Below are positions 1 through 64,000 of a stretch of 64,000 nt of DNA, piece by piece. A model generated the notes under the pieces. It had not been told where the DNA came from and did not search any database. It saw nothing but the letters and a program-made list of their open reading frames with translations. The first letter of the stretch is position 1, and the number at the start of each line of letters is the position of its first letter. Source of the stretch: Stomoxys calcitrans (lineage: Eukaryota > Arthropoda > Insecta > Diptera > Muscidae); the NCBI RefSeq assembly GCF_963082655.1, contig NC_081553.1, positions 211,454,117 to 211,518,116 on the forward strand. The letters are read 5' to 3'. A program made the translations under genes and the position numbers.

Positions 1-300
1 AAAGGATTATTTAGCAAGAAGTCCTTCCTTGTTGAAGAATTGGGATGTAGACAATTGAGCGCGGCAGTGATGATCTCTGTAACAAGGAGAAGTTCCCCCA
101 GAGAGGCGTTGAATTCTATGTTCTGCAGTAAATATCGCCCTTAGACTGGGGGAGTCAGGAAACTTTGGCACCACTCAAACTTTGGACATTCTTCTGGTCT
201 GCTGGGGGATAGCGATAAGGCATGGGAGCGTGCTATATGCGGTGCGAATGATTATTTAGCAGGAAGTCCTTCCATGTTGAAGAATTGGGATGTAGCTCTA
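1..300. repeat. Partial direct duplication, unit offset about 246 bp
   Basis: Bases 5-52 (gattatttagcaagaagtcc...gaattgggatgtag) recur at about 250-295 with few changes. The intervening sequence shows no gene. Confidence 0.5.
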
Positions 301-458
301 TAGGTGAGCCATATTGTACAGGTCCATAGGATCGATCTCAGCATTTTGATCATTTTTTATTTAAAGGGGCTAGTAACTCGCCTTGTCATAGCGAGCATCA
401 TAGATACTCAGTAATTAAGCTAGATCGGGTGCCGCCTGGCCTCGTAATGCCGAAACAG

Positions 459-725
459 AATGAGTGCGTTGAGCTTTGTTTTTGAGTGTCGTGTTGCAAA
501 AATGCAACTCTGCACACAAATCCCAGAAAAGCAACGCGGTAAAGTTAAAACAATTTTCAACTTTGACGCTTGAAAGCGAGCATCATTCAGTGTTGCCACA
601 TGTAGCTAGTGTTTTTGGTCGTCAAAGTTAAAAATTGTTTATCTTTTGTGAGTTGATTTCTTGGCATTTGTATGCAGAGTTGCATTTTTCAACACGATGC
701 TCCTCAACGCGCTCATTCTGTTCTG
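459..725. mobile_element. Fold-back (inverted-repeat) element
   Basis: The left arm 459-585 and right arm 600-720 are inverse copies: cagaatgagtgcgttgagct...gcaactctgcacacaaatcc against the inverse of the ggcatttgtatgcagagttgc...gcgctcattctg arm. A related arm occurs at 19676-19800 and parts at 20290-20360. The loop is short, so it could fold as one hairpin. Confidence 0.65.
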
Positions 726-1290
726 GCCTTTACTGAGACTCTTCACTCGATATGGCTGTTTGTCTGCGATTGCAGTTGCAGCTACTATGTATGGAGCATT
801 CCAGTATCCGCAATCTGTGGACGCGCCCGGTAGCTCTCAGCTGAGCTTCTCGTTACTACGATAAACACCACACAGATTGAGGCTCAAAGTTCCAGCCTGT
901 GAGACTCCGACTTCCGCGGAACTTTCTGTATATATCAACAGATCGAAAGTGGATTGGGGACGCCATGGCAGGAACCTTCAATGAATTCCTTAGATTCTGG
1001 GAATCTATAAGCTTCTGGAAGGGTGTAGCGTGTTTCAGGCGATGGTCTTCGCCTTCTTGAAGGCACTGGCGGCTGCCCGATCGGACTATCACGACGGCGC
1101 TGAAGGCCTTGGAGTCGGGACCATCAAAATCGGGACTGACTACAACATGCAAAGAACTTCTTCGAACAATCGAAAAAATTGTCAGTTCTATTTGGCTCCC
1201 GGGCCATCAAGGGGTGGCTTGATGGTAATACGGAATCAGTGAAACCACCCGTGTGCCAGATTTTTGGTAGGGTGGGCACTTTCTACTTGG
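726..1290. other. No recognised feature
   Basis: Short open frames on both strands have no recognisable similarity. The mixed composition is compatible with old transposon sequence. Confidence 0.3.
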
Positions 1291-1292
1291 GA

Positions 1293-1531
1293 GGTCACGG
1301 TAGCGCTGAGGTTAACATATCCGCTTGGGTTCAAATCCTGGCGAGAATATCAGAATTTTTTTTTTCTTTGGTGGCGATTTCTCTCCAAAGAAGTGCCGCA
1401 CAGTGGCACGCCGTTCGTACTCGAATATAAAAAGGAGGCCGCTTACCATTGAGCTTAAATTTGAATCGGACAGCACTCAGTGATATGTGAGAAGTTTGGT
1501 TCTGTTACTTAATGGAATGTTCATGGGCAAA
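1293..1531 (+). mobile_element. tRNA-derived SINE, copy A
   Basis: An A-box region (tagcgctgaggttaac) and B box (gggttcaaatcc) are followed by ctggcgagaatatcag, cacgccgttcgtactcg and tataaaaaggaggccgctta. The same body is on the - strand at 57951-58247. The tRNA head is shortened between the two boxes relative to that copy. Confidence 0.75.
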
Positions 1532-2197
1532 TTTGTATCTGGATGCTTTCTACGATGGCCGCGCTAATAAAGCGTGTGCTGATGCGGTGGGTTGCAGGGT
1601 AGCAAAGGCCCTATGTCCCAGTATTTTTTCCGTAACAGAGCTACACTTATGATGGGGTTAAGGAAGCATGACCTCGGATTGCTGATTTAAGTCCTGACTG
1701 GTGATAACAACGCCAGGTCTTTGACGTTGCCCGGGGAGGAGTTAGAAATGGTTAAACACCTTTTGTGAAAACTTCATTTGAATGAATACCTTTTTTCGTG
1801 CCTGGATTCCTTGCTGTCACTTAGTCCTTCCGTTATTCTCGAGTTCTATGAGAGTTTTTCCCCAGTCTGCCCGGTTTTTTCCTTTTTTGTCTTATGCGTT
1901 GGTTTCCTTTTTTCTACCTCTATTGTTTCTACCTTCATCTAGAGTATAAGTCGCGTACTGCTAGATCATACTGCTGGCTTATGTAAGAAGGCTTGTCTGC
2001 AATACAGACCTGTTGTTGGTCCATGCTACTGCTATTGTACCGGTGAGAATATTAAGTGCTTTGTATTATTCGAAAAGGTTTGGTCCCGCTAACAGTAAAA
2101 CTTCATCGTCTAAAATTTTCATTTTCCCTTGAAAAAAAAGGTGCCCGTTATTCTGAAAACATTACACAAACTAATTTCACTTACTCTTTCTTCTCAG
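1532..2197. other. Intronic or upstream sequence, no feature recognised
   Basis: The region ends in the pyrimidine tract and AG of the DGCR2-like acceptor. It contains no recognisable upstream exon. The preceding exons (expected lectin and LDL-A modules) were not found in the window. Confidence 0.4.
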
Positions 2198-2612
2198 ATG
2201 TACTTTCTGCCAGTTCGAGTCTTACAGCGGGTGGCCATTGTCGTGACTACAATGGCAAGCTGTATGAGACAGGCATGCATTATATGCCCGGTCCAGACTC
2301 TTGCCGTTTGTGCATTTGTGACAGTGGCCTTCCAAAAGCCTGTAAAATGGTTTTGTGTGAAGCCTTCACAAAATGTAAGTCCTTTCAAACGGTGGGTTCT
2401 GGCAATAACTGCTGTGAGGTAATATGCCTGGACGATCAGCTAGCGGATGGGAGTACGGATTTTGGCGTTTGACTAATCGTTAGTGGCATCACAGCCACGC
2501 TATCACTTTCCATGATTTTTTTCCTCATAAATCGCTTTAGACGTAAAAAATTGAGGGCACGCGAAAATCGCCAAACAGCTGAAGATCAAAGGAGTATTGT
2601 GGGAAGTATTGG
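2198..2612 (+). CDS. DGCR2-like: Exon with VWFC domain and transmembrane helix; contains in-frame TGA
   Basis: The acceptor has a strong pyrimidine tract (cttactctttcttctcag). The donor is gg|gtgagt at 2613. The ectodomain part runs from HCRDYNGKLYETG to CCEVICLDD with ten cysteines spaced as in VWFC modules. After a short stalk (QLADGSTDFGV) the frame meets TGA at 2470-2472, then continues without change as LIVSGITATLSLSMIFFLIN, a good membrane helix, followed by RFRRKKLRARENR. It splices in phase (GG|T) to the next exon. The uninterrupted family-like sequence on both sides says the TGA is inside the coding sequence, not at its end. A later acceptor at 2227 would have the same phase but a poorer tract. 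Confidence 0.85.
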
Positions 2613-5600
2613 GTGAGTATTGAAAATATTTTAGATTGCTACAAGAACTCCATTTAATGGTTTTGTTATTTTCTAACTTTTAGTTATATTGCTGGCAATA
2701 TGGGCTATATGGAGGGTAATTTAAGCAGCATGGATTACACATATGGAGGCGCTGCTCACTACCCCTTGTGGAAACCACCCAGTGGCTATTTTCCGCGAGG
2801 TGAGGCGCCACCGCCTTATGATGAGGCGGTTGCCATCTCACAGGCCGAAGCATTGAGTGCACAATGTGCAGCTGCTGCAGCAGTGGCCCAGGTGGCTGCC
2901 AACCAGCGTGCCACCATGGGCATGAATTCGGTGGAGCTACAAACCGACATGAATCGCCGTGCCCAGGTGCAGCAAATGCAACAAATACAACATCACCAGC
3001 AACCGCAGTTGTCGCATCAGAGTACACACGTTGTGCCCACCACATTGCAGACGCATGTGTTGTCCGCGCCAGCACCTCAAGCGCAGGCCCAGACAAATTC
3101 TCAGTCGCATCAGATTACCCAAAGTACCACCAATTTAATAAATATCAATATAAACAGTGGAGGCAATATAACTACCATAGCCACCGGAGAAAATCATCAG
3201 CCACCTTATAGTTTACAAGATGAGGCAACTGCAGGAGCTGCCCTAATGCAGAGCCAACAGACTGCTGCGATAGTGGCGCAACAACAGCAGCATCACCAGC
3301 AACAGCATCAACAAATGATTGCTGCTGCCGTAGGCAATGTTGGTGGTCACAACAACAGCAGCAGCAGCAGTAATACCAGTCGGGTACACATAGCCCAAAG
3401 TAATTCGATATGTGTGCAAACCATGACTCCAGTGGTGAGCCAACAGCAACATCAACACCAACAACAGCAGCAGCAGCAACAGATGTCCACAAATCAGCAG
3501 CCGTCGACAACACAAAGTGTTCTACAGCCAGCTCAAATAATGACATCCACTTTAACGGCCAACACCTCGACTGCCTCGATGAGTCGTCAGCAATCTGGAA
3601 CACCACAAAATGTGGCATCTGCCGGCAACCCCAATGATTGTGGCTATAAAAATTGTCATCTGAATGTAGCCAATGTGGCCACCAGCACTGTATCACGCCG
3701 TTTGCATAGACCCTCTGAACCTCCCCTACAACAATATGTGGTGGACGTTGAAGTGAATGTCAGCAATTCAGGTTCTGGGCGCGGTTACCATTCACTACCT
3801 CCTTGTACAAACGCCTTGGCCACCGATGTGGATGGCTCGGCTTCTCCCACCCAATTTGGCAATATTTCGCCATCGCTAACAGCAGCCATTTCTACACCAG
3901 CCATAGATGTTGAAGACTCCAATGGAGCAAATGAGCATTCCTCCTTTGCAGCGGGGCCAAACACGGACAGCCTTATGCAAATACCATCAACGGGTCACAA
4001 TACCTTGCCCCTACAACATTCTCAATCCAATAAGGTGTCAAGTTCGTCAGGCGGCAGTTCGGGCAAAACTTCAACATCCTCCAGCTCAAAGCGTTATCAT
4101 CGGACCATGCCTCGTTACTATGCCGTGGCAGATCCATTATCACAGACTATAAGTGGCAAAACGAAATCCGATTCAAAGATGTCGGCAAACTCTTCGGCGA
4201 ACAGCAATGCTTCCTCTTCGACTTCCTCAAATGCCTCGTCATCCACCAAGAAGCCAACGTGCCAGTGCCCTGTGCAACATGTGCCAATGTCTTATATGGG
4301 CTCCACACAGCTCAGCAATGCTCAAAATGCCACAAATAATGCTTTTTTCACTGTCTTGAGCAATAAATTGAACTCAAACTCTTCCGCCTCGAATTCACCT
4401 TCGCCTAGTCAGCATTCGTCGTCGCGTCTGCAAACACACTCCAATACAAGTTCTATGAATTATCAACAACGAGGCTCATCAAAGGCTTCGCAATCGTCGT
4501 CCTCGACGGATAATAATGTGATCAATTCGGCCAACAACACGATGAAGCGCTCTTCGAATTCCAGCCACTGTAACTATGAGGGAAAGATTGCCACAATTTC
4601 ATCGGGAGAATTAACAAGCTCGGCAACGACTCAGCAGCAGCAGCAACAGACACAACATCATCACCATGGCCATGCTCATCACCACAGTCATGGCCACCAT
4701 TCGTCATCTTTGATGTTGCCACCTCAGCATCATGACGATTCTTCGCCCATTGTATTGGGTAGAGTGACAAAACGTAGCTCCAGCAGCAGTGGCGACCGAT
4801 TACGCAGTGCCAGTAGTGGCAGTACCCGAACATCAATGGTTGACGGTGCCACAATCACATCACCGGCCGCCGCCGCATATTTGAACAGCAAGGTATGTAT
4901 GATGATGTCGCCATGAATTGTTTAAATAATGACTTGTGTACGGCAGTCATAGACCGACAGTTGTATTCCTTATATCATCTTTTTTTTTATAACTACAAAA
5001 TATGTTAGTCATATGATTTGGCATGGATTTCGGGTTGAATCATCTGATATGGGATCTGATGTCTTACCGACATCGTAACTAAAAACGAGAGAAGTGGTTG
5101 TCATGTTGTCGGAACGACACGGCTCAGGGCAATCTGATGTATTTACCGACATATCGTATAGATATTAGACCGACAGTTGGAATGACGAATCCTTTTGGTT
5201 CAGATGGGTGCTTTCTAAGGACCTGAAGAACATACTGGGAGGCAACGGCACTCAGCAGTAGTCAAGCTCTAAATTCTCGAGCTACTGGCTGCAACACACT
5301 TCCCATGTGTCATACGGCTTTTTGAGGTAACTTTAAGGAGTTGCATTTTGCTGGATTTTTTGGCAAGTAGGTGGCATGAGGTTAGGGTAGTTTTATCCCG
5401 AAAACTGGGAAACCTATCCACTCCCTGTCCAAGAATTACAGACTAATTTGTGTCTAATTCTTCGTCTTAAATACCATTAAGAGACTGTTGGTCCTTGTCG
5501 GCCCATCATTGTTCATATGTTCGCGTACTTTTCCAGTAAAAATTTGCAGGAAAGTAAGAACACTTGATTTCTAAAGGGATTTTGTTGTTGCTTGTTGAAT

Positions 5601-8600
5601 AAAAAAACCTGATCTAAGCTGGAGAATTTGTGACCAAATTAAAAAGAAGCGCAAAAACAGATGAATGCACGGACAGCACGTCGAGGTTATTCTATGGCCA
5701 ACGAGGATTGTCTGGATAACAAGTCTTGGCTCCGTGTGTGTTGCTAGTGCTAGATGTCTTTTTGAGGAGATGGTGACTTGTTGTTGATTTTAACATTTTC
5801 TTGCTGCGCGATAAGAAGAAGTTAACCAATATGACCCAACGTTTCATTCAAAGACATGCTCATACCATTGCACTGCTCACTAATTAGTGAGTAGGTGGAA
5901 CACATGTAATCTTTTAGTGGCGATTTTCATTGGCTTTTATGTCAAAATCAGCTGATTTCTAAGTAAAAAAAAAATCGACAGGCTGGAACATTGAGGTCCA
6001 ATCTCTGTGATGTTCATTGTTGTCACGAGAAGCTTAGCTGCATCCACAGGTTGCTCTTGCACAAATATTGAGTGTCTTTGATGCTCGATATTACAAGGCG
6101 AGTTATTGGTTCCCGCGGCAAGCTCGTTCCTTGGACCGGAACGAGCTTGCTCACGAGGACCGCCAACTCCACTTGAAAATTTGGCTGCAACAACATCAAC
6201 GTCGTCATCAAGATAGGCTTTTTCGTTCAGAGTCCAATCATTAAGATGTCTGGATGGGCGATAGCAAATTAGCTTGGCATAGTCCCCAAAAAGACGTAGC
6301 TGGTGCTATTCAGATCATAAACTTGGTGTTTCCAGGGGACCTGCCCCTGATGGGATAGAGCTGCCTCTCACTCCGGAGGCCAAGCATCTGGACGTGATTA
6401 TGGACCAGAAATTAAACTGGAGAAGAAACGTCAATGAGAAGGTCAAAAAGAGACTGACCTTCTCTCTTCTAATGATTGCGGTTTGGCTGTTTTTCACCTA
6501 TGGATGTCTGAATTGGGAGAGTACAGCTGCTCCTTAGAATGATTGAGAGCGGTACAGAGTTCCCTGGCGGTGCTAATCTCCTAAGAAAGGAGTTGCTCCC
6601 CGAGAGAAGCGGTGAATACCATATGCAAGACAACGGTGCCTGTTTTGGGCTACTCTGGCTCAAGCCCCAAAAACGTGTTCCTGGGGTCATTTATTTTTTT
6701 TGCAATTTTCCCCGTAATCTGCACACAAGCAGATACCATTTACCGGGTATGCGTTCTTTCTAAATAGTAAAGCTGGTAACCCATTGGCTCCTGCTGCCTA
6801 AGTATACTTTATTCGGCATCATCCGCAAGATGGATGGATGGGAAGTGCAGTATACTCGATGAAAACGAGTTTTATTCTAGTTTTTAAAAGAATATGCCTT
6901 TTTTATGCAAATTCATTTGACTTACATTTTAGTGTAGTTTTCTTATATGTAAATTCACTATTTTGTTATTTTTTTCAAAAACATGTTTTCTATGTATTAT
7001 TTACCATCATCACTTTAATTTTACAGAACATTACTTCATTACGCAGACAATAACAATAATCATCATTTCTTATTGCACCACAAATCTCATACAATTATAG
7101 TTGAGAGACTCTTTCTTTCTCTCTGACTCTCTCTCCTCTCCCCCCACCATTCACCACAAAATTGTATCATTTCACTATTCACATACAAGAAAAATCAAAA
7201 AAAAAAATCAAGATTTTTAATGAAACAAGCACCAACATCAACAGCAAAAAAAGAAATAGCAATTATATGTAATTTTGTACAAAAACAAAAACAACAACAT
7301 CACAAAACCCAAAAATAAGCAATAACAAATTTTCCTAAAAATTCTCTTTTTTGAACATTTTAATGTGGATGGATACATATGCATGTGGTGTGCGGGTGTA
7401 TGTGTGTGTGTGTGAAATGAAAATAACAAAACGGCAATATGGCAATATTTTAATACGATGAAACCAACATAACGATGTTGAAGGTCGATGCCTATTTGAG
7501 TTTTGCACATGGGGCCGTTAGCAGCCACCACCTGAAGGCTTATCACAATGATATAATGAATCCAGCATTACCACCGAAATTGCATAAAAGTTTAACGAAT
7601 TTAAAGAGTTCTTCATCCAACGCAGCGGGCGGCAATAATCACCTTCAGCAACAGCAACAACAACAACAACACCATAACATTCAGAGCACCAACAATGGGT
7701 TGGCTACAGCTGCAACAACAAACACAAATACATCGACACATCGAAATTCAACATCACATAAATCGCATGATTTGAATACGAATTCGAACACTACCTCCGC
7801 CAACAATACAGTGCTGCTAAATTGTAACAATTCTAACCTAACTTCTTCCTCCTACTCCGTTAATCCCAACAACAGCACTCACAGCCCCTCCACAGTAATA
7901 TCACCGTCATCATCCTCATTGGCAACCTCTTCCTATAACAATATGTCAGCAGCAGCTGCCTCTTCGTCTTCATCTTCCTCCACCACCTCTGTACAAACCA
8001 TATACACTTTAAGTAAGCCCTCCTCCACCTCAGCAAATACAGCAGCAGCATCATCACTTATTGGCTTGACCGCCAGCAATACCACCAGTACGTCATGCAC
8101 CCCCTCAAATCATCGTTCGCTCAAGGATCATCATGATCACATAATGAAAATACAACCGCCTTCATTGACACTACCATTGAGTACCACGTCAACCACATCA
8201 TCGTTTACCAGTTCCACCAGTAAAATTAACTCTTCAACATTTTATCCTTTGCAAAATAATGTAACCTATACGCTGCCAAAGAATGTGGGAGGTGGTAAGG
8301 TGTCCCTGAACAGTACCATCAATAGTGTGGTGAGCAAAGTACCTTCCGTCATAAGTCTGCCACTGCATGGTACAGAGCAAAATAATAATAACAACAATTA
8401 CAATGGCTATGGTGGTAGTGGCAACTATGGTGGTGGTGGTGCTAACGGCTATAGCACCAATATGTTATCCAGTGATAGTTCATACAACAGCCACCAATAT
8501 TTAAATGAAATGAATGGAGTGGGTGGAGTAGGTGTAGGAGGGGCAGGGGTAACGGTAGCTGTGGGCCCCACAGCCACAACTTCAAAGAGCACAACACTGC

Positions 8601-11600
8601 CAAAGATATTGCGCTCAAAACGAGATGGCCTACAACACAATGCCACCAGCTCCTCGCTGGCTCCCTCGAATATCAATTGCAATCCCTCAAATACTTCGTC
8701 CTCTTCCAATTATGCGGTTTCGCAGTGCTCCATGCCAGCCTATCCCAAACAATATGGCAACTCTTCTAATAATGGCGGTGCTGGTAGCGCTGGTGGGGCG
8801 GGCAACAGCAACACCACCCATTATCACCAACAGCAGCAACAACAACAGCAACAGCCAAATATTAATAACATGCAAACGCAAACAATAACATCAACTTTAG
8901 CCGCTAATTATTGTCCAGAGGATTCACATTTGAATACACATTCCAATTCAACTATAGGCTCCCATGCCCGTTCCACCTCCCCATCTGCCTCCTCCAGCAC
9001 TTTAGCCAAGCAACTGCCTGTATGCACCACATCCAAGAATTGTCTAAATCCCAAAGAACATTTTCTACCCAACGATACCAGTTTGGACGATGATTATCTC
9101 AGCGAATGTGAGAATTGTAAAATAGCTCAAAGCTCCAAATACTATTTAAATGCCGAAGCTTTGACTAGCGTCGGCGGTCCCCAAGAGACTATGACATTGC
9201 AACGTAAATCATTGGAGGAATGCAAGGAGGAGCCAGACACAGGATATTATCGTATATCACATACATTGCCAACAAATTCTAAAAAGAATGCGTAAGTATT
9301 ACATTGAATAATAAAGAATTGATGATTGAAGCAAGCACTTTTAAATTAAAACCACTAAAAGCGTGCTAAGTTTGGCAGGACCGAATCTTATATACCCTCC
9401 ACCTTTGATCGCATCAATCGATGTCAAGTTCTTTTACCGGTATCCATTTATAAAGGAAAAAAGGATAATGGGTAAAAAATGCTGTGCCATAGCTGTTATG
9501 TCAGCTAATGGGCCGATTCGGACCCTTCTTGGTTTGGTTGTGGGAGATCATTGTAAAAGTCATTGTACTAAATTGTAGCCAAATCAGATAAGATGTGCGT
9601 CCTGTAGAGGCTTAAGAAGTAGAACCGGGAGATAGGTTTATGTGGGAGCTATATCAGGTTTTGAACCGATTGGGACCTTATTTTGCAAGTATGTTAGAGG
9701 TCATAGGAGAATTCAGTGTGCAAAGTTTCAGGCAAATCGGATAAGAACTGTGCCCTTAAGTGGCTTAAGATGTAAAATCGGAAGAACGCTTTAGATTGGA
9801 TTAGATTCAGACAATACTTGCACGGCAAACAGACACCGACACTTAGGTAGAGACCCAAAACCAGACATGAACCAACTTAAGGGCGTGGTATGGAAATCAA
9901 TTAAGAATTTTATAAGTAGCACGGAATTTCTGACTTTGATTGTCTTTTTCAAGTTTAGGTTAGGTTAGGTAGTAAAGAGGGTGTAGATATTAATGCGCCC
10001 CACGCTGCTAAACCAGTAATCAGCTTGTTTCGCGCCCTAAATACAAAAAAAGTAACCTCGAAAAAGGAAATTTAAGTTAGGAAGTCCGTGCTACTTACAA
10101 AATCCTTAATTTTTTTCCATACCACACCCCTAAGTTGGTTCAAGTCTGGAATAGTGTCCCCACCTAAGTGCCGATATCTGTTAGAAGCGAAAGCCGGGCA
10201 ATGACAAAGGAAATGCTCCATGGTCTCATCATCTGCCCCGCATTGTATACACATGCTATCACTTGCCCCACTGATTTTACATAAGTGAGCTCATAAGTCC
10301 TATGTGTCCCGTCATGATACCAACAGCTATACTGACCTCCTTCTTACTTCCTTTCAGTAATAGCCTCGCCTTCTCACGATCTGTATCCCTCAATAGGATT
10401 CTTGCCGTCCTACCGACCGTTCCGCTGTTCCACAGGGTTGCATGCGCATCCGTCGCCCACGCCCTTTACTTGAACTGCGTCGACCCGAAAGGTTTCGGAT
10501 TAGCCAAGTTCATTGACGGCAGTACACCTTCACTGCCAAACCGTCTGTCCTTTCATTCCCCCTTACTCCGTTATGGCCCGGCACCCAAACGATACGGATT
10601 TTGCCATTCTCAGAAAATGCGTTAATCTCCTTCTTACACTGCAAGACTGTTCGCGACCTTACCACACCACTTCACGCGTTCCGTGATCATCCGTATCTTC
10701 GCCTGCAGGACCGTATTATAGTCAGGCAGTCTAAAACAGTTTTCAGTCCCTGGGTTCTCAATGTAGACCCCTAGGTCCAATCTGTCCTCTAGCTTTGATC
10801 CATTCGAGTAACATGATCTTTCAGATGGCAATACTAGGTTTCCGTCAATCCAAGACTGTGCTGATGGCAGCAGTGGCTTACACTCGACTTCATAATTCAT
10901 CTCAGGTATCCAATCGGAAACCTCTTCCCTTCCTTCCAGTTTTCCAATTGTCGCCTCGATTATACCGCGATGGTATGAGCTGCTCCCATCCTCAATTCAT
11001 TCTCCCATCGCCTTTAGTCTCATAGCCGCAGTGGATGCCTCACACTTTATCTGTATGCCATTGAGTCGGATATCTAGAATAGTTTCCAGTGCCCTAGTGA
11101 GCGTGGTCCTCATCTCACCGCCTATGCCAAGACAACATGTTCTCTGAACCTGTTGAATGGTCCTTATGTTTACTTTTTCTCCATAGCAGTCCACCAAACT
11201 ACTGAGGAGTAAGCAAGGGTTGGTCTAATCATGCTCCTATGGAGCCAGTGGACTTGGCTTGGATTCAGGCCCCATTTCGAGCCTACAGCGCGTCTAAATA
11301 GTTCCCATCATCTGTGAGCCTTCTCTGTACGCTCCGGAATGTGACATTTCCAATTCAGTTTCCTGTCCAAGATCACACCTAAGTATTTGACCTTGTCAGA
11401 AATCGAAATCGTCTTATTGAGGAAACATGGTGCGTTAAATTGACCCAATGCTATATGCAAAACCCTTTCGATCCTTCTGCATAGCTGGTTCGGATCCTTA
11501 TCCCTTAGAAAAATAATAACATCGTCTGTCATCCCTCCTCAGTCGGCATCCGTTATATGTCATTTTTGGTGGTCACCCATAGGAGTGGCGACTAAATGAC

Positions 11601-12660
11601 CCACACTGTGGCGTGCCTTGTGCCCCTTTGTCCCTTATATTTATGTTCAGAAGCACACAATTTATCCACCTGTTTCTTAGCATATGGTTGATCCAGCCTC
11701 TAAGGACCGGTACTGGTCTAAGAATTGGATCAGTGTGTAGGTCCGCACATTCTTAATTCCTTCGGCATCAAAGGATTCTTCTATTTTATGCACAGCCTAG
11801 TGCAGGGCAGTCTCCACCAACCTTCCCTTGACATAGGCATGCTATTTGTAATTGAGCAGTTTGCTGGTTGTCCTACTCTTTATCATGATGTCCACAATAC
11901 GTTCCATGGTTTTGAGTAGAAAGGACGTAAGACTTTTGGGTCTGTAGGAATTTGCTGTCGCATAACTTGCCTTGCTGGACTAAGGTATAAATACCACCCT
12001 TGCCTACTTCCAGGCTTTCGGAGTATATGCAAATCCCAGGCAAGCTGTGAAAATATTGGCCAGGTTGTGCGCTAGATGGCTATCTTCCTCTTTCTGTAGT
12101 AACGCCATCAGGTCCGGGTGACTTAAATGGTTTGAAGCTCCTCAAGGATTCCTTCACCATAAATTACGTAATTATAAACCTTAGATCAACATCATTATTC
12201 CAAGATTCCGGTGTCTCCGTGAGTCCCGTCATATCCTGTGGAAAATAAGTTTTAATCAAAAGACTCAACATGTCCTCTGTTGTCTCTGCTCTCACTCCCG
12301 TGTCGTCTACCCAAGTTTCAGTTTGGATATGGGTTTTTGAGAGAATCTTTTTCATCTTGGGGGCGTCATTAACGCTATCGACCTGTTCGCAGAAAAGCTT
12401 CCAGGAGGTACATTTTGCCGCTCTGGTTATCTTATTGTATTCCTTGAGACGTATGTAATACACATCCAATAAACTTTCACTTTTTTGCGGAACGTGCTCT
12501 TTCTTTCTCTCTAATTATTTTATGGTAAATGATTGACTGGTCACAAATTTTTGATCTTTTAATTTCTTTTTTCAGACCAGTAAAAAATAATAATCGTGAT
12601 CAATGGTTTTCAACTATACCAGCAGCCAGTTCATCCTCAGAGGAAGATATCAATGAATGA
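2198..12660 (+). CDS. DGCR2-like: DGCR2/IDD-like integral membrane protein, 3' part of gene (join of four exons)
   Basis: The model joins 2198-2612, 2684-4892, 7484-9291 and 12576-12660. Entering in phase 1, the phases close exactly on the TGA at 12658-12660 (about 1,500 residues in this window). Domain order is a ten-cysteine VWFC module, one transmembrane helix, a basic stop-transfer stretch (RFRRKK), then a juxtamembrane block GSIGYIAGNMGYMEG followed by HYPLWKPP and PPPYDEAV. This block and the VWFC module are what I recognise from DGCR2/IDD. The rest is a huge Ser/Gln/Asn/His-rich cytoplasmic tail, much longer than I expect for the vertebrate protein. The family's N-terminal part (LDL-A and C-type lectin modules) must lie upstream of the window or be missing. 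An in-frame TGA at 2470-2472 interrupts the frame. The junction into 7484 is the weakest. By family the protein is a putative adhesion receptor at the cell surface; its function here is inferred. Confidence 0.8.
2470..2484 (+). promoter_or_regulatory. Candidate stop-codon readthrough site (UGA CUA with downstream stem-loop)
   Basis: The codon is TGA followed directly by CTA, the best-known efficient readthrough context in animals. Bases 2472-2476 (actaa) can pair perfectly with 2480-2484 (ttagt) around a 3-nt loop. A competing stem pairs 2483-2487 (gtggc) with 2494-2498 (gccac). Termination would release a soluble VWFC ectodomain; readthrough would give the membrane form. A simple nonsense change of a Trp codon or a sequence error would look the same. 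Confidence 0.55.
2684..4892 (+). CDS. DGCR2-like: Large cytoplasmic-tail exon of the DGCR2-like gene
   Basis: The acceptor is tctaacttttag and the donor aag|gtatgt at 4893, which ends in phase 0 at ...AYLNSK. The exon starts with YIAGNMGYMEG and then HYPLWKPP...PPPYDEAV, a proline/tyrosine motif typical of the family and of the PPxY class bound by WW domains. The remaining roughly 650 residues are compositionally biased: Gln/His runs encoded by CAG/CAA/CAT, Ser runs, and a His-rich patch around 4640-4700. There are short ordinary islands such as RRLHRPSEPPLQQYVVDVEV and KRYHRTMPRYYAVADP. The frame stays open for 2.2 kb despite the repeats, which supports real coding use. Reading past the donor gives only VCMMMSP and a stop at 4916. 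Confidence 0.85.
4893..7483 (+). other. Intron of the DGCR2-like gene, about 2.6 kb, with repeat debris
   Basis: It is bounded by a good donor at 4893 and a weak acceptor at 7483. A second, much better acceptor (tttaattttacag) ends at 7026 and opens only an 8-codon frame (NITSLRRQ, stop 7051). Inside are a piece at 5515-5570 that recurs at 26.3, 27.5 and 47.7 kb, and a LINE reverse-transcriptase fragment at 6345-6465. The part from 7060 to 7470 is CT-rich and then A/AC-rich and resembles UTR more than transposon. Confidence 0.5.
6345..6465 (+). pseudogene. LINE reverse-transcriptase fragment
   Basis: The forward frame reads ELPLTPEAKHLDVIMDQKLN followed by WRRNVNEKVKK. This matches the post-catalytic reverse-transcriptase block (KYLGV.LD.KLNW) of RNase H-bearing non-LTR elements. 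A related sequence lies on the other strand at 11308-11532. Both sides have stops and frameshifts; it is a relic inside the intron. Confidence 0.6.
7484..9291 (+). CDS. DGCR2-like: Second large low-complexity tail exon of the DGCR2-like gene
   Basis: The open frame runs from an ATG at 7475 to the donor aatgc|gtaagt at 9292 (phase 2). Poly-Ser, poly-Asn, poly-Gln and Gly tracts dominate. The final 80 residues are ordinary and acidic: CLNPKEHFLPNDTSLDDDYL, then SECENCKIAQSSKYYLNAEA and KSLEECKEEPDTGYYRISHT. That end is likely the conserved functional part. The start is unsure. Joining from 4892 in phase 0 needs the acceptor gatgttgaag|gtc at 7484, which has no pyrimidine tract. Alternatively the exon is the first coding exon of a separate transcript starting at ATG 7475, because the frame is closed by a TAA at 7451. 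Confidence 0.75.
9340..9790 (+). repeat. Muscoid dispersed repeat, 'atatcaggtt...accgatt' family
   Basis: It begins with agcgtgctaagtttggcagg and tatataccctccacc, then two degenerate ~170-bp units containing 'gccaaatcagataagatgtg' and 'gggagctatatcaggttttg'. The same unit forms the long arrays at 61.0-63.5 kb. No coding capacity was seen. Confidence 0.7.
9810..9940 (+). mobile_element. LINE C-terminal fragment, + orientation
   Basis: The + strand from cacggcaaacagacaccgac to agcacggaatttctgac is the same coding end that lies on the - strand at 10080-10190. The two 3' ends face each other with about 130 bp of 3'-UTR-like sequence between. Stops interrupt the frame. Confidence 0.6.
10072..12470 (-). 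mobile_element. Degenerate RNase H-bearing non-LTR retrotransposon (ORF2 relic)
   Basis: Read on the - strand, the pieces appear in ORF2 order. Around 12469-12164 is pre-RT sequence. At 11532-11308 is the palm region (TDDVIIFLRDKDPNQLCRRI, with KVKYLGVILDRKLNWKCHIP), where the catalytic Y-A-D-D is damaged to T-D-D. At 11197-10997 is the thumb (VQRTCCLGIGGEMRTT). At 10900-10634 is an RNase H-like part (YSNGSKLEDRLDLGVYIENP). At 10254-10072 is the C-terminal zinc-binding end (CIQCGADDETMEHFLCHCPA). Frameshifts separate every block, so it is dead. The RNase H domain points to the I/LOA/R1 side of LINEs; the exact clade is not resolved. Confidence 0.8.
12576..12660 (+). CDS. DGCR2-like: Last coding exon of the DGCR2-like gene
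   Basis: It follows the acceptor ttcttttttcag and completes the split Ala codon (GC|A). It then reads PVKNNNRDQWFSTIPAASSS followed by SEEDINE and stop TGA. The phase match and a plausible acidic C-terminus support it. A-rich sequence typical of a fly 3'UTR follows. Confidence 0.8.
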
Positions 12661-13520
12661 GATTTAACACATTTTCTTTAGTATTTAATCAGATCTTTAG
12701 AAGGGAAATAAGCCAACAAGGAATCAACAACCACAATAGGCAATAAAACAACAAAAACAAAAGCAAACGGAGAAAATCTTTTCCCCCCCCCCAAAAAAAA
12801 AAACTAAAGCCACATACCAAAGTTCTATACAAAACAAAAATAGATGTTGTTAATTTAAAAAAAAAAAAACAAAAAGATGATCTTATTTGCATAACACAAC
12901 AACAACAACTAAGTATAATTAAATTTAATTCCAAACATTAAAAAAATAGTGAAGCAAATAGAGAAAGTATATGAATTTTAAATATTTCATAGAAAAAGAA
13001 AAGACATAAACAAAACAAACACTCAGAATCTCTCACACACACATACACATATAACAGACAAAACAAACCAAAAGTAAAGTTTAAAAACAAAATGACCGCC
13101 ATTATAATTATGATAATTAATAATTTAAGAATACAAACCAAAAAGAAGGAAAGGAAAAACAAAGAAGAAAATTTAATTGTTACAATATACATAATATACA
13201 ACAACAACTTCAGCAACAGATGTTCTCAAAAGTTTAAACGTACATGTATAAACAAACAAAATACAGCAATTCAAGACACACACAAACAAACACAAAAGGA
13301 AACGAGCGGAAACGATCGGTTACGATAGACAAAACGGTAGTAGAAAAAGAACAAAAAAAAACTAACCAAACACAAATCACATTCAGCATAAATTAAAAAA
13401 GTGTTAATTTAAATGTACAAATTATAACTGTATATTGCAAAATAAAAACAAAAAGACATTCTCTTCAAAAAGACACATAGAAACACACTCACACAGGTAC
13501 TATATATGCTGTGTTTTATT
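12661..13520 (+). other. Probable 3'UTR of the DGCR2-like gene
   Basis: A/AC-rich, with many poly-A runs and CA dinucleotides and no open frame worth calling. AATAAA signals occur (for example around 13440). Similar-looking blocks at 15.9-16.9, 20.7-21.5 and 28.7-30.0 kb may be further pieces of the same very long UTR, split by insertions. This is inferred from composition only. Confidence 0.45.
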
Positions 13521-13529
13521 TTAGTACCG

Positions 13530-13660
13530 TACAGCATAGACAATAACACCGGTTTTCAGAAAACTAAATGTCGATTTAAAATAGGTTTATTTGAGATATT
13601 TTCTTTATAGAACTGTCAAATAATCCTATGTTAAGGCTTCATTAAGTTTTGTGAATAACG
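13530..13660. mobile_element. Small inverted-repeat element, partial copy
   Basis: The stretch 'ctttatagaactgtcaaa' ... 'taaggcttcattaagttttg' recurs at 17190-17250. The rightmost end (cattaagttttgtgaata) is the inverse of the left end of the 17-kb copy (tattcacaaaacttaa). It is a MITE-like element without coding capacity. Confidence 0.6.
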
Positions 13661-13974
13661 CCGTTAATGAATATTGGATGTCTCCAAGAGACTCTTTAAG
13701 TGCAAACATAATAAATAAATGAAGAAAATTAAGAGAAAAAAATAACTTTGTATGAACAAAGAATGTAATTTAGCTTTTTTGCAATCGATTGTGGACATTT
13801 TTGTTGCTTTTAAACTTCATCATTTAAATCATCTTTTAACTTTTTTGTTGCCATCCTTTTATAAATTTACTTGTTTTTCCTACAGTTTTTATGTTCTCCA
13901 AATTGCTTTTTTTCCTCTCTAAGGTGACTCTTAGGAATGAAACCAAAGAAAACGTCAGATTTCTAAGCGTAGTT

Positions 13975-14270
13975 CGCACACAGAAAAAAAATCGCAACAA
14001 AAATTTCAATTCAAAATAAAATCGTTTACAATTAAAAAAATAATTGATTCAATCATTTTTTAATTGAATATAAATTTATTTCAATTACAGTCGTGATCTA
14101 AATTTTGCCATTTCAATCAAAAAAAAAAAAAATGATTTAGTTAACCTTTTAATTGAAACTGAAAATTTTCAAATCAAATTCAAAATTATGTAATTTTTAA
14201 GTAAAAGTTTAAATGATTCAATCTTTTTTTAATCGTATCTAAAAAATGTTCCAATATGGTGCTTAAGTAA
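13975..14270. repeat. AT-rich repeat with TTGAAT/ATTCAA motifs
   Basis: It starts with cacagaaaaaaaatcgc and consists of repeated 'aattgattcaatc', 'tttaattgaa' and 'tttcaattaca' motifs in both orientations. It is likely a non-coding transposon relic; no gene was seen. Confidence 0.35.
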
Positions 14271-14364
14271 ATTCAACTAAAGGCTATTATGTCCGATTTC
14301 CTACAATATCAACGTAAGGAGATTTCAAAGACCCACACGTCAAACATTTCGACAAATCTATAGA

Positions 14365-14480
14365 AATACCATGGCAGCCGGTTCTACGTGCCGGATTAAC
14401 CTAATGGAGTCCTTCATACGCCAAGGACTACCGCCTCAGTGCACAATACACTGCTACGACAACAACAACAAATCTGTAGG
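14365..14480 (-). mobile_element. Short dispersed segment ending in (CAA)n
   Basis: The segment from ccatggcagccggttctacg to gctacgacaacaacaacaaa is the inverse of sequences at 21745-21862 and 54515-54640. All three share the ggcagccggt...tacgt core and the (CAA)n/(TTG)n end, so they are copies of one short dispersed piece. Confidence 0.55.
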
Positions 14481-14494
14481 GCACCCAATGGCAA

Positions 14495-14765
14495 AACAAT
14501 TAAAGGTGGTCTCATTTATACAACAACCACAAATCATATGGTGCAATCCACCATCTAGCCATTAAGGTGATCGACGTTTTGCCAACACACAAATAAATTT
14601 GTGTGCTTGTGTGCATATGTGTGCGTACATGAGCAGGTAATATGCGAGAAAGAAGACGACAACAAAGAGAATGCAAACAAAAATGTGGCATCGTAATATC
14701 GTCCGGCCGGCTGTTAACAGCTGTTCGCGTGAGACCACTTTTTTAAAACCGCCTTGAGGGTACCC
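14495..14765. mobile_element. Inverted-repeat element 'GGTGGTCTCA', copy 1
   Basis: It starts ttaaaggtggtctcattt and ends gtgagaccacttttttaa, an imperfect terminal inverted repeat. Internal sequence includes 'gatcgacgttttgccaacac' and 'acatgagcaggtaatatgcg'. Copies are at 19386-19640 (inverted) and 27745-28000. Each is about 250 bp and non-coding. Confidence 0.65.
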
Positions 14766-14940
14766 CTACCCGACCCGGGTGCTCACGGACCTTTGCCCAA
14801 ACAACACACCTCAAGTTTTGTTCAATTTTGTAAAAAAAATTAACTGCCAATAGTATGGATAAGAAAAATATCAATCGATATTCAGACAAAAAAAATTAAA
14901 TATCGATAATGCCATCGATATTTTGCCGACTCTACCTACT

Positions 14941-15352
14941 AGAGCTGGCAAACTATCGATATTCGCAACAATCGATATTTCTCATAATAAATATCGATAG
15001 TATCGATACTATCGTTTATTTCCCATCACCTATATTTCAAACGAAAATAAGAAGTAAAAATCAAATGATCAATTTATAAAAAAGCAATATCAATGCACAG
15101 ACTGAATAAAACCAAATTTAACAGTCAGTTGGATGTCATGGGAGAAATCGTTGTACAAAATTTAAGCCTAATCGAATGTAGATAGCGCCCTCTAAAGGCG
15201 CAATGTGTCTTATATGATACATTCAGTGTCGGGTCGGTTATTTTTGTTCAATTTTGCAAAAAAAATAACTGCCGATAGTATCGATAGGAAAAATATCAAG
15301 CAATATTCAAAAAATAAAATATCGATAGCACCATCGATATTTTGCCAGCTCT
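14941..15352. mobile_element. hAT-like MITE with perfect 12-bp terminal inverted repeats
   Basis: It begins AGAGCTGGCAAA and ends TTTGCCAGCTCT. An 8-bp direct repeat TCTACCTA lies at 14931-14938 and again at 15353-15360 (the left copy is offset two bases from the repeat end). An 8-bp target duplication and a TAGAG-TGG-CAAA type end are hAT hallmarks. The interior has no open frame. The ends carry dense ATCGAT motifs. A degenerate relative abuts it on the left (14800-14935), and others are at 18370-18900 and 51594-51952. Confidence 0.7.
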
Positions 15353-16985
15353 TCTACCTACAGACTCTTAATAAACCAGATAAGCCATTGTTCTCAATGA
15401 AACAACGATTAGAAATCTGACGTTTTCTTTTGTTTCATTGGGGGATCATAAAAAATAAGTGAAGTTAAAAAATGTTTTGTAAAACTAAAGTTAAAACTAA
15501 GTTAAAATATTTTTCTTCGTTTATTTCTAATCTTTGTTCTTGGTGCCTCATTAAAAGAGTCGATTGTCTGTGCCACGAACGTTATTTGTCAAAAAGTTAT
15601 CGAAATCGCAATATTTCAGTAGCTGGGCAGGTTACTTGACCTTCTTTAGTGAACACTGTTCTTTGAACTTTAGTGGACACTGTGCCAACGGCGCTTTTTC
15701 GTTGTCTGTTTTTATTTCGGGCAAGCATAAGAAAAACAACAGTCAAAATAAAATGTATAATTGGATAAAGTTAGAAGCATTTCCTTGAAATATCCTGCCG
15801 CATAAAATGTAGTGGTTAAATGGCACAATTTTTAGCTTTGGTCACGTTTGTAGCCAATTTGATTATTTGCTTTGCAAATTTTAACCTTTGTCCAAATTAA
15901 AGGACCGAAATTGTAAATATATTATTATTATTGTTTTATTTTTTTAAATAAATATTTCAAAGTCCTATTTTTATCAATTTTTTTTTAATGGAAGAAAATT
16001 TATTGTCCGCTATACTGCGGACAAAAATTCGCACATTTCTTTTCGAATTTTCGATTAAAATCATTCGATAACGGATGCCATCATCCAAAAGTCGATTGCG
16101 GGAATTAGGCCCTAGGGATATTCATGATTTATCGGTTATCGCATGATATCGATATATTTCCAGTACTACTTTGCACTGCAATTCTATCAAGAACTTCTGA
16201 TTTGCACTGGATAGGACTAAAATAAAACACGGCAATTGTGTATTTGTGAAAATCATCGTACATATTATTAATAAACAAAAAACCCCAAACATACATACAC
16301 ACACAAAAGACTAAACACATACTTAAGCATACATGAAAATTAAAATCCATAGGACTACTAAATAGAACCAAAAAAAAACTAAATAAAAAAATTTAAAATT
16401 ATTAGCTAAAGCCAAGTTAAAAGAATCTCAAAATAATATTAAAAAAAAAACAAATAATATTAAAAACGAAATGAACTTTTTGCTCATTTTCAACTGCTAT
16501 AAAGAAGAGAAAGCCAACAAACGAATGTAATAATGATTAAAAACCCACAAAAAACTGTAATAACAAAATGTGTGAGTATATTTAAAAATATTATTTTTTC
16601 CTTTTACAGTTTATTATAAAGAAAAAAACTTACTATTTTTTTCTTTTTATCAATGTATCATACTAAAGACCAAACTTCTTAGCACAAAGCAAAAGAGATA
16701 TTTATAAAAAAACAAAAACCAAAAACAAACAAGAAACCACAAAATTTACAGCATTTACAATATTTATGATAAACGAGCAACTGAACAAAATAAAACAAAA
16801 GAAACCAACATATAAATCCATTGACTCTACACTACTCCACACTAGGCATTTCAAAAATGTCTCATAATCACATATATTTTTTCCTCACTCTACATCATCA
16901 CTACAAGTAATGACTTCAAAGTGCAATCGATTGTATAGAAATACTCGTACAAATGGGTCATGATTTGGGAAAACAATTTTAAAGC
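15353..16985. other. AT-rich non-coding stretch
   Basis: No gene was recognised. The part from 15.9 to 16.9 kb is A/AC-rich with repeated 'aaaacaaa' and resembles the presumed 3'UTR sequence at 12.7-13.5 kb. A short ATCGATA motif occurs at 16147-16154. Open frames here are short and unlike known proteins. Confidence 0.3.
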
Positions 16986-16994
16986 TTAAACATA

Positions 16995-17260
16995 CACGGT
17001 ATTCACAAAACTTAAAAGCTAGACCTTTAATATTTTTTTTATCACTCTATTCATTCGCCAATTCAATGAAAACAGCTGTTTTCCCTTTATACAATCAGCT
17101 GTTTTCAATGAATTGGCGAACGAATCGAGTGGCAAAAAGAAAAAGAGTTAGTGGTTTAGGCCGTTATTGTAGATTTAAAGTAGGTTTATTTGACAGATTT
17201 CCTTTATAGAACTGCCAAACAAACCTATTTTAAGGCTTCATTAAGTTTTGTGCGGTTAAT
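16995..17260. mobile_element. Inverted-repeat element with internal palindrome
   Basis: The left end tattcacaaaacttaa matches, in inverse, the right end ttaagttttgtg near 17250. Within it, 'cgccaattcaatgaaaacag' (from about 17055) and 'ctgttttcaatgaattggcg' (from about 17099) form long hairpin arms. The right portion repeats the element at 13530-13660. Confidence 0.65.
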
Positions 17261-17593
17261 ATTTTACTTAAACCAAAAAGGGCACAGAAATAAGACCACA
17301 AGCTAAATTTTACCATATTCGGTTAAGAAATGCAGCCTGTAGGCTTTGCCGGGATTCAGGATTCTGGTACTACGTACCCTATCCCCAATCCTGCTGAATT
17401 GTCAGTTGATATTACCCCAGGGGATACCGGAACACTCATAGCCTTACTCCACATTCTCAAACACTATCTGCCCTTGGGCAGCTCTATGTTGGCTTTCGAG
17501 TAATCTCTTTCTCTTGTAGTGGTTTGTGAACTACTGTCTTATAAACGTCGATCGCGTTTCAACTCTCTTTAGACTCTAACATAATGGTTACCA

Positions 17594-17760
17594 GGGCGCC
17601 CCGTTAGTCGAGTTGGTAGCGTGCTTGGATTACCAGTGCAGCCGTCGTGGGTTCGATTCCCGCCAGAAGTCTTGGTCTGTCACTGTGGTATCACAATGGA
17701 CTTCAAATTTGTCTAAGTGAGTCTGTAAAGGACGGTTACTCTTACCTAACATGATGGTTA
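17594..17760 (+). mobile_element. tRNA-derived SINE
   Basis: The head resembles a tRNA: an A-box-like tagtcgagttgg and, 33 bp further, a B box gggttcgattcc. The acceptor stem does not close after the B-box arm, and the sequence runs on into a non-tRNA body (ggtctgtcactgtggtatca...). It is therefore a SINE rather than a tRNA gene. Confidence 0.65.
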
Positions 17761-17789
17761 CTATAAAGATATATTCATTTACAGGTAGT

Positions 17790-18010
17790 GGCAGTTGTCG
17801 AACAACAAAATATTGAGTGCACTATCTTTCAAAATCAGTGATTAGTGCAACTCTGATTTTGAGTATGTTACTAGTTTGCGCCATTTTTCGTTGTTTGTGT
17901 GTATGGTTCTTAACTATAATACACACACACACCCAACCAAAACTCGTTGACAGATAGTGCACTGCGCGACAAAAAATCGTACTCAGCTGTTTACGGTACA
18001 CTACCTGGTA
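17790..18010. mobile_element. Dispersed element with internal (CA)n microsatellite, copy 1
   Basis: The core is 'atggttcttaactataatac' followed by (AC)n, then 'ccaaaactcgttgacagata' and 'ctcagctgtttacggtacac'. Copies are at 23505-23720 (inverted) and 30100-30310. It has no coding capacity. Confidence 0.65.
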
Positions 18011-18059
18011 ATTATGACATGGATACTATATTATCCGCCATTAACCGTTTGCTTATAAT

Positions 18060-18386
18060 GGACTCCACTATATTGCAACCTATGGCGAATCTGATCATGT
18101 GAATACCACATGTTTTGCGTTCTCATCCATTATAGTACATTTTGGGAATCGTGGAGAGGTGTTGTGCCTGCGGCAATATTGGTACATATGTAGCTTCTGA
18201 GCCGCCTGTCAGAAATTGGGTCAGGTTGAAGTCTAGCCTCTCGAACTTTCGCTTTAACCACTTGTTTGTGATTGGTAATAATTTATGCGAAGAACCACCA
18301 TTTGGGTCTCCACGGTGCCCAAAGTGTCCCATCACCTTTGCTAGTCTTCCATCGTAATCTCTCACGCACAGACCGAATAAAATCAC
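18060..18386 (-). pseudogene. LINE C-terminal fragment
   Basis: The - strand reads KLLPITNKWLKRKFERLDFN and LTQFLTG, then, with a frame break, DENAKHVVFT. This is the terminal zinc-finger region of R1/Jockey-type ORF2 proteins (LTQ.LTGHG...YL...DE...H..F.C). It is broken by stops. Confidence 0.6.
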
Positions 18387-18900
18387 ATTAAATCAGTTGG
18401 AAGTCATGAGAGAAAAAATTGTAAAAAGTTTTAGCCTAACCGGACGAAAATTGCGCCCTCTATAGACGGAATATATCATGAGGGATGCATTCATTGTTGA
18501 ATAGCCTATTTTTGTTAAATTTTGCAAAATAATTTAACTTTGCCGAAGTATTGATGGGAAAGATATCAATCAATATCAAGATATCAATCGATATTCAGAC
18601 AAAAAATAAAGGTCCTTATTATGTATGTCGTATTTGAATATTCGACTACAACTCCCGAGAATTCGCGGTTTTATTTCGTCGGTTTTATGAACAATATTGA
18701 GGTGATTGCTTTCTTTACACATGAGCTACTTGCAAGCATCATATATTACAAAAACAAAGCAACTCGATTTTGCACATAATCCCAATGAAATATTAACTTT
18801 AATTTTCAGCTGTCGAAGTCGAAAATTCGACTACGACATACTTAATAAGGGTGAAAATATCGATAGTGTCATCAATGTTTTGCCAGCTGTAATTCAGACC
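18370..18900. mobile_element. Degenerate hAT-like MITE relative with a nested insertion
   Basis: It shares 'agtcatgagagaaaaaat', 'aaaattgcgccctctata', the ATCGAT-rich end and the terminal ttttgccagct with the element at 14941-15352. It is interrupted at 18614-18850 by a second element. Confidence 0.55.
18614..18850. mobile_element. Nested ~237-bp element with ~30-bp terminal inverted repeats
   Basis: The left end ccttattatgtatgtcgtat pairs with the right end, whose inverse starts ccttattaagtatgtcgtag. Homology to the hAT-like MITE resumes on both sides, so it inserted into that element. The open frame through it is unlike any known protein. Confidence 0.6.
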
Positions 18901-19385
18901 GCGGCTGATATGTGTGGTGAATGCGATAAGCACTGTTGTTGTGATGTATATTTTAGGGAATCCATGTTGATGATGTGCACCCCAACCAGCCAGGAGGAGC
19001 GCTTCGAGTGTATTTGCAATCGGGCATAGCAGAGAGATCGGCCCATATGATTCCTTTGGTACGAGAATCTACCCGACTTAAAAACGAAGAGATTTATTTT
19101 CCATATTTGGGGTATTACTAGGTGGATTTGAACAAATTGAGGATATTCGTCAGGTATTTCATGTCCACCTCACCTATATATTTGACCTAAGCAACATCTT
19201 CGGCTATGAATGGCTGTGATTTCAACTGGGAGCTGCTTTGATATCCTTAAAATGCTTTTTTGCCTTTTCTTTCATTGGGTGTTCGCCAAATTGTCTGCCT
19301 GCACACTGTTACGAATCCGTTAACTGTTGTACGTGAAACGCTATGGTAACCCTACTTATCTACCGCGACAAGGCGGATTTAAAAA

Positions 19386-19640
19386 GATTGTCGCACGCGA
19401 ACAGCTGTTAACAGCCGGCAGGGTTTGACGGTATTAAGATGTTAGATTTTTGTTTGCATTCTCTTCGTTGTTATCTTCTTTCTCGCATATTCCCTGCTCA
19501 TGTACGCACATGTAAACACACACGCACACAAATGTCTTTGTGGGTCTTGGCAAAACGTCGATCAGCTTGATGGTGGATTGTACCATGTGATTTGTGGTTG
19601 TTGTATAAATGAGACCACCTTTAATTTTTTCGCCATGGTA
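19386..19640. mobile_element. Inverted-repeat element 'GGTGGTCTCA', copy 2 (inverted)
   Basis: The inverse of 14495-14765: it ends aatgagaccacctttaattt, with cttctttctcgcatattccc and caaaacgtcgatcagcttga inside. It runs directly into a fold-back arm at 19676-19800. Confidence 0.6.
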
Positions 19641-19675
19641 CCGCTAGTTAAGTACCTAAATGAAGATCTAAACAG

Positions 19676-19800
19676 AATGAGAGCGTTGAGGAGTGTTGCG
19701 TTGAAAAATGCTACTCTGCCAACAAATGTCAAAAAATCAACTAACAAAAGTTAAACAATGTTCAACTTTTACGACTAAAAACACTACTTACCAGTGGCAG
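19676..19800. mobile_element. Fold-back element arm
   Basis: Sequence cagaatgagagcgttgagga...aaaaacactacttacc matches the inverse of the right arm at 600-720. The - strand keeps the frame VAFFNATLLNALILF, also present at 661-864 on the + strand. Confidence 0.55.
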
Positions 19801-20284
19801 CACAGAATGACGCTCGCTTTCTCGTTGTTGGGCGGTGTTGAGTCACCTGCCACTGCATGGCCTGGTGTCGCAGAATGAAAATTTCTGCCTATCCTAGTCT
19901 TCCCAATCTTGAAAAAGACAGCTTTGCTCCCGTAGTGCGCCATGTCTTTAGTCTTAGCCAAACTCGTCACGGGGACTTGATCAATGCCAACCACAGAGAG
20001 AGTTCCTTCCTCCTTCCAAGACCAGAACCTTGCAAGCCATTTCATTACAAACGTTTGACCCGGCAACATTAACGAAAACGCAAATTTCGATCCCTTTTCT
20101 TATATCGGCTCTCATTGCACCTTTAGAGGCTCAAAAGTATATGATCAACTTTTTCTATGGTTCTTGGGCCTCGAAAACCTCAACTACTGCCTCAAGGCAT
20201 TAATCCCAATTTGTGCACACACATCACCTATGCGTTTTTTGAACTAATTTTTAAAAGTAGAACATTTTTTTAATTTTTCCGCGT

Positions 20285-20560
20285 GTTTTTTTTTTGTGGG
20301 ATTGGTATGCAGAGTAGCATTTTTGCTACGTGACGCTGAAAAACAAAGTTCAACGCGCTGTTTCTGTGTCGGTCTTTGTCTATGGACACTCTTAAAGTTC
20401 TCAATGTATGTGAAATGGGCACAGTGATCCCATTTCTGAAACCAGGAGAGAATTCGAACAAGGAAAACTCGTTCAAACCCATTTCCCTTCTTTCGTCGGA
20501 GACTTGTAGCCCCACTTCTCCCGAGCTTTTGTTGGAGAACATTATACACACTTTATACTG
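20285..20560 (+). mobile_element. Fold-back arm fragment followed by Jockey-like RT fragment
   Basis: At 20300-20370 the 'tatgcagagtagcatttttg' arm sequence recurs. From 20376 the frame reads MDTLKVLNVCEMGTVIPFLK then PGENSNKENSFKPISLLSSE, the reverse-transcriptase block K.G.V.P..KPGK....SYRPISLLS. It is a short relic. Confidence 0.6.
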
Positions 20561-20659
20561 ATATCAGTTTAAGATTCGAAGCATTTGCATTTAAATCCGC
20601 CTTGGATCCGGAAGTATTAAACTGCTTGAGAATTTCGATATATAAATAGCTTCTGAACA

Positions 20660-21600
20660 TTTTCCATGCATTCTACAAGCAGAAAATTTTGTAGTATATC
20701 TGAGAAAGTTTTTTCATAATATATTTTTATAAAATTTTTGATTGTTTCTTATATTTTTATTTTATTAAAAATTCTTTTGTATATTCTTAAACGTGAATTT
20801 TGAAATTGTTCAACAATATCATGACCCTATGAAACGAAATAATCCGAAAATGCAGATTAAAAAAAGAAATAACTTAAGAAACCCAAAAGCAATCTCCCAT
20901 AGAATTTAAAAAAGAAAAAAAAAATATTTCAGATAAAGCCAAGGATGATGATGATACCAAATACACATAAGACAACAGGAAAGACCCCAAGAAAAATAAA
21001 ACTGGAGAGCATTAACTAGGAAATTAAAAATATGATTGCAAGCAAAACAAAAAATCTTAAAAAATAGTATATATACATATATATTTAGTAAGTGTAATTT
21101 GTAAAACATTAAATATACACTCACACACACACACACTCATATTAAATAGTATTTGAAAACCAATATTGAATTTAATAGCAATTGTAATCAACAATCAATC
21201 TCAATCACCACTACAACCACCAGAAACAAAACGAAAACAAAAACCGAAACCGAAACACAGATACAACAAGGCATTTAAATTCCCCCCCCTGGGTCACATC
21301 CCAAAGTATGCTGTAAGTTGGCTGTTTGGCTTTTAAGATACATAAGTACATACATACATACATAAGAGTATGTTATATGAATAGGATTAATTAGGAATGT
21401 TTATCAAATTGAAAGAAAAACTCACATCACACACAACAGAAACAGTATACATATGTATGGGTAGGTATACCGAAAGATTTACTGAAATGTCCAAATAACG
21501 AATGCAATTTTTTGAATGTATTTGAATCAAACGAAGGATTTTCTTATTTTAAATACCTTAGTTTTTTTTTATTTTAATTAATTTTATACTCCTTTCATAT
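20660..21600. other. A-rich, UTR-like non-coding stretch
   Basis: Runs of A, CA and TACATA repeats. Composition is like that downstream of 12,660; no coding sequence was seen. Confidence 0.35.
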
Positions 21601-21744
21601 TTAAAGATGGACCCGGACCCCTTTTACAATACACGGAACAAAATAACTTTTTCTGAAATACCATATCTCATGTTGAGCTTTCCATTTAAGTTTTTGTCTT
21701 CAATATTTGCGAAATCCATACGAATGTGGACGAACATGCCCTAG

Positions 21745-21862
21745 TCAATGCAGGTTGTTGTTGTTGTTGTAGCAGTGTGTTGTATACTGAGGCGGCAGCC
21801 CTTGCCGATGACGGACTTCATCGGGTCAATCCGGTACGTACAACCGGCTGCCTTGGGATTGA
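21745..21862 (-). mobile_element. Short dispersed segment with (CAA)n end
   Basis: gttgttgttgttgtagcagt...gtacaaccggctgcct is the inverse of a 3' end finishing in (CAA)n. It is the same segment as at 54515-54640 and, in the other orientation, 14365-14480. Confidence 0.55.
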
Positions 21863-22029
21863 GTAAATGCAGGTGTTGTCACTATGTAACTGTCGGCATT
21901 TGAATCATGTGGCTCGTGGCTTGACCGATTCGTATATTCCTTCTCTCTTCTTTCATCCTCTCAAAACACCTCAAGTGCTCCAAGCGTAATCTGCTTCCAG
22001 GATCCATTAAAAGACATGGCTCACTTATA

Positions 22030-23320
22030 AAAGGTAATAGGACGGTCCTCGTGGCACTGGACCTATCGAAGCCATTCAACACGGTCAGCCATGCCAAATT
22101 ATTTGAGGACATCGCCAACACGTCCCTCCAGCCAGGCCTGAAACGTTGGGTCGCAAATTATCTGTGTAGTCGCCAGTCTTTTGTGGAATTTAGGGATAAG
22201 AAGTCGAAGCACCGTAGAGTGAAACAGGGAGTTCCCCAAGGTGGGGTGATGTCTCCGGCACTGTTTAACCTCGCCTTATCCTCCTTTCCACACCTTCCAG
22301 ACGGCATAGAGATCATATGCGGACGACTGTACGATCATGACATCAGGCCCCCTACCCATTGTTGACATCTGCGATAGGTTGAACGTCTACCTTAACGAAC
22401 TTGCCTCATATTTCGCTGCAAGAAATCTGACGATATCTACCACCAAATCTTCAGCAACATTGTTCACTACAAATACGCGTGAGGTAAATACTGAGCTGAC
22501 TGTGATGGTCGATGGAGAAATGATTCCGACCATCAAGTGTCCCAAAATACTTGGCGTCACATTGGACAGTTCTCACACATTTTCCCCACATGCCACAACA
22601 ATTTGCGATAAAGTCAAAAGTAGAAACAAGGTCCTCAAGTCACTTGGGGTGCAGACAAAGAAACCTTGTTGACCACGTACAAAGCAATTGGCCGGTCTGT
22701 GGTAAGTTATGCAGCGCCAGTGTGGTCTCGTCAACTTTGTGATACGCAGTGGAATAATATTCAGATCTGTCAGAATGCCGTCCTCCGAACTGCGACGGGC
22801 TGTCTTCTCAGTTCTCATGTGGACCACCTCCATCAGGAGACAAAGATCCTACCAGTGCGAAGACATAACTACATGCTGTCTAAGCAATACCTTTTGTGCT
22901 GTTATCGCAGAGACCATCCAAATCATCATCTTGTGGATTGATATCCATCGCCCATAAGCCTTGAGGTAGATCTACATGATCTAGAGCAGGAGGTTCAGCG
23001 CTACAAGAGAGAACCTCTAGATCAAGCGGCATCTCAAGCAGGTCTAGACAACATTCATACAGACACGGTAGCAGATGCGGTAAATGGCTACCGGGCGAAT
23101 GTAGTCCTTGGAGAACGACCGCCTCCCATTGCACCTGAAGAAATTGACCTTCCCCGGCAAACCAGAGTCGTTCTGGCTCAATTACGTTCCGGCAGATGCA
23201 GCCGCCTCAACTACTACAGAGAAAGGATTGATGCCGAAAAGGTTTCATGAACATTAAGGATGTCAAAATGTGTCCTATCCAGCAGGATATTAAATAGATC
23301 ACACGATCTGCAAAGTCGTC
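22030..23320 (+). pseudogene. Jockey-like LINE ORF2 relic, copy 1 (5'-truncated)
   Basis: The reverse-transcriptase palm reads LVALDLSKPFNTVSHAKLFE, then VKQGVPQGGVMSPALFNLAL. The expected YADD block is lost by a small deletion (about 22316-22330) that shifts the frame. Downstream are NVYLNELASYFAARNLTIST, KCPKILGVTLDSSHTF and, after another shift, the thumb and C-terminal part (VSYAAPVWSR-like). It is the same family as 40290-42450 and 51955-54205. No RNase H was seen, fitting a Jockey-type element. Confidence 0.8.
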
Positions 23321-23504
23321 AGTTTTTCAGGAATACCGAACCTTTGAACATATAGGGATGTCGAAAGACGAAGAGATGGTAAGAGTTGACCTGTCCTCCT
23401 CGGGTCTGTCAATATCTGGTCTATGGTGTATTTACCAGGATTCAAGCCCCATCGATAGGATCCAAATATCTCATTAACTCAAGGTGTTACACCCATACAG
23501 CTTT

Positions 23505-23720
23505 ATGGTAATATTACCAGGTAGTGGACCGTAAACAGCGGAATACAATTTTTTCTCGCGAAGTGCACAATCTGTCAACTAGTTTTGGTTATGTGTGTGT
23601 ATTATAGTTAAGAACCATAACACACAACGAAAAATGGCGCGAACTAGTAACATACATAAAATCAGAGTTGCAGTAATCACTGATTTTGACAGATAGTGTA
23701 CTCAATCTTTTGTTGTTGGG
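23505..23720. mobile_element. Dispersed (CA)n element, copy 2 (inverted)
   Basis: The inverse of 17790-18010: accaggtagtggaccgtaaa ... gtgtattatagttaagaacc ... gtaatcactgattttgacag. Confidence 0.6.
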
Positions 23721-23749
23721 CAACTTGTTTTGGGAACTTGTAAATTATG

Positions 23750-26040
23750 AAATTCGTTGGATTTGTGAAGAAAATTTCTTTCCGCAATGGTGCTGGATGA
23801 AGCAATACTCTTTTCTATTTCCTTGAAAACTTAACGATTATTGCTTCAAAATCGATAATTGATATCCAAAAATTCAAAGAAAACCGACGTGAGTTTGCAA
23901 CTGCTGTAACTTCCTCAGTTTTGGGAACTTCACTCAGACACCGTTGGATTCGCGAAGAAAATCTCTTTCCGTAGTTGTGCTGCATAAAGCGATACTGTAA
24001 AGGTTGCTATCAAAAACATAGGAAAAACCAATTTATTTTGGGCGTAAAAATTCAAAGTCGTTTTCAAAGCCAACAACGCTGTAACTCCTACATTTTTTCG
24101 AATTTCGAAAATTTTTAAGCACTCGGCAGTTCGAAATTCGTAGACGATTCGTAAAAAAAACAATTTTACTTAAAATTTCACATTTTATTTTTTGCATTTT
24201 TTTTTAGCAAAGGCTAACCCCTTACGAAAATGTTCAATTTTTGATGCGAAAAAATTTTTCGAGTTGAGTATACAGTATTGAAAATTATGGCAAAAAATTC
24301 GGTTTAGTGCAAGCCCTTTGTTTTTGCTTCAAGAAACAAGCTCAAAATCGCATAATCAATATCCGAAAAATCTAAAAAAAAATCAACGTGAGTTTGAAAT
24401 TGCTGTAACATCCTTAGTTTTGCGAACTTCAAAATTCTGAGCACACCGTTGGATTCGTGAAGAAAATCTCTTTCCGTAGAGGTGCTGCATAAAGCTATAC
24501 TGTAAAGGTTGCTATGAAAAACCAATTTATTTTGGGCGTAAAAATTCAAAGTCGTTTTCAAGGCCAACAACGCTGTAAATCCTAAATTTTTTCGAATTTC
24601 GAAAATTTTTAAGCATTCCGCAGTTCGAAATTCGAAGCCGATTCGTAAAGTAAGCAGTATTACTTGAAATTTCACATTTTATTTTTTTTGCATTTTTTTA
24701 GCAAAGGCTAACCCCTTACGAAAATTTACAATTTTTGATGCGAGAAAATTTTTCGAGTTGAGTATAAAGTATTGGAGATAATGGCAAAAAATTCGGTTTA
24801 GTGCAAGCCCTATGTTTTTCTTTCAAGAAACAAGCTTAAAATCACATAACCAATATCCGAAAAATCTAAAAAAAAATCAACGTGAGTTTGAAATTGCTGT
24901 AACATCCTTAGTTTTGCGAACTTCAAAATTCTGAGCACACCGTTGGATTCTTGAAGAAAATCTCTTTCCGTAGAGGTGCTGCATAAAGCGATACTGTAAT
25001 AGTTGCTGTGCAAAACATAGCAAAAACCAATTTATTTTGGGCGTAAAAATTCAAAGTCGTTTTCAAGGTCAACAACGCTGTAACTCCTTCATTTTTTTGA
25101 ATGTCGAAAATTTTTAAGCATTCCGCAGTTCGAAATTCGAAGACGATTCGTAAAATAAACAGAATTACTTGGAATTTCACATTTTATTTTTTGCATTTTT
25201 TAGCAAAGGCTAACCCCTTATGAAAATTTTCAATTTTTGATGCGAAAAAATTTTTCGAGTTGAGTATACAGTATTGAATATAATCGCAAAAAAATCGCTT
25301 TAGTGCAACTCCTATGTTTTTCCTTCAAAAAACGAGCTCAAAATCGCATAATCAATATCCGAAAAATGCAAAAAAAAATCAACGTGAGTTTGAAAATTCT
25401 GTAACATCCTTAGTTTTGCGAACTTCAAAATTCTGAGCACACCGTTGATTTCGTGAAGAAAATTTCTTTCCGTAATGGTGCTGGATGAAGCAATACTCTC
25501 TTCTATTTCCTTGAAAACTTTACGAGTATTGCTTCAAAATCGCATAATTGATATCAAAAAATTTAAAAAAACCAACGTGAGTTTGCAACTGCTGTAACTT
25601 CCCCAGTTTTACGAACCTGACAATTTTTCAGGCACCGTTGGATTCGTGACAAAAATCCCTTTCCGTAGATGTGCTACATGAAGCGATACTGTTAAGGTTG
25701 CTATGGAAAACATAGCAAAAACCAATTTATTTTGGGCGTAAAAATTCAAAGTCGTTTTCAAGGCCAACAACGCTGTAACTCCTTCATTTTTTCGAATTTC
25801 GAAAATTTTTAGGCATTCCGTAGGTCGAAATTCGAAGACGATTCGAAAAGTGAACAGAACTACTTGGAATTTCACATTTTATTTTTTTTGCATTTTTTTA
25901 GCAAAGGCTAACCCCTTATGAAAATTTTCAATTTTTGATGCGAAAAAATTTTTCGAGTTGAGTATACAGTTTTGAAGATAATGGCAAAAAATTCGGTTTA
26001 GTGCAAGCCCTTTGTTTTTCCTTCAAAAACAAAACCAAAA
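23750..26040. repeat. Satellite array, ~495-bp unit, about 4.5 units
   Basis: The landmark 'gtgagtttg-aa--gctgtaac' occurs near 23890, 24389, 24883, 25383 and 25575, so most units are ~495 bp and one is short. Each holds 'gcgtaaaaattcaaagtcgt', 'ggctaaccccttacgaaaat' and 'cgagttgagtatacagtatt'. The - strand frame MKFQV..F..RIVFEFRTAE.. stays open in several units. Diverged units of the same family occur at 31.6, 33.4, 35.4 and 36.6 kb. Confidence 0.85.
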
Positions 26041-26290
26041 TCGTCTATTTCATGCAAATTTTGCTGTCATTTGATACAGTTAGCTACATTAGGCCCCTCG
26101 ATACCTGTGCCGAGTATGGTCAATATCGCATTATACTTAGAGAGTCATATATGGTGTGTTGTATTATACCCTAAGTGTGTTGTATTAGATCCATATATGG
26201 CTATGAGCTCAAAACGGCCTCTATTATTTCCGGAAACTGACAAAATTAGGAAAAGTGAGTATATTTGATTCCCTCAAAATCCCTCTACCC
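26035..26290. repeat. Dispersed repeat, copy 1 of pair
   Basis: From ttcatgcaaattttgctgtc to aggaaaagtgagtatatttg; the same sequence is at 28055-28290. Contains 'atatggtgtgttgtatta' and 'tatggctatgagctcaaaac'. No gene. Confidence 0.65.
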
Positions 26291-26329
26291 GAAAAAGACC
26301 AATTGCGTGTATTTTGATTTAATTAACAA

Positions 26330-26490
26330 TAGGTCTGTTCGCGTAATTTTCCTGTAAAAATGTGCAGCTGGGCAAGAGCCATTTTACTCTCTTTGAAAAA
26401 TTTGCAAGCAAAAGTACGCGAACGACTTCCAGTGAATGACTTCCAATAAAAAACAGCTGATCTTTGTTTTGATTGGTTTTTTATTTGCTT
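26330..26490. mobile_element. Dispersed short repeat ('gaacgacttccagt' family)
   Basis: Shares 'ttcgcgtaattttcctgta', 'gtacgcgaacgacttccagt' and 'aaacagctgatct' with 5515-5570, 27515-27700 and 47690-47800. It contains inverted segments; non-coding. Confidence 0.5.
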
Positions 26491-26559
26491 GATTACGAAA
26501 ACATTTTTTTTTTTAATATATTTAAAATGCTGGCGATACTTGTGAGGTATTTTCCTTAG

Positions 26560-27090
26560 ACAAGGCTAGAAGGGGAGTCATTCGTCGTATCCATGATCTC
26601 TGTGCTACTGGACAGCCATCACAAATTACCATAAATCTAGATATGCCTGGAGTCGAGTACCTTACAACTGTCCTCAGCCTGTCTGAGTATTATAGTACCC
26701 GTTGCTTGGAAGATGGGTATTGTGACCTCGCTACTGATACCTGGAAAGGAAACGAGCAAGGGGGAGTCATACAGACCGATATCCCTTCTCTCATCAGAAG
26801 CCAAGACGCATGAGGGCGAATTTCCATTCGCCGAGCATCAGTATGTATATTTCAAAGGATGCATAGGACTACAATTTCTTTACATTCCATCACCGTATAC
26901 AAAAGTAGAAACAATGTTCTCAAGTCACTTGCTGACAAAGAAACCTAGGACTAACCATCTAATGCTACTGGATATTTTTGCTAGACAATATGCTATGACC
27001 ACTGATGTGAGGCTAAGGAAGCTTTCAATTTGGCCATGTAGCTGCTACGGATACTTTGTTATCATTGAATATATCTGTATTTGTTCATAA
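26560..27090 (+). pseudogene. Jockey-like LINE fragment, scrambled
   Basis: Frame at 26713 reads MGIVTSLLIPGKETSKGESY then RPISLLSSEAKT, a reverse-transcriptase block. It then jumps to the 'tagaaacaatgttctcaagt' (RN.VLKSL) block, so several hundred bases of the element are deleted between. Confidence 0.6.
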
Positions 27091-27514
27091 TTGCCAGACT
27101 AATTTGCACTCATATTTTCTAGTCCCACTGTGTGTCACCTTTTTAACTGCCCAGCCAGATCCACTCAATCCCATTGCATCATCTTCCCTTCTTAACAAAT
27201 TCAAAGGAACGGTGTTGGATACAATGTTTTAATTTTTCAAGATTTTCTAAATAATTACGTACATTTTACACTTACCTTCTATTGTATGACAACCGATTTG
27301 ATGTAAAATTACATCATTTGGCGTGTTTTCTGTACCTGAACACTAGCTGCTGCCTTGAAACTTAATTAAAAGAAAATAAAAATTTAACAAACAAATGAAA
27401 ACATTGTTTATAGGTAATTTTTAAGACCTATAAACAATATTTTTATTTTTTTACTTACCTCTCCCTTTTTTATCTATTTTGGTATTAGCTTTTTTATTTT
27501 CATGTAACGGCTGC

Positions 27515-27700
27515 TTTTAATAAAACAGCTGATCTCTACAAAACATCTGTTCAAAGTTGTAAATATCTGTTGGCAAAAAAGTCCAGTAGAAATTTGCAGG
27601 TTCTTTGCTCTCTCTCGCGCTCTCTTTTGTTGGCAAATAAAGTAGGCGAACGACTTCCAGTAAAAATTTGTGCAAATTTGCACAATTTTTTGAGTTCCCG
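27515..27700. mobile_element. Dispersed short repeat ('gaacgacttccagt' family), copy
   Basis: Contains ccagtagaaatttgcaggtt and aggcgaacgacttccagtaa in the same order as at 26.3 kb and 47.7 kb, with a (CT)-rich insert. Confidence 0.5.
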
Positions 27701-27744
27701 AACACAGCTAATTTTTGTCGGCTGGGAGAGAATTTGACATAGCG

Positions 27745-28000
27745 AAACAATTAAAGGTGGTCTGTCTCATTTGTACAACAACCACAAATCATATGGTGCA
27801 ATTCGCCATCTTACCATCAAGCTGATCGACGTTTGGCCAACACAGGTAAAGAAATTTTTTGCTTGTGTGTATACGTGTGCATACATGAGCAGAGAATATG
27901 CGAGAAAGAAGATAACAACAAAGAGAATCGAAACAAAAATCTGACATCTTAATACTGTCAAACCTGGCCAGCTGTTCGCGTGAGACCAACTTTTTAAATC
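27745..28000. mobile_element. Inverted-repeat element 'GGTGGTCTCA', copy 3
   Basis: Same orientation as 14495-14765: aattaaaggtggtctgtctc ... gcgtgagaccaactttttaa. The neighbouring 'aaatccgccttga' is shared too. Confidence 0.6.
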
Positions 28001-28054
28001 CGCCTTGATTTAAATATAGCGGTCATATAAACCGATTGATTTGAGGTTTAGAGC

Positions 28055-28290
28055 CCATAGAAGTATATTTCATGCCCAATTTTGCTGGCATTTGGTGCAG
28101 TTAGCAACTTAAGGCCCTCGATACCTGTATGGTCAATGTCGGTTTATAGTTAGATAAACATATATGGTGTGTTGTATTAGACCCTTATATGGCTATAAGC
28201 TCAAAACGACCTCTGCTATTTCCCGATACTGACAAAATTAGGAAAAGGGAGTATATTTGATCCCCTCAAAATTGCTTGTATTTTGATTTA
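28055..28290. repeat. Dispersed repeat, copy 2 of pair
   Basis: Matches 26035-26290 (ttagcaacttaaggccctcg ... aaaattaggaaaagggagta). It lies directly after the inverted-repeat element. Confidence 0.6.
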
Positions 28291-28299
28291 CTTTACAAT

Positions 28300-30060
28300 A
28301 TTGGCCGGCTGGGAAAGAATTTGGTATGAAAAATTTTGTTTGGATTTTTTTTGTAGTGGCAACGCTGCTGCAGAGTTACCCTGTTTTTTTGTATTCTTAG
28401 CCTCAGTAGCACTACTGTTTGTGCCAGGGGTTTTATTTTGCATTTTCTACAGTGCGGCCTATGCTTTGCCGTTATTGGGATAAAGAGTGCTTTGTTCAAG
28501 CAGATGGGTCAGTTCAGTGGGCCATGTCGATGGTGTTTGTTATGTCTGCAGTTCAAGGACGACTAGCTAAAATGCTAAAAGAAGCTCATAATAAAATTTT
28601 CACAGTGATGTCAATTCAAAGTAATTTAATAGAGCACTCGATTTTCACTTACCTCACTTGCATTCTAGCTACCATTCGTTTATATCTAAATTAATTTAAG
28701 AATTTCCCCATTAACAACTCTTTCCATACAAATAAGCCATGTTCCAGAATGAGTTATCCATGTATACGGGAAATGAGAACAAATATTACGCACAAAAATG
28801 TATTCCAAAGATATTAAATTAATTTCAACGTACAAATTATTATGTTTATTATATATAAATATATATTAAGTTGTTCATTTACAAAGAAAGATATTTAAAA
28901 ATATATATATACATTAAAAATAAAAAAAAAAATATTTTTAACTATGTAATTTTATTTAAACCGGAAGGTGGTATAAATGCATTTCTTATACAACACAACA
29001 AAAGCAAGCCATAATAAGTAAACACAACGTTTTTGGGCATTATGGGAAACATGGAGAAAAACAAAGAAACGAAAACTACACAAGAAACGTTAAGATAATA
29101 TGAAATGATTAATTTTTCCTTCCCTCCTCCTTACCCCTCAAACTTAACTTCAAAAGATTTTGGCTCAATTCTTTCTAATTTAGACTGAACTTCTAATAAA
29201 ACATACAATAAATCTTTGTCTTTCAAAATAAACCAACGAATTATTACTGAAAAAAACCAAGTAATTATATATATATATAAATATATTAGTTAAAAAAAAT
29301 AATAAACAATTTACTTTTTTTGCTAAAAACAAACAATAAAATAAATTGAAAAGTAACAAAAATAAATAAAAAAAACCAACTTAACTGAAGAACAAAAAAA
29401 AGTATTTATTTTTCAATATTTAGTACCTTAAAATAATTTTAAAGCTAAATAAAATAATAAAATTCAAACAAAAAAATAAATATTCAAATTTTATTTTATT
29501 TAAAAGAAATTTAAACCAAAACAAGATTATTAAAACCTTATGCGAAAATATATACAACATTTAAAACAAAGAAAAAAAAACAGAAACAAGTATATATATA
29601 TATATGCGAGTATATATATATTATCTAATTATATGTAGTTAATATGTTCTAATAACATAAACCTTAAAACAAAAAAAACACAAAATTTAAAACGAAAAAA
29701 TGAATAAATATAAATACATATATATGTATATACCACCCTGATGATATTGTAAATCTCATTTGATTTAAACGCAAAGTGAAAAATCAAGAAAAAAATTTAA
29801 ATCACGGTGAATACACAAAAACAGAGAGAAATATATACATATATACATACATAAAATTGACATTAAATTAAAAGCAAAAAAAAAATTTAAAACCATTTAT
29901 TGTTTTATTAAACAAAACAAAAAATATAATTTAAGAAAAATAAGTGGAATAAACTAAAATAAAAATAAAAAAAAAACAACAAATTTGTGTTTAATTTTTT
30001 ATTGGGTATTGACTCCCGGCACGAAAAATAAGCAAAATACCGTTTTTATTAACATGACAA
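28300..30060. other. No gene recognised; AT-rich, UTR-like from 28.7 kb
   Basis: 28.3-28.7 kb has short open frames without known similarity. 28.7-30.0 kb is strongly AT-rich with (TA)n, 'aaaacaaa' and many AATAAA-like signals. It could be the end of a very long 3'UTR or plain spacer. Confidence 0.3.
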
Positions 30061-30099
30061 TTCGAAAACATCCCTGCTGACTTCGACTTTTCGCCCGAA

Positions 30100-30310
30100 C
30101 AACCAAAATATATTCATTTACACGTTCGCGCTATCTTTCGCTGTTTGTATGTGTTATGGTTCTTAACTATAATACACACACACACAACCAAAACTGGTTG
30201 ACAGATAGTGCACTTCACGAAAAAAATTGTACTCTGCTGTTTACGTTACACTACCTGTTATTTATGTCATGCGAACAACTGTCAAAACGCATTAAGGCTA
30301 GTACTGACTT
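30100..30310. mobile_element. Dispersed (CA)n element, copy 3
   Basis: Same orientation as 17790-18010: tatggttcttaactataata, (CA)n, aaactggttgacagatagtg, tgtttacgttacactacctg. Confidence 0.6.
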
Positions 30311-30479
30311 CGTCTTTTCGCCCGAACAAATGTCAAAATGCATTATGAAAAAATGGTGATAATAAAAACACGAACACATTCCGCAGAAGTGGTACTGACT
30401 TCTATGAGCAAAATAGTAGCGACATGGCACTGCGTCAGTATAAATTTCGTTTCAATTTATTGCAAATGTAAATAAATGG

Positions 30480-31555
30480 GAATTAATCAACCCTACTTGA
30501 AGGCCGTTGTCTATGTTTGTGTTGTTGTTGGTTGACTTTTATTTAGGATCTGGCGAAGAATAATGTCTATTGGATTTCGCAATAGTTTAATAGGCATTTT
30601 CGCTGCAATGGAGCTAGTAGAAGGAATACTCACAATCAACGTTGCCGTTTTTGGTAGTTTCCTATCAAAATTTGTAGGTTTTTATTTTCTTGGTAGGTTG
30701 GTAGGCTAACTTCAATTTTTGGTAGGTTTTTCCCATCATATAAATAAAAAGTTAATTACTAAAAAAATCGCTGATGATAACTCAAAATTAGTTTCTGTGT
30801 AATCGTTAAGAGTGCAGAACAAAACCATGGATGTTGAGGGGCCAAATTCTGTTACAAGGGTTCCCATTTCAAAAAATTTCGGTAAAAACGTCGTAAGTTC
30901 TCATATTGACTGTAACTGGTACGAATGTTAAAGGATTTTTCCCAAACTTCGCAAACTCTGGGCAGAAAATGAGGCTTGTGCGTTGAATGCCTTTAATCGG
31001 AAATCAGGGCTATGTGGCAGCTGCATACAGATAAGGTCAGATTTAGTCCATGCTCAGACGTTTAGTAGTCCATGCAACTTACTGTAACAGCAAATATGGT
31101 TAGCAAAAGGACTTTTTGGGCTCAACTTTTAAATCGGAAGATCGCTTTATGAAATTCGGCGCGGTTTTTCCAATGAAATCGGGGTAAAACTACGACTTTC
31201 TGAAGATTTCTTATAAGGAGATCGCTATGAAGGATAATATATCAAGATATAGGCCATCTTTGAACGTAACGCTGTAGAGTGATTTGGACAAAAAGGCGAA
31301 CGGACATGTCTAGATCCTATATGAATAACGATGATCTAGTACTTTGTAGCCTTGAAAATGTATAATTTGATGTGTTCCAAATGGAATGGAAAATGGCTAA
31401 CTCTTCGGTGGTAGGTATAAAAACATATGTCACATTTTTGGCTTGTAAAATATTTGGTAGGTTTTGGTAGGGTTTAGTAGGATTTTCTTAAATTTTGGTA
31501 GGAAACAATTTCTTAAGTGGCAACACTATTCACAATTTTCTTTAGAAAAATATTC
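30480..31555. other. No gene; 'ggtaggttt' short repeats
   Basis: Repeated 'ttggtaggtttt' motifs flank the region (30660-30730 and 31440-31505). The centre holds old repeat sequence such as 'tcggaagatcgctttatgaa'. No coding region was recognised. Confidence 0.35.
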
Positions 31556-34500
31556 ACGAAAATTATTTTTTTTTTCGAGTTAATAATCGAAGCATTTTTT
31601 AAGGTCGGAAACGCTGTAACTTCTTCATATTTTCCAATTTCGACACTCAAAATATTCCGCGATTTGAAGCCTTATAAATTTTATTAATTTTTGATGCACA
31701 AAATCTTACTGGCTGAGTATAATAACGTGAAGTTGGTGGTGAGAAATAGTGGTTAACCACAATTCCTGTGTTTTTTCTGCAAAAAACAAGCTCAAAATCG
31801 CATAATTGTTGTCAAAAATGCAAAAAAAAATTCTTGGGAAGGGAGTAATAAAACCATTCTTTCCTGGGAAAGGGTACCAAAACTACCCTTTCCTTGGGAA
31901 AACGGTTCTAAAGCGACCCTTTCCTTGGGAAAGCTACCCTATGCTTGGAGAAAGGGTACAAAACTAACCTCTTCTTGGGCAAATGGTATTTAAACTACAC
32001 TTTTCTTGGAAAAAGGGTACTAAAACCACCCTCTCCTTGGGAAGAGTGTACTAAAACTACCGTTTCCTTAGGGATGTTGTACCAGAACTACCCTTTCCTT
32101 GGGAAAAGGGTTCTACAACTACTGTTTTCCTTTGGAAAGTGATATTTGAACTACCCTTAATTTGAGAAATGGTTAATTAAACTAACCTTTCCTTCTGAAA
32201 GGGGCACTAAATTTACCCTTTCCTTAGGTACAGGGTACTAAAACTACCCTTTTCTTGGGAAAAGGGTACTAAGCTACCCTTTCCTTCGGAAAAGGGTACT
32301 AAGCTACCCTTTCCTTCGGAAAAGGGTACTAAGCTACCCTTTCCTTCGGAAAAGGGTACTAAAACTACTCTTTCCTTGGAGAAAGCGTAATTAAACTTTC
32401 TTTTCCGTGGGGAAAGGGTACTAAAATTACACTTTAGTTGAGGAAATGGTACCAAAACAAACCTTTCCTTGTATAAAGGGTACTAAAACTACACTTTTTT
32501 TTGGAAAAGGCTACTAAAACTACCATTTCCTTCGGAAAAGGGTACTAAAACTTTCATTTCCTTGGGAAAGGGTCCTAAAATTACTATTTCCGTGGGGAAA
32601 GTGTATTAAAACTACACCTCAGTTGGGGAAAGTGTACTAAAACTAACCTTTCCTTGTATAAAAGTTACTAAAGCTACACATTCCTTCGGAAATGAGTACT
32701 AAAACTACACTTTAGTTGAGGAAAGGTTACCAAATCTAGCCTCTCCTTGGGAAAAGGGTACTAAAAATACCATTTCCTTGGGAAAAGGGTACTAAAACTA
32801 CCCTTTCCTTGGGAAAAGTGTACTAAAAGTACCCTATCTTTGGGAAAATGTTACTAAAACTATCCTTTCCTTGGGAAGAGGGTACTAACGTCACCCAATT
32901 CTTGGGAAAATGGTACTAACACTACCCCTTTCTTGCGAACTAAGGGCACTAAGACTACCCCTTTCTGTGGAAGAGGGTTCTTTGCTTGGTGAAAGGGTAC
33001 TAAAACTACATTACCTTTTCCTTGGGACTAAAACTACATTACCTTTTCCTTGGAAAAATGGAATTTAAACAACCCTTTTCTCGGGAAAAGGGTACTAAAA
33101 CTACCCTCTCCTTGAGGAACAGGTACTAAAACTACCTTTTCCTTGGGTAAAACCCCGAATATGTTGCAATTCCCTCGTATTTTTGAATTTCGAAAGTATC
33201 CCTGTATTACAGAACAAATATACTTTCCACAATGTTGCTGGTAGAAACAATAATTCACTGTATTCTTTGGAACAAATTCGCAAAAATCATTCAACCAATG
33301 ACAATATGGGGTTTAAATAAATGGTATTTGAGCACGATGCTGATATTTTTTTCAGGGCAAAGTATCTAGGGGATATTTAAAGCCATTTTCAAGGTCGAAA
33401 ACGCTATAACTCCTTAATTTTTTCATATTACGACAATCCCAAAGCATTCCGCGATTTGGAATTCGAAGAGGAATCGCTAAATAAACTGAATTTCTTAAAA
33501 TTTCATTTTTGATTTTTTTTTATTGCTAATTTCGAGGAAAGGGGATAGCCTTTCCAAAATTTTTTTAATTTTTGATGTAAAAAATTTTTTTGAGCTGAGT
33601 ATACAGCAGTGAAGTTTATGGTTACAAATGCGGTGTAGATCAATACCTGAATGTTTTCTTTAAAAAACAAGCTCAAATTGCATAATAAATATCCACAAAA
33701 TTCAAAAAAATATTTGTAACTTCTCTAACTTCCTTCTATTATGGATCTCCAAAATTCTGAAAACATCATAAGTTTGGAGAAGTAAAGCTCTTTGTATAAT
33801 GGCGCTAACATGCGAAGCTCCTAATTGGCTTGGATTTTTGAAAAAACTAAATTATTCCCGGATTAAGGCTTTAATTGCAGTTATATCTGTTTTACTTGAG
33901 AAAGGGGTACCTAAACGACCCTTTCCTTGGAAGAAGTGTACTCAACCTACCCTTTCCTTGGAATACGGGGTACTTAAACTACCCTTCTCTTGGAGAAATT
34001 GTACTAAAACTACCCTTTTGCTTAGGAAAAATGTACTAAAGCTACCATTGCATTGCGGATATGGTTCCTAAACAACCCTCCCCTCGTTCTTTCGGTGGTT
34101 TGACAAGGTTGCCACATTTGATTTTTTTTTTGGGTTTCTTTGACCAAAATGTTTCCATTTACATAAAGGGTGATTTTTTTGAGGTTAGGATTTTCATGCA
34201 TTAGTATTTGACAGATCACGTGGGATTTCAGACATGGTGTCAAAGAGAAAGATGCTCAGTATGCTTTGACATTTCATCATGAATAGACTTACTAACGAGC
34301 AACGCTTGCAAATCATTGAATTTTATTACCAAAATCAGTGTTCGGTTCGAAATGTGTTCATTCACCGTAACGTTGCGTCCAACAGCATTTTTGAAAAAAT
34401 ACGGTCCAATGATTCCACCAGCGTACAAACCACACCAAACAGCGCATTTTTCGGGATGCATGGGCAGTTCTTAAACGGCTTCTGGTTGCTCTTCACTCCA

Positions 34501-37500
34501 AATGCGGCAATTTTGCTTATTTACGTAGCTCATTCATCGATGAGCCTCATCGCTGAACAAAATTTGTCAAAATTTGAACACATTTCGAACCGAACACTGA
34601 TTTTGGTAATAAAATTCAATGATTTGAAGCTTTGCTCGTTAGTAAGTCTATTCATGATGAAATGTCAAAGCATACTGAGCATCTTTCTCTTTGACACCAT
34701 GTCTGAAATCCCACGTGATCTGTCAAATACTAATGCATGAAAATCCTAACCTCAAAAAAATCACCCTTTATAAAAATGAATATGGCATCAAACAATTTAT
34801 CAGCTGCTTACGTGGATGCGTACACACAAATGAGAGTGTGTGGGTCGTACTGAAGTTCATGTATGTGTTGTAATTTCAACCAAAACCCACCCCTTCCTAA
34901 TTAATAAATAATGAAGCACAAAAAATTTAAAAAGAGACAAATGCAGCATTTATTTGTAAAAATAATACGATTTTTATAGTATTTTCACTGTTATAAATAA
35001 AATAAGCACAACTTTCCAAAAGCCTTTGTCAGCATCTTCCAATTTTATTGTTGTTCCAATTTCAAGACCAAAAGCACAACATATTATTTTACAAACCTTA
35101 TTATTTTGTGCTTGTTGTGAAAGAAATATTAATTTTTCTTTCGAGTATATTATTTACAAAATACTGTCTTATTTATGCATACACAAACACTTTATTTTTT
35201 TCCACCCAGAGTAAATACATGTGTGCAACACCACAAACACTAACAAACACTCAGTTACAATTAGAAGTTTGGCGATCGCGTTTATTTTGCGTAAGAAAAT
35301 GAATTTTTGCACAGCGACTGTGGTTGTGAATAAAATGGTGCTAGTAAAAGCAATAATTCACGGTCTTTGGAAAAAAATCGCAAAAAAACAATTTTTTGGG
35401 CGTAAATATTCAAAGCCATTTTCAAGGTCGAAAACGCTGTAACTACTTAATTTTTTCGAATTTCGACAACTTCAAAGCATTCTGTGACTTGAAATTCGAA
35501 GAGGAATCGTTATATAAACAGCATTTCTTAAAATTTAATTTTTGATTTTTTTTTTGCTATTTTCGAGAGAAGGGGGTAACCTTTCTAAAATTTTTTTAAT
35601 TTTTGATGAAAAATTTTTTTTGGAGTTGAGTATACAGCATTGAAGCTTATGGTTAAAAATACGGTTTAGAACAAAACCTGAGTGTTTTCTTCAAAAACAA
35701 GCTTGAATTGTATAATGAATAACCACAAAATTAAAAAAAATATTGTGAGTTTGAAATTGCTGTAACTTCCTGGTATTATCGATCTCAAAAATTCTGAAAA
35801 CATTATAAGTTTAGAGAAATAAAGCTCTTTTCATAATGGTGCTAACATGCAAATCTTTTAATTTTTTTAAAATAGCAAAATTCCAAATTTTAATGACAAA
35901 CGATGTTTCAAAATTCTACAACTAAATACTTCGAGGTTTAGCATATTGGAATATTTTATTCCCTCTTAAACTGCGGCTATATCTGTTTCCTTGTACCTTA
36001 AAAAAAGGTTTAGGTACCCTTTTTTAAGGTACAAGACCATTTCCTTGGGAAAAGGGTGCTAAACCTACCCATTCCTTGGAATAAGGGTACTCAACCAACA
36101 CATCCCTTGGAAAACTACCCTATGCTAGGAAAAGGGGTACTAAAACTACTCTTGCTTTGGAAAAGGCTACTCAAACTTCCATATGCTTGTGAAAAGGGTA
36201 CTGAAACTATCCTTTTCTTGGAAAAAGCGGACTAAAACTTTCTTATGCTTGGAAAAGGGTACTAAAACTACCCTGTCTTTGGGAAAAAAGTTCTAAAACT
36301 ACCCTTTCCTTAGGAAAAGGGTACTTACACTACCCTTTGCTTGGGGAAATTGTACTAAAACTGCCATTGCATTGCGGATAGGGTACCTCAATGACCCTCC
36401 CCTTGGCAAAAGGGTACCCTTTTCTTAGGGAAAAGGACATATCGAAACCGAAAATGTTACAATTCCCTCATATTTTCGAATTCCGAAGATCCGAAAGTAT
36501 CCCTGTATTACAGAGAAAGTATTCTTTGCGCAATGGCGCTGATAAAATCTATAATTCACGGTCTTTGGGAAAAATTCCCAAAAAACAATTTTTTTTTGCG
36601 CGTAAGGAGAAAGGATTTACAGGGAAAACGCTGTAATTCCTTAATTTTTTCTAATTTCGATAGTCCCAAAGCATTCCGCGATTTGAAATTCGAAGAGGAA
36701 TCGTTAAGTAAACAGCATTTCTTAAAATTTAATTTTTAATTTTTTTTGTTATTTTCGAGGAAAGACTACCCCGTCTTTTTAAATTTTTTTAATTATTGAT
36801 GTAAAAATTTTTTTGGGTTGAGTATACAGCAGTGAAGTTTATAGTTAAAAATGCGATTTAGAACGATACCTTCAAAAACAAGCTCTAATTGTATAATGAA
36901 TATCCACAAAATTCAAAAAATTATTGTGAGTATGAAACTGCTGTAACTTCCTGGTATTATAGATCTCCAAAATTCTGAAAACATCATAAGTTTGGAGAAC
37001 AAAAGTTCATTCCACATTCCATTCCAAAATAAGCTAATTTCAAAAACCATGTTCCAAAATTCTACAACTACTAAAGCTACTAATCCTTACCTTTCCTTCG
37101 GAAATGGGTACTAAAGCTACCATTCCATCGGGAAAAGGGTACTAAAACTACCCAATACTTGGGAAAATGGTACTTTATCTACACTTTTCCATGGAAATGG
37201 CTACTAAAGCTACCCTTTCCTTTCCGTTCCCTTGGGAAAATTGTGCTAATCAAAAAGGGTACTACAACTACCACTTTCTTAGAAAAAGTGTACTAAAACT
37301 AGCGTTCCTTTGGAAAGAGTACGAAAAATACCGTTTCCTTGGGAAAATTGTATTAAAAGTACCCTTTCCTTGGAAAATGCTTCTAAAACTACACTTTCAT
37401 TGGGAAAATGAAGTTTAAATTACCCTTTCTTTGGGAAAAAGGTACTAAAGCTACCCTTTTATTGAGAAATGGGTACTAAACCTACCCTTTTCCTCGAAAA

Positions 37501-37725
37501 TGGGTACTAAAACTACCCTTTCCTTGGGAAAAGGGTACGTTGAGTACCCTTTTCCCAAGGAAAGGGTAGTTTTCCCAAGGAAAGGGTAGTTTTGGGGAAA
37601 CGGTTCTAAAGCTACCCTTTCATTGGGGAAAGGGTATTGAAACTACCTTATGCTTGGGAAAAGGGTACTAAAACTACCCTTTCCTTGGGAAAAGGCTACT
37701 AAACCTGCCCTTTCCTTGGGAAAAT
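31555..37725. repeat. Composite satellite: ~495-bp family units alternating with ~30-bp minisatellite arrays
   Basis: Long-unit segments at about 31555-31830, 33340-33800, 35350-35880 and 36440-37040 are diverged relatives of the 23.7-26.0 kb satellite (aaaacgctgtaactccttaa, gagtatacagcagtgaagtt). Minisatellite blocks lie between and after them at about 31830-33165, 33895-34080, 35985-36440 and 37080-37725. Their unit is near ctaccctttccttgggaaaa + gggtactaaaa (~30 bp); three almost identical 30-bp copies with 'ttccttcgg' sit at 32265-32360. A mariner fold-back element interrupts the array. Open frames are translations of the repeat. Confidence 0.85.
34164..34770. mobile_element. Mariner-like fold-back element, copy 1 (internally deleted)
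   Basis: Outer ends taaagggtgatttttttgag and its inverse ctcaaaaaaatcacccttta bound two ~190-bp arms. Each arm includes the N-terminal transposase codons MNRLTNEQRLQIIEFYYQNQ. The ~210-bp centre, on the - strand, encodes part of the catalytic region (MHPEKCAVWCGLYAGGIIGP). The element is a 5' end plus centre plus inverted 5' end, so no complete transposase can be made. Confidence 0.85.
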
Positions 37726-37729
37726 TAAT

Positions 37730-38530
37730 GGCCGTGACGTTCACGCGGTGATCCCCCTAAGCTCTTAAATAGTCGCTTGTCAAGCTTTTAAATAGTCGCT
37801 CATCCTAAGCAACCTTCCAAACGGCATCTAGACCGATAGGGACACTTTGGTATGAAAGTAAAGAATTGCTAAATTGACATTATTTTTTTATTCACATAAA
37901 TATGTGAAAATTAATTTCTAAAATTGTTTAGAACACACAGACAGAATGTGTGCCATTACACAAAAATAAATGCATTGGAAAAGGTACAACTAATAAGCAG
38001 TGTGGTCGAGCTTGGTTATTGTGGTAATTGTATCATAGATGCGTTTTCGCAATAAAATACGATTTAAATACAACATACCAACGCACGGCCCTTGAAGCCA
38101 TCACACCTAATATGGTTGAAAAGTCTTCTTACCAAAGACGAAACGCGTCCCATAGTGGTTGGTGTGTGTTGCTACCTTTGACTTTACTTTTCCATTTGCA
38201 TCTTCCATCATTCAGCTCGCCTCGAAAGAGAAACAAACAAAAATTGTTTAGAACTTTTGCAAGGTTGTTTAAGGATGGTCGACTCTTTAAAAAAGGTCAC
38301 TCTGATATTAAAGTAAAAAATTGAGAAATTGACATACATTTTTTATCCACATAAATATTTTTGAAATTGTTTAGATTTTTTTTTATTATGAAAATGAAGA
38401 GCAGTTGGGGTCTTAAAAAACTCAACCATTTTTGTTGAATTAATCCACCATGCTTTTTTTGTTCCTGTAGCCGCATATATGAGATAATGGAGCATTTTTT
38501 TGATCACAAATGATTTTATTCTGATCCCCA
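37730..38530. other. No gene recognised
   Basis: A short piece (tcgcctcgaaagagaaacaa, near 38217) recurs at 56370 within a LINE coding end, so this is probably a further LINE scrap. Otherwise AT-rich. Confidence 0.3.
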
Positions 38531-40200
38531 TACGTATACCCCCCCCCCATGTCTGTGAGAATCAAACGAATATTCTGCTCAAGGTTGCCCATTTAAAACA
38601 AAAAAAGTGTGATTATGAATAAAAACACAGTTGAAAATTCCATTTTTTCCAAGTGAAATTAATCCAATTTATTGCGTGAAAATTTGCAATATCAAAAAAA
38701 ACAAACAGTCGAAATCAAAACTCAATAATAATAAACAAAGAGCGAGAGATAGAGAGAGAGAGAGAGAGAAATAGTGAATTGGAAAATATCAAATTACGAC
38801 TAAATATGGTTTAACTTTAACAACTAAATACGTATATTGTATAAATGTTACCTTACACGTAAATATTTTAATATAATAATAATAAATTGCTTAAAGTCAA
38901 AAGTCTTCAAAATCTTAAGTATAATTGCGTGCAAGTCTATATATGTATAAAGAGAGAGAGAGAGAGAGAGTGAGATAAAGAGTTATGGGTAGGGGTGTGT
39001 GTGTTGGAGTGTTGGAAATTCGGCACTTGATATTCCCGTTACAGAAGGATAGAAACACAAATAATAAAATTTGCCAAAGATAACATCAATCCGGTCCATT
39101 CAGGTTCAAAAATATTATAATTGTTTTACCCTATAAATATACTTTAGAGTATACTTGGAGATATACAGCATATTATTAAAAAATACAAAAATTAAATGTA
39201 CAAGTCTTATGCAGTCATAAAAAAATGTGTGACTGCTTTCAGGAGCTGCGACTGAGTGCGAGGAGGTGTTTGAAAATAGTTCAACACTTTAGAGAAACCA
39301 AGGGCGAAAGGACAAAAGTCACATTGGCAGATTCTAAGCACTAATAAACTATAAGGATTGAGAGAACCTAGCATTATAACTTTGATCTTGAAGAAAGTTA
39401 AGGTTTATATGGTTAATATTCTTTAGAGGAGATTTGGGTGTGTGTGTGTGTTTGATGTCTCTCAGCTATTTTTCGTTCAACGGAAATCTGTTAAATGAAA
39501 TCTTAAATATCTTAAGTTAAGCTTTTATAAATATTGTTATTCATGTAAATTGTTTTCATGTATGAGGGGGTGCTGAGGGGCGGGCGTACTGAGGGGAATT
39601 TCTTTAAGAATTGTTTAATTATTTGGTTTTTTCTTTTGTTCTATGTTCGTTTCTTTTTCTTGTCTCAATGTATATGTGTAAATACATGTATGTACGTACG
39701 CATGTTCTGCTTTGCTGTCTGTTATCTGTCCATTTTTGTTACAATAAAACATTAATAAATTACTAATATATGTATGTTTCTATTTCTGCTTGTTGTTGTT
39801 GCTGCTGTTGTGGTTGATTCTACTTCTTCTTCTTCTTTTGCTTCTGCTGCTGCTGCTGCTGCTGCTGCCTCTCTTAAATTCATTATTTTTAACACAAATT
39901 TTGTGCAATACATATTTTTGTTTGTATTATTCTTATTATTTTAGATTACAATATTAAATATGTTATTTATTTATTTTGTGTATGTTCGCAATAGCTTCTT
40001 CTTTGTTTTGTTTTAAATAACTTTAATTTGTTCCATAGCAAATGTCCTCCTGTATTGGTGACACTTAAAATATGTGAACAATTCCAATGGAAGGAGAAAA
40101 AACAAGAAATTATCTGAAACGATATAAAGGCAGAAAAAAATATTAAATAAATATGTTCATTCAACAAATGACAAATGTTATGTTAGATTGGAAAGGGAGT
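38530..40200 (-). other. AT-rich, microsatellite-rich DNA; possible 3'UTR of ear
   Basis: Contains (GA)n around 38750-38770 and 38950-38970, (TG)n at 39437-39451, and a GTT/GCT trinucleotide tract at 39790-39870 (CAA/CAG on the - strand). No open frame of interest. It is on the correct side to be 3'UTR of ear, separated from its stop by an inserted LINE; inference only. Confidence 0.3.
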
Positions 40201-40229
40201 TGAGAAAACTAAAGAACTATTATAAGAAC

Positions 40230-42450
40230 ACGTATCCAGGAGACAAAGCTGACCAACACCTGCAGCTTGCCCAGTTGTTACGGATACAATTTGCTACTTA
40301 AGGATCGCTCAAGGAATGGAGGTGGGGGATTGGCCTTCGTGATACACAATTCCGTGCAATATAGACCCATCTCGGCTGCGCCTGGTGCTAGTGACCCCTA
40401 CATGAAGTGCATGGGGATAGCAGTCAGGTCCGGAACAGCCGAGATAGAGCTATACAACGTCTACATACCGCCGGTTGGTAGCTGTATCCCGATCAATGGC
40501 CAGGCTTACAACCCCGACATAAGTGGGTTACTATCTGGCCATAATCGTCTGGTTCTATTCTCCCCTAGGTAACGACTAGCGTGGCATAGCTTTGGCAGAG
40601 TAGATTGAAAGCTCCACGTTTTGCAGTTTGAATGAGGATGACCCCACTAGGATTACGAGTAGGTGCAGCAGCTCGCCAGACATTTCCATTGCATCCCCTG
40701 ATCTCTTGATTGAAGTATCCTGGCAAGCCGTCATTTCTTTGGGGTCAGACCACCTCTCCATAATTCCCACCATCGACCGACCACCAGACTTCATAACTTC
40801 TGAGCGGCGGACTTTTATCAATCAGAAAAAGGCTGATTGGGCTGGTTTCAGAGAGTATACCAGTGAACTGCCTCCCCCCTCGAATGTGCTAGTGGCCGAG
40901 AGGAAATTCCGAGACATTATTAACGCAGCAGCCGCTCACTTTATACCAGCCGGTCGAACACCCCACGTGCGGATCAATTTCCCAGCGCAGGCAGTGGTAC
41001 TCGCAGACGAGCGTGATGGGATGAGTTTTATGGACCCCACTAACCCCAGAATCAGCGAGCTGAATCTGGAAATAAAGAGGGTAGTCAATGTACTTAAGCG
41101 AAATTTGTGGCTGGAACACTTGGAGCAATGTAACTCAGGCACCGTTGTAGGCAAGCTGTGGTCTACTGTTAAATCACTCTCAAACCCCGGTAGACGGGAT
41201 GTTACTTTTGGCGAAATAACCGTGACTGATCCGAAGAGATGCGCCAGGTTGTTCAACCGTCAATTAATTGTGCATCCCGAGAATGACAGGGCAAGGAGGA
41301 GAGCCATTCGCCGTATTCGTGGTCTCCGAGGCGATGAACAGCCATCACAATTTACCGTGGGCGAAGTTACGAATGTCATCCGTGGCGCCAAATCATCTAA
41401 GGCGTTGGGCCCCGACGGAATCTCTACATTGATGTTGAAGAATCTGAAGTTGAGTATCTTACTTCTGTCCTCAACTTGTCTTTGAACACTCTTATAGTCT
41501 GGAAAATGGGCAGAGTGATCCCTCTACTGAAGTCAGGAAAGGACACGAGTTTGGGGGAGTCGTACAGACCGATCTGCCTTCTCTCACCAGTAGCAAAGAC
41601 GCTTGAGGCATTACTCCTCCCATGGATTTCGAATACTGCATAGCACAACAACAGCTTTGCATGCCATCACCGCGCACATTTGCCGTGGCATCAATCAGTC
41701 CAGGCCATGCGATAGGACGGTCCTCGTGGCACTGGACCTATCGAAGCCATTCGACATGGTCAACAATGACAAATTATTTGAGGACATCGCCAACACGTCG
41801 CTCCAGCCAGGCCTGAAACGCTGAGTCGCGTATTATCTGTGTGGTTGCCAGTCATTTGTGGAATTTAGGGATAAGAAGTCGAAGCACCGTAGAGTAAAAC
41901 AGGGAGTTTCCCAAGGTGGGTGATATCTCCGGCATTGTTTAACCTCTACCTATCCTCCATTCCACCCCCTCCAGACGGCATAGAGATCCTATCATATGCG
42001 GACGATTGTACGATCATGGCATCAGGCCCCCCACTCATTGTTGACATCTGCGATAGGTTGAACGTCTACCTTAACGAACTTGCCTCATATTTCGCTGCAA
42101 GAAATCTCAAGATATCTGCCACCAAATCTTCAGCCACATTGTTCACTACAAATACGCGTGAGGTGAATACTGAGTTGACTGTGATGGTCGATAGAGAAAT
42201 GATTCCAACCATCAAGTGTCCCAAAATACTTGGCGTCACATTTGAAAGCTCTTACATATTCTCCCCTGATGCCACACCAATTTGCAATAAAGTTAAAAGT
42301 AGAAACAAGGTCCTCAAGTCACTTACTGGCAGCACTTGGGGTGCAGACAACGAAACCTTGTTGACCACGTACAAAGCAATTGTCCGGTCTGTGGTAAGTT
42401 ATGCAGCGCCAGTGTGGTCTCGAAAGATAGAACACAATAACACGCTAAGG
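40230..42450 (+). pseudogene. Jockey-like LINE ORF2 relic, copy 2 (longest)
   Basis: The endonuclease domain is recognisable at 40300-40560 (NGGGGLAFVIHNSVQYRPIS, IELYNVYIPP). The linker and start of RT are at 40628-41485 (AKSSKALGPDGISTLMLKNL). In shifted frames follow VIPLLKSGKDTSLGESYRPI, VLVALDLSKPFDMV, and then an open stretch 41920-42465 with the catalytic SYADDCTIMA, KCPKILGVTF and VVSYAAPVWSR. At least four frameshifts or stops inactivate it. It may be inserted in the ear 3' flank in opposite orientation. Confidence 0.85.
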
Positions 42451-42715
42451 ACTGCCAGACAATAATATGGGCCTGCAGGCAGAGATCCAAACGATCATGA
42501 ATGCGTGAGGTGATATAATTTTAACGCGACAACGACGTAGAATGTGAACCAGAGACGCAAAATGTGACACTCAATAACCACTTGTGTTAAAGCAGTTGTT
42601 TGTTACGCCTGCTACCTAAAAATTACAGCCGCTACATGGTACAATTAGGAGGTAGCGTCATTACCACAACAACAAAAATCTACTCCCAGCGAAACTACCT
42701 TGAGTGGTTATTATA
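42450..42715. repeat. Dispersed repeat shared with 47540-47640
   Basis: 'catggtacaattaggaggta' and 'aaaaatctactcccagcgaa' recur inverted at 47.55-47.62 kb (gggtagatttttgttgttgt, cttaattgtaccatg). It lies just past the LINE copy. Confidence 0.5.
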
Positions 42716-42759
42716 ACTCCACTACTATATCCGTAGTTATATCTTAATAGGGGCTGGTC

Positions 42760-43010
42760 TCGATCATATTTTATTCAGGTCCCGAGAACTAATCTACAAG
42801 TTAAATTTTCAGACAATAAATCTACTTCTTATGGGATTAAGTAATCGAAATGGTCTATATGACAGCTATATCTAAATATATTCCGATATTTACTAAACTC
42901 TATCGACAGATCGGTCTATATGAAAGCTATATCTAAATATAGTCCGACCTGAACCATATTTAGGTCGGATGTCGGGATGCTTAAAATAAGCCAAAAACCA
43001 TTTTCTATAT
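42760..43010. repeat. Muscoid dispersed repeat ('agctatatctaaatatagtc' family)
   Basis: Two partial units with 'tatatgaaagctatatctaa' and 'atagtccgacctgaaccata'; related to the palindromic locus at 56.6-57.9 kb. Ends about 50 bp from the ear stop codon. Confidence 0.6.
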
Positions 43011-43058
43011 TTTCACAATAAATCAGCTTACCTTTCCACCTTAAACATGAATTCTATG

Positions 43059-46000
43059 TCACGATACCGATGAGGCAAAAAATTCCTGTAATCGTTGAAC
43101 TGTGCCCCTATCCAATTTGCACAAATCGAAATCAAATGTTTTTGTTGTAATTTCATAACAACCAGTTGCAGCTATCATTTCAACAACGTGCTGCAGATCT
43201 TCATTGTCTTGCAATGTCATTATTTTGTGATGTAACTCCTGCAGCTCACTTAGATAATCTGAGGGCAATGGATGTGATGCCAGTGAATTGGTAGTGGATG
43301 CATTGGCAGTGGCACTAGTCGCATTACCCACCGCCTCAGTCGCACTTAAGGCAGGAGAGTGGGCAGCCGAGGGTGCCACCAACGAAGGAGGTGGAAGTGG
43401 TGCTGCCGCCGCCGTGCTAGAAGGCGATGCTCCAGGCTGTAAAAATGTTGATGTGGCTTCAGAGATGCTTGCCCTGCTGCCCGTATTGCGAAGGGAAGGT
43501 GATTTGGATTTTTCGCGCACCGATTTTGTTTCTTTTTTCATTTGTTTCAGCGGCGGTTCTATAAAAGTATTGGCTGCTTGAGAATTTCGTCGACGCTTTT
43601 TTTCCTTTTCTTCGTCGTTTTTGGATGGTTTATCCGATGAGATCTTCTCCTTAGAAGACTTACTGCTGAACTTCGAGGGAGCATCTTTCACAGGGGGTGG
43701 TGTGGGATTTACAGGCTTTGCTGGTTCTTGTGATGTTGGCTTTTGTGTTTTGGTTATGCTTAAATCCGGAAAACTGCTGTTTGAGCTGTCAGAATGGGTG
43801 ATGATTTGTGGTGGCTTTGACGCATTGCTGTTTGCTGCTTGATTGGAGGCAGGTATTGCGGTTGTTGTGGCGATTCCAGCTGCTGGCGGTTCCATTGGTG
43901 CAGACGATGCACTGTCATTATCGCTTAGGTCAAAATGTGTACTATTTGTCGAAGTCACATTTGGCGCTGTTGGTGCAATGGGAGGCGGAGGAAAAGCTGA
44001 ATTTGAAGAATTTGCCGTTATGCTGTTGGCATTGGGGGTGTTACTGCTGTTGCTGCTTGAGTTGGAAGATGACAACTTAGCTTGTTTGGCTTTGCTTTCG
44101 GACGATGCTTCGGCATCATTCGATTTGTGTTTCAGTTTGTCCTCTTTTGATGACTTATCTTTGGATTTTTTCTCTTTATTTTTGGATGATTTCGATGACG
44201 AGCTGCTTGTTGTAGTCGAAGAAGTTGTTGAAGAAGGTGTGGTATTGATACCAGTTGAATCTTCGGCACTGTTGATACGAGGACTATTGACGGGCACTGT
44301 TGCTAGCGATATGCTGCCTGACGATGATGAGAGATTCAATTGCTGCAGTGGATTTGGGGCTGAAAAGTTTTCCAAATTCTTCTCCTCCACCACCTTCTCT
44401 TTTACTTCCTTATCCCTCTTGTTATCCTTCTCTTTGTCCTTTTCTCGATCTTTGTCTTTATCTTTATCACGATCCTTGTCTCTTTCGCGATCTTTATCCT
44501 TGTCCTTGTTTTTTTCCTTCTTTTTATGCTTATGCGACCGCTTGTCTTTCTCAGGTGGCGGAGCTGACGTTGAAGAAACAGTGCTAGAAGATACCTTTTT
44601 ATCATTTGTTGCCGGCGCTGCAGGAATGCTTGTAGGCGCCAATGAAGTCGTCAACGCTGTGATATTTCCCGCAGTCTTTTCCGCAATCTTCCCAACTTCT
44701 GGCTTTGTCGACTTCTCAAGCTTCTTTGACACATCCTGTTGTAAGGCTGGGTTTATGTTATTTTTTGAATGTTTGTTGTCAGCTACTGGGGCTGGTGCAT
44801 TGGCAATGGAATTTGAGTTTCCATTGTTTGTGGGTTGCACTTGCTTTTGCTCATCTTTTGGTGGAGCGATTATTTTGGAGGATGATTCCGAAACCTTTTG
44901 TTTCTCTTTTTCTTCGTGCCGTCGCTCCTTGTCTTTGTCTTTGTCCTTCTCTTTATCTTTATCTTTATCCTTGTCTTTTTTTTCCTTTTTCGACTTCTTG
45001 CCACTTGACGAAGAAGAGGATTCTTTTGTTTTCGACTCTTTGGAGGATGAATCTTTAGAAGATTTGGATGATGGTTTAATATCGTCCAACTTTCCACTTT
45101 GCGAAGATGATGGACGAGCCGTTGCATTTAAATTATTTGAAGATGCTGCAGTGGCAGTTGTTGCTGCTGCCATCACAGGCCCAGATTTTTGAGGACTAAG
45201 TTCCCTGGGAACCTTGGGACTTGAAGGTTTCTTGTTATTGCTATTTGCAAGGTTTACATTGCTCCCTGTTGATGATGATGTTTTTTCTCTATCACGATCC
45301 CGATCTTTGTCACGATTTTTATCCTTCTTTGATTTTTCTTCGCCTTTATCCCTTTTATCATGCTTACCCTCGGATTTCTTCGAATCACTTCGGCCATCTT
45401 TGTGAGGACTTGTTCCAGATTGTTTGTGATGTTTCTCCTTTCTTTCGGAACGCTCTTTAGATCTTTCTGAAGTTGATTTCTCTTTATCTTTCGATTTTTC
45501 TTTAGCAGTGGAGGGTAAACTAATGCCAGCGTTCGAAGCTTGCTGTGAAACTTTATTCTCTGGCGAATGCTTCGTGTTGGCTCCCAAAGCATATGAACTG
45601 CCCACAGCTACCGTACCTGTTGCACCACTTGCTGCTTTACTGGATGACGCTTTTGTTATGGGGGGACCAAAGAGGTCAGCGAACGCATCCAGTTTCGATT
45701 CATCGGGAGGCCGATTCTTGTGTTTCTTTTCAGCAGACATACTTTTGTGCATTTCCCCAGGGAGATTTGTTACCGTCGGTACTGAGCTATTCTGCATTGG
45801 ATTCGACGAAACTACTCCGGAAACCGGAACGCCGCCACCTCTTAAAAGTTTCTGGCGAAATTCCTCCGATGGATTTTCGAAAATGTGTTTTTTCACCTCA
45901 AAAGAATGCGTGGGCGGACCAGTTTGTTGTAGAAACAAATCATATTGATATAATACCCTTTTCGGCTCATCCCGGTTGCGAAAGAAGATCTCTACTAAGA

Positions 46001-46313
46001 CTGTAAAACCTGCATAACCAGACTCTTGAATTTGATATGGTGGATCTTTGCACACTGCAATGGGTAGAAGAATAAAATCGAACATTAATAATTTATTTTT
46101 CACTTTTTTTAAAGGCAGCCGCCACTTACCTCTTTTGGGTTTTGGGAATGAATCGTGCAAGACAAAAACTATTTTCTCAACGAAAGCACTAATGTCGCCC
46201 TGTTGACTACCCTTGACGTACAGCTCCCAATCATGAGTAAAGCCTTCAACGGTCTTCTTACTCCTCAGCCTAGAGGTATGGCCTATTACGAATTCCACTT
46301 TAACCGCCATCAT
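43059..46313 (-). CDS. ear: ENL/AF9-related YEATS-domain protein (ear), two coding exons
   Basis: Exons 46130-46313 and 43059-46054; the 75-bp intron (GTAAGT...TTGCAG) splits after KPKR. The product is 1,059 aa. An in-frame TAA five codons upstream supports the ATG at 46313. The N-terminal YEATS domain (about 1-140) keeps the acyl-lysine cage residues: F25, H53, S55, F56, G74 and Y75 by alignment to AF9. A very long Lys/Ser/Asp/Glu-rich middle follows (KDKDKDREKDKEKD-type tracts). The C-terminal ANC1-homology domain (DYLSELQELHHKIMTLQDNE to the end) in AF9/ENL binds AF4, DOT1L and BRD4-type partners. By family it is a nuclear chromatin reader in super elongation complex biology. The long frame on the opposite strand (43843-45192) is a shadow of the charged repeats. 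Confidence 0.95.
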   Translation of the reverse strand: MMAVKVEFVIGHTSRLRSKKTVEGFTHDWELYVKGSQQGDISAFVEKIVFVLHDSFPKPKRGKWRLPLKKVKNKLLMFDFILLPIAVCKDPPYQIQESGYAGFTVLVEIFFRNRDEPKRVLYQYDLFLQQTGPPTHSFEVKKHIFENPSEEFRQKLLRGGGVPVSGVVSSNPMQNSSVPTVTNLPGEMHKSMSAEKKHKNRPPDESKLDAFADLFGPPITKASSSKAASGATGTVAVGSSYALGANTKHSPENKVSQQASNAGISLPSTAKEKSKDKEKSTSERSKERSERKEKHHKQSGTSPHKDGRSDSKKSEGKHDKRDKGEEKSKKDKNRDKDRDRDREKTSSSTGSNVNLANSNNKKPSSPKVPRELSPQKSGPVMAAATTATAASSNNLNATARPSSSQSGKLDDIKPSSKSSKDSSSKESKTKESSSSSSGKKSKKEKKDKDKDKDKEKDKDKDKERRHEEKEKQKVSESSSKIIAPPKDEQKQVQPTNNGNSNSIANAPAPVADNKHSKNNINPALQQDVSKKLEKSTKPEVGKIAEKTAGNITALTTSLAPTSIPAAPATNDKKVSSSTVSSTSAPPPEKDKRSHKHKKKEKNKDKDKDRERDKDRDKDKDKDREKDKEKDNKRDKEVKEKVVEEKNLENFSAPNPLQQLNLSSSSGSISLATVPVNSPRINSAEDSTGINTTPSSTTSSTTTSSSSSKSSKNKEKKSKDKSSKEDKLKHKSNDAEASSESKAKQAKLSSSNSSSNSSNTPNANSITANSSNSAFPPPPIAPTAPNVTSTNSTHFDLSDNDSASSAPMEPPAAGIATTTAIPASNQAANSNASKPPQIITHSDSSNSSFPDLSITKTQKPTSQEPAKPVNPTPPPVKDAPSKFSSKSSKEKISSDKPSKNDEEKEKKRRRNSQAANTFIEPPLKQMKKETKSVREKSKSPSLRNTGSRASISEATSTFLQPGASPSSTAAAAPLPPPSLVAPSAAHSPALSATEAVGNATSATANASTTNSLASHPLPSDYLSELQELHHKIMTLQDNEDLQHVVEMIAATGCYEITTKTFDFDLCKLDRGTVQRLQEFFASSVS
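46055..46129 (-). other. ear intron, 75 bp, in-frame and stop-free
   Basis: Donor GTAAGT, acceptor CATTGCAG. It has 25 whole codons and no stop (GKWRLPLKKVKNKLLMFDFI...). Retention would insert 25 residues in the YEATS domain between KPKR and VCKDPPY, which are adjacent in all family members I know. Confidence 0.85.
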
Positions 46314-48016
46314 TGCCCTATTATTTTACGGGTAAACACCGTCCCAGTCAAACGACCTCAGCTGAAATATGCAAAACAAAAAAAAAAACAGACAGGCGCG
46401 CGGGGGTACACAAATTATCATCATCATCATGCACACAACATCAATCAATGCGCTGGAATAAGCACAAGTGTAAAAAAAAGAGAGGGAAAAGTGGGGGATA
46501 GGCACCGCGAAGAGAATATCCTCTACCCATTGGCTGGCCCAATATGTGTTGGATCACTTTCGCAAATTTGGAGTAGTCAAAAATAGAATACTATGAAAAA
46601 ACGTAAATAATTGACATTATTGATTTATTTTGAACGCTTCAAATAAGATTTTTTAAACTTTCTTTTCTTCAACTTTGAGGTACATTTCCACTGACACTCC
46701 ACACACCCGCTCACCCCTCACAATATTTTTTTTTTTACACTTTGATTTCCTAATTGTTTTCAATTAGAAAATGACATATGTTATCCTCACTTTAATTGCT
46801 GCTTGATAAATTGTCTACTCTTTCACTTTATATATCGTTCTGACTGCTTTAGTCCTTTATAAACTTGTATTTTAGGAATTAGTTCTTCGGCAATATGTTT
46901 TTCCATTTCATTTTTCCATTATTAATTTCACATCCATCTACTAGAGATCAGACTTTCGACTAATCGGTTAATCGACTTTTTGTGTGAGAAAGTCGATAAG
47001 AAATCGAATGAAAGAATCGAACTTTCGATAATACCGTTGATGGCAGCAGCACAAGGTGACACAACATTTTGCTTCATTACTTTATACTCTTTTTAGAAAG
47101 GACAAAGATGCATTTTATTTTAGATCTATATAGCACAGATGTTGAATATATGTGGCTATATTATGCGATTTATGACTTTACCTTGTTCACAGTTCTTTTA
47201 AAATGTCCTTTTTGTTTGGTTGGTTTGGACCAAGGTCATGAAACGATAATTTAAAACTGGTGTTTTTGAAGCTTTTTAAATTTGTTTAATTTTGAAAACT
47301 CCAATATTGTGAACACCGCCGGTGTTATTTTTCATGTAAATTAAAATTTTAACAATTACAAATGACTTTCTTATGACGATTTGACATATCGGATCAAAGA
47401 GAACATCTTTTTAAGATTTTAGAAAACATCACAGCTGTGTTATCAAGCCTTTGCTATTTAGATTTACTGCAAAATCAAAATAAAAACAAAAAAATTGTAC
47501 TCAGCTGTTCGCATGACATCTCCTTATAAGTGCATCCTGTTAAAAAACTCAGGGTAGTTTCGTTGGGGGTAGATTTTTGTTGTTGTGCTAATGACACTCC
47601 TCTTAATTGTACCATGATTTGACATTTAGATTTATTGCAAAATCAAAACAATAATAAAAAAATTGTACCCGTGATCTCACCTTATAAATGCATCCAGCAT
47701 ACTTCCTGGAAAAATCCTTCCAGCAAAAATTTGCAGCTCTCAATTTCACCTACTTTGGCAAATGAAGTAGGTGAATGACTTCTAGTAAAAACTTGTGCAT
47801 ATCTTCACTATGGCTTTGGCAGTTTGACTCTAGTTGATTTCAAATTCCACCATTTAGTCACCAAAAATCGACTTCGACTTTTGGTGGTTTGTTTATGGTA
47901 AATAACCATGCTTTAATAGAACACATTACATTTCCACATTTCGTACAAAGTTAAACTTAAACTGTTGAACTGTTGGTTTATTATAAATTTGTTAACACAA
48001 ATACTATAGTTTTACA
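46314..48016. other. Intergenic region between ear and Dis3
   Basis: Both genes start outward from this 1.7-kb gap, so both promoters lie here. I see no clear TATA box. Near ear it is A- and CT-rich. Around 46970-47035 there is a cluster of TCGA/TCGAT motifs in both orientations (gactttcgactaatcggtta). 47540-47640 and 47690-47800 are dispersed-repeat copies. Exact start sites cannot be seen. Confidence 0.4.
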
Positions 48017-51000
48017 ATGCAAACAATACGAGAGTTTACTCGGAAAACTAAAAGGGGCAACATATTAAAAGTAACCAATCCCAAAGTGAAAGTAAATTTC
48101 ATATTAATATTTGAGTCTTCTTCATTCCATTAGATTGTCCGTGAGCATTATTTGCGTATTGACTTGGGATGCGGCTCCGATATATGTCACCGTTGCCAGC
48201 AAGAGGAGGATGGTATTCCACTCCGTAGTGATCGCATGAATCGTAGTAGCCTTTTTGATTTCCCTCACTATGTTGTGCTTGATACTAATGTGGTACTGCA
48301 GCAGATCGATGTTCTGGAGGAAGATGCTATACGCAATGTTATAGTTCTGTCAACCGTCATGCAAGAAGTAAAACATTGCAGCACTGTGATCTATAAAAGG
48401 TTTCACGAAGTTGTCCAGCATAAACCACGTGGTTTCTTTGTGTTTGTCAATGAACATCACAAGTAAGTGAAGTAATATATTCCTAATCCTAAGTCATGCG
48501 AAGTGAAAACCGAATGCTTAAGCTTTTCATTTCATTAAATATTATTTTGTCCTCTACAGGGACACCTATGTTGAGAGGAAACCTGGTGAAACTTCCAATG
48601 ACCGCAATGATCGTGCTATACGTTTTGCCACCTCATGGTACGATGGCCATATTTTGGATGTGCAACAATCATCAACGAAAAAGCTGAAAGATAAGCAAAT
48701 GACAAGAGTAGTATTAATCACTGATGATGCTGCTAACAAAGAAATGGCCGAAAAAGAAGGTATCCTAGTAGCCACAGCTGAGGAATACATTAAATCCCTT
48801 ATTGACTATCCCTTGTTAATTGACAAGTATGCTCGTAAGGATATTGAAAAGGATCGTGATTCACAAATGCCTATGTTCCCGGTGCATTTAAGTATGAATG
48901 AAATCATCGAAGGTGTACGAAATCAAAGACTTTTACAAGGCCAATTTCAAGCATCCAGGGAAAATTATCTAGAAGGTTCCGTCTTCATAGAGGGATATGA
49001 AAATCCAGTAAGTCAAGAAATATTACATTATAAAGATTTATCTGAAGCTATAAAAAGCTTTATATTCTTAATAGATACTCTTACAAGGCCGAGAGTCTTT
49101 AAATCGAGCAGTAGATGGTGATCTGGTGGCTATTGAATTATTTCCGGAATCCAAGTGGTCGGCACCTAGTGAAATTGTTTTGGAGGAAGCTGAAACTATT
49201 GATGTGGGAGAAGAGGCCGAAAATGAACAACCCGAAGATATCTTGGCCGTTGCTGCATTAAAAGCTGCAGCTGGCAATGAAAAACGTCCTACTGGCAAAG
49301 TTGTGGGCATAATCAGACGTAAACGTCGCCAATATTGCGGAATATTGCAGCCGGCACAATTACAGGGTGCAACGAAGCATATATTCATACCAGCGGACCG
49401 TAAAATACCTCGTGTACGCATTGAAACCAGACAAGCTGATAAGCTACAAAATCAGCGCATCATAGTTGCCATTGATACCTGGCCACGTTCCTCTAGATAT
49501 CCGCATGGCCACTTTGTGCGCTCACTGGGAGCTTTGGGTGATGTGGAGACTGAGAATGAGGTCATTCTGTTGGAACACGATGTGCCACATAGCAAATTCT
49601 CGGAAGAAGTTCTAAGTTTCTTACCCAAAATGCCTTGGACTATAACGCCCGATGTCAGTATTTAAAAGTTTTTGTTTTTCCAATTATTGAAAATGAAAAT
49701 ATGTATATTTTTTAGGATTATGCTGCACGTGTCGATTTAAGAGATATTGACATTTGTTCTGTCGATCCACCTGGTTGCACAGATATTGATGATGCCTTAC
49801 ATTGTCGTGATTTACCCAACGGCAATTTGGAGGTGGGAGTTCATATAGCCGATGTTAGTCATTTTATTCGTCCCGGCAATGCTTTGGATAAAGAGGCTGC
49901 ATCTCGCGGCACTACTGTCTATTTGGTTGGCAAGCGCATAGATATGGTACCAGAACTGCTAAGCTCAAATCTTTGCTCCTTGCTAGGGGGTGTGGAAAGA
50001 TTTGCCTTTTCCTGCATTTGGGAAATGGATCATGAGGCGAATATAATTAGCAAAAAATTCCATAAGAGTGTCATTAAATCCAAATCAGCTATGACATATG
50101 AAATGGCACAAATCATCATAGATGATAAAACGCAGAACAATGCAATAGCAAGATCTTTGCGCAATTTAAATAAGTTGGCAAAGATATTAAAAAAGCGGAG
50201 AATGGACAATGGGTTGGTAACAATGACTTGCATAAATCACTTTTTTTTTTTAATAACCCATTCTATTTCCTAGAGCTTTGGTTTTGGCTTCTCCTGAAAT
50301 ACGTTTCCAGGTGGACAGTGAGACTCATGAGCCCTTGGAGGTAGAAGCAAAACAAATGCGTGATACCAACTCAATGGTAGAGGAATTCATGTTGCTGGCC
50401 AATATAACAGTGGCCGAACATATTGCCAATGAATTTCCCGAATGTGCTATGCTGAGAAGACATCCAAGGCCAGCACCTAGCAATTTTGAGCCGCTTATAA
50501 AAGCCGCCCGTCATCAAAACTTTGAAATTTGTTGCGATACTGGATTAGAGTTTTCCAAGTCATTGGATTTGTGTGTTAAACCGGACAATCCATACTTTAA
50601 TACAATGATACGTATTCTGGCTACTCGTTGCATGATGCAGGCCTTGTACTTTATAAGCGGTACATTGCAAAAGGATCAATTTGAACATTACGGTTTGGCT
50701 GCTTCCATATATACGCATTTTACTTCACCCATCAGAAGGTAAGAGGTAACATTTTTTAAAATGCGAAAATAATAAAAAACGTTCTTGCATTTTTAGATAC
50801 TCTGACATTATTGTACATCGTTTACTGGCTGCTTCTATAGGTGCTGATAGCACTTATGCACAATTGCTGGATAAAAATGCCAATGCAGAATTATGTCACA
50901 ACCTAAACTACCGTCACAAAATGGCTCAATATGCCGGCAGAGCTTCAGTGGCTCTTAATACTCATCTGTTCTTTAAGGGCAAGGTGCAGGATGAGGAGGG

Positions 51001-51520
51001 GTATGTTCAAATGAAATCATATTTTCCCTAACGTTCTAATTTTATTCCTTCTACAATCCCTTTCACAGTTATGTTCTATTTGTGCGCAAAAATGCTTTAC
51101 AAGTTCTTATACCCAAATTTGGTTTGGAAGGCACCATATTCTTGAATGCTTTAAAAGAGGACCAGAAGAAATCCCCAAATGGTGTTGTCTTTACATTTAA
51201 TGAAGAGGTTTAGTGGATACATTCTTCTATTCTATGCATTTTTATTACTTAGTTTTCTCTTTGCTTTGTAGGATTATACTCAACGTTGTGGTGATGTTGT
51301 TTTCCATGCTTTTGATCCTGTTACCGTTCGTTTGAGTTTAGACTCGTCCAATGTTCAACATGAAAAATTAGTGTTTCAATTGGTAAAACCTTACATCAAA
51401 GGTTTTAGTGTTGAAGAGAATACGAATGATGACAAGAATACTTTAGTCGATGTCGAGATGGCAACTGCAGCTCCTCCGCAAAAGAAAATGAAAAAATCAA
51501 AACAAAATAAGAATAAATAA
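48017..51520 (+). CDS. Dis3: Exosome ribonuclease Dis3/Rrp44, nine exons
   Basis: Exons 48017-48070, 48134-48462, 48560-49007, 49075-49653, 49716-50212, 50274-50738, 50797-51000, 51069-51207 and 51272-51520 total 2,964 nt, exactly 987 codons plus stop. Order of parts: CR3 cysteines C31, C36, C39; PIN endonuclease with [10 protein letters not shown] (D68); cold-shock domains; RNB exonuclease with [14 protein letters not shown] (D487, D493, D495, D496), [24 protein letters not shown] and [20 protein letters not shown]; then S1; then a Lys-rich nuclear-type tail. It degrades RNA 3'-5' and cuts endonucleolytically as the catalytic subunit of the exosome. All key residues are present and all phases match. 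The exon 4 and 5 donors (gtcagt, gttggt) are non-consensus but forced by conservation. The ATG gives [20 protein letters not shown], the expected N-terminus. Confidence 0.96.
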
Positions 51521-51593
51521 CAACAAGAACACCATACCTATGTATTTATATAACTGGTGTAGGCGCCATCGTTGGGGTGGGTGGATCTAGGTT

Positions 51594-51952
51594 AGAGCTG
51601 GCCTAATATAGATGGCAATATCGATATTTTATATTTTGTCTGATTATCGATTGTTATTTTTCCTATCGCTAGTGTCGGCAAAGTTCAATATTTCGTAAAA
51701 TTGAACAAAAATAAGAGATCAGACACTGAATGTATCCTGTAAGAAACATTGCGCCAATAGAGGGCGCAATTTTCATCGGATTGGGCTCACATTTTTTTAC
51801 AATGATTTCTCTCATGACTTAAAACTGATTGGTTTTTTTTCTTCTTTGATTCTCATTTTGTTTGAAATATAGGTGATGAGAAATTGACGATAGTATCGAT
51901 ATTTATTTTTAGAAATATCGAATGTTGGGATTATCAATAGTTTGCCAGCTCC
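51594..51952. mobile_element. hAT-like MITE, copy 3
   Basis: Begins agagctggcctaatatagat and ends tagtttgccagctcc. Shares 'agggcgcaattttcatcgga', 'tctctcatgactta' and ATCGAT-rich ends with 14941-15352. It sits 70 bp past the Dis3 stop, so it could be in or next to the 3'UTR. Confidence 0.65.
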
Positions 51953-51954
51953 AC

Positions 51955-53598
51955 TAGGATGAGAGCCATTTGTTGTATCCGTGGTCTCCGAGCCGATGGA
52001 TAGCCATCACAATACCGTGGACAATGTTACGAATGTCATCCGTGGCGCAAAGTCTTACAAAGCTTTGGGACCCGTCTGAATCTCTACATTAATGCTGAAG
52101 AATCTGGATCTACCTGCAGTCGAGAACCTTAGAACTCTCGTCAAACTTTGTCAAACACTTATAGTACCCGATGTCTGGAAGATGGGCAGAGTTATCCCTC
52201 TACTGAAGCCTGGAAAATATCTAAGTAAGATGGAGTCGTACAGATCGATCTCCCTTCTCTCAACCAAGGCGTCGCCAAGATGCTTGAGGATCTTCTCTTC
52301 CCGAGTCTCGTAAGAGAATTTCCATTCGCCGAGCATTAGCATTGTTTTCGAAAACTACATAGCACAACTGCTTTGCTTGCCATCACCGCTCACATTTGCT
52401 GTGGCTTCAATCAGTCCAGGCCCTGTGATTGGACTGTCCTCGTGACACTGGACCTATCCAAGGCATTCGACCCGGTCAGCCATGCCAAAATTTTTGAGGA
52501 AATCGCCAACACGTCTCGCCAGCCAGACCTGAAACGTTGGGTCGTGAATTATCTGTGGGTCACCAGTCATTTGTGGAATTTAGGGATAAGAAGTCGAACC
52601 CCCGTAGAGTAAAACAGGAAATTCCCCAAGACGGGGTGATATCTCTGGCACTGTTTAACCTCTACCTATCCTCCATTCCAACCCCTCCAGACGACATAAA
52701 GATCGTATCATATGCGGATGATTGTACGATAATGACATGAGGCCCCCCACTCATTGCAGACATCTGCGATAGTTTGAACTGCAAGAAATCTGAAGATATC
52801 TGCCACCAAATCTTCAGCCACAATGTTAACTACAAATACGCGTGAGGTGAATGTCGAGCTGACTATGATGGTGGATGGAGAAATGATTCCTACCATCAAT
52901 TGTCCCAAAATACTTGGCGTCACATTTGACAACTCTTACACATTCTCCACATATGCCGCAGAATTTTGCGATAAAGCCAAAGGTAGAAACAAGGTCCTTA
53001 AGTCACTTGCCGGCAGCACTTGGGATGAAGACAATGAAACCTAGTTGACCACGTACAAAGCAATTGTCCGGTCTGTGGTAAGTTATGTAGCGCCAGTGTG
53101 GTCTCGTCGGCTCTGTGACACGCAGTGGAATAATATTCAGATCTGTCAGAATGCCGCCCTCCGAAATGAGACGGGCTGTCTCCTCAGTTCTCATGTGGAC
53201 CACCTCCATCAGGAGACAAAGATCCTACCAGTGCGAAGACATAACTATATGGTGTCTAAGCAATACGTTTTGGGCAGAGACCAACCAAATCATCATCTTG
53301 TGTATAGGTATCCATCGCCCGGAAGTCTTTAGGTAGATTCACATGATCTATTCATATGACCCAGCCACCTCAACTCCTACAGAGCAAGGATTGATGCCAA
53401 CGTGCATCAATCGAGACGTATGTCTCGATTGTGACCAGAAGACCATATGATATACGTTACCTGTTTAACAGTCCAGCCAGACCCAGATCCCTCTGGACGC
53501 ACCCCATCTTAGTCGCAGAGCTCCTGTATCTTGACACTCAACAGAATCAAGCAGACGAAAGATAGAACACAACCAACTGCCGCAACAACAACTTAGGG
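51955..53598 (+). pseudogene. Jockey-like LINE ORF2 relic, copy 3
   Basis: 5'-truncated in the RT N-terminal region. Contains VIPLLKPGKYLSKMESYRSI, VLVTLDLSKAFDPVSHAKIF, QEIPQDGVISLALFNLYLSS and SYADDCTIMT (catalytic block intact), then LGVTFDNSYTF and the thumb. The C-terminal end is at 53390-53560 and the tail is gccgcaacaacaactta. A deletion near 52770 and several stops inactivate it. Confidence 0.8.
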
Positions 53599-54205
53599 CG
53601 CGTGCAAAGCAATTGGCCGGTCTGTGGTAAGTTATTCAGCCCCATTATGGTCTTGTCAGCTATATCGAACTGCGATGGCTGTCTTCTCAGATCTCAAGTG
53701 GACCACCTCTATCAGCAGACAAAGATTCTACCCGTGCGAAGATGCTACCCATGCTGTTTAAGCAAAACATTTTTGGATGTTATCGCATGGATCATCCAAA
53801 TCATCATCTTGTGGATAGGTATCCACTGCCCAGAAGCCTTAAGGTGGATCTTCATGATCTAAAGCGTGATGTTCAGCGCTACAAGAGAGAATCTCTAGAT
53901 CAAGCGGCATATCAATTGGGTCTAGACAGCGTTCATGCAGACACGTTAGCAGATGAGGTGAATAAGTACCGGGTGGATGTGGTCCTTGGGGAACGACCGC
54001 ATCCCATTGCATCTGAAAAAATTGACCTCCCTCGGCAAACCAAAGTAGTACTGGCTCAATTTCAAACCTGCAGATGCAGCTGCCTCAACTCCTACAGAGC
54101 AAGGATTGATGCCAACGTGCAGGATGTGTATACCGGTCTGGATATTCAATAGAACCAAGCTGACGAAAGATAGAACACAAGGCACTGCTACAACAACAAC
54201 AACCT
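53599..54205 (+). pseudogene. Second 5'-truncated Jockey-like copy stacked on the first
   Basis: Directly after the (CAA)n tail the element resumes at its thumb region (gcaaagcaattggccggtct). It continues through VDLHDLKRDVQRYKRESLDQ, RPHPIASEKIDLPRQTKVVL and CSCLNSYRARIDANVQDVYT to gatagaacacaaggcactgc and (CAA)n. Part of the C-terminal zinc finger is deleted. Confidence 0.75.
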
Positions 54206-54460
54206 CAGATTCCAGTTACCCTGGAATACATAAGGTAGCCCCCCATCTAGCAAACTCGCCTGCTCTACATTGCATTTGGAACAGTTCAGGTCTGGATATT
54301 CAATAGAACCAAGCAGACGAAAGATAGAACAAAAGACACTGCTGCGACAACAACAACAACCCTCAGGTTCCAGTTACCCTAGATGCATAAGGTAGCCCCC
54401 ATCTAGCAAACTCGTCTGCTCCACATTGCATTTGTAACAGTTCAGCTATCTCGTTGAGAG
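54125..54460 (+). repeat. Tandem duplication of the LINE 3' end
   Basis: The unit 'tctggatattcaatagaacc' ... 'gatagaac' ... (CAA)n ... 'ccagttaccct' ... 'aaggtagcccc' occurs twice with a ~185-bp period (tails at about 54190-54205 and 54340-54360). Confidence 0.65.
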
Positions 54461-54514
54461 ATGTGTTCAAAGTTTCAACTCAATATTTCTATTTTTAAAG
54501 GGTCGGAAATGCAT

Positions 54515-54640
54515 ATTTCAGTTTGTTGTTGTTGTTGTTGTAGCAGTGTGTTGTACACTGAGGCGGCAGCCCTTGCCGATGGAGAACTCCATCGGTTCAA
54601 TCTGGTACGTACAACCGGCTGCCATGGGATTGTTTGTTTG
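54515..54640 (-). mobile_element. Short dispersed segment with (CAA)n end
   Basis: gttgttgttgttgttgtagc ... tacaaccggctgccatggga: near-identical to 21745-21862, inverse of 14365-14480. Confidence 0.55.
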
Positions 54641-54644
54641 TTCA

Positions 54645-55430
54645 GTTTGTTGTAAACGGAATGGCAAAATGATTATACTCCCATCCTTGGGTGGTGGTTA
54701 TAATTACGTGGTCAACCTGCACTCTTCGCTTTTTTTTAGAGGATTATGTGGCAAACAAGTTCATCGTACAAAGTCATAATGGTTTTAAAAGGGGGGTATA
54801 GAATGCAACTAATTTACCAATGAAAATTTTAAATTAGTTTTCGGTTAATGGATTTCTTCCGTTTAAGGTATTTAAGATTAATTAAAGTAATTGAAAATAA
54901 TTGTTATGTATGTAGATCTTGTTTAATTAAATATATGAAAAATTATAAAAGTTTAAATCGACTAACTAATTCATGTTACCGCGTGAATTGGTGGGAATAT
55001 TGGCAACAAAAAACTGTTAAAAGTGCATGCACCCAAACACAAAACAGCTTGACGCTTATCCCAATGCTTTGCAAGTTTGGTGAATACAGTGGGCAAGACC
55101 ATCAGCAATGAAGGACTTCTTCAAGACTTCCTAAAGTATTTTAAGCTAAGTTAATATGTGTGAATTTTTAGCAGAATCCATGGTGGTGAGTGCCTAAGAT
55201 TCGTTCCGTGGCTTCCGAACTTACTTGTTATTGTTAAACCCTACGCCACTACAGGATATTATAAATTTTTGCATTTGTTATCAACTCTAAGAAGGAGAAA
55301 AGCTAGACCTAGTGTTAAGTATATCGATCAGCTTAGAATCGATTTAGCTTTGTCCGCCTGTCCAGGCCACATTTCTTGTCCGATTACTTTTTAGAACATA
55401 CCTTTTTATTGGCCCAAGGACGAATGCCAC
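54645..55430. other. No feature recognised
   Basis: AT-rich, short frames without known similarity. Probably intergenic or old repeat. Confidence 0.3.
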
Positions 55431-55434
55431 TAAT

Positions 55435-55790
55435 TTTGGAAAAATATAGGTCCCGCACACAAGAAAGGAGACCAGACGGAATGTGCCAACTACAGCGGAA
55501 TAAGTCTCCTCCCCATCGCATAAAAGATATTCTCGAGCGTACTGTGTGAAAGATTAAAACCTAAAGCCAATGAGATAATTGGGCCCTATCAGATATTCAC
55601 ACTGCGCCAAGCTGATGCATACGCCTTATCAGCGTGTCGCCTACGTTCTTTAATAGTTCAGCGGGTAACCCGTCGGCTCCTGCTGCCTTGTTGTTCTTCA
55701 GTCGGGTCGAATAAAGATATCCACATGAAATTTTGTAGAGAGACTTCTTATTAATATAGGTCTTTGGGGATTGGAAATGGATCATATCGG
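55435..55790. pseudogene. LINE RT fragments in opposite orientations
   Basis: + strand 55450-55605 reads KKGDQTECANYSGISLLPIA then KIFSSVLCERLKPKANEIIG, an RT motif block. - strand 55597-55700 reads LKNNKAAGADGLPAELLKNV, the block that normally precedes it. They now lie tail to tail, so a segment was inverted. Confidence 0.65.
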
Positions 55791-55941
55791 TTCAGAATTG
55801 GATATAGCTTCCATATAAGGTGGGCCTTCGATTTGACATCTTGAATCCCTGGAAGTGGTAATTATTATCCGATTTGGCACATAAAGTCTGAATCGGTCGA
55901 TAACCTAACATAGATTCCATATAAACCTACTCAGTGTTGTG

Positions 55942-56571
55942 TTAAGAATTCCAACCTGCTATATAACCTAATATAGCTCCCAAAAAAACCCGATTAACGG
56001 AGTATAATAGGGTTAATTTGTGAACTATACACTGCAGTTTAAATCCAGATTTTTTTTTATCAACCAACACGCATGGGATGTCCCCTATGGATGCAGTGCA
56101 TTGCGTTGGAAAATAGGAATTGGAGGGTGGGAGGATGGTTTGTTTACTGACATTTGCCTCAAATCTCTGGATGTCATAGTGGGTGGGAAAACCTTTAGCC
56201 GGAAGACGATTCCACATACGAACGGTTCGGGCGAAATAAGAATTCTCTCTATAATGCATTGTGCGGTCCGCTGGCCAATCAATTACAAACGGGTGTGAGT
56301 TCCTGGAATGTCTAGTATCCCTGACGAACACACACCAATTTGCAAAAGAAAATCTCCGATCATTGAGCTCGTCTCGAAAGAGAAACAAACAGAAGTGGTG
56401 AAATTTAATAATCTTCGCCCTAACAGGCAAAAAACTTGAAAATGAAATAAAAATTCGGCAGATCCCGGCCGCGATTCGAACCTGGGCACACGTAGGAACA
56501 GCGAGAGCCGTTACCGTTGTCAGTCTTGGTTCTTTTTTTCTCTGGGTGTATGTATGTAACTGTAGTGACAT
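55942..56571 (-). pseudogene. LINE ORF2 C-terminal fragment
   Basis: Frame contains RDELNDRRFSFANWCVFVRD, TRHSRNSHPFVIDWPADRTM and HYRENSYFARTVRMWNRLPA, the conserved C-terminus of non-LTR ORF2 proteins. The open frame of 209 aa extends into 3' flank sequence. A B-box-like gttcgaatcgcggccggga (- strand, about 56465-56485) suggests a SINE scrap at its start. Confidence 0.7.
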
Positions 56572-56599
56572 AATTATACCCTACACCACTACTGTGGTA

Positions 56600-57950
56600 A
56601 AAAATGCAAATTTTGCCCATGAATAGTGATGGGCGATGGGTAGATACCCAAAAAGTATATACCCGGTAAATTGGGTAAATATCCGGGTATTTACCCATTT
56701 ATAACCAAAAGCTAAGTATTTATAATTTTTCAAAGATCTTGGTCATAAAAACATTTTTCAAAAAAATGTTAATGATTTCGTATTCTTTGTATATAAGCCT
56801 GACCTTCTGATCTCATAAAATCGGATTTTAGTTATATATAGCCGCTATATAGACCGATCTCCAAACTTAAAGTCTTGAGGCAATAAATTGGTAATTTTTC
56901 ATCTGATTCCGAGTAAATTTGGCACAGTGAGTTCTGGTAGACCCTTATTAATTTTTGTGAGGTGCAGTTCAGATCGGACTATATTTGGATAAAGCTGCCC
57001 TTAGACCCGATCTCCCGATGTAGGGTATAGAGGCCATAAAAGATCCATTTATTACCCGAATTCTATGAAATTCGGCACAGTGTGTTCTGGTAGACCCGTA
57101 TTCATTCCTGTCAAATGTGGTACATATCGGACCATATTTTGATATAGCTGCCATATATATCGATGTCCCAATATTGTGTAATGAACCCATAAAACGAGAA
57201 TTTTCATCCTATTTCATTGAAATTTGGCACAGCGAGTTCCGGTACCCCTCTTAATCTTTTTGTTGAATATCGTCTAGATCGGACTATATTTGGATATAGC
57301 TGCCATATAGACCGATCTCCCGATATTGAGTATTGAGCCCATAAAAAGAGCATTTTTCATCCGATTTTGATGATATTTGAAACAGTGAATTTGATACACC
57401 TGTTTCATCGAAATAGAATAGGCTCATTGCACAATATCGGGAGATCGGTATATATGGCAGATATATCTAAATATGGTCCGATCTGTACCACATTTGACAG
57501 GAATGGGTAGGGGTCTACCAGAACACACTGTGCCAAATTTCATCGAATTCGGATAATAAAGCGATTTTTATGGCCTTAATAACCTATATCGTGAGATCGG
57601 GTGGTCGGTCTAAGGGCAGCTATATCCAAATATAGTCCGATCTGAACCGCACTTCGCAAAAATTAATAGGGGTCTACCAGATCTCACTGTGCGAAACTTC
57701 ATCGAAATCGGATGAAAAATTACTAATTTATTGCCTCAAGACTTTAGGTCTGGAGAACGGTCTATACAGCGGCTATATATTGCAAAAATCCGACTTTATG
57801 AGATAAGAAGGTCAGGTTTATATACAAAGAATAGGAAATCATCAAAAATTTTTTGAAAAATTTAGTTATACCCACGATATCTACAAAGTTATAAATACCC
57901 CAATAAATACCCAAGCGTTGGGTATTTAACCGGTAGAAACCCATCTCTAG
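56600..57950. repeat. Palindromic muscoid repeat, ~1.3 kb
   Basis: Left arm about 56630-57400 and right arm about 57420-57945 are inverse copies. For example 'cacagtgtgttctggtagac' (57077) pairs with 'taccagaacacactgtgcca' (57516), and 'tgggtaaatatccgggtatt' faces 'gggtatttaaccggtag'. Within each arm are ~170-bp units with 'gatatagctgccatatatat' and 'gaccgatctcccgatattg'. The centre is near 57410. Confidence 0.8.
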
Positions 57951-58247
57951 CCATGAACATTTCACTAAGGAACAGGGGCAAACTTCTCACATATTAATGA
58001 GTGCAGTCCGATTCAAGTTCATCCTCAATGATAAGGGGCCTCCTTTTTATAGCCGAGTCCGAACGGCGTGCCGCAGTGCGACACCTCTTTGTAGAGAAGT
58101 TTTACATGGCATAGTACCTAACAAATGTTGCCAGCATTAGGAGGGGAAAACTACAGCTGAAAATTTTTTCTGATGGTCTCGCCAGGATTCGAACCCAGGC
58201 ATTCAGCGCATATGCGTATATGCTTACCTCTGCGCTACGTTGGCCTG
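57951..58247 (-). mobile_element. tRNA-derived SINE, copy B (full head)
   Basis: On the - strand it opens gccaacgtagcgcagaggta (A box) with gggttcgaatcctggcgaga (B box), then cacgccgttcggactcggct, tataaaaaggaggcccctta and ends near gttcatggc. Same family as 1293-1531. Confidence 0.8.
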
Positions 58248-58509
58248 TCACTACTGTGGTACAGGGTATTATAACTTGTGCATTTGTTTGTAACACTCAG
58301 AAGGAAGAAAGAAAGGTACCATTGACAAGTATACCAATCGACACAGAATCATTTTCTGATTCGTTTTAGCTGTTAATTTGTGTACAAAGTACAGGTCACA
58401 GTTTTCATCCGATCGTCTCAAACATGCCTGTATGGTTTTCGGCCCAGAGACGAAGCCTATTGAAATTGGAAAAAATCGGTTCAGATTTCTATATAGCTCC
58501 CTTATATAT

Positions 58510-58743
58510 TTGGTTGCCCAAAAAGTAATTGCGGATTTTTTAAAAGAAAGTAAATGCATATTTAATAAAACTTAGAATAAAATTTAATCAAATATACTTT
58601 TTTACACTTTTTTTCTAAAGCAAGCTAAAAGTAACAGCTGATAACTGACAGAAGAAAGAATGCAATTACAGAGTCACAAGCTGTGAAAAAATTTGTCAAC
58701 GCCGACTATATGAAAAATCCGCAATTACTTTTTGGGCAACCAA
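58510..58743. mobile_element. Mariner-type MITE, copy 1
   Basis: Ends ttggttgcccaaaaagtaat and its inverse attactttttgggcaaccaa, flanked by TA. Interior 'aagtaacagctgataactga' and 'agaatgcaattacagagtca'. About 235 bp, non-coding. Confidence 0.8.
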
Positions 58744-59497
58744 TATATGTTCATCCGATTTGCAGTAATAATGCAATAAAATGATCATTTGTTAGCCGAT
58801 TCTCGCGAAATTTAGCAGAAAAGATTTTCTAATAGCTCTCGACATTTCATGGAAATCGGTTAGGATTTAGATATAGCTGCCATATATGTATATTGCCAGA
58901 TTTTCACTCCAAGAGCCACTGCAAGCGCATTTATTGACCAATCTTGGCAAAATTTTTGCACAAAACTTTCCTCGACGACTACCACAAGATCTAAGAAGTT
59001 TGGTCAAAATCGATTTAGATTTAGATATAGCTCCCATATATATGTTCATCCGATTCGCAGTAATAATGCAATAAAATGGTCATTTGTTATCCGATTCTCG
59101 CGAAATTTAGCAGGAAAGATTTTCTAATGACTCTCGACATTACCGGTGAATTTCATGGAAATCGGTTAGGATTTAGATATAGCTGCCATATATGTATATT
59201 GCCCGATTTTCACTTCTAAAGCCACTGCAAGCGCATTTACTGACCAATCTTGGCAAAATTGTGCACAAAGGTTTTCTAGACGACTACCACAAGATCTAAG
59301 AAGTTTGGTCAAAATCGATTTAGATTTAGATATAGCTCCCATATATATGTTCGTCCGATTTTGAGAAATATTGCAATAAAATGGTCATTTGTTATCCGAT
59401 TCTCTCGAAATTTGGCAGGAAGGGTTTTCTCATGACTCTCGACATTACAGTTGAATTTCCTAGAAATCGGCCCTTATTTAGATATAGTTGTCATATA

Positions 59498-59692
59498 TTG
59501 GGTTGCCCAAAAAGTAATTGCGAATTTTTTAAAACAAAGTAAATGCATTTTTAATAAAACTTAGAAGCAAGCAAAAAGTAACAGCTGATAACTGACAGAA
59601 GAAAGAATGCAATTACAGAGTCACAAGCTGTTAAAAAAATTTGTCAACGCCGACTATATGAAAAATCCGCAATTACTTTTTGGGCAACCCAA
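59498..59692. mobile_element. Mariner-type MITE, copy 2
   Basis: Perfect ends ttgggttgcccaaaaagtaa / ttactttttgggcaacccaa. Same interior as copy 1 but about 40 bp shorter (internal deletion). Confidence 0.85.
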
Positions 59693-59880
59693 TATGTATA
59701 TTGCCCGATTTTCACTCCAAGAACCACTGCAAGCGCATTTATTGACCAATCTTGGCAAAATTTTGCACAACGCTTTCCTCGGGATAGGGATTGTTTAATA
59801 ACCCATCTGAAAACATCTGCCGACGTCCATCAAAATTGGTTCAGAATTGGATATAGCTCCCACATTGCACTTATAGGGTA

Positions 59881-61050
59881 GGTGTTGGGAATTATACAGA
59901 CTTTTGCCCTTCCTTACTGGGTTTTGAAATGCTTTTGCAAGGTTTTCCTGCAATTGAATTTTTGATTTATAAACACATAACACACTTTCTACTTGAATTA
60001 ATGAAAGAAACAAAAAAAGAAAACATTTTTGTTTCATATATCCACATAACTAAATATTTACATTTTTTTTTTTTACCAACTATAGTTTAACTCGTAATTC
60101 TGTTGAGGTTTTCCTAGGCAAAGTGAATGCTCATTATACATGGCTTTTGTCAAAGAATAGATAGAGGTTGCCGCTCTCCGCTACACTTGTCTGATGGATT
60201 GATTGATTTAAGAGGTAATTTTGAATTATTTTAATTTTTAGCAAATATTGAGAGGGCTTACCTTTGGACTATTGCCACCAGCATATGTATAGAGAGAAAA
60301 CCCATGGATAGAGAAAAACCCATGGCTCTGAATACCATGCCAAACATTGTATACCACCATACCCGAATATATATATAAATGTCTATAGGGTATATCGTAT
60401 CGAAATTGTTTATATTTGCATATATAGAGCCGTACTTTAATTGTATTTCAAATGCTTGAAATTTCAAATAAAGTTTTCAGTTCAATTCCTCCATTGAAGT
60501 GCGACGGTTGTGTGATAGTGAAATAAACGAGGGCAAAACATTTGTTACTTAAAAAAATTTTAACGGAGACGTTCCAACGTTGTTTAAGAAATATTTTGTT
60601 GGTGCCTGCAACCTATGGATATGGATAACTATATAGTTCAAGAAAACGGCAATTACAGTGGTACTTATTCATATTCCATACTGCTAATTGGATTTATATA
60701 CCAAAAACAAAAACAAAAAAAAAAAACCATTTGAAATGAACCTGAACTCGTCGGTGCTTTTGTTAAATAACAATTAAATTAATATGAAAAATATTTTTTA
60801 TGACAATATCTGGAAAAAAATATAATTGTATATGAAAAATCTTCACCAAACTTAAAGTAGTCAAGACAAATATTAATGGTGATAGATGGTATCCATTCAA
60901 TGCCAATTTTTCATTACCTAACCGCATAAAGGACTTTTCAATACATTTTTATAATGATCCAACATACAGCGGAGCTACTGTCTCATTTCGCATTTAACGA
61001 GTAATGAAAGGCTAAAGTTAGGCAGTTTTCGACTTTTTTTGTTGTTACTA
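59881..61050. other. No gene recognised
   Basis: AT-rich. A direct repeat 'aacccatggatagagaaaaa' / 'aacccatggctctg' and (TA)n lie at 60298-60380. No open frame with known similarity. Confidence 0.3.
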
Positions 61051-61054
61051 TGAT

Positions 61055-62540
61055 GTTATAAGTTGTACATCATGCGGTGCTTAATCCAAATATAAACCGG
61101 GAGAAGCCGTTGTACGAAATTTCAGCCAAATCGAATTGCGCCCTCTAGTGGCTCAAGAAGTTAAGATCCACGATCAGTTTATATGGCAGCTATGTCAGGT
61201 TATGAACCGATTTAGACCATATTTACCACAAATGTTTTAAGTCACAACAAAACACTTCATGCACAATTTCATCCAAATCGGATAAGAATTGCGTCCTCTA
61301 GTGGCTCAATAAGTCAAGATCCAAGATCGGTTTATATGGCAGCTATATCAGGTTATGGACCGATTTGAACCATACTTAGTACAGTTGTTGGAAGTCATAA
61401 CAAAACACTTCATGCACAATTTCAGCCAAATCGGAGAAGAATTGCGTCCTCTACTGGTTCAATAAATCAAGATCCAAGTTCAGTTTATATGGCATCTATG
61501 TCAGGTTATAAACCAGTTTGGACCATATTTACCACAAATGTTGTAAGTCATAACAAAATTCTTCATGCAAAATTTCAGCCAAATCGGATAAGAATTGCGC
61601 CCTCCAGAGACATAAGAAGTCAAGATCTGGGTTCGTTTTATATGGCAGCTTTATAAGGCTATGTATCAATTTGAATAATACTTAGCACAGTTGTTGGAAG
61701 TTATAATAAACGACTCATGGAAAATTTTGGCAAAATCGGATGAGAATTTCGTCCTCTAATGGCTCAAAAAGTCAAGATCCCAGATCGGTTTATATGGCAG
61801 CTACAGTTGGTTATATACCAATTTGAACCATACTTTGCACAGAAGTCATAATAAACCACTTGGTGCAAAATTTCAGCCAAATTGGATAAGAATTGCGCCC
61901 TCTAGTGGCTCAAAAGCCAAGATCCAAAATCCTAACAAAACAATTCATGCAAAATTTCAGCCAAATCGGATATGAATTGCGCCATCTAGAGGCCTAAGAA
62001 GTCAAGATCCAAGATGGGTTTATATAACAGTTATATCAGATTATGATCCGATTTGGACCATCCTTGGTACAATTATTAAAAGTCAAAACAAAATACCTTA
62101 TGCAAAATATCAACCAAGTCGAATAAGAATAGCGCCCTCTAGAGGCACAAGAAGTCAAGATCCGAGATCGGTATATATGACAGCTGTAGTAGGTTATAGA
62201 CCAAAATTTGAACCGTACTAAACACAGTTGTTGAAAGTCATAAGAAAACACCTCATGCAAAATTTCAGCCAAATCGGATAAAAACTGCACCCTTTAGAGG
62301 CTCAAGAAGTCAAGATTCGAGATCGGTTTATATTGCAAAAATATCAAGTTATTATCCGAATTGGACCTTTCTTGGTAAAGTAGTTGCATAGAACACCTCG
62401 TGCGTAATGTCAGCCAAGTCGTATAAGGGTTGCGCTCTCTAGAGGCTCAAGAAGTCAAGATCCGAGATCGATTTATATGGCAGCTATATAAGGTTATGGA
62501 ACAATTTGGTCCATACATACCACAGTTGTTGAAAGTCATT
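61055..62540 (+). repeat. Tandem array, ~165-bp unit, + orientation
   Basis: About nine units with 'aatcggataagaattgcgcc', 'tctagtggctcaagaagtca', 'agatcggtttatatggcagc', 'tatatcaggttatggaccga' and 'cagttgttggaagtcataac'. Same family as 9340-9790. Confidence 0.85.
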
Positions 62541-63500
62541 AAATTTGGCGTAAGTTGCTTTTTTATGACTTCCAACAAATGTGCTAAGTATGGTTCAAAT
62601 CGGTCCATAACCTGATATAGCTGCCATATAAACCGATCTTGACTTCTTAAGCCACTAGAGGTCGCAATTCTCATCCGACTTGGCTCAAATTTAGCATGAA
62701 GTAGTTTATTGCGACTTCCGACAATTGTGATAAGTTTGGCCCAATCGGTCTATAACCTGATATAGCTGCCATATAAACCGATATCGGAATTTGATTTTTT
62801 TTAACCTCTAGAGGGCGTAATTCTTATCCGATTTTGTCAACATTTTGTTCGAGGTGTATTGTTGTGACTTCCAACAACTGTTGTAAGTATGGTCGATTTC
62901 GGTTCATAACTTGATATAGCTGCCATGTAAACCAATCTCGGATCTTGACTTCTTGATCCTCTAGAGGGCGTATTTCTAGTCTGATTTGGCTGAAAATGCA
63001 CGAAATGTTTTGGTTTGACCATCAGCAACTGTGCCAAGTATTGTTCAATTCGGTGGATAACCTGATCTTGTGCCGCTAGAGGGCGCAATTATTATCCGAT
63101 TTGGCTGAAATTTAGCACGAAGTGTTTTCGTTAGACCATTAAACACTGCGCCAAGTATGGCTCAAATCGGTTAACAACGTCATTTTGCTCAAATATTGTA
63201 TAAACCGATCTCCCGATTATACTCCTTGAGCCTCTAGAGGGAGCAATTCTTATACGATTTGGCTGAAATTTTGAACAACGACCTGTATGACGTTTAACAA
63301 AGTGTAATATATGGCTTGAATCGGTCGACAACCTGATATAGCCCCCATATAAACAGATCTCCTAATTTTATGTTTTTCAAGCCGCTATAAGGCACAATTC
63401 TTATCCAATTTGACTGAAATTTTGCACAATGAATTCCTCTTTGGTCTCCAACAGCCAAACCAAGTATGACCCCAATCGATTCATAACTTGGTATAGCTGA
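62541..63500 (-). repeat. Same tandem array in inverted orientation
   Basis: From about 62565 the units read backwards (acttccaacaaatgtgctaa, taacctgatatagctgccat, ctagagggcgcaatt). About six units, more diverged with distance. The switch point is near 62545. Confidence 0.85.
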
Positions 63501-63502
63501 AA

Positions 63503-64000
63503 TAAAGGGTGATTTTTTTGAGGTTAGGATTTTCATGCATTAGTATTTGACAGATCACGTGGGATTTCAGACATGGTGTCAAAGAGAAAGATGCTCAGTA
63601 TGCTTTGACATTTCATCATGAATAGACTTACTAACGAGCAACGCTTGCAAATCATTGAATTTTATTACCAAAATCAGTGTTCGGTTCGAAATGTGTTCAA
63701 ATTTTGACAAATTTTGTTCAGCGATGAGGCTCATTTCTGGTTGAATGGCTACGTAAATAAGCAAAATTGCCGCATTTGGAGTGAAGAGCAACCAGAAGCC
63801 GTTCAAGAACTGCCCATGCATCCCGAAAAATGCACTGTTTGGTGTGGTTTGTACGCTGGTGGAATCATTGGACCGTATTTTTTCAAAGATGTTGTTGGAC
63901 GCAACGTTACGGTGAATGAACACATTTCGAACCGAACACTGATTTTGGTAATAAAATTCAATGATTTGCAAGCGTTGCTCGTTAGTAAGTCTATTCATGA
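63503..64000. mobile_element. Mariner-like fold-back element, copy 2, cut by window end
   Basis: Left end taaagggtgatttttttgag and the MNRLTNEQRLQIIEFYYQNQ arm as in copy 1. The centre, here on the + strand, reads FSDEAHFWLNGYVNKQNCRI (second catalytic Asp region), then MHPEKCTVWCGLYAGGIIGP and VVGRNVTVNEH. The second arm begins at about 63920 and leaves the window. It inserted at a TA inside the tandem array. No full transposase. Confidence 0.85.

Follow-up and report, generated by a model that had tools for sequence, protein, structure and literature searches.

The 64,000-nucleotide window of Stomoxys calcitrans DNA analyzed here carries the coding frame of a DGCR2-like protein that is broken by a TGA codon directly in front of a predicted membrane helix, raising the question of whether this stop is a defect, the boundary between two separate products, or a place where ribosomes may read on. 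Comparison with related proteins makes it very likely that in the dipteran DGCR2/IDD orthologue this codon serves as a conserved site of stop-codon readthrough, where a secreted protein would be switched to a membrane-bound one.

The TGA is the sole interruption of the exon A reading frame between the acceptor (AG 2196-2197) and the donor (GT 2613-2614). Proteins P0091 and P0092 match the exon 5' of the stop, P0014 matches it 3' of the stop, and the exon has a single match in the 1.07-Gb genome. Hydropathy in exon A peaks directly past the stop (2.24 over 19 residues), basic residues come next, and the exon connects in phase 2 to exon B, which begins at 2684. A preliminary description of this DNA had placed the TGA in the DGCR2-like frame, with CTA as the next codon and with a membrane helix, a stop-transfer sequence, and an in-phase splice just beyond; the open frame on either side, the hydropathy, and the phase agree with it on each point. 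Beyond the stop, the tail matches an NCBI protein of Stomoxys calcitrans (P0014, isoform X2) at 770 of 770 residues, which is not independent confirmation, since P0014 probably comes from the same assembly. With the Haematobia isoform P0016, the tblastn matches at the exon C region extend back to 7481. The features are listed in the table.

Table. Features of the DGCR2-like locus (window positions, unless a contig is given).
Feature	Position	Strand	Remarks
Signal-peptide exon (L003)	C2:211439606-211439654 = window -14510 to -14462		Found by scan with the exon of relatives
Exon A	2198..2612	+	Remainder of VWC-like ectodomain, UGA, membrane helix, stop-transfer
In-frame TGA	2470..2472	+	End of short form, putative readthrough site
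CTA	2473..2475	+	3' context of the stop (UGA CUA)
Membrane helix LIVSGITATLSLSMIFFLI	2473..2529	+	19-residue hydropathy 2.24; basic NRFRRKK next
Hairpin GTGGC-ATCACA-GCCAC	2483..2498	+	Begins 10 nt past the stop; candidate element
ATG	2512..2514	+	Start in NCBI model P0014; within the membrane helix
Intron	2613..2683	+	71 nt, phase 2
Exon B	2684..4892	+	Cytoplasmic tail, Gln/Ser-rich, PLWKPP and PPPYDEAV motifs
Exon C region of tail	7685..9292	+	Approximate ends; tblastn with P0014 and P0016
Last coding exon	12576..12660	+	Ends SSEEDINE; final TGA 12658-12660

The start of the first ORF was located by scanning the 120 kb upstream, together with window positions 1-2197, with signal-peptide exons of relatives. 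The exon found, 14.5 kb upstream of the window, encodes MYLQIVFVINFIHNIN, followed by G and GTAAAA, and scores 55 with the Sarcophaga query, compared with 32 for the best match at any other position. Its phase is compatible with that of exon A, leaving an intron 1 of about 16.7 kb. Joined, the two exons give a first ORF of 107 residues ending in DGSTDFGV, with length and ending the same as in the Sarcophaga protein P0091. The donor GTAAAA of the signal-peptide exon looks weak, and a second in-frame ATG lies 12 bases upstream.

The preliminary description had also placed a VWFC module just before the TGA, an assignment that finds weak support in fold and collagen-II matches and does not reach the Pfam VWC gathering score. 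The structure model of P0107 (mean pLDDT 72, pTM 0.35) comprises a small module rich in beta structure together with one short and one long helix (the latter at 99-140), and VWC modules are its top two PDB matches, both weak (E 0.016 and 0.053). Collagen-II VWC chains match the Stomoxys module with E values of 0.003 and 0.004, and a PDB profile search with alignment A2 gave no match. The Pfam VWC match of the Stomoxys module has 22.8 bits, below the cut-off of 27.6, and two of eight relatives matched the same family, both under the cut-off; we therefore call the domain VWC-like. The protein is related in sequence to proteins annotated as DGCR2/IDD, the names being the annotation of the source records, and shares with those of other insects the VWC-like module, the helix, and the PPPY tail in the same order. 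The other-insect proteins differ in having a sense codon (Arg/Lys) at the site and one full-length product. The anatomy, with a signal exon upstream and a helix right behind the stop, supports the earlier suggestion that secreted and membrane forms may be made from the gene.

The relatives comprise 132 cluster representatives from three protein searches, whose length limits favor short proteins. They were sorted into 28 short forms, 7 records with tryptophan (W) at the site, 71 other long forms, and 26 proteins without the sorting cysteine motif. In an alignment with the Stomoxys and W records, the last residue of every one of the 28 short forms falls in the column immediately preceding the Stomoxys stop. 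Because alignment programs tend to bring chain termini into register and the linker ahead of the stop is of variable length, the common ending motif outweighs the column alone: 25 of the 28 end in [DN][FIVL]G[IMVL], the other three in NFAI, DFTI, and DVFI. The stop is thus conserved at the orthologous position at the protein level, with W in the same column in seven further records, and it is the relatives that raise the observation above chance. Organism names are carried by nine short forms and by none of the W records, and all nine are Diptera: Sarcophaga bullata, Drosophila ficusphila, D. gunungcola, Anopheles arabiensis, Aedes albopictus, Culex pipiens, Sergentomyia squamirostris, Lutzomyia longipalpis, and Polypedilum vanderplanki. 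A sequencing error, a fixed nonsense mutation, or a pseudogene in Stomoxys would come to mind for a single-genome observation taken alone; we reject this explanation and give it practically no weight, the stop column being common to all the short relatives and the tail being intact and matching the NCBI protein, even if not from an independent assembly.

The third search returned 43 proteins, namely, all short forms and W records, a joined Anopheles model (P0101), four long forms, two fragments, and P0132. The four long forms (P0111, P0114, P0122, and P0123) run through the site with Arg or Lys, and the two that are named are both from Lepidoptera. The fragments P0112 and P0128 end elsewhere than at the stop column, and P0132 is a metagenome piece whose sequence diverges past the ectodomain. 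The 26 proteins without the cysteine motif are 22 tail-only proteins of the fly type, two joined models (P0003 and P0027), and the two fragments. Eight of the tail-only proteins start with MIFFLIN (calyptrates), six with MRAREN (Drosophila or similar), and eight further on.

Among the 71 long forms, five dipteran models (P0001, P0002, P0020, P0063, and P0101) lack the stretch that contains the stop; with P0003 and P0027 there are seven such models, from Glossina, Culicoides, D. busckii, and Anopheles. They could be taken to favor alternative splicing that omits the UGA from a membrane isoform, and the AG at 2493-2494 is in phase with the exon 1 donor, so that a splice form lacking both the stop and the ectodomain might be made as an extra product. 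However, the seven models skip different stretches, and six of them lose the helix (P0020 from Culicoides keeps it), as would be expected of gene finders avoiding a stop; from the stop to 2530 there are just two AGs (2482-2483 and 2493-2494), both with poor pyrimidine tracts by eye, and skipping would not conserve the residues around the stop. We regard splicing as improbable, and the joined models are probably annotation artifacts caused by the in-frame stop. NCBI models, which are automatic, place the two halves in separate proteins. In Lutzomyia (P0109 and P0089) and Sergentomyia (P0106 and P0088), the halves are likewise separate proteins, in each species on contigs of one and the same length (51,077,213 in Lutzomyia and 414,694 in Sergentomyia).

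The remaining 66 long forms are not known to be dipteran. The residue at the site was scored by pattern in 62 of them, P0051, P0067, P0080, and P0132 being left unscored and P0040 and P0041, which the pattern misread, being corrected by eye to Arg. The site holds Arg in 58 and Lys in 4, and neither a stop nor W occurs among the 62. A sense codon in other flies, which the preliminary description had named as the check that would point to an error, is absent at the protein level from every fetched record named as dipteran. Since other insects have Arg at the site, the stop likely arose by a single transition from CGA to TGA early in Diptera. The ancestral Arg, which is not Cys, also argues against a selenocysteine codon, a reading that an in-frame UGA would permit and that we consider exceedingly improbable. 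A search of Rfam matches in positions 1-20000 (E up to 1) for a SECIS element gave none, and we rejected this candidate.

The seven W records read through the stop column and continue with LVASGITATLSLS, or nearly so, into the same membrane helix. The W is best explained as TGA translated by code 4, an interpretation suggested by P0121, which continues CTVR-WV where P0113, P0127, P0129, and P0130 end in CTVR. This is the expected reading of AGG TGA GT, an exon end with the donor GTGAGT, when TGA is taken as W. Two W records can be paired with a stop-ending record: P0113 has the 67 residues just before the site in common with P0097 from Aedes albopictus, and P0095 has the 41 residues just before the site in common with P0092 from D. 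ficusphila. In each pair W in one record stands against the end of the other, as translation by code 4 would produce. Leu follows W in all seven records, which are known as protein only, while Stomoxys itself has UGA CUA. A-to-I editing of UGA to UGG would also give the W of these records, but that residue is already expected from code 4, and P0095, P0107, and P0113 resemble unspliced genomic pieces, judging from their start and end points. ADAR disfavors a G before the edited A. Here a G precedes it, and the 100- and 101-nt pieces folded contain no long duplex, leaving editing a very small chance.

The Stomoxys residues between the stop and the ATG at 2512 (LIVSGITATLSLS, 13 residues) are identical to those of the seven W records at 9 to 11 of the 13 positions, with 11 in the Drosophila-like P0095 and 9 each in the mosquito-like P0113 and in the cockroach P0006. 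Protein-level constraint therefore begins right behind the stop and ahead of any ATG or splice site. This conservation is the main evidence against the strongest competitor of readthrough, in which two products arise from a short ORF for the secreted protein and a second ORF with a start of its own downstream, by way of a dicistronic mRNA, an internal promoter, or reinitiation (in calyptrates at ATG 2512 and in Drosophila at MRARENRQ). The NCBI proteins of Stomoxys, Haematobia, Musca, Calliphora, Lucilia, and Cochliomyia do begin at ATG 2512 and those of Drosophila later, as separate ORFs would suggest, but the starts of the models vary by group (MIFF, MRAR, MGYM, MRVN, and MGSI). P0095 has 26 residues without Met, and its whole helix precedes the first Met (MRAREN), so that this helix could not come from a downstream AUG start. 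A downstream-only product would also lack a signal peptide and, in Drosophila, the helix. We consider separate ORFs unlikely, if somewhat less so than splicing.

Stop-codon readthrough, the reading that we prefer, draws on features that can be read directly from the DNA and the relatives, namely, the position, frame, and phase of the stop, a fitting signal exon, the conserved stop column, and the peptide behind it. From these we infer readthrough itself, with its rate and regulation, as well as secretion and the inserted residue. Termination at the UGA would give a 107-residue secreted protein made of a signal peptide and one VWC-like module. A minority of ribosomes would read UGA CUA by means of a near-cognate tRNA, adding the membrane helix, the stop-transfer sequence, and some 1,130 residues of cytoplasmic tail that include the PPPY motif, and the resulting type I membrane protein would be about 1,255 residues long. 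Trp, Arg, and Cys are the candidate residues for insertion at UGA. The stop would have arisen within the ancestral full-length frame and then been retained, and insertion of Arg would restore the ancestral residue. We lean, with some reserve, toward the wider proposal that all Diptera have retained the nonsense codon throughout their evolutionary history as a translational switch between a secreted VWC-like factor and a membrane receptor of the DGCR2 type, the latter being made only by (possibly regulated) readthrough of the UGA; fly DGCR2 would therefore be hidden from annotation and not lost.

In human genes, UGA CUA forms the consensus for high readthrough (PMC4359377), and the CTA alone is weak evidence, because it is a common Leu codon in exons A and B (10 of 45). 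The preliminary description had pointed to two 5-bp stems. Both are present as written (ACTAA 2472-2476 with TTAGT 2480-2484, and GTGGC 2483-2487 with GCCAC 2494-2498), but a role is left unsupported by the synonymous-recoding control. The GTGGC/GCCAC stem appears in the minimum-energy folds of the 30-nt, 100-nt, and 101-nt pieces, and in the 30-nt piece the hairpin has a z score of -2.6, with 3 of 200 shuffles as good. Among 5,000 synonymous recodings with the same peptide and the CTA kept, 7% fold as well at 30 nt and 33% at 51 nt, and the 100- and 101-nt pieces give z scores of -0.5 and -0.6. We see no evidence of selected RNA structure. The ACTAA/TTAGT stem was rejected as an element, being absent from all minimum-energy folds shown.

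Conserved readthrough is a phenomenon of a known kind, with hundreds of candidates. It is widely documented in flies and mosquitoes (PMC5100048; PMC4528330), and Jungreis 2016 describes 113 ancient pairs of fruit fly and mosquito stops (PMC5100048). Like the Drosophila and Anopheles genes of Jungreis (2011, 2016), the locus has a UGA followed by C, a stop kept between fruit fly and mosquito, and protein-like sequence beyond it. Unlike in those genes, the Stomoxys stop splits an ancestral frame, and the extension adds a membrane anchor. Extensions in FlyBase are mostly 8 to 300 residues long, the longest exceeding 1,000 (PMC4528330). The Stomoxys extension, of about 1,147 residues, is ten times as long as the first ORF of 107. 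According to the same FlyBase account, annotated cases with very few exceptions lengthen the C terminus of a known polypeptide, and the original screen was biased in this direction (PMC4528330); a case in which the long part is annotated as a protein of its own could be missed.

The Drosophila genes hdc, kel, Syn, and oaf are given as readthrough genes (PMC4528330). As in these four, a coding region is interrupted by the stop, and either product could be made. We know of no change from a secreted to a membrane form in any of them. In Table 2 of Dunn et al. 2013, eight extensions have predicted membrane domains, six of the eight with negative PhyloCSF (PMC3840789). Like that set, in which none of the eight is named CG42404, our locus would gain a transmembrane segment by readthrough; unlike that set, the Stomoxys helix is ancestral and has been conserved in the Diptera sampled. 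The UGA CUA context is shared with human AQP4, LDHB, and further readthrough genes of this type, whereas position +7 is A in Stomoxys and the favored base is G, and the LDHB extension measures 18 nucleotides (PMC4359377). The 13-residue extension of 2mit is a different case (PMC3786989). What sets this variant apart is the stop in an ancestral frame, the extension 10 times as long as the first ORF, and the change from secreted to membrane form.

A literature search, with coverage short of the published readthrough gene lists, returned no description of readthrough in DGCR2 or in CG42404, the Drosophila gene, which has a 105-residue ORF upstream, or of a switch between membrane and soluble forms, and the mention of CG42404 seen there is one table row (PMC3385985). 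None of the 132 fetched proteins contains X, the FlyBase mark of readthrough (PMC4528330), a weak negative, since the records are cluster representatives. Searches for DNA relatives in genome and viral contig collections gave 38 and 3 pattern matches, respectively, none of which was confirmed. Table 1 of a survey of the 22q11.2 genes lists DGCR2 without a D. melanogaster homologue (PMC4487986), which could reflect annotation that divides the protein at the stop. If readthrough holds, the locus would be a clear natural case in which it sets protein topology, secreted on stopping and membrane-bound on reading through; Drosophila genetics would become applicable to DGCR2, and the level of readthrough could be measured as the ratio of membrane to secreted protein.

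Two further observations concern other parts of the window. On the minus strand, positions 43150-45830 give low-complexity tblastn matches to the Gln/Ser/Asn-rich tail (about 20% identity) and are perhaps another Gln-rich coding region. A palindromic element at 446-730, with inverted arms at 446-473/703-730, 498-557/630-689, and 548-568/620-640, is probably a small inverted-repeat transposon and attracts sub-threshold Rfam microRNA matches.
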